From Ignavibacteria bacterium (GTDB taxonomy: Bacteria; Bacteroidota; Ignavibacteria; Ignavibacteriales; SURF-24): a stretch of DNA of 64,000 nucleotides. Both the position numbers and the translations under genes were made by a program. Positions 1 through 64,000 of the stretch are shown in pieces; positions within the stretch are counted from its first letter, which is position 1; every line of letters begins with the position of its first letter. Under the pieces are notes generated by a model. That model was not told the origin of the DNA. It saw only the letters and a program-made list of their open reading frames with translations, and ran no database searches. The stretch is taken from the NCBI GenBank assembly GCA_025612245.1, contig JAAXKQ010000004.1:1-64000 (forward strand). Reading direction: 5' to 3'.

Positions 1-129
1 ATTTCCCTGATTGTGTGTTTTGTGTAATGAATATTTAAGATAATTCTCGGTTGTTTTGATGGGATGGTTTTTATGTGTGTGGGGTCATGGTTCAATGATA
101 TATTTATCCAATAGTAAGTAAGATAAAAG

Positions 130-385
130 TCGCTCCTTCCGGAGCTCTGGAATTCAGGGGGGATACCGGTGTTTGCTACAGACAAAACGCTCCTTCCGGA
201 GCTTGGAAGATGCGTGATTATATTGGTTCAGATATCGTTGAGATAGTTGTGGGATTATTCGCCCGGGGGCAGTCTATCCGGAGCTTGGGGGAGGCGTTGT
301 TCTGTTGGTCTGGATTTTATGGGCGGGGGGATTTGGTTACCCCGGGCTAAAGACATGTGGCCCCTTAAAAGGAGCTTGGAAAATG
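130..385. repeat. Cluster of GCTCCTTCCGGAGC-type palindromic repeats
   Basis: Two copies of the palindrome CGCTCCTTCCGGAGCT lie at about 131-146 and 188-203, and related GGAGCTTGG pieces follow near 281 and 371. A 32-bp stretch (261-292) recurs exactly at 23034-23065. A second block (about 330-373, with the core CCCCGGGCTAAAGACATG) recurs with few changes near 23110-23151. The segment therefore looks like a dispersed extragenic repeat rather than a gene. The 80-codon reading frame across it (305-547) has low-complexity composition and runs into the terminator of the neighbouring operon, so I do not call it. Confidence 0.6.
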
Positions 386-486
386 CGTTATGTGAGGTGT
401 TCTGCTTTTTACGTTTTTGAATTAGCGACTACAGGTGATGAACCGGTGCCGGATTGTGTATGCACCGTAGGTGCTTTCCACGGGGC

Positions 487-520
487 GAAAAAAAACTGCC
501 TGAGAAATCTCAGGCAGCTT
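487..520 (-). terminator. Rho-independent terminator of the susCD operon
   Basis: CTGCCTGAGA and TCTCAGGCAG form a nearly perfect hairpin at 496-517. On the minus strand it is followed by a run of Ts (complement of the A run at 487-495). It sits about 30 bp past the susD-like stop codon. Confidence 0.85.
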
Positions 521-550
521 TTAATTATTAAGACATTGCTTCAGTAAATT

Positions 551-1837
551 TTACATCCCTAAATTCAGGCCTGCCGGCTGAGGCGGGCAGTTAGGATTTG
601 TATCTACTTCAGTATAAGGATAAGCCAGCCATTCATGTGCAAGCTGAGTATTCCTTTGCAGGTTAACGATGTCGATATTGTCGTTCTTGAATCTCCTTAA
701 GTCCTCAAAGTGCTGAGCCATAAGGTAGCATTCGTAGTATCTTTGAATGAATATCTGCTTTAAGATTTCACTGCCTGAATATTCGCCTAATCCGGCAGCT
801 CTTCTTACATTGTTTACTTCTATGAGTGCAGCCGGAGCATTTCCGCTTCTGGCGGAGGCTTCAGCCTTAATAAGAGCCATTTCGTTCAAAGTATAGATTT
901 TATACGGTGTCGTACGGGCATTATACTTAATAATATAGTAAGCGCTATCGCTACCGAAGTAACCCTTCTTTGAATTAAGGTCAACTGTGGCCGGGATTCT
1001 GTTATCACCCGGTTCGGCTCCTTCCACCCAGCCAGCCAATGCGGCAGAGAATAAAGAACTGGTATAGTTAACAAAAAGTGGATTAGGGATAGCATCAGTA
1101 TAAGTATACTGAGATTCGGCAGTAACCTTGGAAGCTGCTGAGATTGCGTTTGCGTAATCGCCCTTCATGAGATAGACGCGGGCCTTGTAAGCCTGGACGG
1201 TGCTCGGCAGGTCCCAGGAGGTACCGATGATCTTACCGATGAACTCTTTCTGGTCTATTCCGCCCGCAAGGTTAGCCTCGGCGTCGTTGAGCAGGTTAAC
1301 GCATTCATTAATGACAGCGTCCCTGTTAACAAAAGTAGGGTGCTGTGTGTTAATGTTGATTGGGATATTTTCCCAGTGTGTAATGAGGTTGTAGAGAGCA
1401 ATTACCTTACCGACTTCGGCAAAAGCGGTGATATTCTTTTTCAGAGTGGCATCCATTCCGATGGAGCCGATGCTATTGAGAATATCGCTTGCGCTCTTAA
1501 CAATCTGGAACTGGACAGACCAAACCGTTACCATGTATTCGTTTGATTTATCGAGTTCGCTTCTTTTTGAGGCATCGGGGTATCTTCTGATGGACTGATA
1601 GCCCACGTAAGCAATAATAGGACTGGTTTCTCCGGAGGCCGCGCCCGAGACGGTATTAAAATCGCCGATGGACTGGGACAATCTGGCCTGCATTCCGATG
1701 GCAGTCATTCTTATACCGTCGTAGGTTTTTATGTCCTCATTAGTCGGAGAGTTAGGGTTTGGTTCATTAAGATTGCAGCCATAATTCCAGAAACCCAGAG
1801 TAACAAAGATAAGCAATGCTAAGATTTTATTTTTCAT
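551..1837 (-). CDS. SusD/RagB-family outer-membrane lipoprotein
   Basis: This is a predicted nutrient-binding lipoprotein that would cap the TonB-dependent transporter encoded just upstream. The first 21 residues form a signal peptide ending in a lipobox-like NYGC, so the mature protein should be lipid-anchored at the cell surface. At 428 residues it is at the short end for SusD. The helix-rich body contains AYKARVYLMKGDYANAISAA (a TPR-like helical pair), and the C-terminal part with FEDLRRFKND and an AYP-type ending is typical of the family. The gene starts 26 bp after the SusC-like stop, so the two are co-transcribed, and a strong terminator follows. The substrate cannot be read from sequence; SusD relatives bind glycans or peptides. 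Confidence 0.9.
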   Translation of the reverse strand: MKNKILALLIFVTLGFWNYGCNLNEPNPNSPTNEDIKTYDGIRMTAIGMQARLSQSIGDFNTVSGAASGETSPIIAYVGYQSIRRYPDASKRSELDKSNEYMVTVWSVQFQIVKSASDILNSIGSIGMDATLKKNITAFAEVGKVIALYNLITHWENIPININTQHPTFVNRDAVINECVNLLNDAEANLAGGIDQKEFIGKIIGTSWDLPSTVQAYKARVYLMKGDYANAISAASKVTAESQYTYTDAIPNPLFVNYTSSLFSAALAGWVEGAEPGDNRIPATVDLNSKKGYFGSDSAYYIIKYNARTTPYKIYTLNEMALIKAEASARSGNAPAALIEVNNVRRAAGLGEYSGSEILKQIFIQRYYECYLMAQHFEDLRRFKNDNIDIVNLQRNTQLAHEWLAYPYTEVDTNPNCPPQPAGLNLGM

Positions 1838-1863
1838 AGTTTAATTTTTCCTCTAATAATTTC

Positions 1864-4788
1864 TTATAAATTCAATGTAAGGCCGAAAATTATGCTGCGC
1901 GGGATCGGGCATGTAGCAAAATCGAATCCTCTGATGTATGCAGATTGTCCGGCGGCGTTAGTTTCAGGGTCGTAACCCGAATAATTAGTAAATGTAAACA
2001 GGTTTCTTCCTGTAAGGCTTACTTGAATATTATTCAATCCGACAGAGCGGATAGCTTCATTTCTCAATGTATAGGAAATTGAAACTTCTCTTAATTTTAC
2101 AAAGCTTGCATCGGAGACGAATTCGCCGAGAGCGCTGTTAACTCTTACGTTATAACCCCACGGGAGTTCGCCGGTATATTCTTTTGCAAAGTCGGGTGAA
2201 TTAGGATATGATGCACTCTTTAAGTTTCTTGAATTCCAGTCGAGTACCTTGAAATCCCACTGAGCATCAAACATAACGCGCATTGAGAGATTGCTCCACA
2301 AGGTAAAATCGTTTGTAAAGGACCACATAAGCTTCGGGTTCGGGTCGCCAAGATATTCCTTATAGGTTTTTCTTGTCGGGAGGCCGTTAGCGTCGAGCTT
2401 ATTATAGTCGATTTTATAGGTATAGAAAGTAGAAGGAGCCTTACCTTCCTCGAGGACAGTCTGATACCAGCTGATGACAACCTGTTTGCCGGCATAGAGT
2501 TTATCGACGATAGGGTTATTTGTAGAAACGGAAATTGTAGAAGACCAGTTAAAAGACGGCATCTGGAAGTTAACCGTTCTTAAGAGGAGTTCGATACCCT
2601 TATTGGAAAGGATTCCAACGTTCTGGAACTGGCTTGTAAAGCCTGTAGAAGCATCAACAGGGGCCTGCATGATGAGGTCCTCAACTTTCTTGTTGAAGTA
2701 AGTGAATTCCAGGCCTATTCTGCCGTTGAGCAGTTCAAAGTCGGTACCGAGTTCCCATTCTTTCATTCTTTCAGGTTTCAGGTTATCGTTGCCCAGAATC
2801 AAGCTGTTAATGAGGCCGAGTTTGCCGTTATAGGAAACCTGGGTATAGTTAGAAAGCCTACCGAAGCTTGAAGCAGGCTGACCGCCGGAGAAACCGAAAG
2901 CGCCCCTGACCTTAAAGTAGCTGATATAGTTAGCGAGGTTTTCTTTCCAGAAATCGTTTTCAGATACGATATAAGATGCGCTGTATTTCGGGAATATCTG
3001 CCATCTCTGGTCGGCGCCGAAAGTAGAAGATGCATCGGCTCTTAAAGAACCGGTCAGATAGAGCAGGTTATCGTAGTTGAGAGTTTCCTGGAAGTAGTAG
3101 CCCAGAGTTTTCCTGACGTCTTTAGATTCAGAGACGGCGTCGTAAGCAGCGCTACCGTTAAGCAGTTCTACAAAAGGAGTTAAATCCTGGGTCTGTGAAG
3201 AAACGAGATCACTTTCCATCTGGAAGTATTCTGTACCGACGGCAGAGGTGGATTTAATCTTTGAAGTCAGGCTGGTATTATAGGTAACGTCGATATTAGA
3301 GTTAATGCTCTGGCTTTGTTTTGTTGCATCCTGGGAGAAGCCGTTAGGATACATTGTTTGAGAGGAGATGCGGGGTATATAGTATTTGTCGTTCTGTGAA
3401 TACCCGTCAAATCCCAAGCGGTACTGGATTGAGAGTCCCTGCAGGGGTGTAGCGTCCAGTTTCAGTCCGCCGACGAATCTGTTGATTTCCTCGGGAGATT
3501 TCCAGTTGTTGATGATGTCTAGCGGGTTAGCTCTGTTAGCCGGGTTAAAGCCTGCCAGAGGATAAATGCCGTTTGCATCGGGGTATGAATTATAGGTATT
3601 CGGGAGGTTAGTAACCGCAGTTAGCACGCCGAATCCGTTATCATAAGCGCCGCCGTTAGCGACGATATTGTTAAGAGAGTGGATATAGTTAGTACTGACA
3701 GAAGCACTAAGCCAGTCGTTAAAGATCCTGTCTATGTTCACTCTGAAGCTTTTCTTGTCGTATCTCTGAGATTTGATGATACCTTCCTGGTTATTCCATG
3801 AACCTGAGAGGAAGTATTTAGTTGTCTGATCGCCGCCGGATAAAGACAGGCTTGTAGTAGCCCTGGGAGCGATCTGGAAGATTTCATCCTGATAGTCGTA
3901 CCTTGTAACCGGAGTTAAAGGTGCATCTTTAGAAGTTTTAGTATAAGGATAGGTGATCATATCGAGTTTTTTGACCACCTGGTCGAATCCGTAAGTAGTA
4001 TTGAGGCGGACCTTCATTTGTCCGGACTGACCGCGTTTTGTAAAGATCTGAACGACGCCGTTATTGGCGCGTGATCCATAGAGTGCAGCGGCAGCAGCGC
4101 CTTTAACCACCTCAATTCTTTCGATATCTTCGGGGTCGAAGTCGGCGATACGGTTAGTAGCGTTACCGCCCATATCTATAAGGGCGCTGGCGCTGTTATC
4201 GACAATAACGCCATCGACGATATAAAGCGGGTCGGAAGTACCTGAATAAAGTGTAGAAAGGCCGCGTAACCTGACGGAAGTACCGCCGCCGGGGTTACCT
4301 GAGTTTACCTGCACCATAGCGCCGGGGATCTTACCGGTTAAAGCCGCATCGATCTGAGCGGTACCGATATTTTCGAGTTCTTTTGATTGCAGTGTACTGA
4401 TGCTGTTGCCGAGACTTTTCTTTTCAACTGCTTCGGCGTTTCCGGTAATTACGACCTGGTCGAGCAGTAAGATGTCTTCTTCGAGAGTAAAGTCAAGAGT
4501 AACTTTTCCTGTTTGGGAAGGTAAAGTTTCTCTTTTGGTTTTATAGCCGACGAATTTTACTTCGACTGAGTTAGCGTTAGCGGGAAGTTTTTTTACTTCA
4601 AAACTGTACTCGCCCTGTGCATTTGTACTGGAACCATAAGTAGTTCCGGGAACTATTACAACTGCACCAATAATAGGGTTCGTTTGTTTGTCGGTAACCT
4701 TACCCTGGATAGTTACCTGGGCACTTAGGGAAGCGGTCCAGGTAAGAACCAATGCCAGCATGGACAAAAATATAATTTTTCTCCTCAT
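1864..4788 (-). CDS. SusC/RagA-family TonB-linked outer-membrane transporter
   Basis: This is an outer-membrane beta-barrel importer of 974 residues, a normal SusC length. A signal peptide (about 1-23, ending SLSAQ) is followed by a CarboxypepD_reg-like beta-sandwich (about 25-110, ITGxV-type start QVTIQGKVTDKQTNPIIGA). The TonB plug (about 115-235) contains the SusC hallmarks VRLRGLSTL, PLYIVDGV and IERIEVVKGAAAAALYGSRA. The rest is barrel and ends in the aromatic-rich strand FGLTLNL. It is first in an operon with the SusD-like gene. A GGAG motif lies eight bases before the ATG. The pair would import an oligomeric nutrient using TonB/ExbBD energy. Confidence 0.93.
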   Translation of the reverse strand: MRRKIIFLSMLALVLTWTASLSAQVTIQGKVTDKQTNPIIGAVVIVPGTTYGSSTNAQGEYSFEVKKLPANANSVEVKFVGYKTKRETLPSQTGKVTLDFTLEEDILLLDQVVITGNAEAVEKKSLGNSISTLQSKELENIGTAQIDAALTGKIPGAMVQVNSGNPGGGTSVRLRGLSTLYSGTSDPLYIVDGVIVDNSASALIDMGGNATNRIADFDPEDIERIEVVKGAAAAALYGSRANNGVVQIFTKRGQSGQMKVRLNTTYGFDQVVKKLDMITYPYTKTSKDAPLTPVTRYDYQDEIFQIAPRATTSLSLSGGDQTTKYFLSGSWNNQEGIIKSQRYDKKSFRVNIDRIFNDWLSASVSTNYIHSLNNIVANGGAYDNGFGVLTAVTNLPNTYNSYPDANGIYPLAGFNPANRANPLDIINNWKSPEEINRFVGGLKLDATPLQGLSIQYRLGFDGYSQNDKYYIPRISSQTMYPNGFSQDATKQSQSINSNIDVTYNTSLTSKIKSTSAVGTEYFQMESDLVSSQTQDLTPFVELLNGSAAYDAVSESKDVRKTLGYYFQETLNYDNLLYLTGSLRADASSTFGADQRWQIFPKYSASYIVSENDFWKENLANYISYFKVRGAFGFSGGQPASSFGRLSNYTQVSYNGKLGLINSLILGNDNLKPERMKEWELGTDFELLNGRIGLEFTYFNKKVEDLIMQAPVDASTGFTSQFQNVGILSNKGIELLLRTVNFQMPSFNWSSTISVSTNNPIVDKLYAGKQVVISWYQTVLEEGKAPSTFYTYKIDYNKLDANGLPTRKTYKEYLGDPNPKLMWSFTNDFTLWSNLSMRVMFDAQWDFKVLDWNSRNLKSASYPNSPDFAKEYTGELPWGYNVRVNSALGEFVSDASFVKLREVSISYTLRNEAIRSVGLNNIQVSLTGRNLFTFTNYSGYDPETNAAGQSAYIRGFDFATCPIPRSIIFGLTLNL

Positions 4789-5349
4789 TCACGACTCCAT
4801 TTGTTTTATTTTGGTTTTTATTGTATTGCATTTGTCCTGACGGAAACTTTTGGTATCCGCCGCAGACATAATTAGAACACGAAGTTATCATTAATTCTTT
4901 AGAGCAATAAATTCATGAAGTTCAGCTGCAGAATTGGAAAGAACTAATAAGTAAGCCTGAATACAGGGGCATAAATCAGTGAAGGAAACGCATTTGTTCT
5001 TCCGATTATGCCATCATTACTAAATATTTCGTATATAAAACTATTTTACGAGCGTAAACAAAATAGAGATATTCTTTTTGTAATTCAAAGCTTTTGAGAT
5101 AAAATTGTGCGATATTTACAGAAAATTTTTGCTTTTATGGAGGCTAAGATATTACTTCCTGATTAATATTTCCCACGCGGGAATATTGTTATTTAGCCTG
5201 TAAGCCGGCAAACTAATGCCGAGGGAGTAAAAAAATGAGATTTTGGCAGAAAAAGTGAAAAATTTTTCCGAAAACGCTGCGTGTCACCATATATATATAA
5301 AGAGACAAAACTTTTAGTGGAAATATTCTTAATTATTGAGGCAAATTGA
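4789..5349. promoter_or_regulatory. Divergent intergenic region with a palindrome at 5165-5187
   Basis: This 561-bp AT-rich spacer separates the divergent susC-like gene and the secreted-protein gene, so it should hold both promoters. The clearest element is an inverted repeat, AATATTTCCC-ACGC-GGGAATATT (5165-5187), with 9-bp arms and one bulged base. That could be an operator. It is not followed by a T run. I could not assign -35/-10 boxes with confidence, and I see no gene here. Confidence 0.35.
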
Positions 5350-7395
5350 ATGTCAAAACTATTGAAACTCACTTTCCTGCTGTTTTTAATAATTCCGGCA
5401 GAGATATTTTCCCAAATAAGTACGCCATACCTTCCCGTAATGACGCTGGACGTTGGGAACATACAGCTTAAGATGGATGCCAGGATGGGAGACGGCGGTC
5501 TGCAGACCCTGTTTAGTTATAATATTGATGCCACTGCATCGGCAAAAGAGCTGATGAACTGGCCAAGGGATGAATGGGCGTCCAACATGCTCTGCCAGAT
5601 ATTCAACCCGATAAGCCTTGACGAAAAGGTTGGAATAGTTAATCAGAACGGAGCCAGGATGACGTCGTGTTTGAAAGGGAGTCAGCTGGTCAACAATGGA
5701 ATAACGGATTGGGCCGAAGAGACCCGGCGCTACCGTCCGCCCATAGTAAAAGTTGACGGGGTTGTAGTAAGCAAGCCATATACCTGGAAAGTTGATCCGG
5801 GATTAAAGTCGGATATAAAGCTTGAGTTTGAAGACGTTCTGCCGCAGTTTGGCATAAGGAGCCACGTGGAAATATATGCATTCAGCAATCCATATTTTTC
5901 TGATTTTTTCATTTGGAAAGCGACTCATAAGTTTACGGGTGAAATTACCACGTCGCTAGATACGGCAAACTATGCGGTCAGAATTCCAGATCAGACGATC
6001 AGGTTCTGGTGGCCGATTGCCTTCAGTTTCGATCCTTCCAAGGCAGGCGTGATGGCCAACACGGGGAGCTATGGATATGAAGGCGACGATGACAGGGACT
6101 CCTGGTTTAGCAGGAAATCCGAATTGGTAACGGACAGGACGAGGGATTCTCTTTATGTAGCCTACTACTATGATGGGGATGATCCTCAGGTTCCAGGTGA
6201 TGACACAGGCGATCCGGATAAGTCGACGGGTTATTTACATTCAACCCAGGTTCCGGGTTACGCGCTTTTATATGCAGACAAGTCGGCCACAGAAAAAGTT
6301 GATTCAAAGGTTCAGCCCTATGCGATGTCGCACGCCGGCATTGTGGAGGATTTCTGGAGTGATACAAAGTTTCCGAGGATACAGCAGAAATACCGTGGCG
6401 ACTATTTATTAGGCCGTTTTCCGGGTGAGCAGAACTATGAAAAGGGGCCAATGCGTTTTATTGTAACCGGTCCATACGAGCTCACAAAAGACGCATCGCA
6501 GAACAGGTATGATTCTCTCACATTTGTTTATGCAGTTGGCGCAGGAAGCATTGGATACAATGCAGCCGATTCGATAGGCAGGCTCTGGTTCAATAAAAAG
6601 ATTACGGATAGTGAGAAAAAGAATTGGGTAATGAAAGGTGTAGATTCGCTCTGGAAAGTAATGGACAGGGCGAACTGGGCGTGGGAGCGTATGAGCAGTA
6701 ACCAATCCATACCAACTCCTCCTCCGCCTCCGGATGTTGAAATTATCACTGGCAGCAAATCCATAACGGTAAAGTGGAGTTACCCCGAGCAAGGGTACTT
6801 TAATGATGCGGAAACGGGAAAAGACGACTGGAATGCATGGCGTGTATACAGGAAAAAGGGAGCCATGCTAACAGGAGATCCATTGGATAAGGGAAGCGGT
6901 GAAAAATGGGAGGTTGTATTTGAAACGAGCGACAGGAATACGCTGAGTTATGAGGATACGGCAATAGTGAAGCAGGAGAAGTATTTTTATGCTGTTACGG
7001 CTTTGGATGACGGGACACAGAATTCGACGGGACTTTTTACGGGCAGAAGGCTGGAAAGCTCAAGGTTTGCCAATATGACTGATTATCCGGCGATAGTTAC
7101 GGGGGTAGAGGGCAGGAGCAACAATTTAGGCTTCAGTTATGCGCTGGGGCAGAATTATCCGAACCCATTTAACCCGTCAACCACGATCAGCTATACGATA
7201 TCGAAGGGGTCTTTTGTTGAATTGAAGATATACGATATGCTGGGGCGTGAAGTAACGACGCTGGTAAATAAAGAACAAAATGCAGGGGAATACAAGGTTA
7301 ACTTTAATGCATCCGGGCTGCCCTCGGGAGTGTACATTTACAGCATTCGTGCAGGGGAGTTCAGGGATTCTAAAAAGCTGGCTCTTATGAAGTAA
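5350..7395 (+). CDS. Large secreted protein with FN3-like domain and T9SS C-terminal sorting domain
   Basis: This is a 681-residue exported protein of unknown function. Residues 1-21 form a signal peptide (MSKLLKLTFLLFLIIPAEIF). The bulk (about 25-450) is a beta-rich region I do not recognise, with many Asp/Trp/Tyr residues. A proline-rich linker near 455 (TPPPPPDVEII) leads into a fibronectin type III-like domain (about 456-560). The last 80 or so residues are a type IX secretion sorting domain: QNYPNPFNPSTTISYTI, then IYDMLGREVTTL and a terminal SGVYIYSIRAG...KKLALMK. It is predicted to cross the outer membrane by T9SS and be released or surface-anchored. It is a single-gene unit ended by a strong terminator. 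Confidence 0.85.
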   Translation: MSKLLKLTFLLFLIIPAEIFSQISTPYLPVMTLDVGNIQLKMDARMGDGGLQTLFSYNIDATASAKELMNWPRDEWASNMLCQIFNPISLDEKVGIVNQNGARMTSCLKGSQLVNNGITDWAEETRRYRPPIVKVDGVVVSKPYTWKVDPGLKSDIKLEFEDVLPQFGIRSHVEIYAFSNPYFSDFFIWKATHKFTGEITTSLDTANYAVRIPDQTIRFWWPIAFSFDPSKAGVMANTGSYGYEGDDDRDSWFSRKSELVTDRTRDSLYVAYYYDGDDPQVPGDDTGDPDKSTGYLHSTQVPGYALLYADKSATEKVDSKVQPYAMSHAGIVEDFWSDTKFPRIQQKYRGDYLLGRFPGEQNYEKGPMRFIVTGPYELTKDASQNRYDSLTFVYAVGAGSIGYNAADSIGRLWFNKKITDSEKKNWVMKGVDSLWKVMDRANWAWERMSSNQSIPTPPPPPDVEIITGSKSITVKWSYPEQGYFNDAETGKDDWNAWRVYRKKGAMLTGDPLDKGSGEKWEVVFETSDRNTLSYEDTAIVKQEKYFYAVTALDDGTQNSTGLFTGRRLESSRFANMTDYPAIVTGVEGRSNNLGFSYALGQNYPNPFNPSTTISYTISKGSFVELKIYDMLGREVTTLVNKEQNAGEYKVNFNASGLPSGVYIYSIRAGEFRDSKKLALMK

Positions 7396-7457
7396 TTTAT
7401 GAAGAGAGCCGGCAATTTGGATAGAGCAGTTGCTTTATAAAATGGTATTTTACGCAG

Positions 7458-7500
7458 AAAGAGAGACTTCAGGGTTGCAACTAAAGTCTCTCTTTTTTTG
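7458..7500 (+). terminator. Rho-independent terminator after the secreted-protein gene
   Basis: AAGAGAGACTT and AAGTCTCTCTT form an 11-bp perfect stem around 7459-7493, followed by a T run to 7499. It lies about 65 bp beyond the stop codon. Confidence 0.88.
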
Positions 7501-7549
7501 AACGTTTACGTTAAGTGCCGGGCCAGGGGAAAAATTAATATTGAGGCTG

Positions 7550-8110
7550 TTACTTAATTTCGGACTTAACTAATTTTGTATATTCGTATGCAAATCCATT
7601 TAAGAATGAATATGTCATTCCAACTCCTTTCTGATAGGTAACACCATATCCGTTATCTATTAACTGTGGAATAGATTCAAAAGCCATGATATCACCGTTC
7701 TTTTTAGAAACCTTAAGGTCCTTCTCCCAATAGGCCTTATCATTCAGATTTAAGGAAAAGTCGGCAATAATATTTTCTCCTTTTCCCATATGGGCAAACA
7801 ATATTTTGTCGCTCATTCTTAAAAATGCCGTATCTTTAATGCCGGAGGCTAGTTGAGTTGAGACAACCTCATAATAAGTTTTATTATCGATAGATTTCTG
7901 TCCGGTTACCTCCCTGACGACATTAATGGAAGATGTATCGGAAATTCCGTTAGTGTGATAGTACCATTTGTTACCCACTGCCAGTGGAAAATACTCTGAA
8001 GAAGCAGGAGCCGGTTCATTTGGGGATTTGCAGCCGGTTAAAAAAGAAAGAAAAAGAAGGATACACAGAGCAGAATATTTTATCAGATTAAAGATACCCG
8101 TTTTCCCCAT
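7550..8110 (-). CDS. Small lipoprotein, paralogue A
   Basis: This is a 186-residue predicted lipoprotein with a signal peptide and lipobox (FLSFLTGCKSPNEP, Cys about 27). The mature part begins EYFPLAVGNKWYY, a motif seen in many FCB-group lipoproteins of unknown function, and is otherwise beta-rich. A paralogue lies 3.6 kb away at 11114-11677. The two are identical over the first 40 or so residues and the upstream DNA, and conserved again around AYWE and the C-terminal LVKSEIK, but divergent between. The chemoreceptor gene lies between them on the other strand. The function is unknown. The pattern suggests recent duplication or gene conversion of the 5' half with diversification of the exposed part. 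Confidence 0.75.
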   Translation of the reverse strand: MGKTGIFNLIKYSALCILLFLSFLTGCKSPNEPAPASSEYFPLAVGNKWYYHTNGISDTSSINVVREVTGQKSIDNKTYYEVVSTQLASGIKDTAFLRMSDKILFAHMGKGENIIADFSLNLNDKAYWEKDLKVSKKNGDIMAFESIPQLIDNGYGVTYQKGVGMTYSFLNGFAYEYTKLVKSEIK

Positions 8111-8363
8111 AGTTTAAGAAGTCCTTATTGTAATTAAAGAATGTTTATATAGAGTATAAAGTTTTGCCTGAAGTATACGCTGCCCCGGTTTAATAAAATG
8201 TTACCACTACATCGCCAGAAACCTTAGCCGGAACCATACTGAAAAGGTGCTCCTTACTGTAAATAATTATAACTCTGCCGCTGACTGTCAAGAACCGCCG
8301 AAACAATTCGGCTGTCCCGTGTGACTTTTGCAACTTTAATAATTAGAGTTTAAAAAGTCAATA
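7980..8363. repeat. 384-bp perfect direct repeat, copy 1
   Basis: This segment is identical, base for base as I read it, to 11547-11930 (constant offset 3567). It covers the 5' coding part of lipoprotein A (signal peptide to the GNKWYY region) plus about 250 bp upstream, including the presumed promoter and a small hairpin (GCCGAAACAATTCGGC, about 8297-8312). Sequence beyond both edges differs between the copies. Confidence 0.95.
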
Positions 8364-8760
8364 GTGGTCCTTTTTTAATTCTTGCCTGATCCGAAAATGA
8401 TTTGCCTTTGCGCCTGCCATCCATGTGACATCCGTTTCTGTCCCATACCTTTGCGGACGTAATATTCCAGAATGTTTAATGAATAAATTCATGGTAGATA
8501 ATATGTTAAATTAGTATGAGTGTTTAATGTTAGCTATAAACGCGTTATCCCGCTAGGAGCGATAAAGTATTTTAATTTTGTAACGATGATTAATAATTAG
8601 TTCTAAAATTTATGTGGATTTGATTTTCCTTTAAACTATTCAGGCTACTACTAAGTTTACAATAGTTCTGAATAAGAATTATTGCAGGTCAATTATAGGC
8701 TTCATATAACTTTGGGAAACAGTTATCAATCATTTTTTAATATTAGTGGGATAAAATTAA
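8364..8760. other. Intergenic region upstream of the chemoreceptor gene
   Basis: This 397-bp AT-rich spacer should carry the promoter of the chemoreceptor gene. I see no gene, no strong hairpin and no clear sigma-54 or sigma-28 site in it. Confidence 0.4.
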
Positions 8761-10836
8761 ATGAAATGGTTCTACGATCTAAAAATACAGGCAAAGCTGC
8801 TCGTATCATTCGGTGTTATCTTAGTTATACTGGTTTCATTAGGCATATTTTCACTTTACCGGCTTAATGAGGTGAATAGTATTCAGGAGGAAATTTCAAG
8901 TGTTAGCTTACCGAGCTCGCTAGCACTGGCAAACCTGAATGAAAATATAGGAAACTTCAGGCGTCAGCAGATCCAGCACGTAGCCGCTAAGACAGCTGAT
9001 AATATAAAGCTTTATGATGAAAAAATGAAGAAAGCACTCGAATCCATGAAAAAGAATGAAAGCATTTATGAATCTCTTAATTTTTCTGATGATGAACGTA
9101 CTTTATATAAAGAATTTCTTAACAAATGGGACAAGTACATTGAAATAGGAAATTCAGTAATAGCTCTTTCAAGGGAAGGTAAAAAAGACGAAGCTCAAGT
9201 AATGTTAAACGGTGAAACCAGCACAAAGTTTTATGAGGTAAGTGATACACTCCTTAAGCTTATTGAGCTACAGAAAAAAGAAACAAATGAAGCAACAATA
9301 GCAGCTGATAAGATCTATTTATCCTCCAAATACTTGTTGTATACTGTTCTTGGTCTGAGTGTCATAGTTACACTATTTTTAAGCAGGTTTATATCTAATT
9401 TGTTTTCAAGACGTATCCAAATAATCTTAGACAGATGCAGGAGTCTTGAAAATATTTGTATCACCAACCTGGAGAATGGAAGCAGGATGATGGCTGATGG
9501 CAATCTTGACTTCAGAATAGAGACAGGAACAAAACTTATTGGCATTAGTTCAAAAGATGAAATAAGTCAGATAGCAATAAATTTCAATCAAATAGTAAAA
9601 AAACTTCATGGTACAATCGGATCAGTTGAGAATGCAGCAGGCTCTGTACGCAGTCTTATTTCAGAAACCAAGACTCTGGTTGACTCAGCATTAAATGGGA
9701 AACTTTCTGAAAGAGGCAATGCAGATAAATTTAATGGCGGCTATAGAGAGGTTATAGAGGGATTAAATGGTACGCTTGATGCCGTTGTAAATCCGATGAA
9801 CGAATCCAAAAGAGTTCTTGAGGTAATGTCAAATGGTGATCTTACGATTAGAATGGATGGTGAATACAAAGGTGATTATAAATCACTAAAGGATAGCATA
9901 AACCTTTTAGCTGATTCAATTGGACATGCTTTATATGAAGTAAATGAGGCAGTTCAGGCCACAGCCAGCTCTGCAAGTGAGATCTCAAGTTCAAGTGAAC
10001 AAATGGCAGCAGGCAGCCAGGAGCAATCTCAGCAGACAACTGAGGTTGCGGGTGCGGTAGAAGAAATGACAAAAACTATCCTCGAATCGAGTCAATATGC
10101 AGCAAATGCAGCTGAGAATTCACGCCATGCAAGTGACAGTGCAAAAGAAGGTCAAAGGAAAGTTGAAGATACAAAAAAGGGTATGCTGAAGATTGTGCAG
10201 TCGACAAAATCAACAGGAGAAAAAATCACTTCACTTACAAAGAGAACAGAACAGATAGGTGAGATAACTCAGGTAATTGATGATATAGCAGATCAGACAA
10301 ATCTGCTTGCACTTAATGCAGCAATAGAAGCAGCGAGAGCCGGAGAGCAGGGAAGAGGATTTGCTGTTGTTGCAGATGAGGTACGTAAGCTGGCAGAACG
10401 TACGACAAAAGCAACAAAAGAGATAGCTGATACTATCAAGGCAATTCAGGTAGAAGCCAAAGAAGCTGACAGTGCAATGGATGATGCAGAAAAAGCTGTA
10501 GAAGAAGGCATGAGGCTTACTGAAGCAGTTGCACAGTCGCTAAATCAGATACTGGAGGTAAACCAGAAAGTATCCGATATTGTCTCCCAGGTGGCTGCAG
10601 CCAGTGAGGAGCAGTCCAGTACTGCTGAACAGATCTCGAAGAATATCGAGGGCATTTCATCTGTTACGCAGCAGTCTGCCGCAGGAACAGAGCAGATTGC
10701 CAGAGCTGCAGAAGATTTAAATCGTCTTACTGTCAACCTTCAAGAACTTGTTTCAAGATTCAAAATGAACGAAATAGAAGGCAGATCTTCCATGGGCAGG
10801 TTAGCTATCGGGAACAATGGAAAGCTGACAGGCTAA
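8761..10836 (+). CDS. Methyl-accepting chemotaxis protein with 4HB sensor and tandem HAMP-like region
   Basis: This is a 691-residue transmembrane chemoreceptor that would control CheA kinase. TM1 is at about 12-32. A periplasmic four-helix-bundle domain (about 35-188, all-helical and polar) follows, then TM2 at about 189-211. Instead of one HAMP there is a roughly 200-residue stretch with three HAMP-like repeats: DGNLDFRI near 245, NGKLSERG near 315 and [19 protein letters not shown] near 358-375. The signalling hairpin spans about 400-660, with the conserved tip [20 protein letters not shown] near 513 followed by [15 protein letters not shown]. No C-terminal CheR/CheB tether pentapeptide is seen. 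It stands alone between two lipoprotein paralogues, and no che genes lie in the window. The ligand is unknown. Confidence 0.93.
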
Positions 10837-10990
10837 TAATATTCTAAGAGGAAAAAGGAATGGGGAAATCGAGACTATAAAATATATTGTGTAATTAGAA
10901 TCATTAGCTAAACGTAACCTTCAAGTCTTTCACTAAAGCTAATAGAAAACTTAAGAAATAACAATGGGCCAATAGCCCTTCTTGAGACCA

Positions 10991-11052
10991 TCTTTCCGCT
11001 CCCTTAAGCTGCGACATTTTTATGGATGTTTTCGCTTAATGGAGCGGAAAGA
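10991..11052. repeat. 19-bp imperfect inverted repeat
   Basis: Left arm 10991-11009 (TCTTTCCGCTCCCTTAAGC) pairs with right arm 11034-11052 at 18 of 19 positions, across a 24-nt spacer. It lies between the convergent chemoreceptor and lipoprotein B genes. The arms are long for a simple terminator and no clean T run follows on either side. It could be a bidirectional terminator, a structured RNA or a relic of a small mobile element. Confidence 0.65.
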
Positions 11053-11113
11053 CTATTTGCACTTACACAAAGTATTTTACACTACCGGCAGGGGAAATTT
11101 ACTATAGAGGCTG

Positions 11114-11677
11114 TTACTTAATTTCGGACTTAACTAATTCTTTGGATTTATATCCAAAATTATTTGAGTATGAATATATCATTCCAATTCCCTTCTTATA
11201 AGTAACAGCATATCCCCAATCTTTCATCGATGGAGTAGACCCAAAAGTTATAATATCGTCATTTTTTTCAGTAACCCAAAGGTTCTCCTCCCAATAGGCC
11301 TTATCATTCAGGTTTAAGGAAAAGTCGGCAACAATTTTTTCTCCCTTTTCATTGCGTAAAAGCAATTTATTGCCTTCAAATCTGTAATAAAATGTACTAA
11401 TGGTATAGGAAACAAAGTCAGTTGAGATAACTTCATAATACATTTTATTATCGATAGTTTTCGTTCCTGTTATCTCATCGATAAGAGTAAACGAATCTGA
11501 AGTACGAGAAACGCCGTCGGTACTATAATACCATTTGTTGCCCACGGCCAGTGGAAAATACTCTGAAGAAGCAGGAGCCGGTTCATTTGGGGATTTGCAG
11601 CCGGTTAAAAAAGAAAGAAAAAGAAGGATACACAGAGCAGAATATTTTATCAGATTAAAGATACCCGTTTTCCCCAT
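11114..11677 (-). CDS. Small lipoprotein, paralogue B
   Basis: This is a 187-residue lipoprotein with the same signal peptide, lipobox (LTGCKSPNEP) and GNKWYY motif as paralogue A at 7550-8110. The central region differs (for example YYSTDGVSRTSDSFTLIDEI against YYHTNGISDTSSINVVREV). A conserved block around VADFSLNLNDKAYWE and an identical last seven residues then return. Its 5' end and upstream region lie within the 384-bp perfect repeat, so the two genes probably share the same promoter control. Function unknown. Confidence 0.75.
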   Translation of the reverse strand: MGKTGIFNLIKYSALCILLFLSFLTGCKSPNEPAPASSEYFPLAVGNKWYYSTDGVSRTSDSFTLIDEITGTKTIDNKMYYEVISTDFVSYTISTFYYRFEGNKLLLRNEKGEKIVADFSLNLNDKAYWEENLWVTEKNDDIITFGSTPSMKDWGYAVTYKKGIGMIYSYSNNFGYKSKELVKSEIK

Positions 11678-11930
11678 AGTTTAAGAAGTCCTTATTGTAA
11701 TTAAAGAATGTTTATATAGAGTATAAAGTTTTGCCTGAAGTATACGCTGCCCCGGTTTAATAAAATGTTACCACTACATCGCCAGAAACCTTAGCCGGAA
11801 CCATACTGAAAAGGTGCTCCTTACTGTAAATAATTATAACTCTGCCGCTGACTGTCAAGAACCGCCGAAACAATTCGGCTGTCCCGTGTGACTTTTGCAA
11901 CTTTAATAATTAGAGTTTAAAAAGTCAATA
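11547..11930. repeat. 384-bp perfect direct repeat, copy 2
   Basis: Identical to 7980-8363. It covers the 5' coding part and upstream region of lipoprotein B. Perfect identity next to clearly diverged coding sequence implies very recent duplication or ongoing gene conversion limited to this part. Confidence 0.95.
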
Positions 11931-12165
11931 TGCCTTTAGATCTTTTTTGTTATAAGATAAATTATCATTCCGTGTGCTACAGATCGGTTATTTCTGCTTG
12001 ATGAAGGGGATAAAAGACGGGGAAAAAAGCTGAAAAAGGCGGTAAGCCTGTCCGGCAATTTGATGGGAAAGTGGGGGAGTATTAACTGGTTTATACCTCA
12101 GGGGTCAAGTGTTAGAGGCAGGTATGTAGGGGAATAAGTCCCGAAATTTACATTAAGAGTCTTTA

Positions 12166-12213
12166 TGGAGCTGGCGGAGGGATTTGGAGCACACTGAGCA
12201 GCTGATTACAAAT
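12166..12213 (-). repeat. Degenerate tRNA-Thr 3'-end fragment (candidate distal attachment site)
   Basis: Aligned to the tRNA gene at 21909-21954, this stretch keeps TGGAGCTGG, then GGAGGGA, TTTG, and an exact CAGCTGATTACAAAT (12199-12213), with substitutions and a 2-base insertion between. It has no anticodon-arm partner or acceptor 5' half, so it is not a gene. Its orientation is that expected for the far attachment site of an element inserted into the tRNA 3' end. Confidence 0.7.
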
Positions 12214-12262
12214 AAACCGGCTTTGTTCTTTAATACGTCAAAATCGCAATATTTACCCCATT

Positions 12263-12282
12263 TGTACAGTCGAATGTACAGT
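12263..12282. promoter_or_regulatory. TGTACAGT pair near the left end of the island
   Basis: TGTACAGT at 12263-12270 and 12275-12282 are separated by four bases. The same 8-4-8 arrangement occurs at 21821-21840 near the right end. These are candidate arm-type recombinase or excisionase binding sites. Confidence 0.55.
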
Positions 12283-12413
12283 TAGCCTTCTTTAATTGAA
12301 TAAACTTCCATTAGTTATTTGAACTATACCAGACGTTATTTCTTATACAATGTAGCAGTTAAATACAAAAATAATGTCGAGGAACTACTTAGCCAAACAT
12401 CTTTATCTGAACA

Positions 12414-12983
12414 TTATAATACCTTTCTAAAGATAATGCATGATAGCACTCTGGTTACCTCATGAATGTTTTTAATGTGTGATACGCCAGTTGCCTTTTG
12501 GACTATTTGCGTTATCGCCCATTCCAGACATTTTCTACAAACTACAGGATCATTTGAATGAAAAGCAGTATGACAGTCATAGCATAATGGGATGATATTA
12601 TAATAGCTCCTAGGCCCACCTTCAGCATCTGCAATAATATGGGCTTTTTGTGTAACCCTTTTAGGATTTCCGCATACGGCACATATTCTCTTTTTCTTTT
12701 TTCGTTTAGGCTCTTCTAATGCTAACCCTGTATCTCTACGAACTGGGAGACCAAGACGTTCGACCCAGCATAATCTTTTTCCTGACGGATCATGCCGAAA
12801 AATTAAGCCTCTTGAAGTATGTATACTTTTTGCAAATTTCTTTTGTCCCCAACCCTCTTCTAAATAATGTTTCCGATAATATTCTTCAAATGTACAAGAA
12901 ATCATTTTTTCAACCCAAAGTATTGCAGGGGTCTTTACGCCTATAGGGATCGCCTTAAATTGACCCTGGGAATTTCTTTCCAT
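12414..12983 (-). CDS. HNH-type zinc-finger protein with N-terminal HTH-like segment
   Basis: This is a 189-residue protein of unknown role. The C-terminal part has the HNH endonuclease layout: CAVC (about 101), AHIIADAEGG, NIIPLCYDCHTAFH, then CRKC. That gives the paired CxxC/CxxCH zinc ligands plus the His and Asn of the catalytic beta-beta-alpha-metal fold. The N-terminal half has EEGWGQKKFAKSIHTSRGLI, which resembles a helix-turn-helix. A basic linker KRKKKKR joins the halves. I chose the ATG at 12983 because GGAGAAAAA precedes it; an upstream ATG (13025) would add 14 residues. It could be a homing- or restriction-type endonuclease of the island, but specificity cannot be read. Confidence 0.6.
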   Translation of the reverse strand: MERNSQGQFKAIPIGVKTPAILWVEKMISCTFEEYYRKHYLEEGWGQKKFAKSIHTSRGLIFRHDPSGKRLCWVERLGLPVRRDTGLALEEPKRKKKKRICAVCGNPKRVTQKAHIIADAEGGPRSYYNIIPLCYDCHTAFHSNDPVVCRKCLEWAITQIVQKATGVSHIKNIHEVTRVLSCIIFRKVL

Positions 12984-13059
12984 TTTTTCTCCATTAATTA
13001 TTCTTGAGTAATATATATTGAGCATTTTAGGAATAAATTTATATTATATTTGGCAAAAC

Positions 13060-13102
13060 AATAATGAAAGAGAAAAAAGCGTGGCCGCAATGACCACGCC
13101 TT
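13060..13102 (-). terminator. Hairpin plus T run, minus strand
   Basis: GCGTGG (13079-13084) pairs with CCACGC (13094-13099). On the minus strand the hairpin is followed by TTTTTT and a pyrimidine-rich tract. No intact minus-strand gene lies upstream of it now, which fits loss or decay of a gene in 13.1-13.8 kb. Confidence 0.5.
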
Positions 13103-13789
13103 AAGGTACTACCACTGAACCCACTGACACTTGAGCGAGTGTTGGTATTATTTAGCGATATTGAGCGAGAGAATCTGTTAGTTTATGTTATTTGAATTCT
13201 TAACTAGCTGCACTTGGTGAGATGTGGAATGGAATTGAACGTTTCATTCGCTTCATTTGTCAAGGAAGCAGAAGTACTGGGATTCAGTCGTTATAGCTAT
13301 ACAGTTCGTAAGAGTTACTGGAACGATTTAATACTTGTATCACAAAATTCATAATACATCAAATCATGCCTGCCCAGGAATCGATATCGTCCTCTTTGCG
13401 GGGTAGCGAGAAGAACTGGATCAGATTCGTTCCATTACAGTGAGGCGATCTACTCTCTCATCGAGCACAGAGCCACAACGACTAAGCCAAAAGGCAACGA
13501 TATACCGGACATTTATCAAAGCGGAGTCACCTCCGTATTTCTGACGCATTCCTTCCGAGTCTGAGGACTAGCTTCGATCCCGAGGAGTTTGTCCGTAAGA
13601 GCTTTGCCCTGCGGAGTTGAATGGAATTTCCAGACCCCCGGTACCTCGAAACGTTTTAAAAAGAGATTCCATATGGCGTTCGTAGAGATACCAGGCAATG
13701 TGTCCTTGACCATCTATATTGAGTGCCATGTATTAATTGAATTATTAGAAATAATATGATATATTAGGGATCAAAAATCGAGGAACGTT
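13103..13789. other. Gene-free stretch, probably decayed DNA
   Basis: No intact gene is supported over about 690 bp. Minus-strand frames with short protein-like runs occur (for example 13516-13713, 65 codons, and a different frame starting with an ATG near 13732 and broken by a TAG). They fit a frameshifted relic, but I recognise no family. The 9-mer TTGAGCGAG occurs at 13131 and 13161. Confidence 0.35.
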
Positions 13790-13790
13790 T

Positions 13791-14573
13791 ATGAGACTGT
13801 ACATCGCAATATTGATCTGCTTGGTATCAAATGTGGGCATCAGAGCCCAATTAACTATAAAAGCGAATGTCTCAGGTCAAATGGTTATGAACGTTATTGA
13901 TGTAACGACCGGCAAGACTTCATATATTAGTATGGCGGACGCCAATGGATTGAATATTATTGATGCACAGAAGTTCACTACTGTATTGACGATCCAAGAT
14001 CCTGATGTTAGCTACGCGAATTATTTGGTCAAGGACACCGACAAAAATGGAAGCGATGAATTCGTAGTTATATACTATGACAAAACCAATTCTCTAAATT
14101 ATTTTAAACTGATTGACATCAAAAGCAAAGAAGTATTACAGGAGTGGAAGGGGGAGCAGTCTTTTTATCCCCATATGACTGTTTCAAGCGACAACCATAT
14201 ACTACTTGAGATTGAAGATTCCCAAAGTAAACAAACCCTGTTCTACGATCTCGGTACTTGTAATACTTCGTCCTCAGTTGTTAGTTCGGACGCGCCAAGT
14301 AGTTATGGCCTAAAACAGAATTTTCCTAATCCGTTTAACCCATCGACAACAATAGGGTATACATTATCTGAAGCAGGACCGGTCAAACTTAATATTTACG
14401 ATATATCAGGCAAACTCGTGAGAACAATCAATGAATCTGCTTCAGCCGGATCACATCACTATATTTGGAACGGCCTAAATGATAATGGCGATAAACTATC
14501 AAGCGGCATGTACATCTATCAGCTGGAAACGAAATCCTTCAAGGAATCGAAGAAAATGCTGATGCTTAAATAG
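13791..14573 (+). CDS. Island-borne secreted protein with T9SS sorting domain
   Basis: This is a 260-residue exported protein. A signal peptide (about 1-19, ending GIRAQ) is followed by an about 150-residue beta-rich region. That region has repeated Asp-rich turns (KDTDKNGSDEFVV resembles an FG-GAP/EF-hand-like loop), but I do not recognise it as a whole. The C-terminal 85 residues are a FlgD-like/type IX sorting domain: QNFPNPFNPSTTIGYTL, IYDISGKLVRTI and SSGMYIYQLETKSFKESKKM. GAGGAACG precedes the ATG. It is flanked on both sides by gene-free DNA. A host-type sorting domain on an island gene suggests the island circulates within lineages having T9SS. Confidence 0.72.
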   Translation: MRLYIAILICLVSNVGIRAQLTIKANVSGQMVMNVIDVTTGKTSYISMADANGLNIIDAQKFTTVLTIQDPDVSYANYLVKDTDKNGSDEFVVIYYDKTNSLNYFKLIDIKSKEVLQEWKGEQSFYPHMTVSSDNHILLEIEDSQSKQTLFYDLGTCNTSSSVVSSDAPSSYGLKQNFPNPFNPSTTIGYTLSEAGPVKLNIYDISGKLVRTINESASAGSHHYIWNGLNDNGDKLSSGMYIYQLETKSFKESKKMLMLK

Positions 14574-14723
14574 TTATTTATTTACATAAATATTGTCGCC
14601 TGTGTCAAGGTCAGTTCCATATATGTCAAACGGCAAAAGACTCTTGGATTCTTTATATGAGGCTTCGATTGATATTTTAGGTGAATATTCCTGTGGTTTT
14701 CCAGTCGGTTGCCGATAAAACAT
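14574..14723 (-). pseudogene. Fragment: 3' end of a lost gene
   Basis: A 49-codon minus-strand frame, convergent with and directly abutting the sorting-domain gene, has protein-like composition (EASYKESKSLLPFDIYGTDL, ending GDNIYVNK). A stop lies two codons upstream of its only ATG. I do not recognise it. It reads like the C-terminal tail of a longer protein whose 5' part was lost, but it could be a tiny gene or chance. Confidence 0.3.
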
Positions 14724-15847
14724 AGACTAGCTTTTGCGGCTGCACTTACTAAGCCGAACAATAAAATATTTCAACTATTTTGGTACCAAATCGAAGTTTT
14801 GTTCCTGCACTTTTGCATAGTACTACTAGGACCAATAAATTAAACGCCTTAATGCTAGCAAAACCGTTCAAAATCCACGAAAAACGTGGATGTGGATTGA
14901 TTTTCGAAGCAGAAAATGGCGGCTTAGGCAACGTGGCGCTTGAGTGGACGTGAGATCCTTTGCTCGAAATCGGTTATGGTAATCGTCTTGACATGAATAT
15001 AAATAAACGTTCCAACAGGCAAGAAGGTCTTTCTGCAGCAAGGACCGTGTTGTTCTGTATTGAGGTCCTTACCTCGACTTCGCCAGGTATCAGGCGCCGT
15101 CTGTGATGGAATCTTTTAGAACGACTATTTAACCAAGTCCGATATTAAATGCTAACCATAACGGTTTTTCAAATCTGGCGGTGTACGTCCCTGAGGCGTG
15201 TCATTGACTAGTGGCTGATTCGACTGAAGTGGGATCAAGCACCCTTTTATTTCAGGCGATTACGCGGCTTTAGTTGAGCAAGGAAGGGGAACGCCAGATT
15301 TTGCGGTTACGAGTTTGTTTTGCAATACGCATTTAGCTGATCGATGCCGCTTATGCAGTATTTTCGCCATAACAGAGGAAGCTTTTTTTTTATTCAGATG
15401 ATCGTCAAGGAGGGAAGCTTCTTAAAAGCTTCCTCTCTGGAACGTTATTGGCGATTCCGCATTTGGCAGTTACGTCAGTTAGCGAAGTTAACCGATTTTG
15501 CAGTCCTAACGTTCATAATTGTTTTTTGGCGCCGCGACTACGAAAATGATTAACTTGGTTAACTATCCACGATCACGGAAGATAAACTATGACGGTCCTG
15601 AACCTGACGCGCATGTGTTAAGTGACCTCTTCCTTGAGAGGGAACATTCCAGAAGCTAATATGTGATACAGTGCGTGTTTAATATTCAACCGCCGTCGGT
15701 TATGCGAAGTAGATTTTGAAACGTAATAAATCTCTACAGGGTGTACGACCAACTTATTCGTTCGGATTCCGTAGCGGACCTCTGTACCGCAAATAAAAAA
15801 ACCTCACGTTAATGATGGTTAGTCTAGCTCGTATATCGTCTATCCAG
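14724..15847. other. 1.1-kb gene-free stretch upstream of the helicase 3' end
   Basis: No frame has convincing coding character. The 69-codon plus frame at 15344-15553 is low-complexity, with no ribosome site. Structures seen are a 13-bp perfect inverted repeat, AGAGGAAGCTTTT/AAAAGCTTCCTCT (15374-15386/15424-15436), and a hairpin ATCCACG-AAAA-CGTGGAT near 14873-14891. It may be eroded island DNA. An origin for the adjacent helicase is conceivable, but I see no iteron array. Confidence 0.35.
15374..15436. repeat. 13-bp perfect inverted repeat
   Basis: AGAGGAAGCTTTT (15374-15386) and AAAAGCTTCCTCT (15424-15436) flank a 37-nt spacer that itself contains GGGAAGCTTC, so alternative pairings are possible. 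It lies about 410 bp beyond the 3' end of the helicase gene. Confidence 0.55.
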
Positions 15848-17185
15848 TTAAAGGTCGCTAATTCGTACTATTCCTTGAATGTATCGGCTATTACCGGCGC
15901 CGGATTTTATCTCCAGGCCGATAGAACTTTCAATGGAGTTGTAGAAATCATTTCGGCTGAGAGGTTTCACGCGAGTCTGCTGGCAGTACTCTATATAACT
16001 TTCAAAAGCCTCAGAAGCCTTAACCTGTCCGCAGTCAGCTAAGCAAAATGTATCATTTATGAACTCATCAACGTTATTCATTTGATTGAATGCCGCGTGA
16101 GTCTCGTTTTGCACACATTTCGGAGCATCAAATCTGATGCTGTATCTGAAATCCTTCTGCTCAAAAATATGCGAGAGCTGTTCCAATAACAGGTTCAGGA
16201 AACCTGATTTTTCAGTTTCTGTAATCAACTTGCCCTTCAATCCAGTGTCCTCCTTGCCCCCTGAAAATGTCTGATCGAAATGGATTAAGACATATCTCCG
16301 TTTTATCGCCTCATTTATTTCGCCTAATTGAGGAATATGGTTCGTTAAAATTAGGATACGGGCAAAATTCATGAAAGTAACGGGTTCTTTTCCTTTAATA
16401 TCGGCCGTAATGGTAGATTCGCCACTGAGCTTCTTAAGATTGTCCTGACTTAGTTTTCCTGCCCTTTGCTCGCTGGAAATATTAACGAATTTGTTCCTCA
16501 GGCAGCCCAGGAAGAATCTGTTCTCGGCTATGTCGTATGAACTTACACTGGCACAGTTTGCATCACCCAGTATCGCCTGAATGGTAGTTAATGCTGTATC
16601 TTTCCCGTTGCCGCCGGAGCCGTAGAACATCCAGATCTTTTGGAATTCATACGTCGGAATCAGCAGATACATCATTATTGTTAAAAAGTACTTATATTTC
16701 TCCTCGTTTGGCAATATCTGCTTCAATGTCCGTATATTGAATTTCGCTACCGCTTCGGGATCGTATTCGACATTAAATTGCCTTGTTATATAATAATCAG
16801 GTGAATGCTCTATCTTCTGTATTATCCCAGAGCGAATGTCTAATATGCAGTTATTTAAGTTAAGTAAGTACTTATAACTGTCGCCATCAAAATCTACTCT
16901 GTTATCCATGCAGGACAACTTGAACAGATTGTAGACATTATCCATTAATCCTGACGTGGGATTATGAACCATATTCTCTTTACAGAATTGAAGAATTCGT
17001 CCCTTTATATAGAGGGAGTCAATCTGCTTATAATAGCCTTTTGCCTCCATATTATCCTGGTACTCGTAAAACGTATCTGAGTTATTTGATAACTTTATAT
17101 GCGGGTAAGCCTTTATAAATTCATCAGCAATATCCATGGCGTTCATTTTTATTTTTGCGTAGTTATTCATAAGTATCGTAGTCAT
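15848..17185 (-). CDS. P4/D5-type SF3 helicase (phage/plasmid primase C-terminal family)
   Basis: This 445-residue protein matches the superfamily 3 helicase half of phage P4-alpha/D5-like replication proteins. The Walker A loop is MFYGSGGNGKDT (about 186-197), followed by a Walker B-like region around NISSEQRAGKL. The motif C/arginine-finger region is LILTNHIPQLGEINEAIKRR (about 280-300), then VLIHFDQTF. There is no primase domain at the N terminus, so it is the helicase alone. It starts 9 bp after the integrase stop with GGAGAGGG as ribosome site, so it is the third gene of an RHH-integrase-helicase operon. It implies that the element replicates after excision, like satellite phages or replicative integrative elements. 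Confidence 0.82.
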   Translation of the reverse strand: MTTILMNNYAKIKMNAMDIADEFIKAYPHIKLSNNSDTFYEYQDNMEAKGYYKQIDSLYIKGRILQFCKENMVHNPTSGLMDNVYNLFKLSCMDNRVDFDGDSYKYLLNLNNCILDIRSGIIQKIEHSPDYYITRQFNVEYDPEAVAKFNIRTLKQILPNEEKYKYFLTIMMYLLIPTYEFQKIWMFYGSGGNGKDTALTTIQAILGDANCASVSSYDIAENRFFLGCLRNKFVNISSEQRAGKLSQDNLKKLSGESTITADIKGKEPVTFMNFARILILTNHIPQLGEINEAIKRRYVLIHFDQTFSGGKEDTGLKGKLITETEKSGFLNLLLEQLSHIFEQKDFRYSIRFDAPKCVQNETHAAFNQMNNVDEFINDTFCLADCGQVKASEAFESYIEYCQQTRVKPLSRNDFYNSIESSIGLEIKSGAGNSRYIQGIVRISDL

Positions 17186-17194
17186 TTCCCTCTC

Positions 17195-18166
17195 CTAAGC
17201 AGCTTTATTAAAAACGTTAATTGCATTCTTCAACGATTCAGTATTTATATGGCTGTATCTTTCCGTTACCGATACAGACGAGTGCCCCAGCAGTTCCTTG
17301 ACTGTGAATATTGAGACGCCTCTTTGCACCAGGTTCGAGGCAAATGAATGCCTCAGGCCATGGAAGTGTACCTTTTCATCCAGACCGATCTCACGGCAGA
17401 CCGCCTTAAACTTCTTGGATACATATTCGAGGGTAAACCGGAAGCCGTTCGATTTACAGAATACATATCCATCATCCTTGCAGCCTCTGAGCTTTAAGTT
17501 TATTAGGACGCCGAACAATTCATCGCAGATCGGGACCGCCCTTTGCTTACGGCTTTTGGTCGTCAGTTCTGAATCGCCAATGAGTATGATCCCGCTTTCC
17601 AGATCAATACTGTGCCACCGGATTTGTACAATTTCACCGACACGGCATCCGGTATAAAAGGCGAAGGTAAAGAGGTCGCCCAATAGATCAGACTTTGCAG
17701 CGGTTACAATCCGAATTAAGTCATCTTCGTCCAGGTAGACGGAACCGAATTCCTGCTGCTTCGGCAATCGTATTTTGTCGAAAGGGTTCTCAGATATGTA
17801 TTCCCAATCTTTTGCTTTATTGAACGCAGCCTTCAAGTTACGGTGATACACCTTGAACCCTTTAGGTGCAGATTTCCTTAAGAACGCCTCGAATCTCTCA
17901 GCGTCTTTTGTTTTAATCTCGCTAAGGCTCTTATCGTCGCCGAAATATTCAGTTAAATGTCTTAGGCTCAGTTCTATTGAACGCCTATACTTTTCAGCGT
18001 GGTTGTCCTGAGAGAATGTCATATATTCACGTCTGAAATCATTAAGAGTCCTGGATTCATCCTTACGGTTATCTTTAATAAAAGTTAACGCCTTCAGTAT
18101 ATTGTCTTTTTCCCCTGAAGATATACCTGAGAGTAATTGGATTAAAAGCTCTGCCTTTTGAGTCAT
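17195..18166 (-). CDS. Tyrosine recombinase/integrase (intact)
   Basis: This is a 323-residue site-specific recombinase. The N-terminal SAM-like core-binding domain (about 60-140) is followed by the catalytic domain. The active-site set is visible: Arg I in GCRVGEIVQIRW, Lys in the beta-hairpin near LTTKSRKQRA, HxxR in HFHGLRHSFAS, the second His in LLGHSSVSV, and the nucleophile Tyr in TERYSHI. The first codon overlaps the stop of the RHH gene (TAATG), so the two are translationally coupled. It is related to the interrupted tRNA-proximal integrase at 20662-21666 (shared AAFNKA, LVQRGVS and LLGH blocks) but clearly a different gene. It would move the RHH-int-helicase element. Confidence 0.9.
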   Translation of the reverse strand: MTQKAELLIQLLSGISSGEKDNILKALTFIKDNRKDESRTLNDFRREYMTFSQDNHAEKYRRSIELSLRHLTEYFGDDKSLSEIKTKDAERFEAFLRKSAPKGFKVYHRNLKAAFNKAKDWEYISENPFDKIRLPKQQEFGSVYLDEDDLIRIVTAAKSDLLGDLFTFAFYTGCRVGEIVQIRWHSIDLESGIILIGDSELTTKSRKQRAVPICDELFGVLINLKLRGCKDDGYVFCKSNGFRFTLEYVSKKFKAVCREIGLDEKVHFHGLRHSFASNLVQRGVSIFTVKELLGHSSVSVTERYSHINTESLKNAINVFNKAA

Positions 18167-18345
18167 TACTCGTTCTCCGACTTCGTATCGATTGTTAACT
18201 TATAGAGGTTGTTCTCTACATATTCGATTAGAATGTACCGGATCATAGAGCTAAAGCTTAAACCTTTAAGCTTTGCCAATTTGTCAAGGTTAATGACATT
18301 TTTAATGTCCAGCCTCGACTGAATTGATTTTGTTTCGTTAGCCAT
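18166..18345 (-). CDS. Small ribbon-helix-helix-like regulator
   Basis: This is a 59-residue protein. After a short polar start it reads SIQSRLDIKNVINLDKLA and continues KGLSFSSMIRYILIEYVEN. That fits a ribbon-helix-helix fold: a beta strand with alternating residues, then two helices with a turn at KGLSFSS. Such proteins act as repressors or recombination directionality factors in mobile elements. A GGAG motif lies eight bases before the ATG. The stop overlaps the integrase start (TAATG). Three phased direct repeats lie 87-147 bp upstream and are candidate operators. It may control integrase and helicase expression or act as excisionase; this is inference. Confidence 0.68.
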   Translation of the reverse strand: MANETKSIQSRLDIKNVINLDKLAKLKGLSFSSMIRYILIEYVENNLYKLTIDTKSENE

Positions 18346-18431
18346 TTTGCTACTCCATTATGAGGGGTAATTGAATTTTAGGCCGCAGAGGTGCGGTCGA
18401 TTAACGGTAGTAAAAGTATGGTGGCTTTTTA

Positions 18432-18492
18432 CGCAGATCAAATTAATCCAGTCCAATAATTGCGCAGATCATCCTTCGAAATGCGCAAATCA
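18432..18492. promoter_or_regulatory. Three helically phased direct repeats upstream of the RHH-integrase operon
   Basis: CGCAGATCA at 18432-18440 and 18463-18471 and CGCAAATCA at 18484-18492 are spaced 31 and 21 bp apart, close to three and two turns of DNA. All have the same orientation. They probably bind the RHH protein or the integrase arm-binding domain. Confidence 0.5.
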
Positions 18493-18638
18493 CTTTAAAA
18501 TGGGAATTGAATGGATTTTTATTGGCTGGGGAGAGTAAATGTGTTGAAAAATTCAGCGATATATTATGAAAGTAGCCTATTCCTTTTAACGAGAAATCAT
18601 TGTAAAATTGTATCATTATTTAATAAGTTTTATGGCAA

Positions 18639-18905
18639 ATGTCTAAAGACAATAATGGTGTAAACCCTAGCTTCTAACAAAAGTTCGAGCAGGCAGCAAA
18701 TAAAATGCACCATAACATGGATGTCGCTGTCGAAGACCGTGATGAGTATACCGCCGAGAATATATTTGGGGTACCTCGGAAATAGCGCTGGTTTTATGTG
18801 CAGGTAAGTCATATTGTGCCTGAAATGGTAAAGCCATAGGCCATAGATCTCGCTCTTGAAAAAGATAGAGTGAAATTGTTACTTCGCGGTTTTTGCAAAA
18901 TTACA
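18639..18905 (+). pseudogene. Relic of hsdM (type I restriction-modification methyltransferase subunit)
   Basis: One plus-strand frame, broken by several stops, matches the start of HsdM proteins. It opens MSKDNNGVNPSF, then a stop, then QKFEQAANKMHHNMD, corresponding to the family's FExKxWxAADKLRxNMDAAEY start. About 40 residues are missing, after which it resumes with VEDRDEYTAENIFGVPRK-stop-RWFYVQ, matching the family's DRDEYxAENIFWVPxEARWSYLQ. Farther on, ALEKDRVKLL resembles the following conserved IEKDNPxLK segment. I know this motif set from the family and have not aligned it by program. No hsdS or hsdR remnant is recognised. It shows that a restriction system once lived here. Confidence 0.65.
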
Positions 18906-18939
18906 TAATATAATATAACGCAAAAAGTATGAGGCTAAA

Positions 18940-19620
18940 ATGTCTTCTATACTCAAAAAAATACTTGGTTTTCCCAAATTGCCAGAAGAGAAGTTGCCCG
19001 ATTGTGGGAAAAACGAAGATTCTAGGGAAATTGAAGGCTACATTGGCTATTTCAGACTGACAGATTGGTGGCGCTCCAATTTCACTGAAGAAGAGCAAAA
19101 TTACATAGTTTCGAGATTTGTTCCTTTGGGAAGCTGTTCTCTAGTCCAAGGCAAAGTCGGCAGTACATCACAAAGTGCGATTGATTTCCTTCAATCTATG
19201 AAGTCCTGGTTTAGGAAAAAAGAGGATTATTCTATTTATATCCGAATTCATATGCAAATCGATGAATTAGCCAAGGCAAATCCTTCTGTTAAGCCCGGAT
19301 ATGTAAGAGGACGGCACTTTTGTACCTATACAGATGATGTTAATGCATTAATTAAGGATAATCTTTTATCTGAAGCAGAATCATTACTTCTGGAATTAGT
19401 AGCAGCTACTGAAGCCGAAAGTAAATGCAAGGGATGGAGGGCTGCGCCATGGTATTACGATAAACTATCTATTATTTACAAGAAACGTAAGGAATACACT
19501 AAAGCGCTTCAAATCCTTGAGCGGTACTCGGAACAATGTCATGCTCCTGGGACAATGCCTGCAACTCTTGCCAAACGTCTCGAACGAATAAGAGGACTTC
19601 TTCAAAAATCAAGTTCATAA
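18940..19620 (+). CDS. Unknown protein with C-terminal TPR-like helices
   Basis: This is a 226-residue soluble protein I cannot assign to a named family. The middle has a Trp- and Cys-containing segment (GYFRLTDWWRSNFTEEEQN). The C-terminal half is helical with TPR-like pairs (LIKDNLLSEAESLLLELVAA, then WYYDKLSIIYKKRKEYTKAL). The start has GAGG seven bases upstream. The gene follows the hsdM relic directly and is 29 bp from the CoiA-like gene on the same strand, so the two are probably one operon. It has no signal peptide or membrane segment. It could be a partner, sensor or immunity factor of the nuclease; that is inference from position only. Confidence 0.65.
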   Translation: MSSILKKILGFPKLPEEKLPDCGKNEDSREIEGYIGYFRLTDWWRSNFTEEEQNYIVSRFVPLGSCSLVQGKVGSTSQSAIDFLQSMKSWFRKKEDYSIYIRIHMQIDELAKANPSVKPGYVRGRHFCTYTDDVNALIKDNLLSEAESLLLELVAATEAESKCKGWRAAPWYYDKLSIIYKKRKEYTKALQILERYSEQCHAPGTMPATLAKRLERIRGLLQKSSS

Positions 19621-19649
19621 TATTCCATTATTATGAGGAACGAACTGAA

Positions 19650-20498
19650 ATGGCAATCAAAGCATATGACAGTAAAGGGGAAATAGTATTGGCCTTTGAG
19701 GTAGCAGAACGTGACATTGAATATACCTGCTGCAATTGTGGTAATAAAATGTCTTTCGTGAATGCCAATATTAAAGTGAAACACTTCAGACATTTAGTAG
19801 AATGCAATTGTGATCCAGAACCTGAAACAGCAGCTCATATATTCTACAAGAGAACTGTATTTCAAATATTGAAGAAAATGAACCTTGGCGAGGTATTACT
19901 TGAACATTCGCTCGATGGTATTGCGCGACCAGATATATTTGTTAAGCGTGAGAATGCACCGGATATAGCTATTGAAGTTCAGGCAACTAATATGGAACTG
20001 GACTCTTTCTACCAAAAGATTGCCTACTATTTATTACAAGGCTTTATTACAGTATACTTATTTATTACAGAAGAGGATAAAGGGGATTTTCTCTACAGTC
20101 CCAGAGAGCACATATATTCTCTTAAAGAATTCGAAAAGCGCATACTTTATCATAAAATTTTTGGGCCTACGGTTAAAGCTGCATACATACGTGGCGAAAC
20201 AATCCGTGTGCCCATATTTAATCCAAAATGGGCAAAAGGGGGAGAGGAATATTGTAGAACTAGATTCATTATTGATCATCAACAAAGTTACGCGAAAAAT
20301 ATTAGGGAGTATTTTGAAGATTTGCGAAACTTTAAAATCAATCGTTCCAACTGCAAACATCTATTTACAAAACATAAGCTGCATACGGATGATAAAATCG
20401 TTAGATACCAGACAGTATGTGGAATATGCGGCAAGCATATGGGGTGGCTACCAAATAAAAAGGCTCTGGAACTAGGACTTCCATTTCCAAACAAATAA
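19650..20498 (+). CDS. CoiA-like nuclease family protein
   Basis: This 282-residue protein has the layout of the CoiA-like family: a CxxC zinc motif (CCNCGNKMSF, about 26-35), KHFRHL, then ETAAHIFYKRTVF. A PD-(D/E)xK-type core follows: GIARPDIFV (about 90) and APDIAIEVQAT (about 103-113), giving the D...ExQ pair expected of the nuclease fold. A C-terminal second CxxC (CGICGKHMGW) may bind another zinc. I chose the ATG at 19650 because GAGGAAC precedes it and the zinc domain starts right after. CoiA itself aids competence, but relatives on islands are often linked to defence. Here it is paired with the TPR-like gene at 18940 beside restriction-modification debris. Confidence 0.68.
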   Translation: MAIKAYDSKGEIVLAFEVAERDIEYTCCNCGNKMSFVNANIKVKHFRHLVECNCDPEPETAAHIFYKRTVFQILKKMNLGEVLLEHSLDGIARPDIFVKRENAPDIAIEVQATNMELDSFYQKIAYYLLQGFITVYLFITEEDKGDFLYSPREHIYSLKEFEKRILYHKIFGPTVKAAYIRGETIRVPIFNPKWAKGGEEYCRTRFIIDHQQSYAKNIREYFEDLRNFKINRSNCKHLFTKHKLHTDDKIVRYQTVCGICGKHMGWLPNKKALELGLPFPNK

Positions 20499-20518
20499 TC
20501 TTGAGCATTCTTATCAAG

Positions 20519-20543
20519 ACTTATAAATATGCTATTTATAAGT
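20519..20543 (+). terminator. Hairpin after the CoiA-like gene
   Basis: ACTTATAAAT and ATTTATAAGT form a perfect 10-bp, AT-only stem with a 5-nt loop, 20 bp after the stop codon. No T run follows directly, so termination strength is doubtful. Confidence 0.4.
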
Positions 20544-20661
20544 TAAGTAATCTTATTAGTAGAAAATATACTTCAAAATCAATAAGAGGTACCTCTTTCA
20601 ACAATATTAAACCGAGAGACAAATGCATCTGCCATATTCCTTGCAACTGCAGTTGTGTAAC

Positions 20662-21666
20662 TCAATCGAGTAAGCCTATTGCGTCATGTAAATTCTTATT
20701 CTGCAGGTGAGCATATATCTGTGTTGTTGTCTGATCCTCGTGGCCAAGCAAATCTTTGACAACGTATAAAGAAACTCCACGCTGAACAAGCGAGCTCGCA
20801 AAGTCATGGCGCAGGTCGTGAAAATGAATACGGTCGTCTAATCCCGCGCCCCGGACAGCCTTCTTAAACTGGTGGCTAATATAATCGTTGTGATATTTGT
20901 AACCGCTTGGGTTTGTGAAGACGTATTTGCTACTGCTCCTGCTATGGAGCTTCACAAGCAGTTCCCGTAAGTTGTTGTTAATCGGTATGACTCTTTCACG
21001 CCTGCTCTTTGTCATAAACGAATCGGTGATCTGGACTCTTATAACGTTATCCTTGAAATTGACGGCGTCCCACTGCAGATTCGTAATTTCGTTCTGACGC
21101 ATGCCGGTATGGAAGCCGAAAAAGAACAGATACCTTAACGAAGGGTTCTTCGTGTTCGCCATAATCTTATCGAGGTCGGCCTTGGTAATAAATACGGGCA
21201 ACGTCTTGGGTATCCTGGGCAGCTTTATCTTGCGTATAGAATTTTCTGTCAGATAGCCCTATTCAACGGCTTTATTAAACGCGGCTTTCAACGTTCTGTG
21301 GTATAGATGAGCGGCGTAATTAGCCTGCTGGTACACCGACATAAAGAACTTCTCGAAGTCGCGTACCTTAAGGGAGGCAAGGGGGATGTCGCCCAGGCTC
21401 TCAACCAGCTTCTTAAACGACAGTTTTACGCTTCTCAGATACTGAGGCGATCTCGTCTTCTCAATGTATCCTTGATACTCATAGCGGAATTTATTCAGCG
21501 TCACGTATTCGGGTTTGGGCGCCGCCGCCATCATTCGCTTAAGATCGGATATGAACTTCAGGGCGTCCGCTTTATTCCTCGACTTCGTGGACATTCTGCG
21601 GCTGCAGCAGCTTTCAACGTCAAAGTATTCAACGTAATAGATATCTTTACGCTTAAACAAAAACAT
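20662..21666 (-). pseudogene. tRNA-proximal tyrosine integrase interrupted by a single in-frame amber codon
   Basis: Read in one frame from the ATG at 21666 (preceded by GGAGG), the gene encodes an integrase of about 334 codons with a single TAG at 21259-21261. The N-terminal part (136 codons) holds the core-binding domain and ends AAFNKAVE. The frame resumes GYLTENSIRKIKLPRI and keeps all catalytic residues: Arg in GMRQNEI, HDLRH, LLGHEDQ and Tyr in QIYAHL. The intact paralogue at 17195 has Trp at the aligned position (AKDWEYISENP), so TGG to TAG is the likely single change. It may be a fresh pseudogene, or read through by suppression. Its place next to tRNA-Thr marks it as the integrase that made the island. 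Confidence 0.8.
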
Positions 21667-21719
21667 ATAACCTCCGTTTTGATGATGGTTGGATCGGAAG
21701 TGTTCAGCTAAAGCGTTAC

Positions 21720-21727
21720 TGTACAGT
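21720..21727. promoter_or_regulatory. Single TGTACAGT motif
   Basis: A third copy of TGTACAGT near the right end of the island, about 55 bp upstream of the interrupted integrase start. Possible outer recombinase- or repressor-binding site. Confidence 0.35.
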
Positions 21728-21820
21728 GATTTTACTGCGCCTGCGTTTTTCAAGGAGCCGGTAAATGCTGCGTTATTGAAGCGAAATCGAAGAATATTGA
21801 CGGTTCTGGTGGCGCTACGC

Positions 21821-21840
21821 TGTACAGTGAATTGTACAGT
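21821..21840. promoter_or_regulatory. TGTACAGT pair near the right end of the island
   Basis: TGTACAGT at 21821-21828 and 21833-21840 are separated by four bases, the same geometry as at 12263-12282. The pair lies about 70 bp from the tRNA 3' end, between it and the integrase gene, where arm-type integrase sites are expected. Confidence 0.55.
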
Positions 21841-21861
21841 GAAGCGTATGTTTAAAACAGA

Positions 21862-21889
21862 AAAACCGTCCTTGAAGTAAGACGGTTTT
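21862..21889 (-). terminator. Terminator downstream of tRNA-Thr
   Basis: AAAACCGTC and GACGGTTTT form a 9-bp perfect stem with a 10-nt loop, and a T run follows on the minus strand. It lies 20 bp past the 3' end of the tRNA gene and separates it from the integrase gene. Confidence 0.75.
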
Positions 21890-21908
21890 CTTTGTTTTTG
21901 CTCTATTT

Positions 21909-21984
21909 TGGAGCTGGTGGAGGGACTTGAACCCCCGACCAGCTGATTACAAATCAGCTGCTCTACCAACTGAGCTACACCAGC
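21909..21984 (-). tRNA. tRNA-Thr (anticodon TGT)
   Basis: This is a 76-nt cloverleaf including an encoded CCA. On the minus strand the acceptor arms are GCTGGTG and CACCAGC. The D arm is AGCTCAGTTGGTAGAGC. The anticodon arm is CTGAT-TTTGTAA-TCAG-type with anticodon TGT. The T arm is CGGGGGTTCAAGTCCCTC. The gene is complete, since island insertion preserved its 3' end. Its 3' half is the attachment site of the adjacent island. Confidence 0.95.
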
Positions 21985-22155
21985 GTATTCCTGAGTCCCT
22001 AAAATAAAATTTTTTTCTTTCCTGCGCAAGATTAATTATCAAATAAACCATTTTTTTTAATATTTTCTGTGGTAAAAATATTGCCCGTTTTGCTTACCCG
22101 CTCCGGGCCCTTTTTTTTCTTTATATTCTTTTATACCCGTCTTTAGGATTTTTTT

Positions 22156-22923
22156 ATGCTTTCTAAAATTGAACTTAAATATTATGCCTCCCTCCTCAGA
22201 AAGAAAATTCGCTCCGAAGAGGGCAAATTTATCGCCGAGGGCCGCCGCATGTTAGAGGAAGGCCTCCATAGCTCTTATAAATGCGAAATTGTATTCGCTT
22301 CTACACATTTCAGGGAGAATAATCCCGATTTTATGGAGGAATTCTCAGACTTGAACCTCAGAATTGAAAATGTTACAAATTCAGATTTCCTGAAGCTAAG
22401 CGACACGGAAAATCCGCAGGGAATTGCCGCCGCCTTCCAAATGCCAGACGTGAAAGATAATATTGGGAGATCGGACCTGATTGTGGCTCTTGAAAACGTT
22501 TCGGATCCCGGAAACGCCGGCACAATTATACGCACAAGCGACTGGTTCGGCATTAAGGAGGTCGTTTTAAGCCAGAATTCGGTTGAACTTTATAACCCAA
22601 AGGTCCTCAGAAGCAGCATGGGTTCCGTCTTTCACCTCCACGCATTTGAGTCGCAGGATTTCTTAGCTACATTAAATGAATTGAAATCCAAAGGGTACAA
22701 AATCCTCTGCGCCGATATGGAAGGGGAGGATGTGTTCGGCTTCAGTTCCAAGGGGAAGTCGGTTATTGTTCTTTCAAGCGAGGCACAGGGTCCTTCTGAA
22801 GAGCTTCTTGCCATGAGCGACAGTGTTTTGGCCATTCCGAGGCTCGGGCAGGCGGAGTCGCTTAACGTTGCAAGTGCCTCGGCGGTGATTCTGGGAGAGG
22901 TTACGAGAAGGAGGGATTTTTAG
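22156..22923 (+). CDS. TrmH/SpoU-family RNA 2'-O-methyltransferase
   Basis: This 255-residue S-adenosylmethionine-dependent enzyme would methylate a ribose 2'-OH of rRNA or tRNA. A substrate-binding N-terminal domain (about 1-95, KFIAEGRRMLEEGL) is followed by the knotted SPOUT domain. It has all three family motifs: motif 1 ENVSDPGNAGTIIRTSDWFG (about 114-133), motif 2 IVLSSEAQGPS, and motif 3 AIPRLGQAESLNVASASAVI at the C terminus. It is closest in layout to RlmB/TsnR-like members that recognise rRNA. The exact target cannot be read. It is a stand-alone gene just outside the island, 171 bp from the tRNA. Confidence 0.9.
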   Translation: MLSKIELKYYASLLRKKIRSEEGKFIAEGRRMLEEGLHSSYKCEIVFASTHFRENNPDFMEEFSDLNLRIENVTNSDFLKLSDTENPQGIAAAFQMPDVKDNIGRSDLIVALENVSDPGNAGTIIRTSDWFGIKEVVLSQNSVELYNPKVLRSSMGSVFHLHAFESQDFLATLNELKSKGYKILCADMEGEDVFGFSSKGKSVIVLSSEAQGPSEELLAMSDSVLAIPRLGQAESLNVASASAVILGEVTRRRDF

Positions 22924-22992
22924 TTTTAAGTTTTGAGTTTTAAGTTTTAAGTTGGGAAAGAGGTTCAAAGTTCGAGGTTCGAGGTTTTAAGG
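22924..22992. repeat. Short tandem GTTTTAAGTTTTGA-type repeats
   Basis: Degenerate tandem units (AGTTTTAAGTTTTGAGTTTTAA and similar, followed by TTCGAGGTTCGAGG) directly after the methyltransferase stop. Probably slippage-derived intergenic sequence. Confidence 0.5.
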
Positions 22993-23033
22993 AGGAAAGG
23001 AATATGGAGGGTAAGGAATTGGGCTTGGATTCA

Positions 23034-23165
23034 GCCCGGGGGCAGTCTATCCGGAGCTTGGGGGATGTGTGGGGGATTAATGGTTCCCGGGGGTCCCGAT
23101 CCCTATCGGGATTTGGTTGCCCCGGGCTATAGACATGTTGCCCCTCAAAAGGGGCTTTCGGGTAC
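23034..23165. repeat. Dispersed GC-rich extragenic repeat, second copy
   Basis: 23034-23065 is identical to 261-292, and about 23110-23151 closely matches 330-373. GCCCGGGGGCA at the left and TGCCCCGGGC at the right are complementary, so the whole may fold. A small internal hairpin, TCCCGATCCC-TATCGGGA, lies near 23095-23111. This is similar in style to REP/BIME elements. Confidence 0.65.
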
Positions 23166-23222
23166 CCCGTTTGCATGTGTGTATGCATAAATAACGCTTT
23201 AATATATAAATAGCCGAAGCGT

Positions 23223-24185
23223 CTACAATGGTTTTACGGGAAGGCAGACTTCCAGCTTGAATTTCCTTTCGGGATCACTTTTCGGATCGTTCAGGTATAT
23301 TTCAAATGAAGGGAAATCTCCCGGCTGGTATCCGCTCTGCGGCAGCCATTTGCTGTAAACTTCTTTGTATGCTTTGTCTATTCCATCCTGCAAGCCTTCG
23401 TATGTGTAAGTGGCACACGTCAGCTCGGGCATGTCCATTACTCCAATACCTTTCTCCTCCTTTATGTTCTCAGGCACGCTTATGCATGCATTGTAACGGC
23501 ACTTGTCGGCAGGAGTAATATCGGGGTTATCCAGTGATATGCCTAAAAATACGGTGTCGGGTTTTAAGAGTCCCCTTGGGGCCGCCCAGCGGCAGAGTTT
23601 ATCAAACGCCTGTCCGATCTTGGAATTATAGCCCTCGTGGTGGCTAACGTAAGCAAGGTGAAGCGCGGGTTTGGTTTTAATTTCAACGTTCATTGTTATC
23701 CTCCGTAAATTTGTTTCAGGTGAATTGTTATCTACAGAGGAAAAATAAACTTCTTCTATGCGGAATTCTTTCCAATTCCTGCTATGCTCTTTGCAATTCT
23801 TGCTTTCTTCGTTTAACGCCTTTGCATGCTCAATGAAGCCGGATTCCCGCCATTCGGTTGCATTGCATCCGAAGTGTTCCTTGAATGACCTGGCAAAACT
23901 GGCCGAAGAGGAAAATCCGCACCTCAAGGCGGCGTCTGTTATGCTTAAGGACCTGTCGGTTACAAGAAGATTTGCGGCTTTTTCCAGTTTAAGTCTTTTA
24001 ACCATCTCCAGCGGAGTTTCGCCCGTAAGGGCGCTGAAGAGACGGTGGAAGTGATATGGCGAGAAATAGGCTTCACGGGAAAGAATTTCCAGAGAAAGGT
24101 CCTTATCCAGGTTGTCGTTTATATAATTGAGGACTCTCCGGATCCTGCTTTCATATTCTTTTATCGATTCCTGTCTGATTTTCAT
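23223..24185 (-). CDS. AraC-family regulator with GyrI-like effector domain
   Basis: This 320-residue transcription factor resembles Rob/BmrR-type regulators that sense small molecules. The N-terminal AraC DNA-binding domain (about 10-115) has two helix-turn-helix units: LSREAYFSPYHFHRLFSALT and ITDAALRCGFSSSASFARSF. After a linker, about 165-320 forms a GyrI-like ligand-binding domain (KTKPALHLAYVSHHEGYN..., MPELTCATYTYEG). The DNA-binding domain comes first, as in Rob. No obvious target gene is adjacent, so the ligand and regulon are unknown. Confidence 0.9.
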   Translation of the reverse strand: MKIRQESIKEYESRIRRVLNYINDNLDKDLSLEILSREAYFSPYHFHRLFSALTGETPLEMVKRLKLEKAANLLVTDRSLSITDAALRCGFSSSASFARSFKEHFGCNATEWRESGFIEHAKALNEESKNCKEHSRNWKEFRIEEVYFSSVDNNSPETNLRRITMNVEIKTKPALHLAYVSHHEGYNSKIGQAFDKLCRWAAPRGLLKPDTVFLGISLDNPDITPADKCRYNACISVPENIKEEKGIGVMDMPELTCATYTYEGLQDGIDKAYKEVYSKWLPQSGYQPGDFPSFEIYLNDPKSDPERKFKLEVCLPVKPL

Positions 24186-24253
24186 GATGTACCGCCTGAA
24201 AACTTAGGAACCTCCGGTTGTAAAAGCAGGGAGGCTCCTGAATTTGTGAAGAC

Positions 24254-24661
24254 CTAGTTAATTCCTTTTCCCTTCAGGAAAGGGGAGTACTTCTGGTCGG
24301 TTTCAAGTATGTGGTGAGTAATCCATTCCCTCAGGTAATTCAATACATCTATAGATATAAATGCAGAGCCTTCATTAAAGCTTTTCTGGAAGCCGGATAC
24401 GTGGTCTACAAAGTCCGTGTGCTCTTTTTTATGGGAGAGGTATCCGGGGTAGAAATTCTGAGCCAGGTATTTTTCTTCAAGAGAAAAGTGGTAGATGGTA
24501 TAATCCACCAGATTCTTAAGTATCGGAGCCATAATATCTTTGGCTTTGCCGATTTTCATTGCGTCGTGAAGCTCGTTAATGTAGCCAATGAGCTTCATGT
24601 GCTGTTTATCTATGTCGTCAATTCCGACGCTGAACCTTGAATTCCATGTAATAAAAGCCAT
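24254..24661 (-). CDS. Bacteriohemerythrin
   Basis: This 135-residue non-haem di-iron oxygen-binding protein has the family's signature ligands in order: VGIDDIDKQH (His about 21), YHFSLEEKYL (His about 57 and Glu about 61), HKKEH (two His near 76-80) and ITHHILETD (His about 115 and Asp about 120). Residues are approximate. It may store or sense oxygen in a cell living with variable oxygen. It is a single gene with no obvious operon partners. Confidence 0.93.
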   Translation of the reverse strand: MAFITWNSRFSVGIDDIDKQHMKLIGYINELHDAMKIGKAKDIMAPILKNLVDYTIYHFSLEEKYLAQNFYPGYLSHKKEHTDFVDHVSGFQKSFNEGSAFISIDVLNYLREWITHHILETDQKYSPFLKGKGIN

Positions 24662-24785
24662 TATATTCCTGTAATTTATTTTTTAAGCAGCCTTGAAATT
24701 ACTTTACATGACGTTTAATGTCAAGAAAATTGTACCCCGTCGGTGCTTTTGCCGGAGGCCCGGTAGGAGAATAGTTTTTATAGAG

Positions 24786-25010
24786 CTACTTTCTGAAAAA
24801 GTACAGTATAAGGGAGATTATGATGCTAAGCAGTATAGAGGTAGCCAGGGGGAAATAGAACGTAAAGTTTTTCCTCTGTATAAAAATGTCTCCGGGCAGC
24901 CTGCCAAGAAAGGGGATCTTTCCTGCAAAAAGCAGTATTAGGCCGAAAACTACGAGTGCAATGCCCGCAAAAATGATCAGTTTAGCAAACGGCTGAAGTT
25001 GTGGCGTCAT
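24786..25010 (-). CDS. DUF2905 family small membrane protein
   Basis: This 74-residue protein has two membrane helices (about 9-29 and 52-71) around the conserved loop GKIPFLGRLPGDIFIQRKN. That loop is the hallmark of DUF2905, an uncharacterised family widespread in bacteria. It is a single gene. Function unknown. Confidence 0.88.
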   Translation of the reverse strand: MTPQLQPFAKLIIFAGIALVVFGLILLFAGKIPFLGRLPGDIFIQRKNFTFYFPLATSILLSIIISLILYFFRK

Positions 25011-25110
25011 ATAAAAACGGATTAAAAATAATTAAACTTACATAAAAATTAGCCGGGACAAGGAAAAAGCTTCCTTGTCCATGGAAAAACCGTCCTGAAA
25101 CTTTGGATTC

Positions 25111-26541
25111 TCACTTTAAAAGTACCATTTTTTTCGAATCCTTGAAACTTCCGGCTCTTATCTGATATATATACACGCCGCTGGGCAAATTGGTTCCATC
25201 CCAGTAGAACTTGTATTTGCCGGGTTCCATGGTGCCGTCGAATATAGTGCCGACGTGTTTTCCGCTGATGTCGTAGACTTCCAGGAGGACGTCACTTTTG
25301 TCCTTAATGCTCACATTAATGGCGGTACCGGTGTTAAAAGGATTGGGGAAGTTTTCCGAAAGCCCGAAAGTATCGGGTTTTTCCTGCGGCACGTAGGTAT
25401 TATCCATATAGTCCAGCGTATAGATTTTCCCGTCAAAGGAGCAGAAATAGAGTTCGTTATCGAGGGTTCTGCCGAGCGAGGAGATATTTTTCTGTGAATA
25501 GTAAACGAGGTAGTTCTGTGCTGGTTTTGTGCCGTCGTATGTTATTGCCCATATTCTGCCGGTACCGAAATCGGTATAGATATATTTGCCGTAAAGAAGG
25601 GGGAGTTTTTTGCCGCGGTAGACGTAGCCTCCTGTAATTGAAATGCCGCCTTCGGCATCGTGGCCGTACTGCCAGATGGGCATTGTAAGTCCGGTGGAAT
25701 CGCAGCCTGAGGAAGGTTTATAGCAGTGTGTTCCTTCCATAATGCTCCAGCCGTAGTTTTTGCCTTTTTCCACCACGTCAACCTCTTCCCATTTATCCTG
25801 TCCAACGTCTCCAACCCAGAGCCACTTAGTAACGGGGTCGAAGCTGTAGCGCCAGGGGTTTCTAAAGCCGGTAGCCCAGATTTCCTCGCGAATACCCTGG
25901 CTGTTGCCCACGTAGGGGTTATCGGGCGGAATTGCATAGTTGAGGTTAGCCTGCGTCTTTTTGACGTCAATTCTCAGCATTTTGCCCAAAAGGATGGTAT
26001 TATTCTGTCCGTTATTGTACGGGTCACCTCCGGAGCCCCCGTCGCCAAAGCCGATATATAGGTAGCCGTCGGGTCCAAATGCCAGCTGACCTGCATTATG
26101 GTTTTCGAAGGGCTGCATCACCTCCAGAATGATGAAACGGCTATTGGGGTCGGCCTTGTCGGGATCGGTTTTGCTTACGGTGTAACGTGCTATAACGGTT
26201 CTGAGCTGCGAAGGGGCCGTATAGTTAATGTAGAAGTAGCCGTTATTCTTAAAATCGGGGTCAAAGGCCATTCCAAGGAGCCCCATCTCGCCGCCGTAGA
26301 CTATCTTATCCTCTATATTAAGGAATATTTTTGCCTGGGAGACGGTTGTATCATTTGGAAAAACGTAGATGCTGCCTTTTTGTGTAACGACAAATATTCT
26401 GTTAGTTCCGTCGTCGGGCTGCTGCAGGTCCAGAGGCTGTAAGATTGAGAGGTTGGGGAATGCAGGTTTAAGCCTGAACTGGGCAAAAAGGCTATGCGAA
26501 AATGCGCATAAAAACAACATAACAGTAACAAATCTATACAT
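25111..26541 (-). CDS. Secreted glucose/sorbosone dehydrogenase-type beta-propeller with T9SS sorting domain
   Basis: This is a 476-residue exported PQQ-dependent-type sugar dehydrogenase homologue. I place the start at 26541, preceded by GGAGGG, because it gives a clean signal peptide (MYRFVTVMLFLCAFSHSLFA). The six-bladed propeller spans about 30-385. It has family motifs LLGMAFDPDFKNNGYFYINY, AFGPDGYLYIGFGDGGSGGD (calcium and cofactor loop), ATGFRNPWRYSFD and VGDVGQDKWEEVD. The C-terminal 85 residues are a sorting domain (ENFPNPFNTGTAINVSI ... SGVYIYQIRAGSFKDSKKMV). It probably oxidises sugars or aldehydes outside the cell. The substrate and use of PQQ are not certain. Confidence 0.87.
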   Translation of the reverse strand: MYRFVTVMLFLCAFSHSLFAQFRLKPAFPNLSILQPLDLQQPDDGTNRIFVVTQKGSIYVFPNDTTVSQAKIFLNIEDKIVYGGEMGLLGMAFDPDFKNNGYFYINYTAPSQLRTVIARYTVSKTDPDKADPNSRFIILEVMQPFENHNAGQLAFGPDGYLYIGFGDGGSGGDPYNNGQNNTILLGKMLRIDVKKTQANLNYAIPPDNPYVGNSQGIREEIWATGFRNPWRYSFDPVTKWLWVGDVGQDKWEEVDVVEKGKNYGWSIMEGTHCYKPSSGCDSTGLTMPIWQYGHDAEGGISITGGYVYRGKKLPLLYGKYIYTDFGTGRIWAITYDGTKPAQNYLVYYSQKNISSLGRTLDNELYFCSFDGKIYTLDYMDNTYVPQEKPDTFGLSENFPNPFNTGTAINVSIKDKSDVLLEVYDISGKHVGTIFDGTMEPGKYKFYWDGTNLPSGVYIYQIRAGSFKDSKKMVLLK

Positions 26542-26738
26542 AGCACCCTCCTTATTTAGCAAAGTATAATCCATAGATATTATATTATTGCAGGTTTTCT
26601 TCTTTGTACCATTATAAATACTATACAAAAATGAGGATGAAAGCAATGAAACATGCGCTGCCGGGGAAGGAGGGTACTTTATGCAAGTGGAGGTGGATTA
26701 AGGCGCATATTTAGCCGGTGTATCCAGGAAAGAAGGGG

Positions 26739-27314
26739 TTAAAATACGTCCTTATAGGAGATAATCCTGATTTCTTTAACTTCGCCGGGTTTAAGGCTGC
26801 CGAGTTTCAGTTTGCCAATGGCAACTCTAACCAGCCTGAGCGTGGGGAAGCCGATGTGTGCGGTCATTTTTCTTACCTGGCGGTTCTTTCCTTCAATTAA
26901 GTTCAGTCTGATCCAGGAGACGGGGATGTTTTTTCTTTCTCTTATCGGCGGGATCCTTTCGGGCAGATGGGGATCTTCGTTTAAGAGTGTGGCTTTTGCG
27001 GGGAGAGTCTTACGGTTTTCAATAATAACCCCTTTTTCGAGCTTTTCCAGGTCACTTTTACCGGGAATTCCCTCCACCTGAGCCAGGTACTCTCTGGGGT
27101 GTTCATTTTGCGGGTTCAGGAGGTAGAAGTTCAGTTTTTTGTCGTTTGTAAGGAATATGAGTCCCTCGCTATCCATGTCAAGCCTGCCAACGGCATACAC
27201 ATCTGGGGGAAAAGGATACAGGTCGGAGAGTGTTTTTCTGCCCTCAGAGTCGGTAAACTGTGTCAGCATTCCGTATGGTTTATATGCAATAAAGTACTTA
27301 AAAGGGGATCTCAT
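26739..27314 (-). CDS. RsuA/RluE-type rRNA pseudouridine synthase
   Basis: This enzyme of about 190 residues would isomerise uridine in 23S or 16S rRNA. The catalytic Asp lies in AVGRLDMDSEGLIFLTND. The family start (YFIAYKPYGMLTQF) and the C-terminal KNRQVRKMTAHIGFPTLRLVR motif are present. It lacks the N-terminal S4 domain, as RluE does. I chose the ATG at 27314, since the family starts shortly before YKPYG; a GTG at 27341 would add nine residues. The exact target base is inferred only by analogy to RluE. Confidence 0.88.
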   Translation of the reverse strand: MRSPFKYFIAYKPYGMLTQFTDSEGRKTLSDLYPFPPDVYAVGRLDMDSEGLIFLTNDKKLNFYLLNPQNEHPREYLAQVEGIPGKSDLEKLEKGVIIENRKTLPAKATLLNEDPHLPERIPPIRERKNIPVSWIRLNLIEGKNRQVRKMTAHIGFPTLRLVRVAIGKLKLGSLKPGEVKEIRIISYKDVF

Positions 27315-27472
27315 GGTGAAATTCCGGGCAAAAATGTTCACTCAAATTTACACAATTAATCGGTTTTATATTACTATTAGTTTACTTATTTTTAGAGGTT
27401 AAATTCCGGTCTATCTTATGTAATTCTTCCCGGAAGCAGTTATACAACAGTAAACAGCAGGAAGAGGTAGTT

Positions 27473-27694
27473 ATGCAGAGAGATCAAAAGAAATATTTCG
27501 AAGTTCTCAGGAGATATGAAAGGAAATTCGAGCCCAGGGAGGCCGATGATTACAAGATGATGCTCATTCGCCATAAAGACGATGAGGACCTGGACAAGCA
27601 GTCACTTGAGCGTCTGAAAGAACTATATCAGAAATATTACGTAAACCGTGAAAGAAAAAACTATGACGATTTTTTTAAGAAGCCGGAGGAATAA
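27473..27694 (+). CDS. Small conserved-looking acidic/basic protein
   Basis: This 73-residue, highly charged, probably helical protein (RYERKFEPREADDYKMMLIR, YVNRERKNYDDFF) has no membrane segment. A ribosome site (GGAAGAGG) stands before the ATG. It lies 69 bp upstream of the DUF2723 gene on the same strand. Function unknown; I infer a real gene from the ribosome site and composition. Confidence 0.6.
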   Translation: MQRDQKKYFEVLRRYERKFEPREADDYKMMLIRHKDDEDLDKQSLERLKELYQKYYVNRERKNYDDFFKKPEE

Positions 27695-27763
27695 GACTTT
27701 TATTAGGAACATTTTTCAGGATAAAAGTATATAAAGTTAACTATTTTTTTTCTCGAGGAGTTA

Positions 27764-30712
27764 ATGAATAATAAGCTGGTCTATAGGATTACTGCTGCTG
27801 TGGTGTTCGTGATTTCATTTGTTCAGTTCGTACTGACCGCACAGCCATCGGTATCATTCTGGGACTGCGGCGAGTTTACAGCTGCAGCATACTCACTTCA
27901 GGTCCCGCATCCGCCGGGAGCACCATTCTTTTCCATTGTCGGAAGATTTTTCTCCATGCTTCCTTTCTTAGGAAACAACGTTGGTTTCAGGGTAAACATG
28001 GTTTCAGTACTTGCAAGCGCACTGTCTGTTATGTTTCTTTATCTGATTGCTGTTAAACTGATTAACAACTTCAGGGATAAGAAGCCTGAAGGGCTGCTCG
28101 AATCACTGGCAACCTACCTTGCTGCCGCAATTGGTGCACTTTCGTTTTCATTCAGCGATACTTTCTGGTTTAACGGCGTTGAATCGGAAGTTTATGCCTC
28201 CAGTACATTTCTTTTTGCCTCAATTACATGGCTTATAATGGTCTGGAATGAAAAGGCAGATGAAATAGGAAATGAAAAGTATCTTATAATGATTGCATAC
28301 CTGGTTGGTATTTCCATGGGTGTGCACCTTATGAGCGTACTGGCTGTGGTGCCTGTAATTATGGCAGTCGTATTCAGAAAGTACGTACACGACGAAGAAA
28401 TTCTGAAAAAAACAGGTTTAATATTTCTCGCACATTCGGCTTTTGTGCTGGTGATTGCCATTGCACTCTGGTCGGCACAGAAGGATACTACGCCTCCTTC
28501 GCCCGATGAGTTTCATGCTTTCGATTCGAAATTCGTCTGGACGATGGTTGGAATAAGCGTTCTTTTCATGGCCATATTCTGGAAGAAGATATTTAACAGG
28601 AACTCCTTCTACACAGCCGTCATCTTTGGCGGAATCGGCCTAATGGTCTGCTACCCGGGTGTAGTTAAGAAAATTCCGGCTCTGCCCTTGTCCTTTGGCG
28701 GAGACAATATAAACATGGACGTTATTATTATTGCCATAGTGGTAGCCCTGCTTGTGGGTGTGGTTTACTGGGCAGTAAAAAATAACAAGCCTACCATTAA
28801 CCTGGCTGCGCTTTCGCTGCTCTTTGTAATCATTGGTTTTACTTCCTACGCAATGGTTATCATCAGAGCAAACCAGCAGCCACCGATGAATGAGAATGAG
28901 CCGAACGACTTTCCTGAGCTGGTTTCGTACCTGAACAGAGACCAGTACGGCGACTTCCCTGAATTTAAGAGAAGGTTTGCTACAGAGCCTCACCAGCAGG
29001 TGGTTTACAATAACTACTCAAGCGACCTGGATTTCCTCTGGAAATACCAGATGGATCACATGTTCCACAGATATCTTTTCTGGAACTACATCGGAAGAGA
29101 GGGCTGGGAGCAGGATATGGGTGTTGACTGGAAGCAGCTCTTCGGCATTCCGTTTTTGATTGGACTACTTGGAATTTATTATCATTTCAAGAAGGACTGG
29201 AAAATGGCGGCGGTCTTTATGATCATGTTTATTTTCCAGGGCTATCTTACGGCATTCTACCAAAACCAGCAGGAGCCGCAGCCGAGAGAAAGGGATTATT
29301 TCTATGTGGGAGCGTTCTTTGTCTTTTCAATCTGGATCGGCCTAGGCATTAAAGGCCTGGTGGATATGCTCCAGGAGAAAGTCAAGAGCCAGTCACTTGC
29401 GCGTGCAATGGCATACGGGGTTATTGTTCTCGGAATAATTTTTATTCCTTTCAACATGGCAAGAGCCAACTGGTTTACGCACGACAGGTCCAGAAACTGG
29501 GTGCCGTGGGATTATTCCTACAACATGCTCCAGAGCTGCGCTCCTAATGCAATATTGTTTACTAACGGCGATAACGACACTTTCCCTCTCTGGTATCTGC
29601 AGGATGTGGAAGGTATAAGGCGCGACGTCAGGATTGCCAACTTAAGTCTGATTAATACCCCCTGGTACATTAAACAGCTTAAGAATACGGAACCTTACGG
29701 GTCTCCTAAGATTGCAATGACGCTGACCGATCAGATGATAGAGGACATTCAGCCTGTAAGGTGGGATCCGCAGATGGTATCCGTACCGGTTCCGCAGGAT
29801 GTGCTCCAGCAGTATCTGGCAAAGGATCCCAAGCTTGGTCCTACTGCACCTTCTTTTGTAGAGAAGTTCGGTATGCTCGATTCTTCGGTTGTTGCCTCGG
29901 GTAACCTCGTCTTCCGCATGCCGAATACGCTACAGTATGGCGACATTAAGGCAATAAGGGTTCAGGATATTGTAGTAAGGGACATCATTCAGGCAAATAA
30001 ATGGAAACGCCCGATCTACTTTGCCGTTACATGTTCGGACGACAGTAAGATAGGATTGCAGAATCATCTTATCATGGAAGGTCTTGCCTTTAAGCTGGTA
30101 CCTGTAACTGCACGCCCGAATACCGAGTTTTTGAACGAAGACGTTATGAAAGCTAACCTTTTCAGCAAGGTTGACGGATTCAGCAAGACATATCAGCCGG
30201 GATTCAAGCTGAGAGGTCTGGACGATAAGGGCATCTTCTTTGATGATAACCACGAAAGGCTTACTCAGAACTACAGGAATTCCTACCTGCGCCTTGCGGT
30301 TTATTATATTTACAATGCACAGAATAAACAGATGGCTCTCCAGGCTCTCGATATGATGGAGAAGAAAATGCCTTCTAACGTCATTGCGATGCCATATCCG
30401 ATGATGTACCAGGCAAGCAATCTTTATTTTGCCGCGGGTGATATGAATAAATACCGCAAGCTGGCTAAAGAGCTTGAGCCGCTTGCATTAAAGCAGCTGG
30501 AGGAAAATCCGGACGATGTAAGAAGCTTCTATAATCCTTACAGGGTATTGACAGACATATACGCGAACCTGAAGGAATACAGCAAGGCTGCCGACATCTG
30601 GATGCGTCTTGAAAGATTGTATCCGAAGGATCCTTCAGTAAAAAGCGAAGTGCAGAAATACAAAGCACTCGCTGCCGGACTGAAGCCGGACAGTTCAAAG
30701 CTTATTCAGTAG
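27764..30712 (+). CDS. DUF2723 membrane protein (predicted O-mannosyltransferase-like)
   Basis: This is a 982-residue integral membrane protein. The first loop has the family signature PSVSFWDCGEFTAAAYSLQV followed by PHPPGAPFFSIVGR, with the acidic D/E pair thought to be catalytic in GT-C transferases. About ten or more membrane helices fill the first 560 residues. A large soluble C-terminal region (about 590-982) ends in TPR-like helices (DIYANLKEYSKAADIWMRLE). DUF2723 relates to eukaryotic TMEM260 protein O-mannosyltransferase, so this may glycosylate exported proteins from a lipid-linked sugar. That is family inference. A strong terminator follows. Confidence 0.88.
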   Translation: MNNKLVYRITAAVVFVISFVQFVLTAQPSVSFWDCGEFTAAAYSLQVPHPPGAPFFSIVGRFFSMLPFLGNNVGFRVNMVSVLASALSVMFLYLIAVKLINNFRDKKPEGLLESLATYLAAAIGALSFSFSDTFWFNGVESEVYASSTFLFASITWLIMVWNEKADEIGNEKYLIMIAYLVGISMGVHLMSVLAVVPVIMAVVFRKYVHDEEILKKTGLIFLAHSAFVLVIAIALWSAQKDTTPPSPDEFHAFDSKFVWTMVGISVLFMAIFWKKIFNRNSFYTAVIFGGIGLMVCYPGVVKKIPALPLSFGGDNINMDVIIIAIVVALLVGVVYWAVKNNKPTINLAALSLLFVIIGFTSYAMVIIRANQQPPMNENEPNDFPELVSYLNRDQYGDFPEFKRRFATEPHQQVVYNNYSSDLDFLWKYQMDHMFHRYLFWNYIGREGWEQDMGVDWKQLFGIPFLIGLLGIYYHFKKDWKMAAVFMIMFIFQGYLTAFYQNQQEPQPRERDYFYVGAFFVFSIWIGLGIKGLVDMLQEKVKSQSLARAMAYGVIVLGIIFIPFNMARANWFTHDRSRNWVPWDYSYNMLQSCAPNAILFTNGDNDTFPLWYLQDVEGIRRDVRIANLSLINTPWYIKQLKNTEPYGSPKIAMTLTDQMIEDIQPVRWDPQMVSVPVPQDVLQQYLAKDPKLGPTAPSFVEKFGMLDSSVVASGNLVFRMPNTLQYGDIKAIRVQDIVVRDIIQANKWKRPIYFAVTCSDDSKIGLQNHLIMEGLAFKLVPVTARPNTEFLNEDVMKANLFSKVDGFSKTYQPGFKLRGLDDKGIFFDDNHERLTQNYRNSYLRLAVYYIYNAQNKQMALQALDMMEKKMPSNVIAMPYPMMYQASNLYFAAGDMNKYRKLAKELEPLALKQLEENPDDVRSFYNPYRVLTDIYANLKEYSKAADIWMRLERLYPKDPSVKSEVQKYKALAAGLKPDSSKLIQ

Positions 30713-30746
30713 TTCAAAACATAACTAATGAGAAGTAACTAAAGAG

Positions 30747-30778
30747 AAGCGGTTCCTTAAGATTTAAGGACCGCTTTT
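30747..30778 (+). terminator. Rho-independent terminator after the DUF2723 gene
   Basis: AAGCGGTTCCTTAA and TTAAGGACCGCTT form a long stem (one bulged T) with a 3-nt loop, followed by TTTT. It lies about 35 bp after the stop. Confidence 0.85.
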
Positions 30779-30804
30779 CATTTATTAACGGGGAAATAAG
30801 CTAA

Positions 30805-31878
30805 ATGAAAATTCTGATCTTTGCACTTTCAGGCATTGGAGATGCCCTGATGTTTACGCCTTCTATAAAATTCCTGAGGGATGCATATCCCGAGGCCCAA
30901 ATTGATGCAATGGTAATGTTTGCGGGAGTAAGGGATATCTATAAAAGAAATAAATACCTGGACAATGTCTTTTATTTTGATTTCCTGAAGCAAGGTGCGG
31001 TGAAGTCGCTTTTTTATCTGCTTAAATTCCGCAAAAAGTACGACGTTTCGGTTAACGTTTATCCTTCCAACAGGAAGGAATACAACCTGTTCAGTTTTTT
31101 TGTAGGGGCAAAGAAAAGGTGTGCAGTTGACTACCTGAGGAAAAACCGCGAGAACCTGGCTTTTCTGAATAACGTTAAGGTGCAGGAGGATGACTGCCTG
31201 CATAACGTTGAGGAGAATATAAGGCTTTGTGAAAAACTTTCGGGTAAAAAGTGCGGGGAGATCCCCGGGCTGGAGTTCTTTCTTGAAAAAGAGGACAATG
31301 AATTTGCAGAAGAGTATCTAAGGGAGCTGAAGATTGATAAAGGTGACCTAGTTATAGGTTTTCATCCTGGAAGTGCAACGCTGAAAAACCACATAAACAG
31401 GAGGTGGGAGCCGGAAAAGTTTTCCTCTCTTGGCCGGAGGCTTATTAAGGAGCTGGGGGCAAAGGTGTTGATATTCGGGGGACCGGAGGAAAGGGATCTG
31501 AAGAATCAGGTGGCAGAAGGAATTGCCTCGGAGGACGCATTTACGGTAGAAGCCAAAAGTCTTGCTTCGAGCGCCGCGGTAATGAAGAGGTGCAGCATTT
31601 TTATTTCCAATGATTCCAGTCTCATGCACGTGGCTTCGGCCTTAAAGCTTAATGTAATAGCCGTAATAGGGCCAACAAATCCTGCATACATTTATCCCTG
31701 GCAGACAAATCATAAGATAGTAACGCTTAGCCTGCCGTGTGCACCGTGCTTTTATTACTCGCCGAGGCCTCTTATCTGCTACAGGACGGACGTTCAGTTC
31801 AAGTGTGTGAAGGAGATTAGTGTGGATATGGTAATGGATGCTGCAAGGGAGATGATGGGTTCCCGGAGGCAGGGTTAA
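30805..31878 (+). CDS. Glycosyltransferase family 9 (heptosyltransferase-like)
   Basis: This 357-residue GT-B enzyme probably adds heptose or a related sugar to lipopolysaccharide core or another glycan at the inner face of the cytoplasmic membrane. The N terminus has the family start MKILIFALSGIGDALMFTPS. The C-terminal half has IGFHPGSATLKN, VLIFGGPEERD, and FISNDSSLMHVASALKLNVI followed by AVIGPTNP, the ADP-heptose-binding region. It ends in a Cys-rich patch (LPCAPCFYY). Its last four bases overlap the convergent LOG-like gene. Acceptor and donor are inferred from the family. Confidence 0.9.
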   Translation: MKILIFALSGIGDALMFTPSIKFLRDAYPEAQIDAMVMFAGVRDIYKRNKYLDNVFYFDFLKQGAVKSLFYLLKFRKKYDVSVNVYPSNRKEYNLFSFFVGAKKRCAVDYLRKNRENLAFLNNVKVQEDDCLHNVEENIRLCEKLSGKKCGEIPGLEFFLEKEDNEFAEEYLRELKIDKGDLVIGFHPGSATLKNHINRRWEPEKFSSLGRRLIKELGAKVLIFGGPEERDLKNQVAEGIASEDAFTVEAKSLASSAAVMKRCSIFISNDSSLMHVASALKLNVIAVIGPTNPAYIYPWQTNHKIVTLSLPCAPCFYYSPRPLICYRTDVQFKCVKEISVDMVMDAAREMMGSRRQG

Positions 31879-32408
31879 GAAGTCCGGAGTGTATGTATTA
31901 TATATTCCGCGCATTCCTCAATTGTTTCAAAATACTTTACGAGACCCGTCTTTCTTTTTTCTCTTTGAATCTGTTCTTCCATTGAATCTACAACAGGCTT
32001 CCAGATTCTGCCGTGACAGGCAAAGGGTTTTTCGCGGAGAAAGCCCTTATTCATGAATTCCCAGACAGCCGCCATTTCCAGAAGCGTGCCCGTCCCGCCC
32101 TGAAGCGCAACGTAAGCATCTCCGGTTTCAATCAGTGCCTGTATTCTTTCGAAAAGAGTATCGTGCGCCTTGTGCTCGGTAAGAAAAGTGTTGTGCGAGC
32201 CGAAAGAGCCGTTTAATGTTATGCCTATTGCCCTTGCGCCGTTATCTACGGCGGCTCTTGAAACGGCTTCCATTATGCCGCTGTTTCCGCCCGTGCAAAG
32301 GTCAAATCCGTTGGCGGCAAACATGCTGCCCAGTTTATAGGCATCTTCATACTGATTTTCTCCAAATACCGGGAGGGAGCTGCCGAAGATAGTTATTATT
32401 TTACGCAT
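31875..32408 (-). CDS. LOG/TIGR00730-family nucleotide-binding protein
   Basis: This 177-residue Rossmann-fold protein has the family's GGxxGxM-like CTGGNSGIMEAVSRAA near 36-51 and VALQGGTGTLLEMAAVWEF (about 99-117). The latter is a variant of the PGGxGTxxE active-site motif with Gln replacing Pro. LOG proteins hydrolyse nucleoside 5'-monophosphates, releasing ribose-5-phosphate; others in the superfamily bind nucleotides without known reactions. The gene is convergent with the GT9 gene, sharing four bases. Substrate unknown. Confidence 0.85.
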   Translation of the reverse strand: MRKIITIFGSSLPVFGENQYEDAYKLGSMFAANGFDLCTGGNSGIMEAVSRAAVDNGARAIGITLNGSFGSHNTFLTEHKAHDTLFERIQALIETGDAYVALQGGTGTLLEMAAVWEFMNKGFLREKPFACHGRIWKPVVDSMEEQIQREKRKTGLVKYFETIEECAEYIIHTLRTS

Positions 32409-32439
32409 GGTGTTTCCTTCAAAAACAGCGTTAAGGCTG

Positions 32440-34536
32440 TCAGTTTAAGAACTCCCAGGAAAATCCGATTCTCATTCCCTGTCCCGGAGTAATGTAGTAA
32501 GGAACAACGTAGTAGTTTTTCCCGAAGAGGTTTTCGAATGTAAAATATAAAGTAGCCCTTTTCTGGATTTGCCCGATCAGCACAAAGTCGAGCCTTGTAA
32601 AAGGGTCAACCTTTTCACCTACGTTATAAACCGAGGCCGAGGCTGCATCGAAGTAGTTGTAAGCCGGAAGGCTTTTTTCGAAATCGTACGAATAAAAGTT
32701 CTGTCTTCCGGCGGCTTCGAGCATAAAGCCGGTCTTGAGGTGAAGGTTGGCATTAAAAAGAGTATCCCTGTAGTAAATGCCGCCATTAAAAGTATATTTA
32801 GGCAAAGGATAGTTGCTTTCCTTTACGATGTAGTAAGCCGGTCTGGCTTCAACGTAAAACTTCCACAGGTTATAATTCAGGTTAAGTCCTGCTCCATAGA
32901 CTTTGGAGTCTTCGGGGATGAATCCTATTACGGAGCCGGACTGCTTGAGCATTACGGGTGAAGGTTTATCGGAGGTAATGCATGAAAAAGCGTTAAGCCC
33001 CAGCTGCAAATCCTTCAGCCTTAGGGCGGCTCCAATTTCCATTACGGTAAGCCTTCTTGAACTTATGCTTTTTACGCGGTTGAAGCTATTTGAAACCGGT
33101 CTGAGTGAATCGGGAATAATGAAATTCCTTTCGGTTATACTTAAAGGCTCATTAAAGCGGGACATACCGCCATAGAGCTTAAAGTTATCCGTTATGCTAA
33201 GCGTAACATCGGCTCCGATGCCAAGGTAAGACTCATTTTTGTAGTTCAGGTACTTTGCAAATACAGAGGGGATAAAGGTCCTGTTTACAAGGGCTCCCGA
33301 GAGCCTGCCTGCAAGCGCAAGCACGCCGGTATTTTCATTTACGCTGATGGCTCCGCCATCGAACTCATTTCTTTCGTATATGCCCGAAAGGTCGGCATTA
33401 AACACCGTATCCTGGTAAGTTTCTCTCAAAGACAAGCCGTAGGTGCGGCTTTTGTTGTTGTCGAATATGTAAGGAACCGCAGCAGACGCCCTTTTCTCGT
33501 TCTCTCTGAATTCAGTAAGGTTATACCTGTAATATAAATTAAGGTCGCTTTTGAAATTCTTAAAATTGTTGCTTAGTAGTTCCAGGTTAAAATTGTGCTG
33601 TGTGTTTTTCTGGTAGCGGTTTGTGTAATAAACGTCCACGTTTAATCCCTGGTCGGGTATATTTGCGAGTCCCTGCAGGGAGTCTATGTATGTTTTTGTT
33701 ATTCCGCCGTAAAGGCCCGTCTGCGACTTGAGGTATCCGTAGACTGCGATAATGTTAAAAGTATTGTTGAGCAGGTACTTCATTTTCAGAGAGCCGTTCC
33801 ATATGCTGAAATTGCTGTTTGGGAATCGGTCATCCATGGTTTTATTAGTTATTTCAGCCGTAGTAATGAGCTTTTTTGAGAAGTAGGCGCTGTAGATGAA
33901 ATCTATCATTGCCTCTTCGTTGGGAGCCTGGTAGTATCTGATCCTTGTATATGGTGCTTTGGAAGAGCCAATTGAATAGTTGTCCTTGGATATAAAATTT
34001 ACGGAGGCTGTATTATTCAAAGTGCCGTATAAAAATCCTCTTGCCAGGGGAATTATTTCAATTGAATCCACGGATTCGGAGGGCAGGAAGTTCAGGTCGA
34101 ATGAATTTGTAAGCCTGTTGTTTATCAGCATGCCGTCGTGGAGGTAGCTCGTCTGGTTAAAGCCTGCACCATAGATCAGAAGTTCGCTTGGCTGACCCAG
34201 TGAACCCAGGTTCCTGAGGAAAGAAAGCGGAAAGAGTTCCATATAGTCGGCCGTGTAGCGGTAATCGTGGAACATAAGGTCAGCTTTTTTTATCTGGTTA
34301 TTAAACTCGTAACCAGAGGTAAGGCTGTTCCTGTTGATTGGAATAAATATTTCCGCATGTTTTTTTAAGGAATCCCTTACGGCTGCTGTTAAAGTAGTGT
34401 CCTGCGAATGCAGCTTGCTGTTGCGGAGCTGTACGGAATCCCTTGCCACGGGTCTGGTGCGAATGGAGTCCCTGGTTTGTGCCTGCAGCTGTGCTGCGGC
34501 AAAGAAGAGCAAAAATAAATATAGAATTTTTTTCAT
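32440..34536 (-). CDS. TonB-dependent receptor-like outer-membrane barrel
   Basis: This 698-residue outer-membrane protein has a signal peptide (about 1-20, FFAAAQLQAQ) and an N-terminal region with repeated RDS motifs. A plug-like segment follows: LLIYGAGFNQTSYLHDGMLI and SVDSIEIIPLARGFLYGTLN (about 110-175). The rest is alternating beta strands with aromatic girdles. It ends RIGFSWEFLN, as expected for barrel insertion. It lacks the N-terminal carboxypeptidase-like domain seen in the SusC protein at 1864. The substrate is unknown; it may be a putative porin or receptor of the FCB group. Confidence 0.85.
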   Translation of the reverse strand: MKKILYLFLLFFAAAQLQAQTRDSIRTRPVARDSVQLRNSKLHSQDTTLTAAVRDSLKKHAEIFIPINRNSLTSGYEFNNQIKKADLMFHDYRYTADYMELFPLSFLRNLGSLGQPSELLIYGAGFNQTSYLHDGMLINNRLTNSFDLNFLPSESVDSIEIIPLARGFLYGTLNNTASVNFISKDNYSIGSSKAPYTRIRYYQAPNEEAMIDFIYSAYFSKKLITTAEITNKTMDDRFPNSNFSIWNGSLKMKYLLNNTFNIIAVYGYLKSQTGLYGGITKTYIDSLQGLANIPDQGLNVDVYYTNRYQKNTQHNFNLELLSNNFKNFKSDLNLYYRYNLTEFRENEKRASAAVPYIFDNNKSRTYGLSLRETYQDTVFNADLSGIYERNEFDGGAISVNENTGVLALAGRLSGALVNRTFIPSVFAKYLNYKNESYLGIGADVTLSITDNFKLYGGMSRFNEPLSITERNFIIPDSLRPVSNSFNRVKSISSRRLTVMEIGAALRLKDLQLGLNAFSCITSDKPSPVMLKQSGSVIGFIPEDSKVYGAGLNLNYNLWKFYVEARPAYYIVKESNYPLPKYTFNGGIYYRDTLFNANLHLKTGFMLEAAGRQNFYSYDFEKSLPAYNYFDAASASVYNVGEKVDPFTRLDFVLIGQIQKRATLYFTFENLFGKNYYVVPYYITPGQGMRIGFSWEFLN

Positions 34537-34739
34537 AAACCGGCTTTAACTGTCACAATATATCAATAGGTAAAAATAACAATAAAATGATACTCAGCAA
34601 AGAAGATAAAAGAATAAAGTAATGCTGCCCGGGAAAGGTGAAGGTTCAGGACAGTACCGGAAATAAAGGGCAATGGTGCATGGAGCCGGGAAAAGTACTA
34701 TAAATATTACTTAAAACAGATGCTTAAGGTTCAAAAAAA

Positions 34740-34767
34740 TTTCAAATTAATTTACTTTAATTTGAAA
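34740..34767. promoter_or_regulatory. 11-bp palindrome in the HU promoter region
   Basis: TTTCAAATTAA (34740-34750) and TTAATTTGAAA (34757-34767) form a perfect inverted repeat with a 6-bp spacer, 50 bp upstream of the HU-like ATG. A possible -35/-10 pair, TTTACT-N17-TATTTT (34751-34779), overlaps it, so binding here would block or adjust that promoter. Confidence 0.5.
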
Positions 34768-34816
34768 AATTTATATTTTGCACAACAATTCCTAAAACAA
34801 TAACAAAGGATTAAAA

Positions 34817-35113
34817 ATGGCACAAGCAAAACCAATGACAAAAGCTCAGATCATTGAGCACCTTTCAACAAAGACAGGAACTACCAAAAAATTAGCAGCT
34901 CAGTTTTTACAGGAACTTGTAAGCCTTTCTTATAAAGAAGCAAAGAAATCCTTTACGCTGCCTGGCTTAGGTAAGTTGGAAATGGTTAGCCGCAAGAAGA
35001 GAACCGGAAGAAACCCGATGACCGGTGAAACAATTACAATTCCGGCAAAGAAGGTTTTGAAGTTTAAGGTTGCAAAAGCTGCAAAGGATGCTATTTTACC
35101 TGCAAAGAAGTAA
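34817..35113 (+). CDS. HU/IHF-family DNA-binding protein
   Basis: This 98-residue nucleoid protein matches the HU/IHF fold: an N-terminal helical dimerisation part (MTKAQIIEHLSTKTGTTKKL), the DNA-binding beta-arm with GRNPMTGETITIPAKKV (the RNPxTGE motif with the intercalating Pro), and a C-terminal Lys/Ala tail. It bends and compacts DNA and could assist recombination or sigma-54 promoters. A palindromic element lies just upstream, and a bidirectional terminator separates it from the aconitase gene. Confidence 0.93.
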   Translation: MAQAKPMTKAQIIEHLSTKTGTTKKLAAQFLQELVSLSYKEAKKSFTLPGLGKLEMVSRKKRTGRNPMTGETITIPAKKVLKFKVAKAAKDAILPAKK

Positions 35114-35142
35114 GGCATGTTGAAAATTTAAGATGGAATAAA

Positions 35143-35172
35143 AAAGGCTGCCCCTAAAAAAAGGCAGCCTTT
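35143..35172. terminator. Bidirectional terminator between HU and aconitase genes
   Basis: AAAGGCTGCC (35143-35152) and GGCAGCCTTT (35163-35172) form a 10-bp perfect stem with A runs on one side and T-rich sequence on the other. It can end transcription from both convergent genes. Confidence 0.85.
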
Positions 35173-35233
35173 GTTTGTTTTACACCTTCCGTAGCATTTA
35201 TACCGCGAGTAGTTTTTATGTCTTCAGTAACTA

Positions 35234-37498
35234 TTAGACCTTCTGCGATCTTGCAATCAGGTTGAGAGCGCTTCCGGCCTTGAACCATTCCACCTGTCCG
35301 GGGCTGAACGTATGGTTTAGCACGCATTCCACGGTTGAGCCGTCCTTATGTTTAATTATGAGCTTAAGCGGTTTTTCGCATCCGAGGTCATTAAGGCCAA
35401 TAATGCTCAACCTATCGTCTTCCTGTATCGCATCGTAATCCGAAGGGTTAGCGAAAGTCAAAGGAAGCATTCCCTGTTTTTTTAGGTTAGTTTCGTGGAT
35501 TCGGGCAAAGCTTTTGGCGATGACGGCTCTTCCGCCCAGGAAGCGGGGTTCCATGGCGGCGTGTTCGCGGCTGGAGCCTTCGCCGTAGTTTTCGTCGCCA
35601 ACGACGATCCAGTTAACGCCGCGCGCCTTATAGTCGCGTGCGATCTCAGGTGTTGATTTATACTCGCCTGTAAAAATATTTTTAACTTCGCCGGCTTTAT
35701 CGGTAAAAGCATTAATTGCGCCGATGAACATATTGTTTGAAATGTTATCCAGGTGTCCGCGGAAGCGGAGCCAGGGGCCGGCCATGGAGATATGGTCGGT
35801 TGTACATTTGCCTTTGGCTTTAAGAAGAAGTGGAAGGTCCATCAGATCCTTTCCATCCCACGGCATAAAGGGGGCCAAAAGCTGCAGCCGGTTACTCTGA
35901 GGGTCGACGATTACCTGAACATCCGCGCCGTCGTGTGCCGGGGGAACGAACCCCATTTCGCCTTTTTCAAATCCCTTCGGCGGGAGCTCTTCACCCAGAG
36001 GGGGATCGAGTTTAACTTTTTCGCCCTTTTCGTTCGTTAATTCGTCGGTCATTGGGTTAAAGGTCAGTTTTCCACCTATGGCAAGTGCAGTTACAAGTTC
36101 CGGGCTTGCAACGAAAGCCTGGGTTTTCGGGTTACCGTCGTTTCTCTTGGCAAAGTTCCGGTTGAAGGAAGTTACAATTGAATTTTTTTCTCCCTCTTCA
36201 ATATCCATTCGTTTCCACATTCCGATGCAGGGCCCGCAGGCATTGGCGAAAACCACGCCGCCGAATTCAGTTAAGGTATCGAGCTGTCCGTCCCTTTTAA
36301 CCGTATTAAAGACCATTTCGGAGCCGGGGGTTATAATGAACTGTGTTTTTGCCTTAAGACCTTTTTTCAATGCCTGTCGTGCAATGCTGGCAGCCCGGTC
36401 AATATCCTCGTAGCTTGAATTTGTGCAGCTGCCGACGAGCGTTGCGCTCAGCTCATCGATGAAATCCTTTTCCGAAACGACCTCCTTCATTTTGGAAACA
36501 GGCCATGCGAGGTCGGGCGTAAAAGGCCCGTTAAGGTGCGGTTCAAGCGTGTCGAGGTCTATTTCAATTATTGTGTCGTAATATTTGTGAGGATCTGCAA
36601 GTGTCTCCTTATCGGCGGTAAGGCAGTCTGAAAGTCCTTCTGCCATCGTGGCAACGTCTTCACGACCCGTCATCCTGAGGTAAGAGGCCATTCTGTGGTC
36701 GAATGGGAAAAGGGAAGTCGTTGCGCCGACCTCGGCACCCATGTTGCAGATAGTGGCCTTACCGGTGCAGGAAATTGATTCGGTGCCTTCGCCGAAGTAT
36801 TCAATAATGGAACCGGTACCTCCTTTGACGGTAAGAATACCAGCCAGTTTAAGGATGATGTCTTTAGGGGCTGTCCAGCCGTTAAGTTTTCCGGTTAGTT
36901 TTACGCCAATAACTTTGGGCCATTTAACTTCCCAGGGCATTCCGGCCATAACGTCAACCGCGTCGGCACCGCCAACGCCGATTGCAATCATGCCGAGTCC
37001 GCCAGCATTTGGCGTATGGGAGTCGGTTCCAATCATCATACCGCCCGGGAAGGCGTAGTTTTCGAGCACCACCTGGTGAATAATTCCCGCGCCAGGTTTC
37101 CAGAAGCCGATGCCGTATTTACGGGAAATGCTTTCAAGGAAGGTATAGACCTCTTTATTTTCGTCTTTTGCTCTTGAGAGATCATCCCTGGCGCCTACTT
37201 TACCCTGAATGAGGTGATCGCAGTGGACGGTGGTGGGAACTGCTGTTGTTTTTCTGCCCGCGTGCATGAACTGCAAAAGCGCCATCTGTGCCGTTGCGTC
37301 CTGCATTGCAACGCGGTCGGGAGCCGTATCGACGTAATCTTTTCCTCTTTTGAATTCTTTGGATACCGGGTTAGCCAGGTGTGAATAAAGAATCTTCTCG
37401 GTGAGAGTCATTGGTCTGCCCAGGACCTTCCTGGCAGACTCAATTTTGCCCCGAACTGCCTGGTAAACCTTCTGAATTGTCATAATATCAGCAGTCAT
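35234..37498 (-). CDS. acn: Aconitate hydratase, mitochondrial-type
   Basis: This 754-residue [4Fe-4S] enzyme of the TCA cycle interconverts citrate and isocitrate. The cluster cysteines are visible in [13 protein letters not shown] (about 385) and [10 protein letters not shown] (about 448-457). Other active-site motifs are [51 protein letters not shown] and [16 protein letters not shown]. The length and start ([17 protein letters not shown]) fit the mitochondrial-type (AcnA-like) group, not AcnB. It is a single gene with its own terminator. Confidence 0.95.
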
Positions 37499-37673
37499 TT
37501 TTTCCCTCTATTTTTGATTTGAATATAATATATACTAAAAACAATAAAGTGGAAAGATGAAAAGTTACTACTCAGAGATAGAGAGAGGCCAGGGATGTGA
37601 ACAGTCTTTTTTTTCAGAAGACCATGTATAGAGATTTATATATGAAGAAAGGCCCTGTAAAACGACCTGAAAA

Positions 37674-38258
37674 CTATAAATACAATCCGCTTTCAACCAG
37701 TTCGCAAACAATATGTGCCACAGTTATATGTCCTTCCTGAATTCTCTGTGTATTAGCCGAAGGGATAACGACGGGAAGATCCACCATATCCTTCAGGCTT
37801 CCGCCGTTTCCGCCCAGAAAGCCTATAACTTTCATCTCCCTGGATTTTGCCTTTTCCACAGCCTTAATGATATTTTTGGAGTTACCGCTCGTAGAAATTG
37901 CCAAAAGAACGTCGCCATTGTTTCCAAGTCCCTCTATCAGGCGTGCAAAGATGTTTTCGAAGCCAATGTCGTTACCGCCAGCAGTAAGGTTGGAAGAATC
38001 TGTAGTAAGGGCAATTGCCGGAAGAGCAGGCCTATTGATGTGGTGGCTAAGACGGATCATGAATTCGGCAGCAATGTGCTGGCAGTCGGCTGCGCTGCCC
38101 CCGTTTCCGCAGAGAAGGAGTTTCTTTCCGTTCTTAAAGGCTTCAGTGAGCATGTCTGCCGCCTCAAGAATATCCTTTGAGCATTCCCGGGCAATTTTAA
38201 GCTTTGTTTCAGAACTTTCTTTCAGCGATTCGCTGATGAATTTATTTTTATCTATCAT
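37674..38258 (-). CDS. gmhA: Sedoheptulose-7-phosphate isomerase (GmhA-type SIS protein)
   Basis: This 194-residue enzyme catalyses the first step of ADP-heptose synthesis, converting sedoheptulose 7-phosphate to heptose 7-phosphate. It has the SIS-domain phosphosugar sites LLCGNGGSAADCQHIAAEF (about 48-66), ALTTDSSNLTAGGND, AISTSGNSKNI (about 120-130) and the late IQEGHITVAHIVCELVE. The CGNGGSAAD motif is diagnostic of GmhA. It may supply heptose for LPS core. It is 38 bp upstream of the GGGP synthase gene on the same strand, so the two may be co-transcribed. A second SIS isomerase is at 45361. Confidence 0.92.
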   Translation of the reverse strand: MIDKNKFISESLKESSETKLKIARECSKDILEAADMLTEAFKNGKKLLLCGNGGSAADCQHIAAEFMIRLSHHINRPALPAIALTTDSSNLTAGGNDIGFENIFARLIEGLGNNGDVLLAISTSGNSKNIIKAVEKAKSREMKVIGFLGGNGGSLKDMVDLPVVIPSANTQRIQEGHITVAHIVCELVESGLYL

Positions 38259-38296
38259 TGGTCCGTTACTTTTTAGTTTTCTACTGTTCTTAAACG

Positions 38297-39085
38297 TTAA
38301 TTATTGCATACCGGCGCTTCCGCGGTTCTATGGTGTTCTGCAGTTTTAACGTGCACGGCATCGGCAAACTCCTTTATACTGTGCCAGTTGTCCTCGTCCT
38401 CAAAATAATTTCCCGTTACAATAATGCTGGCTCCGCTTTCAACTTTTTGTCTGGCCTCGCGGGCCGATCTGATGCCTCCGCCTGCAATTACGGGTACGTC
38501 CACATTACATGAAACCAGTTTTATCATTTCATCGGGAACGGGAATCTGTGCGCCGGAACCGCCTTCGAGGTATATCATTTTCATGCCCAGGTACTGTGCT
38601 GCAAGCGCGGTTGCAACCGCAATTTCGGGCTTGTTGCGCGGAATGGGCCTGCTGCCGCTGATATATTCGGCGGTAGTTACGCTGCCCGACTCGACGAGTA
38701 TGTATCCCGTAGGTATGGTTTCCAGGTTATATGCCTTGATCATTGGTGCGGCCATGATCTGTTTGCCAATAAGGTGTTCGGGGTTCCTGCCGCTTACGAG
38801 TGACAAGAAGAGGATTGCATCGGCATTGGGAGAAACCTGGCTGATTCCGCCCGGAAAAATAACAGCCGGGAGGGAGGTTTGCTCCTTTATTACAGAGATT
38901 GTATTGCCCAGGTTTCCGTTCATCATGAGACTTCCGCCCACAAGAAAGCCGTCAACGCCGGAAGATTCACATTTTTTTATGAAGCCGGATAGTTTCTCTC
39001 CGGAGATTTTATCGGGATCGATCAGGATGAGGTAAGCTGCGCCCTTTTCCGAAATTTTACCGAGCAGATAATTATAAATATTCAT
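38297..39085 (-). CDS. Geranylgeranylglyceryl-phosphate synthase family protein
   Basis: This 262-residue TIM-barrel prenyltransferase would join sn-glycerol-1-phosphate to a polyprenyl diphosphate, the first ether-lipid step in Archaea. Family motifs are YLILIDPDKISGEKL (about 18-32), DGFLVGGSLM (phosphate/Mg region), MIYLEGGSGAQIPVP and VIAGGGIRSAREARQKV followed by ASIIVTGNYFEDE. The length and sequence fit the group found in FCB-phylum bacteria, not the Firmicutes PcrB type. Its product in these bacteria is not certain, and no downstream ether-lipid gene is in the window. Confidence 0.9.
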   Translation of the reverse strand: MNIYNYLLGKISEKGAAYLILIDPDKISGEKLSGFIKKCESSGVDGFLVGGSLMMNGNLGNTISVIKEQTSLPAVIFPGGISQVSPNADAILFLSLVSGRNPEHLIGKQIMAAPMIKAYNLETIPTGYILVESGSVTTAEYISGSRPIPRNKPEIAVATALAAQYLGMKMIYLEGGSGAQIPVPDEMIKLVSCNVDVPVIAGGGIRSAREARQKVESGASIIVTGNYFEDEDNWHSIKEFADAVHVKTAEHHRTAEAPVCNN

Positions 39086-39209
39086 AAGGTCAAATTATTT
39101 TGTCAAAATATAAAAATTATAGCACAAAGTTCAAAGGAGAAAGCGCAAAAGCTATGGTGTGAAAGGAAGGGAAGAAAGAGTATGCGGAGTATGAAAGCCT
39201 ATTTAGACA

Positions 39210-39241
39210 AAGGGCAAAAGGATAAAGCTCCTTTTGCCCTT
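39210..39241 (-). terminator. Hairpin after the tex gene
   Basis: AAGGGCAAAAGG (39210-39221) and CCTTTTGCCCTT (39230-39241) form a perfect 12-bp stem with an 8-nt loop, 20 bp past the tex stop. The minus-strand tail is only weakly T-rich. Confidence 0.6.
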
Positions 39242-39260
39242 ATAAAGAGATTACTTTTTA

Positions 39261-41435
39261 CTATGCATTCTTAGTACTTAAAGAGATCCTTCCTTTTACC
39301 AGGTCTATTCCTATGATCGTAACATCAAGAATGTCGCCTACGTTAAGCACTTCGAGCGGATTCTTTACGTATTTATTTGCGATCTGCGAAATATGCAGAA
39401 GGCCGTCGTGTTTGACGCCTATATCTACAAATGCGCCGAAATCGACCACGTTTCTTACAGTACCTTTAAGCCTCATGCCTTCTTTTAAGTCCTCTATCTT
39501 CAGAACGTCGCTTCTTAAAATGGGCTTTGGCAGTTCCTCACGCGGGTCGCGCCCCGGTTTCTTGAGGTTTTCAATGATATCGATCAACGTAGGTTCACCG
39601 ACTGAAATATCCTTTGCGATCTTTGAGATGCTCTTGTGCGAAGCATAGAGGCTAACCACACCGGCAGAATCCTTTATTCGATCCATGGGAACGTTACAGA
39701 ATCTGAGGAGCTGTTCGGTTGAGGAATAGGATTCCGGGTGAATGAAAGTGTTGTCGAGCGGGTTATCGCCGTTAGGAATCTTAAGGAAGCCGGCTGCCTG
39801 TTCAAAGGCCTTGTCGCCAAGTCCCGTTACCTGAAGCAGCTGCTGGCGGTTACAGAACCTGCCCTGGGATTCCCTGTATTTAACTATGTTCGAGGCAATT
39901 CGTTTATTAAGTCCCGAAACGTACGTAAGCAGAGAAACCGAAGCCGTATTAAGATCAACTCCCACGTAGTTAACGCAGCTTACGACGACGTCATCCAGTT
40001 TTTTGCTCAAGAGCTTCTGGTCGACGTCGTGCTGATAGAGTCCAACGCCGATGGACTTAGGGTCAATTTTCACCAGTTCTGCCAGGGGATCGAGGAGTCT
40101 TCTGGCAATTGAAATATTTCCTCTCTGGCTAGCCTCAAGCTCGGGGAATTCCTGTTTTGCCAGTGGGGAGGCCGAATAAACGGAAGCTCCTGCCTCACTA
40201 ACAATAATATAGTGGCACTTAAGGCCGTTGGTTTTAATGATGTCGGCAATAAAGAATTCAGTCTCGCGGCTTGCCGTTCCGTTACCAATAGCAATTACAT
40301 CCACCTTGTATTTTTCGATGAGGGCAAGGACAATCCTTGCTGCCTCAGAGGTCCTGTTCTGCGGGGGATGGGGATAAATTGTATGTCCTTCCAGGTATTT
40401 GCCCGTAGAGTCTATGATAGCCACTTTGCTTCCGGAGACGAAGCCTGGGTCTATACCCATGATCATCCTGTTTGCAATAGGCGGCTGCAGAAGAAGCTGT
40501 TTCAGGTTGGAGGCAAATATTTCAATTGCGTGCAGGTCGGCCACCTCGGTAAGGTAGCTTCTTACCTCGCGTTCGATAGAGGGATAAATGAGCCTGGAGA
40601 AAGAGTCCTCTGTTGTTTCTTCAAAGATATTCATGAATACAGATTCTTTGCATGCAAAGTGAGTTTCAAGAATTTTCCTTAAGACGGGACCTTCCTCAAT
40701 CTGCAGGTTGACCTTTAGCACCTTGTCCCTTTCGCCGCGGTTTATGGCCAGTATCTGGTAGGGTTTGAGTCTCGGGAGTTCGATCTGGAAGTCGTAATAA
40801 ATTTCATATACGTCTTTCTTAGTATCGACCGATCCGGCTTCTTTTTCCTTTGCTTTTTCGGAAGCAACGCATGCAGTATTCTGAACGTACTCGCGTGTAA
40901 CCTTGCGGACTTCGGCATCCTCGCTGATCATTTCGGCAATAATATCCTTGGCGCCCTGGAGAGCTTCCTCGACCGAGGCAACGCCGAGTTCCTCGTTAAT
41001 AAACTCCGCCATTTTAGCCTGGAAATCGCCGTCGAAGAGGGGGTTTTCCAGTATGAACATTGCAAGCGGCTCGAGTCCCTTGGCCTTGGCAATAGTGCCG
41101 CGTGTTTTTCTTTTTGGCTTGTAGGGGAGGTAAAGGTCCTCAACTTCCTGTAGTTTGGTTGAGCTGGTGATTTTATCTCTTAATTCATCGGTAAGCTTGC
41201 CCTGCTCCTCGATGCTCTTTAAGATGGTTTCCTTTCTTTCCTCAAGAATTGTAATGTAGTTCAGTCGGTCCTCAATCTCACGGAGCTGCTCTTCATCGAG
41301 GCCCCCGGTTCTTTCCTTACGGTACCTGGCGATAAAAGGAATTGTAGCGCCGTCCTTAAAGAGGTCAATAACCTCTTTTACCTGGTCGACCCTTACTTTC
41401 AGCTCGTTGGCAATTATCAAAGGAATATTTATCAT
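39261..41435 (-). CDS. tex: Tex family RNA-binding protein
   Basis: This 724-residue cytoplasmic protein is related to Tex, which affects transcription and RNA metabolism. The order of domains is right: an N-terminal helical region (QVKEVIDLFKDGATIPFIAR, then YRKERTGGLDEEQLREIE), a YqgF/RNase H-like domain (MGIDPGFVSGSKVAIID, about 325), tandem helix-hairpin-helix (LNKRIASNIVKYRESQGRF, about 508) and a C-terminal S1 domain (about 647-716, GMRLKGTVRNVVDFGAFVDI). It is divergent from the TPR/coiled-coil gene at 41660. Confidence 0.94.
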   Translation of the reverse strand: MINIPLIIANELKVRVDQVKEVIDLFKDGATIPFIARYRKERTGGLDEEQLREIEDRLNYITILEERKETILKSIEEQGKLTDELRDKITSSTKLQEVEDLYLPYKPKRKTRGTIAKAKGLEPLAMFILENPLFDGDFQAKMAEFINEELGVASVEEALQGAKDIIAEMISEDAEVRKVTREYVQNTACVASEKAKEKEAGSVDTKKDVYEIYYDFQIELPRLKPYQILAINRGERDKVLKVNLQIEEGPVLRKILETHFACKESVFMNIFEETTEDSFSRLIYPSIEREVRSYLTEVADLHAIEIFASNLKQLLLQPPIANRMIMGIDPGFVSGSKVAIIDSTGKYLEGHTIYPHPPQNRTSEAARIVLALIEKYKVDVIAIGNGTASRETEFFIADIIKTNGLKCHYIIVSEAGASVYSASPLAKQEFPELEASQRGNISIARRLLDPLAELVKIDPKSIGVGLYQHDVDQKLLSKKLDDVVVSCVNYVGVDLNTASVSLLTYVSGLNKRIASNIVKYRESQGRFCNRQQLLQVTGLGDKAFEQAAGFLKIPNGDNPLDNTFIHPESYSSTEQLLRFCNVPMDRIKDSAGVVSLYASHKSISKIAKDISVGEPTLIDIIENLKKPGRDPREELPKPILRSDVLKIEDLKEGMRLKGTVRNVVDFGAFVDIGVKHDGLLHISQIANKYVKNPLEVLNVGDILDVTIIGIDLVKGRISLSTKNA

Positions 41436-41659
41436 TATAAAACCCTATAAAATTAAACAGAAAACTTCGTATTCATTCAAATGAATGCAGGAATGGTGTC
41501 AACATCCTGATTTTAGTGCACAAAAGTAAGTCCAAACGGGTGAATATATCAAGACTTTTCTGGAATTCTAAACTTTTCGCCCAAAAAAGCGATAATTTAA
41601 GTAAGGCAGAGGCTTTTTGTAAAAACACATCAAAATTAAGGGGAAACTTGCCGCAGGTG

Positions 41660-43510
41660 ATGGAACAGGCAGAATTCATATCGGAAGATTCAGGTGAATC
41701 GCTGAGCAAGGAAATGCGGGCTGCGAGGTTCAGGACCTATGCCAAAGAGCATTTTCAGGATCTGGCCAAAAGAGAGCCCGATTACCTGGAATTCATAAAA
41801 AGGAGCGCGCAGTTCTACAGTTTCCGCCTGAATCCCGATAAAGGGGAGTTTTTTATTCCTTACAGTTCAGCTCCCTTTTTCTGGCTCTGTGATTCACCGG
41901 CAATGACGAAATTCGAGGAATGGCTCAAGCAGGAATCCAGGGGCAGAATAACGGCGCTGGAAGGCTACAGGACGATCAAGGAATTTTATTGCAAATGGGC
42001 TACATTCAAGTCGGAGCAGGAAAAAAAGTATTATTCCCTTTCCACGCTGAAGCTCGTTGAGCGGGAGCAGAACAGGGATAATATTCTGGTTCAGGTATTG
42101 CACGCCGTAATGCTTACGTTCGACAAAAAGCTTTTTAACCCGGAAAAAGCGGTTGAGCTGCTTGAAGGCGCCCTTTCGACGCTTGAAAACCTGAGGCTGG
42201 AAAACCAGCTGAAAATTGAGCTACAGTACCTGCTTAACCTCTATGCGGGTTTTGCCTTCTTAAAGCAGATGAACTATATCGGGGCAATTGAGAAGTTTAC
42301 GCAGGCCGTAAACATAAGTCAGCTTGGCCTGACTGCAAAGTTCTATCTTGCTTACTCGGAAAAACGTTCCGGCAGCACAGAGGCTGCGGGCATGGTGCTC
42401 GGTGACATACTGCACTATGACAAGGCTGCAATTGAATTTGCAATTGAGATGAACAGCATGTCGTTTCTGGCCTATGCAATCCGGAATGCCGTTACATACG
42501 AAGTATTTGCAGAGTCAGAGTTTGCAGAGCTTCTTGAAGACATAAAGGCTGCAATGTCGGTTGAGATGGGACTTCAGGAGACCAGTTTTGTAAAGATTTC
42601 GGAATCCCTGGTGAGGCTCAACGAAGCAAAGGTAAAGGATTTCTACACCGAGGATCTGGAAAAAAGCATAGCGTTTCTGGACAAAACGTCCACGGGATTC
42701 ATCGGCAACAGGAATACCATAGCCGATTATTCCATAGCGCCGCTTCAGAAGAAGCTCGCAAAGATTCTTGAAAAGATCATAGAGACAATAACTCAGAAGT
42801 TCCAGGGAGAGATTTACGAGCAGCTGAGGCAGTACGACGTTGAGATTGAGGATAATCTCAACGTCATAAAGCACCTGGAAAGTGAAGAAGAGGAAATGAA
42901 GAACCTCCAGAAGAAGAAGTTCAATGACGCGCTTGAGGACCTGGAGAACACGATACAGGAAAACATAGCATTCCTGGAAAACAAGATGGAAAACATTCAC
43001 CTTGAGGCTAAATTCAACCCACAGGCAGTTTTCAATAATTCGATGGTATATAACCTCATAATAACCCTGGTAGTCTTTACAATAGGGGCGTTTTTCGGGT
43101 GTTCCAGGGGGGCACTGGATAACCCGGACGGCCTGAGGGACGTAATGTCGACGGTAATGCTGGGAGGCATAAAGTGGAGTGTCATTACGTTTTTCATCGG
43201 CACGATAATTTCGGCCTTCACGGCGGCATTTGCCGTTATGGAGCGCACGACTGAAAAGCAGAACATCTTAAGAAAAATAACATACTTCAAGTCCCACAAG
43301 GAACGTGAGGCCGAGCTATTGACGCGTGAGAACGACAAGAGGATCAAGACGATAGCTGAAAACTTCAAGGAGAGGGTTTCAGAGCACAGACGGACGGTCG
43401 ACAGGCTGAGGGCAGAAAAAGACGACCACTATGCCGAGCTTCTTGAAGGGGCAAATAAAAAGATAGACGAATACAAGGAAAGGCTGAATGGGGTGATAAA
43501 GCAGGGCTGA
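41660..43510 (+). CDS. Membrane-anchored protein with TPR-like and coiled-coil regions, unknown
   Basis: This protein of about 616 residues belongs to no family I recognise. Residues about 130-300 are helical with TPR-like pairs (LLNLYAGFAFLKQMNYIGAI, then KFTQAVNIS). About 370-460 is a charged coiled coil (EEEMKNLQKKKFNDALEDLE). Two membrane helices follow (YNLIITLVVFTIGAFFG near 460 and VITFFIGTIISAFTAAFAVM near 515), and it ends in a second coiled coil. The hairpin of two helices places both soluble parts on the same side of the membrane. I start at the ATG at 41660; a GTG at 41516 would add 48 residues but lacks a ribosome site. It could be a scaffold or surface-envelope protein. Confidence 0.65.
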   Translation: MEQAEFISEDSGESLSKEMRAARFRTYAKEHFQDLAKREPDYLEFIKRSAQFYSFRLNPDKGEFFIPYSSAPFFWLCDSPAMTKFEEWLKQESRGRITALEGYRTIKEFYCKWATFKSEQEKKYYSLSTLKLVEREQNRDNILVQVLHAVMLTFDKKLFNPEKAVELLEGALSTLENLRLENQLKIELQYLLNLYAGFAFLKQMNYIGAIEKFTQAVNISQLGLTAKFYLAYSEKRSGSTEAAGMVLGDILHYDKAAIEFAIEMNSMSFLAYAIRNAVTYEVFAESEFAELLEDIKAAMSVEMGLQETSFVKISESLVRLNEAKVKDFYTEDLEKSIAFLDKTSTGFIGNRNTIADYSIAPLQKKLAKILEKIIETITQKFQGEIYEQLRQYDVEIEDNLNVIKHLESEEEEMKNLQKKKFNDALEDLENTIQENIAFLENKMENIHLEAKFNPQAVFNNSMVYNLIITLVVFTIGAFFGCSRGALDNPDGLRDVMSTVMLGGIKWSVITFFIGTIISAFTAAFAVMERTTEKQNILRKITYFKSHKEREAELLTRENDKRIKTIAENFKERVSEHRRTVDRLRAEKDDHYAELLEGANKKIDEYKERLNGVIKQG

Positions 43511-43785
43511 TAATTTCACTCACTCTCTGCTTTTAGATTTTTTGGACAAGTTCCCTTTTTCTCCCGGCTCAAAGGCTTGCACAAGCCGCCACACCTCAGA
43601 CCATAAAATTACTTCAGGCAATGCAGCCCTGGGGCACTTTTTTCTTCCGTAAATTCTTCAAATTACGCGCCTGAGGCAAAAGGGCGCCTGGAGGAGTAAC
43701 AGGCCGGAGTTGGTTATTATTGACCATAATCGCATTAATAAGCATAAAATAGTGCCCCGGGAAGTATTAAAGCAACTGATTTCAG
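43511..43785. other. Intergenic region before the glycan locus
   Basis: I see no gene in these 275 bp. The stretch should hold upstream activator-binding sites for the sigma-54 promoter that follows, but I could not identify them by eye. Confidence 0.3.
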
Positions 43786-43801
43786 TGGCCCACTTTTTGC
43801 A
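43786..43801 (+). promoter_or_regulatory. Sigma-54 (RpoN)-type promoter of the glycan locus
   Basis: TGGCCCACTTTTTGCA fits the -24/-12 pattern TGGCAC-N5-TTGCA. The GG and GC dinucleotides are separated by exactly 10 bases. Initiation would fall about 12 bases after the GC, near 43812, leaving a leader of about 35 bases before the ATG at 43847. Confidence 0.7.
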
Positions 43802-43846
43802 GTTATACAAAAAAAATTTTTAAAGTAGCCGAAATGTTGTCCTCAG

Positions 43847-45364
43847 ATGAAATCAAAAATACTTTCAATTCAGGAATTAGCTCAAGTACTTAAGGAGTTA
43901 AAAAAGACAAAGAAAATTGTTCACTGCCATGGCGTTTTCGATTTACTGCACATTGGGCACATAAAACATTTTGAGAAAGCAAAAAAATACGGCGACATAC
44001 TGGTTGTTTCCATTACTCCGGACAGGTATGTGAACAAGGGTCCCAGCAGGCCGGCATTCAATGAAAAACTCAGGAGCGAGGCAATTGCGGCCCTGGAAGC
44101 AGTTGACTATGTCTGCATAAATGAATGGCCTACAGGAGTTGAAATAATAGGGCTTCTTAGGCCCGACTTTTACGTAAAAGGGGCGGATTATATAAGGAAA
44201 GAAAACGACCTGACGGGGAAAATTACCGAAGAGGAAGAAGCGGTAAATTCCGTGGGCGGGAAGCTCGTCTTTACGGAAACGGTTTCTTTCAGTTCCTCAA
44301 AACTGATCAATACCTATTTCTCCTCATATTCAGACGAAGCAAACGGCTTTATAGGCAAGCTGAAGCAGAAATATTCAATTTCAGGGATTTGCGGCTATTT
44401 TGAGGAAATTAAATCCGTTAAGGCGCTCGTAATAGGGGAAGCAATAATAGATGAATATGTATATTGTGAAGCCCTGGGCAAGTCGAGCAAGGAGCCGATA
44501 ATAGCGGTAAAGCAGGTCAGTAGTGAAAGGTTTGCCGGCGGAATACTTTCACTTGCCAATAACGTTTCGAACTTTGCGGATAATGCCGAACTAGTGACAT
44601 TTGCGGGCGACCAGGATAACATGGATGAATACATAAGAAAATCCTTAAACCCCGGGATACGCGCAAACATACTGAAAAAGAGCAATTCCCCAACCATAGT
44701 CAAGAAAAGATACCTTGAGAGCTACCTGCTTCAAAAGCTATTTGAAGTCTACGAAATAAATGAAAAAGAACTCTCAGAGGAGGATAACGACAGGTTTTAC
44801 AGCATTCTGGAAGAGAAGCTTGAGACTTCCGATATAGTAATTGTAGCTGACTATGGGCATGGGATGATAAACGACAGGATAGTAAGGCTCCTGAGTAAAA
44901 AGGCCAAATTTCTCTCCGTCAATACACAGTCAAATGCCGGCAACAGGGGCTTCAATACAATATCGAAGTATTACAGGGCCGATTTCCTCTGTCTTTCGTA
45001 TCCCGAACTTCTGCTCGAAACCCGCAACAGGATGACCAGTATACATGATATGATCACTTACGTGTCTGAAAAGCTAAACTGCGGCAGAATGATCATAACG
45101 CGGGGCTATTACGGCAGCATCTGTTACGACAAAGATTCCGGCTTTTATGAAGTCCCGTCATTTACAAATAAGGTCATAGACAGGGTGGGAGCAGGGGATG
45201 CCTTATTTTCCATTTCATCTTTGTGTGCTTATAAAAATATGCCAATGGAACTTACGGGTTTTATCGGTAATGTAGTGGGTGCCGAGGCGGTATTAACCCT
45301 GGGGCATCAGAAGAACATTGAGACGACACCTTTAATTAAACACATTGAGACCATACTCAAATGA
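43847..45364 (+). CDS. Heptose nucleotidyltransferase-kinase fusion (HldE-like, reversed domain order)
   Basis: This 505-residue bifunctional enzyme has an N-terminal cytidylyltransferase-like domain (about 1-150) with the motif VHCHGVFDLLHIGHIKH and PDFYVKGADY. After a short linker, a PfkB/ribokinase-type sugar kinase (about 185-500) follows, with GEAIIDEYVYCEALGKS and a late DRVGAGDALFSISSLC active-site motif. HldE of E. coli has the kinase first, so the order here is reversed. With the sugar isomerase directly after it (overlap ATGA), it would phosphorylate and nucleotide-activate a heptose-like sugar. It is first in the locus after the sigma-54-type promoter. Its real sugar is inferred. 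Confidence 0.85.
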   Translation: MKSKILSIQELAQVLKELKKTKKIVHCHGVFDLLHIGHIKHFEKAKKYGDILVVSITPDRYVNKGPSRPAFNEKLRSEAIAALEAVDYVCINEWPTGVEIIGLLRPDFYVKGADYIRKENDLTGKITEEEEAVNSVGGKLVFTETVSFSSSKLINTYFSSYSDEANGFIGKLKQKYSISGICGYFEEIKSVKALVIGEAIIDEYVYCEALGKSSKEPIIAVKQVSSERFAGGILSLANNVSNFADNAELVTFAGDQDNMDEYIRKSLNPGIRANILKKSNSPTIVKKRYLESYLLQKLFEVYEINEKELSEEDNDRFYSILEEKLETSDIVIVADYGHGMINDRIVRLLSKKAKFLSVNTQSNAGNRGFNTISKYYRADFLCLSYPELLLETRNRMTSIHDMITYVSEKLNCGRMIITRGYYGSICYDKDSGFYEVPSFTNKVIDRVGAGDALFSISSLCAYKNMPMELTGFIGNVVGAEAVLTLGHQKNIETTPLIKHIETILK

Positions 45365-45987
45365 GAGAAAATAAATTCATAGATCATATAACCGAGCTGG
45401 CTGTTTCACTGGCCAACTGTTCGGTAACTGAAACGGGTCTGACCACAATCAATATTGAAGAGGGAATAAACAGGACCGTAAACATGCTTCTTGAGGCCAA
45501 AAGGCAGAACAGAAAAGTTCTTTCTTTCGGCAACGGGGGCAGCAATGCCATAGTTAACCATTTGCAGACGGATCTATCCAACACGTGCAAAATAAGGGCA
45601 GTGAACATGTCGAATGCCTCCATACTGACGGCGCTTTCAAACGATAATGGATATGAGTCTGTTTATGAACAACAGACCGAATTATGGGCTGAGCCCGGGG
45701 ACGTAATTGTTGCCATATCGAGCTCCGGCAGATCCGGTAATATACTTTCGGGAGTAAAGAAAGCGGTGCAGATGGGCTGCAAGGTTGTTACTCTTTCCGG
45801 CTTTGCGCCGGACAACCCTTTAAGAGCCATGGGTGATATAAACTATCACGTTAGTTCCTTTTCCTATGGGTTTGTAGAGGCAGCGCATTCGGTTCTGGTT
45901 CATTACATCACCGACTGTGCAGGCTCCCTGGCAAGGGAAGGAATGGCGGGCGAAACAATAACTGCAAAAAGGCTGGTCAATGGATAA
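45361..45987 (+). CDS. GmhA-like SIS sugar-phosphate isomerase, locus copy
   Basis: This 208-residue SIS-domain protein has FGNGGSNAIVNHLQTDLSN (GmhA has CGNGGSAAD at this place), AISSSGRSGNILSG and VEAAHSVLVHYITD, matching the ligand-binding sites. It differs clearly from the GmhA at 37674. The start overlaps the preceding stop (ATGA), showing translational coupling with the HldE-like fusion. It probably makes the sugar phosphate that the fusion then activates for this locus. An altered specificity is possible because Ala-Ala-Asp is replaced by Asn-Ala-Ile. Confidence 0.82.
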   Translation: MRENKFIDHITELAVSLANCSVTETGLTTINIEEGINRTVNMLLEAKRQNRKVLSFGNGGSNAIVNHLQTDLSNTCKIRAVNMSNASILTALSNDNGYESVYEQQTELWAEPGDVIVAISSSGRSGNILSGVKKAVQMGCKVVTLSGFAPDNPLRAMGDINYHVSSFSYGFVEAAHSVLVHYITDCAGSLAREGMAGETITAKRLVNG

Positions 45988-47275
45988 AAGGACGTGTCTT
46001 CTTTTCCCCAAGTTTAACGAGGGATTTATAATGCGCAAGGTGCCTCTTGGGCTTGCATATTTAGCTGCATCGCTTAAAGAGGCCGGAATTTATGTGGAGG
46101 CATACAACCTTAACGTTGATGATTTTGACGGAATTGACTTCAAAAAATTTGACTTTGTAGGGCTGACCTGCCTTACCCCTTTTGTTGATGAGGTAAGGAT
46201 GCTGTGCGAAAAGATAAAGAAGCAAAACCCCGGCTTAAAGATAGTTGTAGGTGGTGCTCATCCAACGTACAAGACAATTGAAATCTTTGATGAGCTTCCC
46301 TTAATAGACTATGCTGTTAAAGGTGAAGGGGAAATATCTTTTGTGCAGCTGGTACTATCCAATGAAAGCCGGCCTTCCATTCCCGGTGTTTACTTCAGGC
46401 AGACGGATGGCAAGGTTGCAGGAATGCCGAATGAGCTGATAGACATAAGCAGACTGCCCTACCCCGATCAGCGGATCTTTGACCATGGGCGCCTGGAGGA
46501 GCGCAATCCTTTCAGGGCTATTATGGCCTCGAGGGGATGCCCCTTTAAGTGCTTTAACTGTCAGCCAATTTTAAGCATTGTTCAGCCCACAAGGCTAAGG
46601 GCATGTGAAGACGTATTTGGTGAGATAAGGTTTCTGCAGCAAACATACGGGCAGGAATATTTTGGCTTCGTGGATTCCGAATTCCCGCTCAAAAAGTCGT
46701 GGCTCATAAAGCTCTACGAGCTCATTAAGAAGAATGACATCCGTTTCAGCTTTCATTGTAACGCCAGGTCGGACCTGCTGGATCTGGACATACTGAAAAT
46801 TTTCCGTGAACTCAATATTTCGCGTCTTGCAATCGGCGTTGAATCCGGTGTGCAAAGAGTGATCGATAAGGTACTGCATAAGAATATAGACCTGGAGCGA
46901 ACATTTGAAGTCTTTGAGCTGGCAAGAAGAACAGGCATTAAAACGCACGCGCATTTTATGATAGGCGTTCCGGGTGAGACGCTGAGCGATATGGAGCAGA
47001 CGCTGGACTATGCAATGAAGGTTCCGGCAGAGAGCATTGAGTTCAACATGCTGACGCCGTGGCCGGGGACTGCTTTCTTTGATCTGTGCACCGGTAAGGG
47101 CTTCCTGGTGGAGCAAAATACGGCCAAATTTAATGAAAAAAGGAAATGCTACGTGTCTACAGACAAATTTACAAATTCTGAGGTGGAAGGGTTTTACATG
47201 AAAATCAGGACCACGCTCACATCCAGGGGCTGGACAAATTCCGAAGACGGTTCAGTTTATTTCAGGAAGCAGTGA
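45980..47275 (+). CDS. B12-binding radical SAM protein
   Basis: This 431-residue enzyme has an N-terminal cobalamin-binding domain (about 1-140, PLGLAYLAASLKEAGIYVEA and KIVVGGAHPTYKTIE) and a radical SAM barrel with the cluster motif SRGCPFKCFNC (CxxxCxxC, about 180-187). Also typical are RLAIGVESGVQRVIDKVL and HFMIGVPGETLSDMEQTLDY. Such enzymes methylate or rearrange unreactive carbons. The gene overlaps the SIS gene by eight bases and is four bases from the next, so it belongs to the operon. It may add a methyl group to a sugar; this is inference. Confidence 0.88.
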   Translation: MDKRTCLLFPKFNEGFIMRKVPLGLAYLAASLKEAGIYVEAYNLNVDDFDGIDFKKFDFVGLTCLTPFVDEVRMLCEKIKKQNPGLKIVVGGAHPTYKTIEIFDELPLIDYAVKGEGEISFVQLVLSNESRPSIPGVYFRQTDGKVAGMPNELIDISRLPYPDQRIFDHGRLEERNPFRAIMASRGCPFKCFNCQPILSIVQPTRLRACEDVFGEIRFLQQTYGQEYFGFVDSEFPLKKSWLIKLYELIKKNDIRFSFHCNARSDLLDLDILKIFRELNISRLAIGVESGVQRVIDKVLHKNIDLERTFEVFELARRTGIKTHAHFMIGVPGETLSDMEQTLDYAMKVPAESIEFNMLTPWPGTAFFDLCTGKGFLVEQNTAKFNEKRKCYVSTDKFTNSEVEGFYMKIRTTLTSRGWTNSEDGSVYFRKQ

Positions 47276-47279
47276 GTAT

Positions 47280-48473
47280 ATGGAAGATAAGATAAAAGTA
47301 TCATTCATACTTCCGAGCTTTAACAGGGAGGTAATTCTTCGTCAGGTGCTCTCCCGTCTTTCCGGGCATGTCTACAATTTCAATTATGAAATTATTGTAG
47401 TAGATAATAATTCCTCGGATAATTCAGTTGCAATGGTAAAGGAGCTGTTCCCGCGGGTCAGGGTCTTGGAGATGAAGAGTAACCTGGGTGCAAAGTCAAG
47501 AAACGTTGCGCTGGAAGTTGCCTCGGGAGAGTACATAATGATGCTGGATGATGATTCATATCCAATAGATGATTCTGTTGAAAAGGCAATTGCAGTTCTT
47601 GAAAACGATGCAGAAGGGAAGGTTGGCTGCATTGCCTTTAACATTCAGCGTGTTGACGGAAGCTTTGAGACCTCCGGAATTTATATGAATTTTACCGGAT
47701 GTGGTGCAATGTTTCCTAAAAGCATATTTGAACTGATCGGAAATTATCCCGAGGATTACCTTTACTATGCCGAGGAATATGACCTGTCGTCGAGAATAAT
47801 GGCCGGGGGTTTTAGAATACTGAATTTTAAGGAACTCCAGGTGCTGCACCTTAAGACGCCGGTAAACAGGAATTTCAACTCAATTATGTGCCAGCTTGTC
47901 AGGAACAACCTTCTTCTCTGGAGCAAATACCTGCCCGCGGAATATTCCGCGCTCCAGATAAAAACCGAATTGTGGAGGTATTTTCACATAGCAAGGAAAG
48001 AAGACGCGCTTGAAGGCTATGAAAGGGGGAAGGACCTCGGGATGATAGAGGTCGGGAAGTATAAGGCCGACAGGTCTTTTGAAATCCTCCCTGTAAAAGC
48101 CGACATATTGATGGATAAAGAGAATATAAGAAATATCGTGTCACGCATTGCAATAAATTCACAAAAGGGGATTATCATTTTCTCGGTAGGTAAACTGCTC
48201 CATGTAGTTCTAGATGAAGCAGAAAAGGCGGGAGTGAAGGTTCTGGGGATAATTGATGATAATAAATTCATGCAGTCGGACACCTGGGATGGGATAACCA
48301 TATATTCCAGGCAGAGGCTTTTAAGAAAAGACTATGATGCCGTACTTATCGGGAGCTCTTCGCTTGCGCTAAACGACAGGTATGAAGAAGAGCTGAAAGA
48401 GGCCTGCTGTCCGATTCCTGTATACAGGCTCTGCGGGTATGATAATTTGAACACATATTTGCGAAGGGATTAA
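47280..48473 (+). CDS. GT2 glycosyltransferase with extra C-terminal Rossmann-like domain
   Basis: This 397-residue protein has a family 2 GT-A domain (about 1-230). The start VSFILPSFNREVILRQVLSR, the EIIVVDNNSSDNSV loop, the DDD metal site MMLDDDSYPID and a later YYAEEYDLSSRI acceptor-side motif are all typical. The last 115 residues (GIIIFSVGKLLHVVLDEAEK, then VLGIIDDNKFM and YDAVLIGSSSLALNDR) form a nucleotide- or sugar-binding Rossmann-like domain, as in some glycan-editing proteins. It is part of the tightly packed operon and probably transfers one sugar of the locus glycan. Confidence 0.85.
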   Translation: MEDKIKVSFILPSFNREVILRQVLSRLSGHVYNFNYEIIVVDNNSSDNSVAMVKELFPRVRVLEMKSNLGAKSRNVALEVASGEYIMMLDDDSYPIDDSVEKAIAVLENDAEGKVGCIAFNIQRVDGSFETSGIYMNFTGCGAMFPKSIFELIGNYPEDYLYYAEEYDLSSRIMAGGFRILNFKELQVLHLKTPVNRNFNSIMCQLVRNNLLLWSKYLPAEYSALQIKTELWRYFHIARKEDALEGYERGKDLGMIEVGKYKADRSFEILPVKADILMDKENIRNIVSRIAINSQKGIIIFSVGKLLHVVLDEAEKAGVKVLGIIDDNKFMQSDTWDGITIYSRQRLLRKDYDAVLIGSSSLALNDRYEEELKEACCPIPVYRLCGYDNLNTYLRRD

Positions 48474-48474
48474 A

Positions 48475-49614
48475 ATGGAAATTACAAAAAGGGTAAGGAT
48501 ATCCACCGGCTTAAAGTGTAACCTTAACTGTGCGTTTTGTTATTATAATGAGGAATTAAATACTCAGACCTACTCGAAAGACGAAATAAAGAAAATGCTG
48601 GACATTGCCTTCAGGTACAATATACGGGATATCGACTTTTCGGGCGGTGAGCCGACTTTAAGAAAGGACCTGCCGGAGCTGATCTCTTATGCAAAAGAAA
48701 AAGGATTCAGGAGAATATGCATTATCACCAACGGCACCAGGACCTCAAAAAGTGACTACCTGAAGTCTTTAATGGAGGCGGGCTTAAATGAAATACTGAT
48801 TTCACTGCACGGGCATAAGGCCGAGGTGCACGATGAATTGGTAGAGGCAAAAGGCTCATTTAATAAAATGCTTTCCACGCTGGAAAACTGCGTGCAATCG
48901 GGCATCAGGTTAAGGACAAATACGGTAGTCAACAAGAAGAATTATGAGAATCTGGAAGACGTTGCGAGGATCATCAAAGATTTTAAGCCCATAGCGAGCA
49001 ATTTTATATGCTTCAACGACTGGATAAACGCAGCGCCCCTTACGAAGCAGATTGCAATCAGGTATTCAGAGGCTGCTGAATATATCAAGAAAGCAATTGA
49101 TGTTTTAAGTCCGGTTGTATCCAAGGTAAGCGCAAGATACATACCTTTCTGTTTTATGGAAGGATACGAAAGGCACGTATGTCATATATCGCAGAACTTA
49201 TTTGACAACGATGAATGGATAGATTCCGTAAAGAGACTGGTGACCGACAGGGATGCTGAAAAGAATATGAGTTACTATGAGTACCTTAACCGTCTGTGGA
49301 ATGAGAGCCGTGAGGATCTGAAAAAGCACCTCACGGAAAAAGAATACGATTGTGTTCTCTCCAGAGGCGAGGGCCCTTTTAGCAACCTTGAGCCCGGGTT
49401 AGCAGTTCAGGCGCACATAATTGAAAATTACGCAAAGAGAAAAGAATACCATAAGAGCGCGCGGTGTCTTCAGTGCAGCTTTAATGAAATTTGTGACGGC
49501 ATTCACGACACCTACTACAAGAACTTTTCCGACGGGGAACTGGAGCCGGTTATAAATAAGACGGCCTGTGACCCGATGGAATATAGAATTGAATACAGCA
49601 AGCAATGGAAATAA
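48475..49614 (+). CDS. Radical SAM protein with Cys-rich C terminus
   Basis: This 379-residue radical SAM enzyme has the cluster motif LKCNLNCAFCYYNEE (CxxxCxxC, about 15-22), the SAM-binding IDFSGGEPTLRKDLP (about 58-72) and a strand typical of the barrel (LNEILISLHGHKAEVHD). A C-terminal Cys cluster (ARCLQCSFNEICDGIHDTYY) may bind an auxiliary iron-sulfur cluster, as in SPASM proteins. It starts one base after the GT2 gene and overlaps the next by ten. The target could be a sugar or a peptide; it is not readable. Confidence 0.86.
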   Translation: MEITKRVRISTGLKCNLNCAFCYYNEELNTQTYSKDEIKKMLDIAFRYNIRDIDFSGGEPTLRKDLPELISYAKEKGFRRICIITNGTRTSKSDYLKSLMEAGLNEILISLHGHKAEVHDELVEAKGSFNKMLSTLENCVQSGIRLRTNTVVNKKNYENLEDVARIIKDFKPIASNFICFNDWINAAPLTKQIAIRYSEAAEYIKKAIDVLSPVVSKVSARYIPFCFMEGYERHVCHISQNLFDNDEWIDSVKRLVTDRDAEKNMSYYEYLNRLWNESREDLKKHLTEKEYDCVLSRGEGPFSNLEPGLAVQAHIIENYAKRKEYHKSARCLQCSFNEICDGIHDTYYKNFSDGELEPVINKTACDPMEYRIEYSKQWK

Positions 49615-50921
49615 GGTTTAACGGGATAGAAGTGTGTCAGCGCATGGATGAAATAAGTAAGGTGATTTTTGTTTGTGACTTTGGGATGAGGACCTCACAA
49701 AGGGTGAGTAAACTCGCTTTAATGCTGCGGAGCCGGAATATTGATGTCATACTTATACACCATGACCAGTTCCCGCCGGAAGATCCCGGTTTATTTACTG
49801 AGATTCACGAATACTGCTACCTGGACCAGGTGCTCGGAATAATAAAAGACCTTTATCCGGGGAACCTGTTTCATGTATTTTCATCCTGGCACCTTTACGT
49901 TGCATACGAATTGATAAAGGATAAACCGGGCAGGATAATATTTGATAATTATGACTGTCTTAAGGGATTTATAAACGATGAATTCCTAGACCGGGAATAT
50001 CCCCATGTGCTGGAGGCTGAGAGATTTTGCCTTGAAAATGCGGATGCCTTATGCTGCCGTAACATGGAGACACAATATCTCAAGAGGCAATTTAACTACA
50101 AGTTCAGGTTTAAGCGCCTATATATGCCCGACGGATGCAGCAGCAGCAAAACAAGAAACGAAAGCAGCAGAGCACATCATAAAGGCGGATATGTGTTTGC
50201 AGGCGGAATGCTGTCGGGGAAGATGGACTTTTTTGACAACTGGCACTGCCAGGTGGGGCTTCACCTTTCAAAAGCTAAGCTTCATTACCACATATATCCA
50301 TCGAATTCAATTTCCGAGGAGTACAAAGGAAGGCTGGCTGATTTTATAAACAGGTATTCCGAGGCGGCATACTTTCATATTCACGAGCCTTTGCCGTATT
50401 CCGATTTGATGGATGAACTGACTGAATATAAATACGGCATGTATTTTGTAAAAGTGGATAAAGTGGTTGAAACGCCCGTAAGGCAGTTCTATGGCTGGGG
50501 AAATAAACTCTATGATTACCTTGAAGCGGGACTACTGACTATATCAGATTCGCCTCAGGGTGCATTTATGTCATGGATAATAAGACGATATAAAATGGGC
50601 AGGATTGTAAACGGGGCAAATGATATTTCCTTTGATGCTGCAGAGGAGAACAACGTGGAGATACCCCGGATATTTACGCCTGAGTTCAACGGCCCAAGGC
50701 TGGTTGATTTTTACAGGGAGGTAATGGAGCATGACTATGAGATGGACGAGATATATGACGCAATGCTGGGGGCTGACAGGAGATTTGCCAGAAGCATATC
50801 CATTATAAAGAAAATATTTGAAACCGAAAGAAATAACCCGGAAGCCATGAAAGCCCTCAGGCTGGTTCTCAATGAAATTAAGAGGCCCGACCTGGCTGAA
50901 AAGCTGCAAAAAAGGGTATAA
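49605..50921 (+). CDS. Putative GT-B glycosyltransferase-like protein
   Basis: This 438-residue protein looks GT-B-like. The N-terminal half has VIFVCDFGMRTSQRVSKLAL and NLFHVFSSWHLYVAYELI. The second half has PYSDLMDELTEYKYGMYFVK and NKLYDYLEAGLLTISDSPQG, resembling the nucleotide-sugar pocket of GT4 members (a Glu-x7-Glu variant is not clear). It begins ten bases inside the previous gene; an internal ATG at 49644 is an alternative. No signal or membrane segment is seen. It is the last of the tightly overlapped genes. Confidence 0.68.
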   Translation: MEIRFNGIEVCQRMDEISKVIFVCDFGMRTSQRVSKLALMLRSRNIDVILIHHDQFPPEDPGLFTEIHEYCYLDQVLGIIKDLYPGNLFHVFSSWHLYVAYELIKDKPGRIIFDNYDCLKGFINDEFLDREYPHVLEAERFCLENADALCCRNMETQYLKRQFNYKFRFKRLYMPDGCSSSKTRNESSRAHHKGGYVFAGGMLSGKMDFFDNWHCQVGLHLSKAKLHYHIYPSNSISEEYKGRLADFINRYSEAAYFHIHEPLPYSDLMDELTEYKYGMYFVKVDKVVETPVRQFYGWGNKLYDYLEAGLLTISDSPQGAFMSWIIRRYKMGRIVNGANDISFDAAEENNVEIPRIFTPEFNGPRLVDFYREVMEHDYEMDEIYDAMLGADRRFARSISIIKKIFETERNNPEAMKALRLVLNEIKRPDLAEKLQKRV

Positions 50922-51068
50922 CATCTGCCGGCAGAAGGAATATTGCCGTCAGAGGGCTACGGCCTGTAATAATAAAAAAATCAGGAAAACATTTTTTATC
51001 CATAAATTCTGGATCTCTTAAGTACCAATAAAATTAAATGCTTATTATCAGAATCCATTTGAGGAATT

Positions 51069-52763
51069 ATGTGCGGAATTGCAGGCCTACTGAATTATAG
51101 AAATACTGTCGACCTTAAAGAGCTGGATCTGTTTACAGACTCACTGGCCCACCGCGGTCCTGACGGAAGAGGTACCTTCACTGACAGGAATTTAGGTCTT
51201 GGACATAGAAGGCTTTCCATTCTGGATATCTCTGAGAAAGGCAAGTGCCCCATGCCATACGGAGGAGAAGACGGGAGGAGATACTGGATTACTTATAACG
51301 GAGAGGTTTATAACTTCCTGGAATTAAAGAAAGAGCTCTCAGCGCTCGGATACAGGTTTCAGTCTGAAACGGATACTGAAGTTATTCTGGCATCTTACAT
51401 CGAATGGGGGAGCAACTGTCTCTACAAATTCAACGGGATGTGGGCCTTTGCAATATGGGATTGCATAGAAAGGAAGTTATTCCTTTCGCGCGACCGCTTT
51501 GGGGTAAAGCCATTATACTTTTATTTTGACGGGGAACGCTTTGCCTTTGCCTCTGAAATCAAATCCTTCCCGGTCCTGGCCGGTTTCCAGCCCGCAATGA
51601 ATGAGAGCCTGATTCCAAAGATTATTAGCAACTCCTATTCATATGAAGGGACCAACACAGAGACCATAATGAAAGGAGTCTACCGTTTACCCGGAGGGCA
51701 TAACCTTACGGTAAAAGAGGACGGGAGCTATAATGTCAGCAAATGGTGGGATACAAAGGAACACCTGGTAAGCGTTCCTTCTGGGTATTCCGGGCAGGTG
51801 GAAGGCTTTAAGGAACTGTTTATGGATTCTGTCAGGCTCCGTACCAGAAGCGACGTGCCGATAGGCACCTGCCTGAGCGGAGGAATTGACTCGAGCGCTG
51901 TTGCCTCATCGCTGGCATGGAACTATAAAAACAACGTGAACGGGATGGACAGGGCGACTTCACAGTGGCAGAACGTATTTATTGCCGAGTTCCCGGGTTC
52001 TGCAATAGATGAAAAAAAGTATGCCGATATTGTGGTTAATTCAATCGGGAGTCCGGCTTACTATTCCACTTTTAATGACAGCTATCTTGACAACATCGTA
52101 GACACGGTGTGGGCAACCGAAGACGTCTATGGCGGGCTTGCCCTTCCCGTTTGGTTTATTTATAAAAGCCTGAGAAAAAAGAATATAGTGGTTTCTCTTG
52201 ACGGGCATGGCGCCGATGAACTCCTCGGCGGATACACCTGGTATTTGGACACACCGGCCAATCAGCTGAACGACAAGCTCTACGAAGATTTTCATTATAC
52301 ACTGCTTCCGGCGATACTGAGAAATTTTGACCGCAATTCAATGGCACATGGAGTGGAAGTACGCATGCCATTTATGGATCACAGGCTCGTAAGCTATGCT
52401 TTCTCGCTGCCAGCGGAGGCAAAAGTAGGTGGCGGATTTACCAAGAGAATTGTCCGGGACTCCATGAAGGGAATTGTTTCGGAGAAAATCCTTAACAGGC
52501 GATCAAAGATCGGGTTTAATTCACCGATGATTGAACTCTTTAACGGCAGGATGCAAAAGCTTATTGACGTTGTGCTAAATCATCCACTGTGGCTTGAAAG
52601 CCCGTACTGGAACGGACGGAAGCTAAAGGCACACGTAATGGAGAAGACACGCAGCAGGGCCTGGAGCATGAAGGACTGGGGGGAGACTCTGCAGATCTGG
52701 ACTTTTATGAACGTGGTCATCTGGCATATGCTGTTCGTGGAAAGGAAGACGGATCTGAATTAG
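51069..52763 (+). CDS. asnB: Asparagine synthetase (glutamine-hydrolysing) type amidotransferase
   Basis: This is a 564-residue enzyme. The N-terminal Ntn glutaminase (about 1-200) has nucleophile Cys2 in MCGIAGLLNY, LAHRGPDGRG and DGEVYN-type loop YNGEVYNFLELKK. The C-terminal ATP-pyrophosphatase domain carries the PP-loop CLSGGIDSSAVASS (about 266-279) and LDGHGADELLGGYTW. It forms asparagine, or, in glycan loci, an amide on a sugar or peptide. It has its own 147-bp upstream gap and lies between glycosyltransferase genes, so an amidating role in glycan assembly is possible. Of the two, housekeeping synthesis cannot be excluded. Confidence 0.85.
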   Translation: MCGIAGLLNYRNTVDLKELDLFTDSLAHRGPDGRGTFTDRNLGLGHRRLSILDISEKGKCPMPYGGEDGRRYWITYNGEVYNFLELKKELSALGYRFQSETDTEVILASYIEWGSNCLYKFNGMWAFAIWDCIERKLFLSRDRFGVKPLYFYFDGERFAFASEIKSFPVLAGFQPAMNESLIPKIISNSYSYEGTNTETIMKGVYRLPGGHNLTVKEDGSYNVSKWWDTKEHLVSVPSGYSGQVEGFKELFMDSVRLRTRSDVPIGTCLSGGIDSSAVASSLAWNYKNNVNGMDRATSQWQNVFIAEFPGSAIDEKKYADIVVNSIGSPAYYSTFNDSYLDNIVDTVWATEDVYGGLALPVWFIYKSLRKKNIVVSLDGHGADELLGGYTWYLDTPANQLNDKLYEDFHYTLLPAILRNFDRNSMAHGVEVRMPFMDHRLVSYAFSLPAEAKVGGGFTKRIVRDSMKGIVSEKILNRRSKIGFNSPMIELFNGRMQKLIDVVLNHPLWLESPYWNGRKLKAHVMEKTRSRAWSMKDWGETLQIWTFMNVVIWHMLFVERKTDLN

Positions 52764-52842
52764 GCAGTAGCCAGTAAAAGGCCGGCAAATGAAACCTTAA
52801 TTTGCTCAAAAATCAAAATGTTTATTCCAAGAGGTGTTAATA

Positions 52843-55689
52843 ATGAAATTTGTGCAGGTACATACATTTTACAGTAAATACTTGGACTGGTTTTACAGCA
52901 GGAATCCGGAACTCCAAAGACTTCCTTATAACCAGCAGATTGAATGCCTGCTTGGCGATGGTTTTTCCGCCCTTCACATTATTGCCCCGCAGATGAAATC
53001 TGTGGGCTACGATTCTTCGTTTATCATTGCAAACTGCATGCACAGCCAGCTTATGTGGGCAAGGGAAAACAGTTTGAACCTGAGTAATACCAGGGACCTC
53101 TTATATCAGATTGTAAGGTTTCAGCTAAATTCCATAAAGCCAGAGGTCGTTTATTTCTCGGACCCGATCACATTCGACAGCAGCTTTATCCGCTCGCTCT
53201 CTACGAGGCCAAAAGTTATAGCCGGATGGAGGGCTGCGAGCATACCGGGAAAAACGGACTTCACCGAATTTGATTTTATGCTCACGAGCGATTCCGGAAT
53301 AAGGGAAAATATACTGAGGCACGGAGCCAAAGAATGCATTTATTCATTGCCCTCTGTGCCGCGGTTTCTATTTGATCTGGGCGGCAAGGTTGAAAAGCAG
53401 GCAGACCTTGTTTTTACGGGGCAGGTTTCGCAGGAGCACAGAAAAAGGATTTATCTCCTCAATGAGATTGCCAAAGCCCCGCTTTCAGGAAGCAGGGAAT
53501 TTTCCACGGAATATTATCTTTCAAGTGTGCCTGAGAATATTCCGGCCGGTATCAGCATGCACAACCTGGGTGAGAGGTGGGGAAAGGAAATGTATATGGT
53601 TCTTAAGAAAGGAAGAATTGTATTCAATGCCCACATAGATATTGCCAGCAATGAAGCCAGCAATATGAGGATGTTTGAAACCCTGGCAATGGGTTCATTC
53701 CTTCTTACGGAGCGTTACCCGAATATAGGCTCGTTATTTGAACCGGGCAGGGAAATTGAGACATATGAGAACAGGGATGACCTCATTGAAAAAATCGGCT
53801 ATTACCTGGATCATGAAGAAGAGCGCGAAGAGATTGCCTCAAAGGGGAAAAAGCGCTGCAGGGAAAACTACTGCATGGAAAGGCGGGCAGTGGAATTTGA
53901 CACATTAATAAAAAAACACATGAATAAAAAAAATACTCAGGAAACGGCATCCCGGGTTCAGTCCGGCGTGACAGATGAAGTTAAGCTCAGGCAAGTAAAT
54001 GAAATTCTGGCTCTTGCATACGAGGCCATAAATAACTCGAAGCTTAATGATGCCTTCGAACTTCTGATTAAAGGCAAGGCACTGAGGCTGAGGGTTGAAA
54101 ACCTGGACCTCCTGCGTGCAATTTGCTTCATCAAGATGAACGATTTCTCTTCAGCCAGGCAGGCCTTGCTGGAAGAGCTGAGCGAATTCCCGAACAACAA
54201 GACTGCCTCAGACTTACTTCAGCAGTTTACAGAAGCCAGCGGTACAAAATCGAATGACCAGGAGTTCAACGAACTAATGAGCGCAATCGGGCCATATACA
54301 ATGTTAAGCCCCGAGAGACTCTACTCCCTTTATTCAAATGCAAAGAGGATATGCGAGGAGAACATAAGTGGTGATTTTGTGGAATGCGGCGTTGCCCGCG
54401 GGGGTTCCTCTGCACTGCTGGCAATGATGATAAAAAGGTATTCCAGAATTCCAAGAAAACTATATTCGCTCGATACATTCGAAGGAATGCCGGAGCCCTC
54501 AAAAGAGGATACTCACGCGGGTGTGGGTGCGGAAGAAACGGGCTGGGGAAGCGGCACGTGCGCAGGATCTGTAAATAACCTTTTGAGGCTGTGCCAGGGG
54601 CTGGGGCTTGAAAATCTGGTCCACCCCTTAAAGGGGTTGTTCCAGGATACGCTTCCAAGGTATAAAAATGAAATTGGAGAGGTTGCACTTCTGCACATGG
54701 ATGGCGACTGGTATGAATCTACAAAAGCAATACTGGATAACGTTTATGATAACGTTATTCCCGGAGGCTTTATACAGGTTGATGACTACGGGCACTGGGA
54801 GGGATGCCGTAAAGCAATTGAAGAATATTTTAAGGCAAACTCGATTACCGTAAAAATCAACCCCATTGACTCTACGGGCGTGTGGTTCCTGAAGCCTCCT
54901 GCCCAGGCAGTTAGCCCCAAGAGTGTGAACAGTCCGCTTAAGATGATTAACATTGGCTGCGGAAGCCGGTTCCACGGGGACTGGATAAATATGGACGTGA
55001 TGCCGCTTGACCCGGCTATAAGAAAAATAGACGCACTTAGCGGCATACCCGTCGAGACCGGGTCGGCCGACGTCGTATATCACTCGCACCTTCTTGAACA
55101 CCTGCCGAAGCAGATGGCACCGGCTTTTATTGCAGAGTGCTTTCGTGTGCTAAAGGAAGGCGGGCTCATTAGGGTGGTGGTGCCGGATCTGGAACAGATT
55201 GCCAGGCAGTACACTGAACAGCTTGAAAAGGCCCTGAAGAACGAAAAAGGGGCAGAGGCCAGGTACGACTGGATGATGCTTGAAATGTTCGATCAGACGG
55301 TAAGAAACTTTCCGGGCGGAGAGATGCTTAGATACTGGCAGCAGGAGAATATACCGGAGAAAGAATTCATAATGAAAAGAGTGGGCTCGGAGGCTAAGTG
55401 GGTAATGGAAGCCGTTCAAAATAACAGAAACAGCCGCCACGGCCTTAATACTTCAGAGGAAACGGACCCCGTAAAGATTGGTCAGTTCAGGCTTTCCGGT
55501 GAAATTCACCAGTGGATGTACGACAGGTATTCCCTGGGAAGGCTACTAAAGCAGGCCGGGTTCCGTGAGGTAAGGCTTTGCAGGGCCGATGAATCGAGTA
55601 TCCCCGGCTTTAACTCATATCTGCTGGATACAGAGGCAGACGGGGCGGTAAGAAAGCCTGATTCACTGTTCATGGAAGCCATTAAATAA
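52843..55689 (+). CDS. Fusion: CgeB-like glycosyltransferase + TylF-type + type 11 methyltransferases
   Basis: This protein of about 948 residues joins at least three activities. Residues 1-345 resemble CgeB/GT1-like glycosyltransferases (EASNMRMFETLAMGSFLLTE, then NRDDLIEKIGYYL). About 375-480 is helical, TPR-like (IKGKALRLRVENLDLLRAIC). About 487-685 is a TylF (macrocin) O-methyltransferase with DFVECGVARGGSSALLAMMI, YSLDTFEGMPEPS and GGFIQVDDYGHWEGCR. About 700-930 is a SAM methyltransferase (MINIGCGSRFHGDW, SHLLEHLP, FRVLKEGGLIRVVVPDL). I start at the ATG at 52843, after AAGAGGTG. It may add and then methylate a sugar. Confidence 0.82.
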   Translation: MKFVQVHTFYSKYLDWFYSRNPELQRLPYNQQIECLLGDGFSALHIIAPQMKSVGYDSSFIIANCMHSQLMWARENSLNLSNTRDLLYQIVRFQLNSIKPEVVYFSDPITFDSSFIRSLSTRPKVIAGWRAASIPGKTDFTEFDFMLTSDSGIRENILRHGAKECIYSLPSVPRFLFDLGGKVEKQADLVFTGQVSQEHRKRIYLLNEIAKAPLSGSREFSTEYYLSSVPENIPAGISMHNLGERWGKEMYMVLKKGRIVFNAHIDIASNEASNMRMFETLAMGSFLLTERYPNIGSLFEPGREIETYENRDDLIEKIGYYLDHEEEREEIASKGKKRCRENYCMERRAVEFDTLIKKHMNKKNTQETASRVQSGVTDEVKLRQVNEILALAYEAINNSKLNDAFELLIKGKALRLRVENLDLLRAICFIKMNDFSSARQALLEELSEFPNNKTASDLLQQFTEASGTKSNDQEFNELMSAIGPYTMLSPERLYSLYSNAKRICEENISGDFVECGVARGGSSALLAMMIKRYSRIPRKLYSLDTFEGMPEPSKEDTHAGVGAEETGWGSGTCAGSVNNLLRLCQGLGLENLVHPLKGLFQDTLPRYKNEIGEVALLHMDGDWYESTKAILDNVYDNVIPGGFIQVDDYGHWEGCRKAIEEYFKANSITVKINPIDSTGVWFLKPPAQAVSPKSVNSPLKMINIGCGSRFHGDWINMDVMPLDPAIRKIDALSGIPVETGSADVVYHSHLLEHLPKQMAPAFIAECFRVLKEGGLIRVVVPDLEQIARQYTEQLEKALKNEKGAEARYDWMMLEMFDQTVRNFPGGEMLRYWQQENIPEKEFIMKRVGSEAKWVMEAVQNNRNSRHGLNTSEETDPVKIGQFRLSGEIHQWMYDRYSLGRLLKQAGFREVRLCRADESSIPGFNSYLLDTEADGAVRKPDSLFMEAIK

Positions 55690-55736
55690 CGACTGAAACC
55701 GGGTATATGCAATTAAGAGAGGAAAAAAGTAAGAGA

Positions 55737-58700
55737 ATGAAAGTTGTACACATTTGTGCCGCAGATGCAGGCGGGGCCGGCAAGGCAGCTTACAGGTTGC
55801 ACAAAGGATTAACGTCACTTGGAATAGATTCGTGTCTTCTTGTTGCAGATAAGACCTCCGGGGATGAGTCTGTAAAAGTAATACCCGAGGACAGTTTATC
55901 CGTGCCTCAGTATTCTCCAAGCCCCCGTAGCTACGGGTCGCAAAAAATGAGGCGGCAGTGGACCAAGTGGTTTGCAGATCTCTCCAGGTATCCCGGCAGG
56001 GCTCCGGGACTTGAAATCTTTACGGATGTATCTTCAGTAGATGCAAGCTACGACATGCTTCAGGAGATCATGGAAGCCGACATAATAAATTTTCACTGGA
56101 TGGCAGGACTGCTTAACTTCAGCAAGATCAGCAGCCAGTTCAAGAATAAAAATATCGTTTGGACACTGCACGACATGAACCCCTTTACGGGCGGCTGCCA
56201 CTATACCGAAGGCTGCACGGGCTTCCATCATGAATGCGGCAAATGCCCTCAGCTTGCCTCAGTTAACCCCGAGGATAACTCGCGTGAGAACTGGAAGCTT
56301 AAGCTGGATGCATACAGGAAGATGAACATCAGATATGTAACTCCGAGCAGCTGGTTAAGGGATGAGGCCTTAAAGAGTTCCCTAATAGGAGACAGCCGTA
56401 TATCGGTCATTGCAAACTGTTTCCCGATGGATATTTTCAGGAACTATGACAAAATGAAGTTGCGGCAGCAAACGGGCATCCCCTTAAATTCAAAGGTAAT
56501 TCTCTTCGGGGTAGATTCACTTACAACCAGGAAAGGGTTCGACTATCTATTAAAAGCCCTGCACCTTCTGTCCGGCAGAATTAAAGATAACGTCATTCTC
56601 CTTACATTTGGAAATATTCCCGAGGGAATAAAGCTGCCTGAAGTATTTCAGGTTATGAATGTAGGAAGAATAACGGATGAAAAAGTTCTGGCCGGGGTAT
56701 ATAATATTGCTGACGTGCTCGTAATTCCTTCTCTGGAGGACAACCTGCCGAACGTGGTTCCGGAATCACTGGCCTGTGGAACGCCCGTCGTAGGCTTTAA
56801 GACGGGTGGAATTCCTGACATGATTGAGCACAAAAAAAATGGATACCTGGCTGAAAGAAAGGATTTTGCCGGTCTGGCAGAGGGCCTTCAGTGGGTGCTA
56901 TTTGAAGCGGATCCGGAATCGCTCAGAAAGGAAAGCTTAAGGATAGCAAAGGAGCGTTTCCGGGCGGAAGCCCAGGCACAGAAATACAAGATGCTTTATG
57001 AACAAATCCTTGAAGAAGAGGTCCTTAAAGGTAAGGCTATTCCTGCGTCAAAGGGGATACACAATGAAGTAAGGGTTTCGGCAATTGTATCTATATATAA
57101 TTCGGAAAAGTTTATCAGAGGCTGTCTTGATGACCTGCTCGGGCAGACGCTATATGAAAAAGGTCAGATGGAAATTGTTCTCGTCAATTCGGGCTCAAGT
57201 CAGAATGAAGACGCCGTAATCCGTGAGTATGAATCGAAATATCCTGCAATCAGGTATATCAGGACAGATGAAAGGGAAACGATCTATCAGGCATGGAACA
57301 GGGGAATTAAAGCTGCCAGCGGGAAATACATCACCAATGCAAATACCGACGACAGGCACAGAAAAGACGGCTTGGAGATAATGGCAAACGCACTTGACCA
57401 GAATCCGGGCGTGGCATTAGTATATGGGGATATTTTTGTTACGAATTATGAAAATCAGACCTTTGAGAATTTCATAAACTGCGGATATCAGATAAAACCT
57501 GGTTATAAAAAAGAGATCATGCTTACAGGCTGCCACATGGGGCCTCAGCCCATGTGGAGGAAATCTTTGCATCGGGAGCTGGGGTATTTTAGCGAAGAAC
57601 TGAAGTCTGCCGGTGATTATGAATTCTGGTGCAGAATTGCCACAAAATACGATATGCTGCATATTGCTGAATTTCTCGGGCTCTACCTCGAAAATTCTTC
57701 GGGAATTGTAAACGAAAACATTAAGCAGAGTGTAGTTGAAGCTAATGTGGTAAAGCGGTTCTATGCGGCACAACTTCCATCTGCAAAGGAAAGCTTCACA
57801 AACAATTATCAGTTCAGGCATGACTCTCATAACACGGGTTTTGTAAATATATGTATGATTACATATAACCGTCTTGGATATACAAAAAAGTCAATTGAAT
57901 CAGTTCTCAAGTACACAAGCTATCCCCACGTGATTACCGTAGTGGATAATGGAAGCGAAGACGGAACCCGCGAATATCTAAAAGGGTTGAAACAAAGGGG
58001 CATCATCAAGAACCTCATACTGCTTGAAAACAACGTGGGAGTGGCCAGGGCTTCAAACCTGGCGTGGCTCAGGGAACCTGATGCCGAGTACTACTTAAAG
58101 CTGGATAATGATATTGTCCTTCAGAAGCCAGGATGGCTTGCAGATATGGTTACCGTGGCGGGAAGCATACCTGAGGCCGGTGCAGTAGCATATAATTTCG
58201 AGCCGGTCAGCTACCCCATTGAGAATATCAATGGCATGAATATAAGGACAAAAAGGGGAATTCTCGGAGGGGCCTGTATACTCATACCCAGGAAAACAAA
58301 TAAGCTTTTGGGCTACTGGTGTGAGGATTATGGACTCTACGGGGAAGAGGATGCAGATTACGGCTTCAGAGTTAGCGTGTCCGGGCTGTTAAATATTTAT
58401 ATGGCGGATGAAAATGCAGGCTTCCACCTGCCGTCGGGTAAAGCCGCGGCAATTAACCCGGAGACCTACCGGGCAGTTGATGTGAAAGAGGAAATTGAAT
58501 ACGGCCAATACAGGAAGTGGAAAGATGAACAGAGAATCAGAAACGTAAAAGGGGGTAAGTTATCTTTTAGCCTGCAAGGCTATGCGAATGGTAAAAAGCC
58601 ACTGTACGTGAAGCCGGAATTTGCAACTGGATATTTGAAAGAGCATGAATCAGATAAGGCTCTTGGTAAGCCAATAGGACTAAGAAATGCGGGACTGTCA

Positions 58701-61700
58701 ATTATAATTCCCGTATACAATAAAGCCCGCTTTACTGAAAAGTGCCTGGAGTCAATTTATAAAAATACTGACGTGAAGCTGAACTACGAGGTAATTGTTG
58801 TAGATAACGCTTCCAGTGACGAGACTCCGCTATTGCTGGCTGGATATGAAAGTAAGCACGGTAATTTTTCTTTGCTGAAGCAGGAAAGTAACCTTGGCTT
58901 TTCCAGGGCAAACAATCTGGCGGCAAAATCGGCCAGGGGCGAATACCTGGTGTTCTTAAATAATGATACAGAGGTTAAAAAAGGATGGCTGGAGCCTCTC
59001 TTAGAAATGCTGGAAAAAGATCCATCGCTTTCGGCAGCAGGAAGCAAGCTGTTATATCCGGATGGAAGAATCCAACACGCCGGCGTGGGGATATTCAATG
59101 ACAAGAAAGTGCGCGACCCTTTGTTAGCGCAGCACCTATATCTCAACGAGCCATCTGACTATAAAGAAGCCGGGGTAGTTAAAACTTACCAGGCTCTTAC
59201 GGCCGCATGCCTCATGGTGCGCAGGTCAGCTTTTGAAGAGGTCGGCGGATTTGACGAAGAGTACTGGAACGGATATGAAGACGTGGATCTGTGTTTTAAG
59301 ATGCGTGAGAAGGGCTATAAGCTTGCCTATCAGCCTAAAAGCGTTGTTATTCACCATGAGTCGCAAAGCGGCGGGGAAAGATTCAGCAGGGTAAAGGAGA
59401 ACATAAGCCGCCTGCACGAAAAATGGCTGGGCAAAGTCAAGCCCGATTTTATAGTAGAAGAAGACGGCAGAACTTATGCCTCGGGTGAAGAGTTGATTAG
59501 GGAATATTTGCCGCCTGAAGAAAACGCAGCGGCTTCAGAAGTAAAGGAGCACAAAGTTGAGGAGCACAAAGTTGAGAAGCACAAAGTTGAGAAGCGTGCA
59601 GAAAGATTTGTCTCAATAATCATCCTTACTTTTAACGGCTTCGAGTTTAACAAGGAATGCATCAGCTCGATCCTTAAACATACAAAGCAGAAGTATGAGC
59701 TGATTGTAGTGGATAATGCCAGTTCGGACGCTACCGTTGGATACCTTGAGAAGCTGCAAAAGGAACATAAAAACATAAAAGTAATTTTTAACGGCACCAA
59801 TCTGGGGTTTCCCGCGGCTATCAACCAGGCACTTAAGGCTGCATCGGGAAACTACGTGCTAATTGCAAATAATGACATTGTTGTAACCGAAGGCTGGCTT
59901 AAAAGAATGCTTGAGGTGGCAGAGTCGGATGCCAGGACCGGTATCGTAGGGCCCATAAGCAATCTGGTTAGCGGCATACAGATGGATAAAGACGCGAAAT
60001 ATAAGACAATTCCGGAGATGCACAGCTACGCAAAGAAAGTAAGAAAGCAAAATGCCGGAGAGACTCTGGAGTACCTGAGGGTATCGTTCCTCTGCACGCT
60101 CATCAAGAAAGAGGTAATTGATATAATAGGCGGGCTTGACGAGCGCTTCAGTCCGGGGAACTTTGAGGATGACGATTTCTGTCTGCGTTCACATATTGCC
60201 GGTTATAGGACCGTAGTAGCAAAGGATGTATTTATTCACCACTACGGGTCGAAATCCTTCAGGGCCGACGGCTACGAAAAATACGCCCAGCTTATCAGGT
60301 TAAATGAAAAGAAATTTCTCGACAAGTGGGGTGCAAGCATTGATGAAATCTGGCTTGAGAAAAAAAACGTAATAGAAAGGTCCATATGTTTTCCGATTCA
60401 CAGGGACGAATTCATGGAAAGCTATAAAAGGGCACTGGTGCATTTTTTTGACGGGGAATATGAATTGGCCGAGCGGGCATTGAAGCGCTTAATAGAGATC
60501 TATGAAAAGAAAGCTTCCGCAGGAGTGCTGGATGAATATGGGAATGCACTGAACCTTTATGGCAATATTTGTCTGAAGAAGAAGGATCTTAAAAAGGCAA
60601 GGGGTTATTTTGAGCGTGAGCTTGAACTTAAGCCCGCCTCGGTTTCAGGCTCTCTGGGCCTGGGCGAGGTTTTCTTTGCCTCGGGGAATTACAAAGAAGC
60701 CAGGGAAATGTTCCTGATTGCCCTGGAAAAAGATCCCAAAGACAGCAGTGCAATTGCAGGACTTGCAAAGGCAAATGGCAGGCTCGGGCTAAATGGCGAC
60801 AGGGAAGTGAAGGTTTCCGCAATAGTATCTGTTTATAACTGCGAAAAATTCATCCGGGGCTGCCTGGAAGATCTTGTGGCTCAGACGCTTTATAAAAAGG
60901 GAGAGCTGGAGATCGTTATTGTCAATACCGGCTCTGTGCAGAATGAGGATAAGGTGATCCGGGAATTTAAGTCTAAGTATTACAATATCAACTATATCAA
61001 GGTTGATGAAAGGGAAACAATCTATCAGGCCTGGAACCGTGGCATAAAAGCTGCTAAAGGTAAGTATATTACAAATGCAAATACGGACGACAGGCACAGA
61101 AAGGACGCACTTGAGGTTCTCTCCGGACTGCTGGATCAAAATGAAGAGTTTGACCTCGTGTACTCGGATTTATATGTGACAGAGAAAGAAAATGAAAACT
61201 TTGAGGCTGCAACAATTTCCGGGAAATTAAAGCGCCCAGCATACGCTCCTGAGCATTTGCTGATAGCCTGCCTCATGGGGCCGCAGCCGATGTGGAGAAA
61301 AAGGGTGCATGAGAAAGCGGGCTACTTCGATGAAAGCCTTAAGTCTGCTTCCGATTATGAATTCTGGTGCAGGATGGCATTTCTCAACAATTCGAAGATG
61401 CTGCACGTTCCGGAATTTCTGGGTCTTTACTACTATAACGAGCAGGGAATAGAACTGGGCAACAGGCCCCTTAGTGAAAAGGAAAGTAACATTATCAGGG
61501 ATAAATATAAAATGCTTCTGAACGAAAAGAAACTGCAGAATGAGAACTCTTCGAATGCTGCAAGCGAAAACAACACTGCCGGCAAGGAAGGCAGCAAACG
61601 TGAAATAGAAATGGCTGAAAGCCTGATTGAATCCGAAAGGCTGAATGAGGCCATGGATATACTGATGCGGGTAATCAAGGCCGATTCCCAAAATATCGAT

Positions 61701-62195
61701 GCCATGAATGACCTTGCGGTAATATCTATAATGGCGGGCGACTTTGAGCCGGCGGCAGACTTTATAGAAAGGGTAATTAAGATCGACCCGATGAACGACG
61801 TTGCTCTTGAGAACATGAATTATCTCAGTGAACTAATTGACCAAAAAATAAATGAGTCAAAAAACAGTTCTGAATCATACTTCCAGAAGGCGGCATCAGA
61901 TGAAGAGGCCGAAGTCCGTGAGCCGGTAAAGGGCCAGTATGGCGGTTTAATAGAGAAGGCCGAAACGTTCATTGAAAGTAACGACCTCAGTTCGGCGCGC
62001 AAGGTGCTGGAGGCAGTGCTGCTGATGGAAGGGGAAAACATTGATGCCTTAAATGACCTATCGGTTGTTGAAATTCTGGAGAAGAATTATTCCAAAGCGG
62101 CAGAACTTTTAGAAAGGGTAATCAGCAAGGACCCATTAAATGAAGTTGCAACAGAAAATGTTCTTGCGCTTCAAAGAGAACTGGATAACCTCTAA
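55737..62195 (+). CDS. Giant multidomain glycosyltransferase (one GT4, five GT2 modules, TPRs)
   Basis: This protein of about 2152 residues is one uninterrupted frame. In order, numbered from an alternative ATG at 55707, it has: GT4 (about 11-430, VVHICAADAGGAGKAAYRLH and VPESLACGTPVVGFKTGGIP), GT2-1 (about 455, VSAIVSIYNSEKFIRGCLDD), GT2-2 (about 712), GT2-3 (about 997, LSIIIPVYNKARFTEKCLES), a (K/E)HKVE repeat linker, GT2-4 (about 1300), TPRs, GT2-5 (about 1700), and C-terminal TPRs. GT2-1 and GT2-5 are near-duplicates, sharing ITNANTDDRHRKD and MGPQPMWRK. I start at 55737, where MKVVHIC matches GT4 starts. It probably builds a multi-sugar chain. A frame this long with all modules intact argues it is functional. 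Confidence 0.87.
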   Translation: MKVVHICAADAGGAGKAAYRLHKGLTSLGIDSCLLVADKTSGDESVKVIPEDSLSVPQYSPSPRSYGSQKMRRQWTKWFADLSRYPGRAPGLEIFTDVSSVDASYDMLQEIMEADIINFHWMAGLLNFSKISSQFKNKNIVWTLHDMNPFTGGCHYTEGCTGFHHECGKCPQLASVNPEDNSRENWKLKLDAYRKMNIRYVTPSSWLRDEALKSSLIGDSRISVIANCFPMDIFRNYDKMKLRQQTGIPLNSKVILFGVDSLTTRKGFDYLLKALHLLSGRIKDNVILLTFGNIPEGIKLPEVFQVMNVGRITDEKVLAGVYNIADVLVIPSLEDNLPNVVPESLACGTPVVGFKTGGIPDMIEHKKNGYLAERKDFAGLAEGLQWVLFEADPESLRKESLRIAKERFRAEAQAQKYKMLYEQILEEEVLKGKAIPASKGIHNEVRVSAIVSIYNSEKFIRGCLDDLLGQTLYEKGQMEIVLVNSGSSQNEDAVIREYESKYPAIRYIRTDERETIYQAWNRGIKAASGKYITNANTDDRHRKDGLEIMANALDQNPGVALVYGDIFVTNYENQTFENFINCGYQIKPGYKKEIMLTGCHMGPQPMWRKSLHRELGYFSEELKSAGDYEFWCRIATKYDMLHIAEFLGLYLENSSGIVNENIKQSVVEANVVKRFYAAQLPSAKESFTNNYQFRHDSHNTGFVNICMITYNRLGYTKKSIESVLKYTSYPHVITVVDNGSEDGTREYLKGLKQRGIIKNLILLENNVGVARASNLAWLREPDAEYYLKLDNDIVLQKPGWLADMVTVAGSIPEAGAVAYNFEPVSYPIENINGMNIRTKRGILGGACILIPRKTNKLLGYWCEDYGLYGEEDADYGFRVSVSGLLNIYMADENAGFHLPSGKAAAINPETYRAVDVKEEIEYGQYRKWKDEQRIRNVKGGKLSFSLQGYANGKKPLYVKPEFATGYLKEHESDKALGKPIGLRNAGLSIIIPVYNKARFTEKCLESIYKNTDVKLNYEVIVVDNASSDETPLLLAGYESKHGNFSLLKQESNLGFSRANNLAAKSARGEYLVFLNNDTEVKKGWLEPLLEMLEKDPSLSAAGSKLLYPDGRIQHAGVGIFNDKKVRDPLLAQHLYLNEPSDYKEAGVVKTYQALTAACLMVRRSAFEEVGGFDEEYWNGYEDVDLCFKMREKGYKLAYQPKSVVIHHESQSGGERFSRVKENISRLHEKWLGKVKPDFIVEEDGRTYASGEELIREYLPPEENAAASEVKEHKVEEHKVEKHKVEKRAERFVSIIILTFNGFEFNKECISSILKHTKQKYELIVVDNASSDATVGYLEKLQKEHKNIKVIFNGTNLGFPAAINQALKAASGNYVLIANNDIVVTEGWLKRMLEVAESDARTGIVGPISNLVSGIQMDKDAKYKTIPEMHSYAKKVRKQNAGETLEYLRVSFLCTLIKKEVIDIIGGLDERFSPGNFEDDDFCLRSHIAGYRTVVAKDVFIHHYGSKSFRADGYEKYAQLIRLNEKKFLDKWGASIDEIWLEKKNVIERSICFPIHRDEFMESYKRALVHFFDGEYELAERALKRLIEIYEKKASAGVLDEYGNALNLYGNICLKKKDLKKARGYFERELELKPASVSGSLGLGEVFFASGNYKEAREMFLIALEKDPKDSSAIAGLAKANGRLGLNGDREVKVSAIVSVYNCEKFIRGCLEDLVAQTLYKKGELEIVIVNTGSVQNEDKVIREFKSKYYNINYIKVDERETIYQAWNRGIKAAKGKYITNANTDDRHRKDALEVLSGLLDQNEEFDLVYSDLYVTEKENENFEAATISGKLKRPAYAPEHLLIACLMGPQPMWRKRVHEKAGYFDESLKSASDYEFWCRMAFLNNSKMLHVPEFLGLYYYNEQGIELGNRPLSEKESNIIRDKYKMLLNEKKLQNENSSNAASENNTAGKEGSKREIEMAESLIESERLNEAMDILMRVIKADSQNIDAMNDLAVISIMAGDFEPAADFIERVIKIDPMNDVALENMNYLSELIDQKINESKNSSESYFQKAASDEEAEVREPVKGQYGGLIEKAETFIESNDLSSARKVLEAVLLMEGENIDALNDLSVVEILEKNYSKAAELLERVISKDPLNEVATENVLALQRELDNL
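59547..59591 (+). repeat. Three tandem 15-bp units within the giant glycosyltransferase gene
   Basis: GAGCACAAAGTTGAG occurs twice and AAGCACAAAGTTGAG once, in frame, at 59547-59561, 59562-59576 and 59577-59591. They encode repeated HKVE units in the linker before GT2-4. Unit number could vary between strains without breaking the frame. Confidence 0.85.
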
Positions 62196-62222
62196 AATAA
62201 TTACTCGGCCGGAAAAAATTCA

Positions 62223-62254
62223 GGAGCCCTTGACAGCTTGAAGTGAAGGGCTCC
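62223..62254 (+). terminator. Hairpin after the giant glycosyltransferase gene
   Basis: GGAGCCCTT (62223-62231) and AAGGGCTCC (62246-62254) pair perfectly over 9 bp with a 14-nt loop, 28 bp past the stop. No T run follows, so it may be a weak terminator or an mRNA 3' stabiliser. Confidence 0.5.
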
Positions 62255-62373
62255 AGGCCTTCCGGGTAATCCCATATATTTACAATTGCGCAATATTAGC
62301 CACCCGGCGATGTCCATTTACTCATCCATGGCAAAATTTATGCCCAAAACACAACTAATTGTCACCAGAGCAG

Positions 62374-62389
62374 TGGCACAGCTATTGTT
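62374..62389 (+). promoter_or_regulatory. Sigma-54-like promoter before the TPR genes
   Basis: TGGCACAGCTATTGTT has a perfect -24 TGGCAC and correct 10-base spacing to the -12 element, which is GT instead of the consensus GC. Initiation near 62401 would leave a leader of about 33 bases before the ATG at 62434. It is weaker than the site at 43786. Confidence 0.5.
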
Positions 62390-62433
62390 ATAAGTTACCT
62401 GACAAATATCACAAAACTTTAAAAGGTCTAGAA

Positions 62434-63273
62434 ATGAACCAACTGGAGACATTGTTCGGACAGGCTTACAAATTCTTTGAGCAGAAGGACTTTAACCGTG
62501 CTCTTGAGACACTGGACAGTGCGGAAAACTTACTGGCGCCAGAAGACGTTGAAAACACGGCTAGTCTGCTGAACTTTAAGGGTTTCAACTATCTCGGTAT
62601 GGACTCCCTCGAAAAAGCCCGTGAATGTTTTGAAAAATCTCTGAGCCTTAACCCTGCCTCCTCGCAGGCATGCGCAGGTCTGGGCGAAGTGTTCTTTTTA
62701 TGCGAATACGATTATGAGGCAAAGGCCATGTATGAATGGGCCCTGGACTATAATTATGAGAACATGTTTGCCGCAAAAGGCCTGGCAAAGGTAAACATGA
62801 GCCTCGGTCTGCCGGAAGATCACAACACGCTCAACCTTGAAACACTTGACTCTAAAAAGGAAAATTTCTATCACCTTATCGGTGAAGCCTACAGGCTTTT
62901 TTCCGAGAGAAAATACCAGGACGTGCTCAACAAGCTTACGGAAGCAGAACTGTATTTTAACCGTAAAACTTTTAGCAGGGACTCTTCACAGAAAATATCC
63001 ACGCTTGAAAATTTCAAAGGATTTAATTACCTGGCTCTTCAGCAGCTTGAAAATGCAAAGGCTTCTTTTGAGAACTCGCTTAACCTGAATCCCAATTCCT
63101 CGCAGGCTTGTGCCGGACTTGGGGAGGTATTCTTCCTTCAGGAAATGGAAAAGGAATCCAAGACAATGTTTGAGTGGGCTGTAAAATACAACCCGTCAAA
63201 TGTATTTGCCGTCAAGGGTCTTGCAAAGGTAAATTCGGCCTTGGGATATCCTGAAACACATACAACATTATAA
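62434..63273 (+). CDS. TPR protein made of two tandem copies
   Basis: This 279-residue soluble, all-helical protein consists of two homologous halves (about 1-135 and 145-279). Both share FKGFNYL, NPxSSQACAGLGEVFF, and GLAKVNxxLG. The same GLGEVFF/GLAKxNxxLG pattern occurs in a TPR segment of the giant glycosyltransferase upstream (about 1650-1695). I start at the ATG at 62434, after AAAAGG. TPR proteins hold partners together, so it may scaffold the glycosyltransferases. No signal peptide. Confidence 0.8.
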   Translation: MNQLETLFGQAYKFFEQKDFNRALETLDSAENLLAPEDVENTASLLNFKGFNYLGMDSLEKARECFEKSLSLNPASSQACAGLGEVFFLCEYDYEAKAMYEWALDYNYENMFAAKGLAKVNMSLGLPEDHNTLNLETLDSKKENFYHLIGEAYRLFSERKYQDVLNKLTEAELYFNRKTFSRDSSQKISTLENFKGFNYLALQQLENAKASFENSLNLNPNSSQACAGLGEVFFLQEMEKESKTMFEWAVKYNPSNVFAVKGLAKVNSALGYPETHTTL

Positions 63274-63366
63274 GAATTACGGATGTGGTCTATGCAAAAG
63301 CTGAGGCTGAAGAAAATTGTTTAGGCCACACTTGAGTCTAATATCAAATATTTCCGGATGTAACTG

Positions 63367-64000
63367 ATGAACGACAGGTACCAGCTCGCTGTTTCATTTT
63401 TTAACGAGGGCCGATATGAGAAGGCTCAGTCTATACTGAATGAACTTCTGAAATCCAAAAGGGATAGGCAGTCTGCACTGTTTTTTCTTTCGGTTATTGA
63501 AGCCAGGACCGGAAACTTTCAGGCATCAATTGACCTGCTTAAAGAGCTCTTAAGAGCCGAGCCCCTGCATAAAGAAGCCCTTTATAACCTTGCTTTGAAC
63601 TATCAAAACCTGGAGGACTATGCCTCAGCACTCGACTGTTTCCTGAAGATGGCGGATACTTACCCGGATTTTATGCCGGCGCAGCTGAAGGCGGCACTTT
63701 TACTGCGCCAGCTTGGAAAGGCTGAGGCGGCAAAATCCCACTTCGACACGGTAATAAAAAACGACCCACTCCTGCTCAAGGAATACCTGGAAAAATTCGA
63801 TCAGCACGTTAAAGTTGAAAGCCAGCTTTTGCTCGAAAATGCAGTAAGCTTCTATGAGAATAAGGAATATCAGAAAGCCAAGGGCATTCTTTTGACTATT
63901 CTCGAAGCTGACACGAGCAACCTGCACGCGCTAAGCCTTATGGGAAGCGTCTGCTTCAGGCTGAAGGAATTTAATGAGGCCTTAGATGCCTATAACAGGC
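63367..64000 (+). CDS. TPR protein, cut by the window edge
   Basis: An open frame of 211 codons runs from an ATG at 63367 to the end of the window without a stop. It begins MNDRYQLAVSFFNEGRYEKA. The whole visible part is tandem tetratricopeptide repeats (for example EALYNLALNYQNLEDYASAL, then AVSFYENKEYQKAKGILLTI). It lies 93 bp after the two-copy TPR gene on the same strand and is probably in the same transcript. Longer relatives often carry a C-terminal transferase or methyltransferase, but nothing past the edge can be seen. Confidence 0.8.
   Translation, partial: MNDRYQLAVSFFNEGRYEKAQSILNELLKSKRDRQSALFFLSVIEARTGNFQASIDLLKELLRAEPLHKEALYNLALNYQNLEDYASALDCFLKMADTYPDFMPAQLKAALLLRQLGKAEAAKSHFDTVIKNDPLLLKEYLEKFDQHVKVESQLLLENAVSFYENKEYQKAKGILLTILEADTSNLHALSLMGSVCFRLKEFNEALDAYNR

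Follow-up and report, generated by a model that had tools for sequence, protein, structure and literature searches.

Two genes on the plus strand, separated by 29 bp from the stop of gene 1 to the start of gene 2, are located in the window, the whole stretch of 64,000 nucleotides that was analysed. Their positions and those of the surrounding features are listed in Table 1. Both frames are open throughout in the window sequence, and the pair of closely spaced genes described in the original prediction is thus intact. The ATG at position 19650 is the homology-supported start of gene 2, as judged by alignment with CoiA relatives; an upstream alternative start lies at 19536. The two genes are presumably co-transcribed. 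In PADLOC 2.0, neither gene matches any model at E-values up to 1.

Table 1. Features of the gene pair and of the element in which it lies.
Feature	Position	Strand	Remarks
Displaced, decayed tRNA-Thr 3' half (far end of the element)	12163..12213		80% identical over 51 columns to 21906-21954
Two TGTACAGT repeats near the far end	12263..12282	+	starts at 12263 and 12275, 12 nt apart
HNH endonuclease gene, just inside the far end	12414..13025	-	PF01844, 2.1e-8
P4-family primase/helicase gene	15848..17185	-	D5_N, DUF5906, TIGR01613 (6.1e-45)
Second tyrosine integrase gene, frame intact	17195..18166	-	PF00589, 2.9e-33
hsdM relic	18678..18782	+	35 codons; resembles the N-terminal part of class I DNA methyltransferases
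Gene 1 (P0001)	18940..19620	+	226 aa; N-domain and C-terminal TPR-type module
TPR module of gene 1	19291..19617	+	found again at other loci, as a fusion with nuclease and defence genes or next to them
Gene 2 (P0002)	19650..20498	+	282 aa; CoiA-family nuclease; PF06054, 6.3e-8
N-terminal zinc motif of gene 2 (C27, C30, H45-F46, H48, C54)	19728..19811	+	from a six-member alignment
PD...ExQ catalytic core of gene 2 (P94, D95, E109, Q111)	19929..19982	+	residues intact
tRNA-proximal integrase gene, one in-frame stop	20662..21666	-	start at 21666 chosen by eye
Two TGTACAGT repeats near the tRNA end	21821..21840	+	starts at 21821 and 21833, 12 nt apart
tRNA-Thr gene (anticodon TGT)	21909..21984	-	attachment gene

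The host element and its integration site

The pair is flanked by two integrase genes, as had been proposed. Both are real according to Pfam, and the tRNA-proximal copy is interrupted by a single in-frame stop. The assignment of the adjacent relic to hsdM, also part of the original prediction, fared less well. In a tblastn search against plasmid records the best 10 of 82 matches are all class I DNA methyltransferases, but at E-values of 0.5–6, and there is no match in Pfam; the assignment is therefore weakly supported.

The region from 12163 to 21954 is read as an integrated element, about 9.8 kb long, in the tRNA-Thr(UGU) gene. Its ends were placed by the 3' half of the tRNA, which recurs in degraded form, and by the paired TGTACAGT repeats. 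The tRNA copy includes an 18-nt core with one mismatch, for which 0.01 occurrences are expected by chance. TGTACAGT is found seven times in the window (0.82 expected). The paired copies are possible arm sites of the integrase; the remaining three copies are at 13796 and 21718/21720. An integrase gene adjoins the tRNA gene and part of this gene is repeated at the far end, as in integrative elements. The combination of an integrase with a P4-type primase is also seen in P4-like satellites. The island setting of the original prediction is thus right, the pair being carried as cargo by a decayed element inserted in a tRNA gene. The ends of this element, its P4-family primase gene and the attachment site in tRNA-Thr go beyond the original prediction. 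The element is read as old, satellite-like and probably immobile.

A SpoU methylase gene is adjacent in the window. Of four other genomes of the family, three gave a match to this gene (G316 gave none), each time adjoining tRNA-Thr(TGT). Inspection by eye showed primase and integrase genes beside this tRNA gene in G267, primase-type genes in G318 (about 3.4 kb on that side) and neither primase nor integrase within 6.5 kb in G317. The latter is not a proven empty site, because its far flank is, by eye, not syntenic with the window. Searches for CoiA and for the TPR module beside tRNA-Thr(TGT) in G267, G318 and G317 gave no match. With other primase- and integrase-type genes at this position (L067, L069), tRNA-Thr(TGT) next to SpoU is likely an integration hotspot.

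To the left of the element, the window contains two near-copies of a lipoprotein-like gene (7550-8110 and 11114-11677). A gene resembling those of methyl-accepting chemotaxis proteins lies between them (by eye).

The two encoded proteins

CoiA_nuc (PF06054) matches gene 2 with 33.3 bits (cut-off 20.3). The score of CoiA_N (PF25164) is 14.9 bits and thus below its cut-off of 26.3, but C27, C30, H45, F46, H48 and C54 are kept in gene 2. In an alignment of six CoiA members including gene 2, columns 27, 30, 45, 46, 48, 54, 85, 95 and 109 are invariant. Accordingly, the invariant residues of gene 2 also include E85, D95 and E109. Its identity to the five aligned relatives is 20–25%. P94-D95 and E109-x-Q111 are in place, and PD-EXQ is the CoiA active-site pattern given in PMC1189080. 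The zinc motifs and the intact PD-(D/E)xK-like core ascribed to gene 2 from the start are therefore confirmed. Because of its CoiA family membership and these intact residues, gene 2 is expected to cleave DNA. C235, C257 and C260 suggest a possible second metal site. The structure predicted for gene 2 from the sequence without an alignment is unusable (mean pLDDT of 32).

Single-protein scans of genome and viral contigs gave no close relatives for gene 2, and scans of viral contigs gave none for two other CoiA proteins. Of nine plasmid matches of gene 2, three were examined (H1, H2 and H9). For P0010, four of eight phage records were examined, one of them being L012.

Gene 1 consists of an N-domain (approximately residues 29–113) and the C-terminal module (residues 118–226). 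No Pfam family matches it above the cut-off; the best TPR model scores 13.4 bits (cut-off 27.5), while a relative of gene 1 in L017 passes TPR_14 with 24.3 (cut-off 23.5). The AlphaFold2 model, calculated from an alignment of 20 sequences, has a mean pLDDT of 79.5 and is best over residues 121–226 (block means of 81–98). The top rows of a Foldseek search with this model are TPR domains, the best with an E-value of 7.8e-3 and none below 0.001. VIA-align yields Z-scores up to 12.4 (2.5 Å, 97 residues aligned), just below the tool's caution threshold for helical repeats (about 13). These matches show the kind of fold and not the function, because helical repeats easily reach such values. With good confidence, residues 118–226 are predicted to form a TPR-type helical array. 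The description of gene 1 as a helical protein without a recognised family is thus borne out.

The N-domain is common to proteins in L006, L017, L035 and L058. The consensus of the conserved TPR module is WGVAPWYYEQLAIIYRK. No close relatives of gene 1 are present in viral contigs according to a single-protein scan. In L058 (G103, 2807-4368), a gene 1-type protein is, by eye, apparently split mid-way by a transposase-like gene.

Some HEPN families occur in fusions or operons with TPR proteins (PMC3710099), and TOTE and TALON systems contain a TPR-CSD fusion (PMC12458937). TPR partners of immune effectors are therefore a known theme, and this particular TPR module may be undescribed. No account of it appears in the titles and abstract openings of the top-ranked papers searched, which is weak evidence of novelty because the literature was covered to that depth. 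Term searches of PMC10952713 and PMC12839542 gave no hit for tetratricopeptide, CoiA or HIRAN.

Distribution and neighbours of the two families

The original prediction had suggested a recurring, as yet unnamed two-gene system. Within their scope, searches in both directions led to the rejection of a conserved pair of CoiA and TPR genes. The TPR module is found at none of 22 other CoiA loci examined (L008-L010, L012, L049-L057, L059, L070-L074 and L076-L078), of which L071 and L072 have short flanks. These loci are 21 distinct cases, because L077 and L078 encode the same CoiA protein. Conversely, no CoiA gene adjoins the TPR-family gene at any of 28 other such loci, as judged by a CoiA profile that fails to detect two of the 22 CoiA loci (L053 and L055); L017 begins at its gene, with the upstream neighbour outside the locus. 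The sharers of the gene 1 N-domain (L006, L017, L035 and L058) likewise have no CoiA neighbour. L033 contains a partial CoiA-like N-terminal match about 2.5 kb from its TPR gene. It is not counted as a pair, because the whole-genome search with PF06054 finds no match there.

The genome-wide counts agree. In the phylum of the window, PF06054 is present in nine of 296 genomes and the TPR profile in two, the window's own genome included each time; it is the one genome with both. G069 has a match to gene 2, yet is absent from the phylum listing of PF06054. In the phylum of G304 (239 genomes), PF06054 is found in five genomes and the TPR profile in one, the centre genome itself. One of 20 genomes with a TPR module has a PF06054 match, in a separate locus (L059) that resembles a competence locus by eye. 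Each family occurs without the other, and the pair does not recur in what was searched; rare co-occurrence elsewhere is one of the two findings that the original prediction had named as refuting it. The pairing is best read as local: a nuclease and a TPR helper were brought together here and do not constitute a conserved two-gene system. An association with defence genes is seen for each family alone and not for the pair.

Proteins with nucleic-acid or defence domains carry the TPR module as a fusion, or are encoded next to it, in 13 of 26 loci (L007, L020, L022, L024, L025, L026, L027, L029, L031, L034, L036, L037 and L038). L013 and L016 were left out of the 26, their proteins being identical to those of L025 and L037, and L006 and L058 belong to the 28 TPR-family loci and not to the 26. 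Fusions to an RNase_T/DEDDh exonuclease are present in L013/L025, L016/L037, L020 and L036, the last with an additional BRCT domain. The module is fused to Mrr_cat in L007 and to HIRAN in L024 and L034. In two Caldilineaceae genomes (L022, 4659-9112, and L026, 4590-9124) it is fused to the N-terminal side of a TerB_N/TerB/TerB_C protein. A SngB match follows in L022. L026 is similar, with a SngB/BrxD-type ATPase downstream; BrxC_BrxD is a neighbour in two members, and L026 is counted through this neighbour. The fused protein of L022 is putatively of the SngA type. Partners encoded by the next gene are HEPN_RiboL-PSP (L027), HEPN_AbiV (L031), a D12 DNA methylase (L029) and an RNase_T-BRCT protein (L038).

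L029 (3705-5955) encodes a D12 adenine methylase, a stand-alone TPR module and then a protein of 217 aa. This protein has no Pfam or PADLOC match and resembles PD-(D/E)xK nucleases by eye; the trio is a possible restriction-modification set.

For the other 13 of the 26 loci no nuclease or defence partner was counted; they include phage, metabolic and unknown neighbours as well as weak cases. Among the weak cases, L005 has an HSDR_N-like gene beside it (E = 0.058), and in L033 the gene upstream resembles HEPN but scores below the cut-off. L021 resembles L020 by eye and is likewise not among the 13 with a partner. A neighbour-domain control comprised 37 near and 67 far ORFs from crude longest-ORF calls, with 25 of 31 and 25 of 61 families listed; one or more DNA methylases are present among the far ORFs.

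CoiA homologues also have links to defence. A set of 21 E. coli defence systems obtained by functional selection includes a CoiA domain among its components, and four of the systems of that study lie at the P2 position between replication endonuclease and portal (PMC9519451, main text). A Rahnella plasmid record (CP042358; L010, 5983-6756) contains a CoiA-like orphan in the corresponding interval of a P2-like prophage, together with one small hypothetical gene. In L056 (G143, C8:117500-126500), a CoiA-like gene starts 9 bp past the stop of SngC. The Shango run with this gene is at 13-5175 of the locus, with PADLOC matches to SngA (2.2e-30), SngB (7.7e-180) and SngC (3.6e-264); at the locus start, only the C-terminal part of SngA is included. 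The CoiA-like nuclease is a possible extra Shango component. In L070, the N-terminus of the CoiA-like protein matches DruB1 at 7.1e-6. P0008 and P0010 match no PADLOC model.

L076, L077 and L078 come from records labelled Enterococcus or Listeria phage. By eye, they resemble stretches of host chromosome that include a coiA locus of the competence type.

Interpretation and comparison with known systems

The preferred reading, held tentatively, is that the pair is accessory cargo consisting of a defence nuclease and a locally acquired TPR partner. An old satellite-like element in tRNA-Thr(UGU) would have picked up both genes. Gene 2, an orphan PD-ExQ nuclease of the CoiA family that also has a zinc motif, would most likely act against incoming DNA. 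Through its TPR module, gene 1 probably binds another protein, the simplest candidate being the co-encoded nuclease, and could hold the nuclease inactive, recruit it or relay a trigger. The result would be a nuclease effector that is controlled by, or scaffolded on, its TPR partner; direction of control and trigger are presumed. The pair is plausible as a defence module; a defence role and physical contact between the products of gene 1 and gene 2 are likewise presumed.

The strongest evidence against a joint mechanism is that each gene occurs elsewhere without the other. CoiA without the TPR module in all 22 loci, TPR-family genes without an adjacent CoiA gene in all 28 and the N-domain sharers without a CoiA neighbour all fit two independent cargo genes, with gene 2 as a solo CoiA-type nuclease and gene 1 as a solo TPR protein that has another partner or none. 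This alternative is possible but doubtful. The genes lie 29 bp apart on the same strand and both are intact while integrase and hsdM have decayed, and the TPR module has nuclease-type partners at other loci. Decay of the surroundings would also suit functionless remnants, comparable to the hsdM relic and the broken integrase. However, both frames are open and gene 2 has lost none of its catalytic or zinc residues, which makes this very improbable.

Gene 2 might instead serve the element, whose DNA it would process or protect when the element integrates, is transferred or recombines. Integrase and primase genes are present in the same element, and CoiA-like genes are found beside replication genes of mobile elements (L010, and L070 by eye). 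In competent cells the presumed substrate of CoiA is imported DNA, and PMC1189080 links the protein to the uptake and recombination of DNA. On the other hand, there is no CoiA match by the same tRNA gene in G267 (L067) and G318 (L069, about 3.4 kb on that side), and the P2 hotspot is a position for accessory genes. Service to the element is thus improbable.

CoiA-family genes do serve competence elsewhere, in loci of the type mecA-coiA-pepF. The original prediction had named a host competence gene in the same place in relatives as the other finding that would speak against it. For gene 2 this function is favoured by the family name only and is hardly credible; it was rejected on context. The neighbours of gene 2 are integrases, primase and relic. 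A mecA- or pepF-like neighbour is absent, unlike in the competence-like CoiA loci L059 and L076-L078 (by eye). A search with P0002 found nothing in four genomes of the family (G316, G317, G318 and G267); G267 has a distant PF06054 match elsewhere in the genome (E = 7.9e-5). Because the family is sporadic (nine of 296 phylum genomes) and this copy lies on a mobile element, a function in competence is unlikely.

Beyond the preferred reading of a local defence pair, the TPR module may be a portable accessory part of many prokaryotic immune nucleases that passes on a common trigger or control, with its CoiA version in the window. The module would then be either fused to its partner (DEDDh, Mrr, HIRAN, the TerB protein by SngB) or encoded by the next gene (HEPN, AbiV, D12 methylase, CoiA). 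This generalisation is rather unlikely. The module is the larger point: a single conserved part that goes together with a number of unrelated nucleases and effectors of the RNase type would allow a common control mechanism to be tested across systems. If gene 2 protects against phage, an orphan CoiA-family nuclease would be added to a domain seen in selected E. coli defence systems, and accessory CoiA genes would be set apart from competence CoiA. The failed co-occurrence test cautions against naming two-gene systems on the evidence of one island.

Shango (SngA-SngB-SngC) touches both families, with one CoiA-like gene directly after SngC (L056) and the TPR module fused to a TerB_N/TerB_C protein followed by SngB (L022). 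Shango itself was rejected for the four window proteins scanned, none of which matched SngA, SngB or SngC in PADLOC. The CoiA-domain system of PMC9519451 has, like gene 2, a CoiA domain, there in a gene tested for defence. This likeness is drawn from the text of the paper alone; unlike for the window pair, the main text mentions no TPR partner and contains neither TPR nor tetratricopeptide as a term. With the CoiA family (PF06054 / COG4469), gene 2 shares the zinc motif, the PD...ExQ core and the PF06054 score above the cut-off. It differs from typical members by its locus, which is not of the competence type, by CoiA_N below the cut-off and by C-terminal C235, C257 and C260. Unlike P4-like satellites with defence cargo, the element has two integrases and is decayed; integrase by a tRNA gene, P4-family primase, small size and accessory genes are shared. 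The DEDDh-TPR fusions (L013/L025, L016/L037, L020 and L036) differ from the window pair in that their nuclease belongs to another superfamily, is fused and comes without the gene 1 N-domain, but they contain the same C-terminal module, which is 36–46% identical to that of gene 1.
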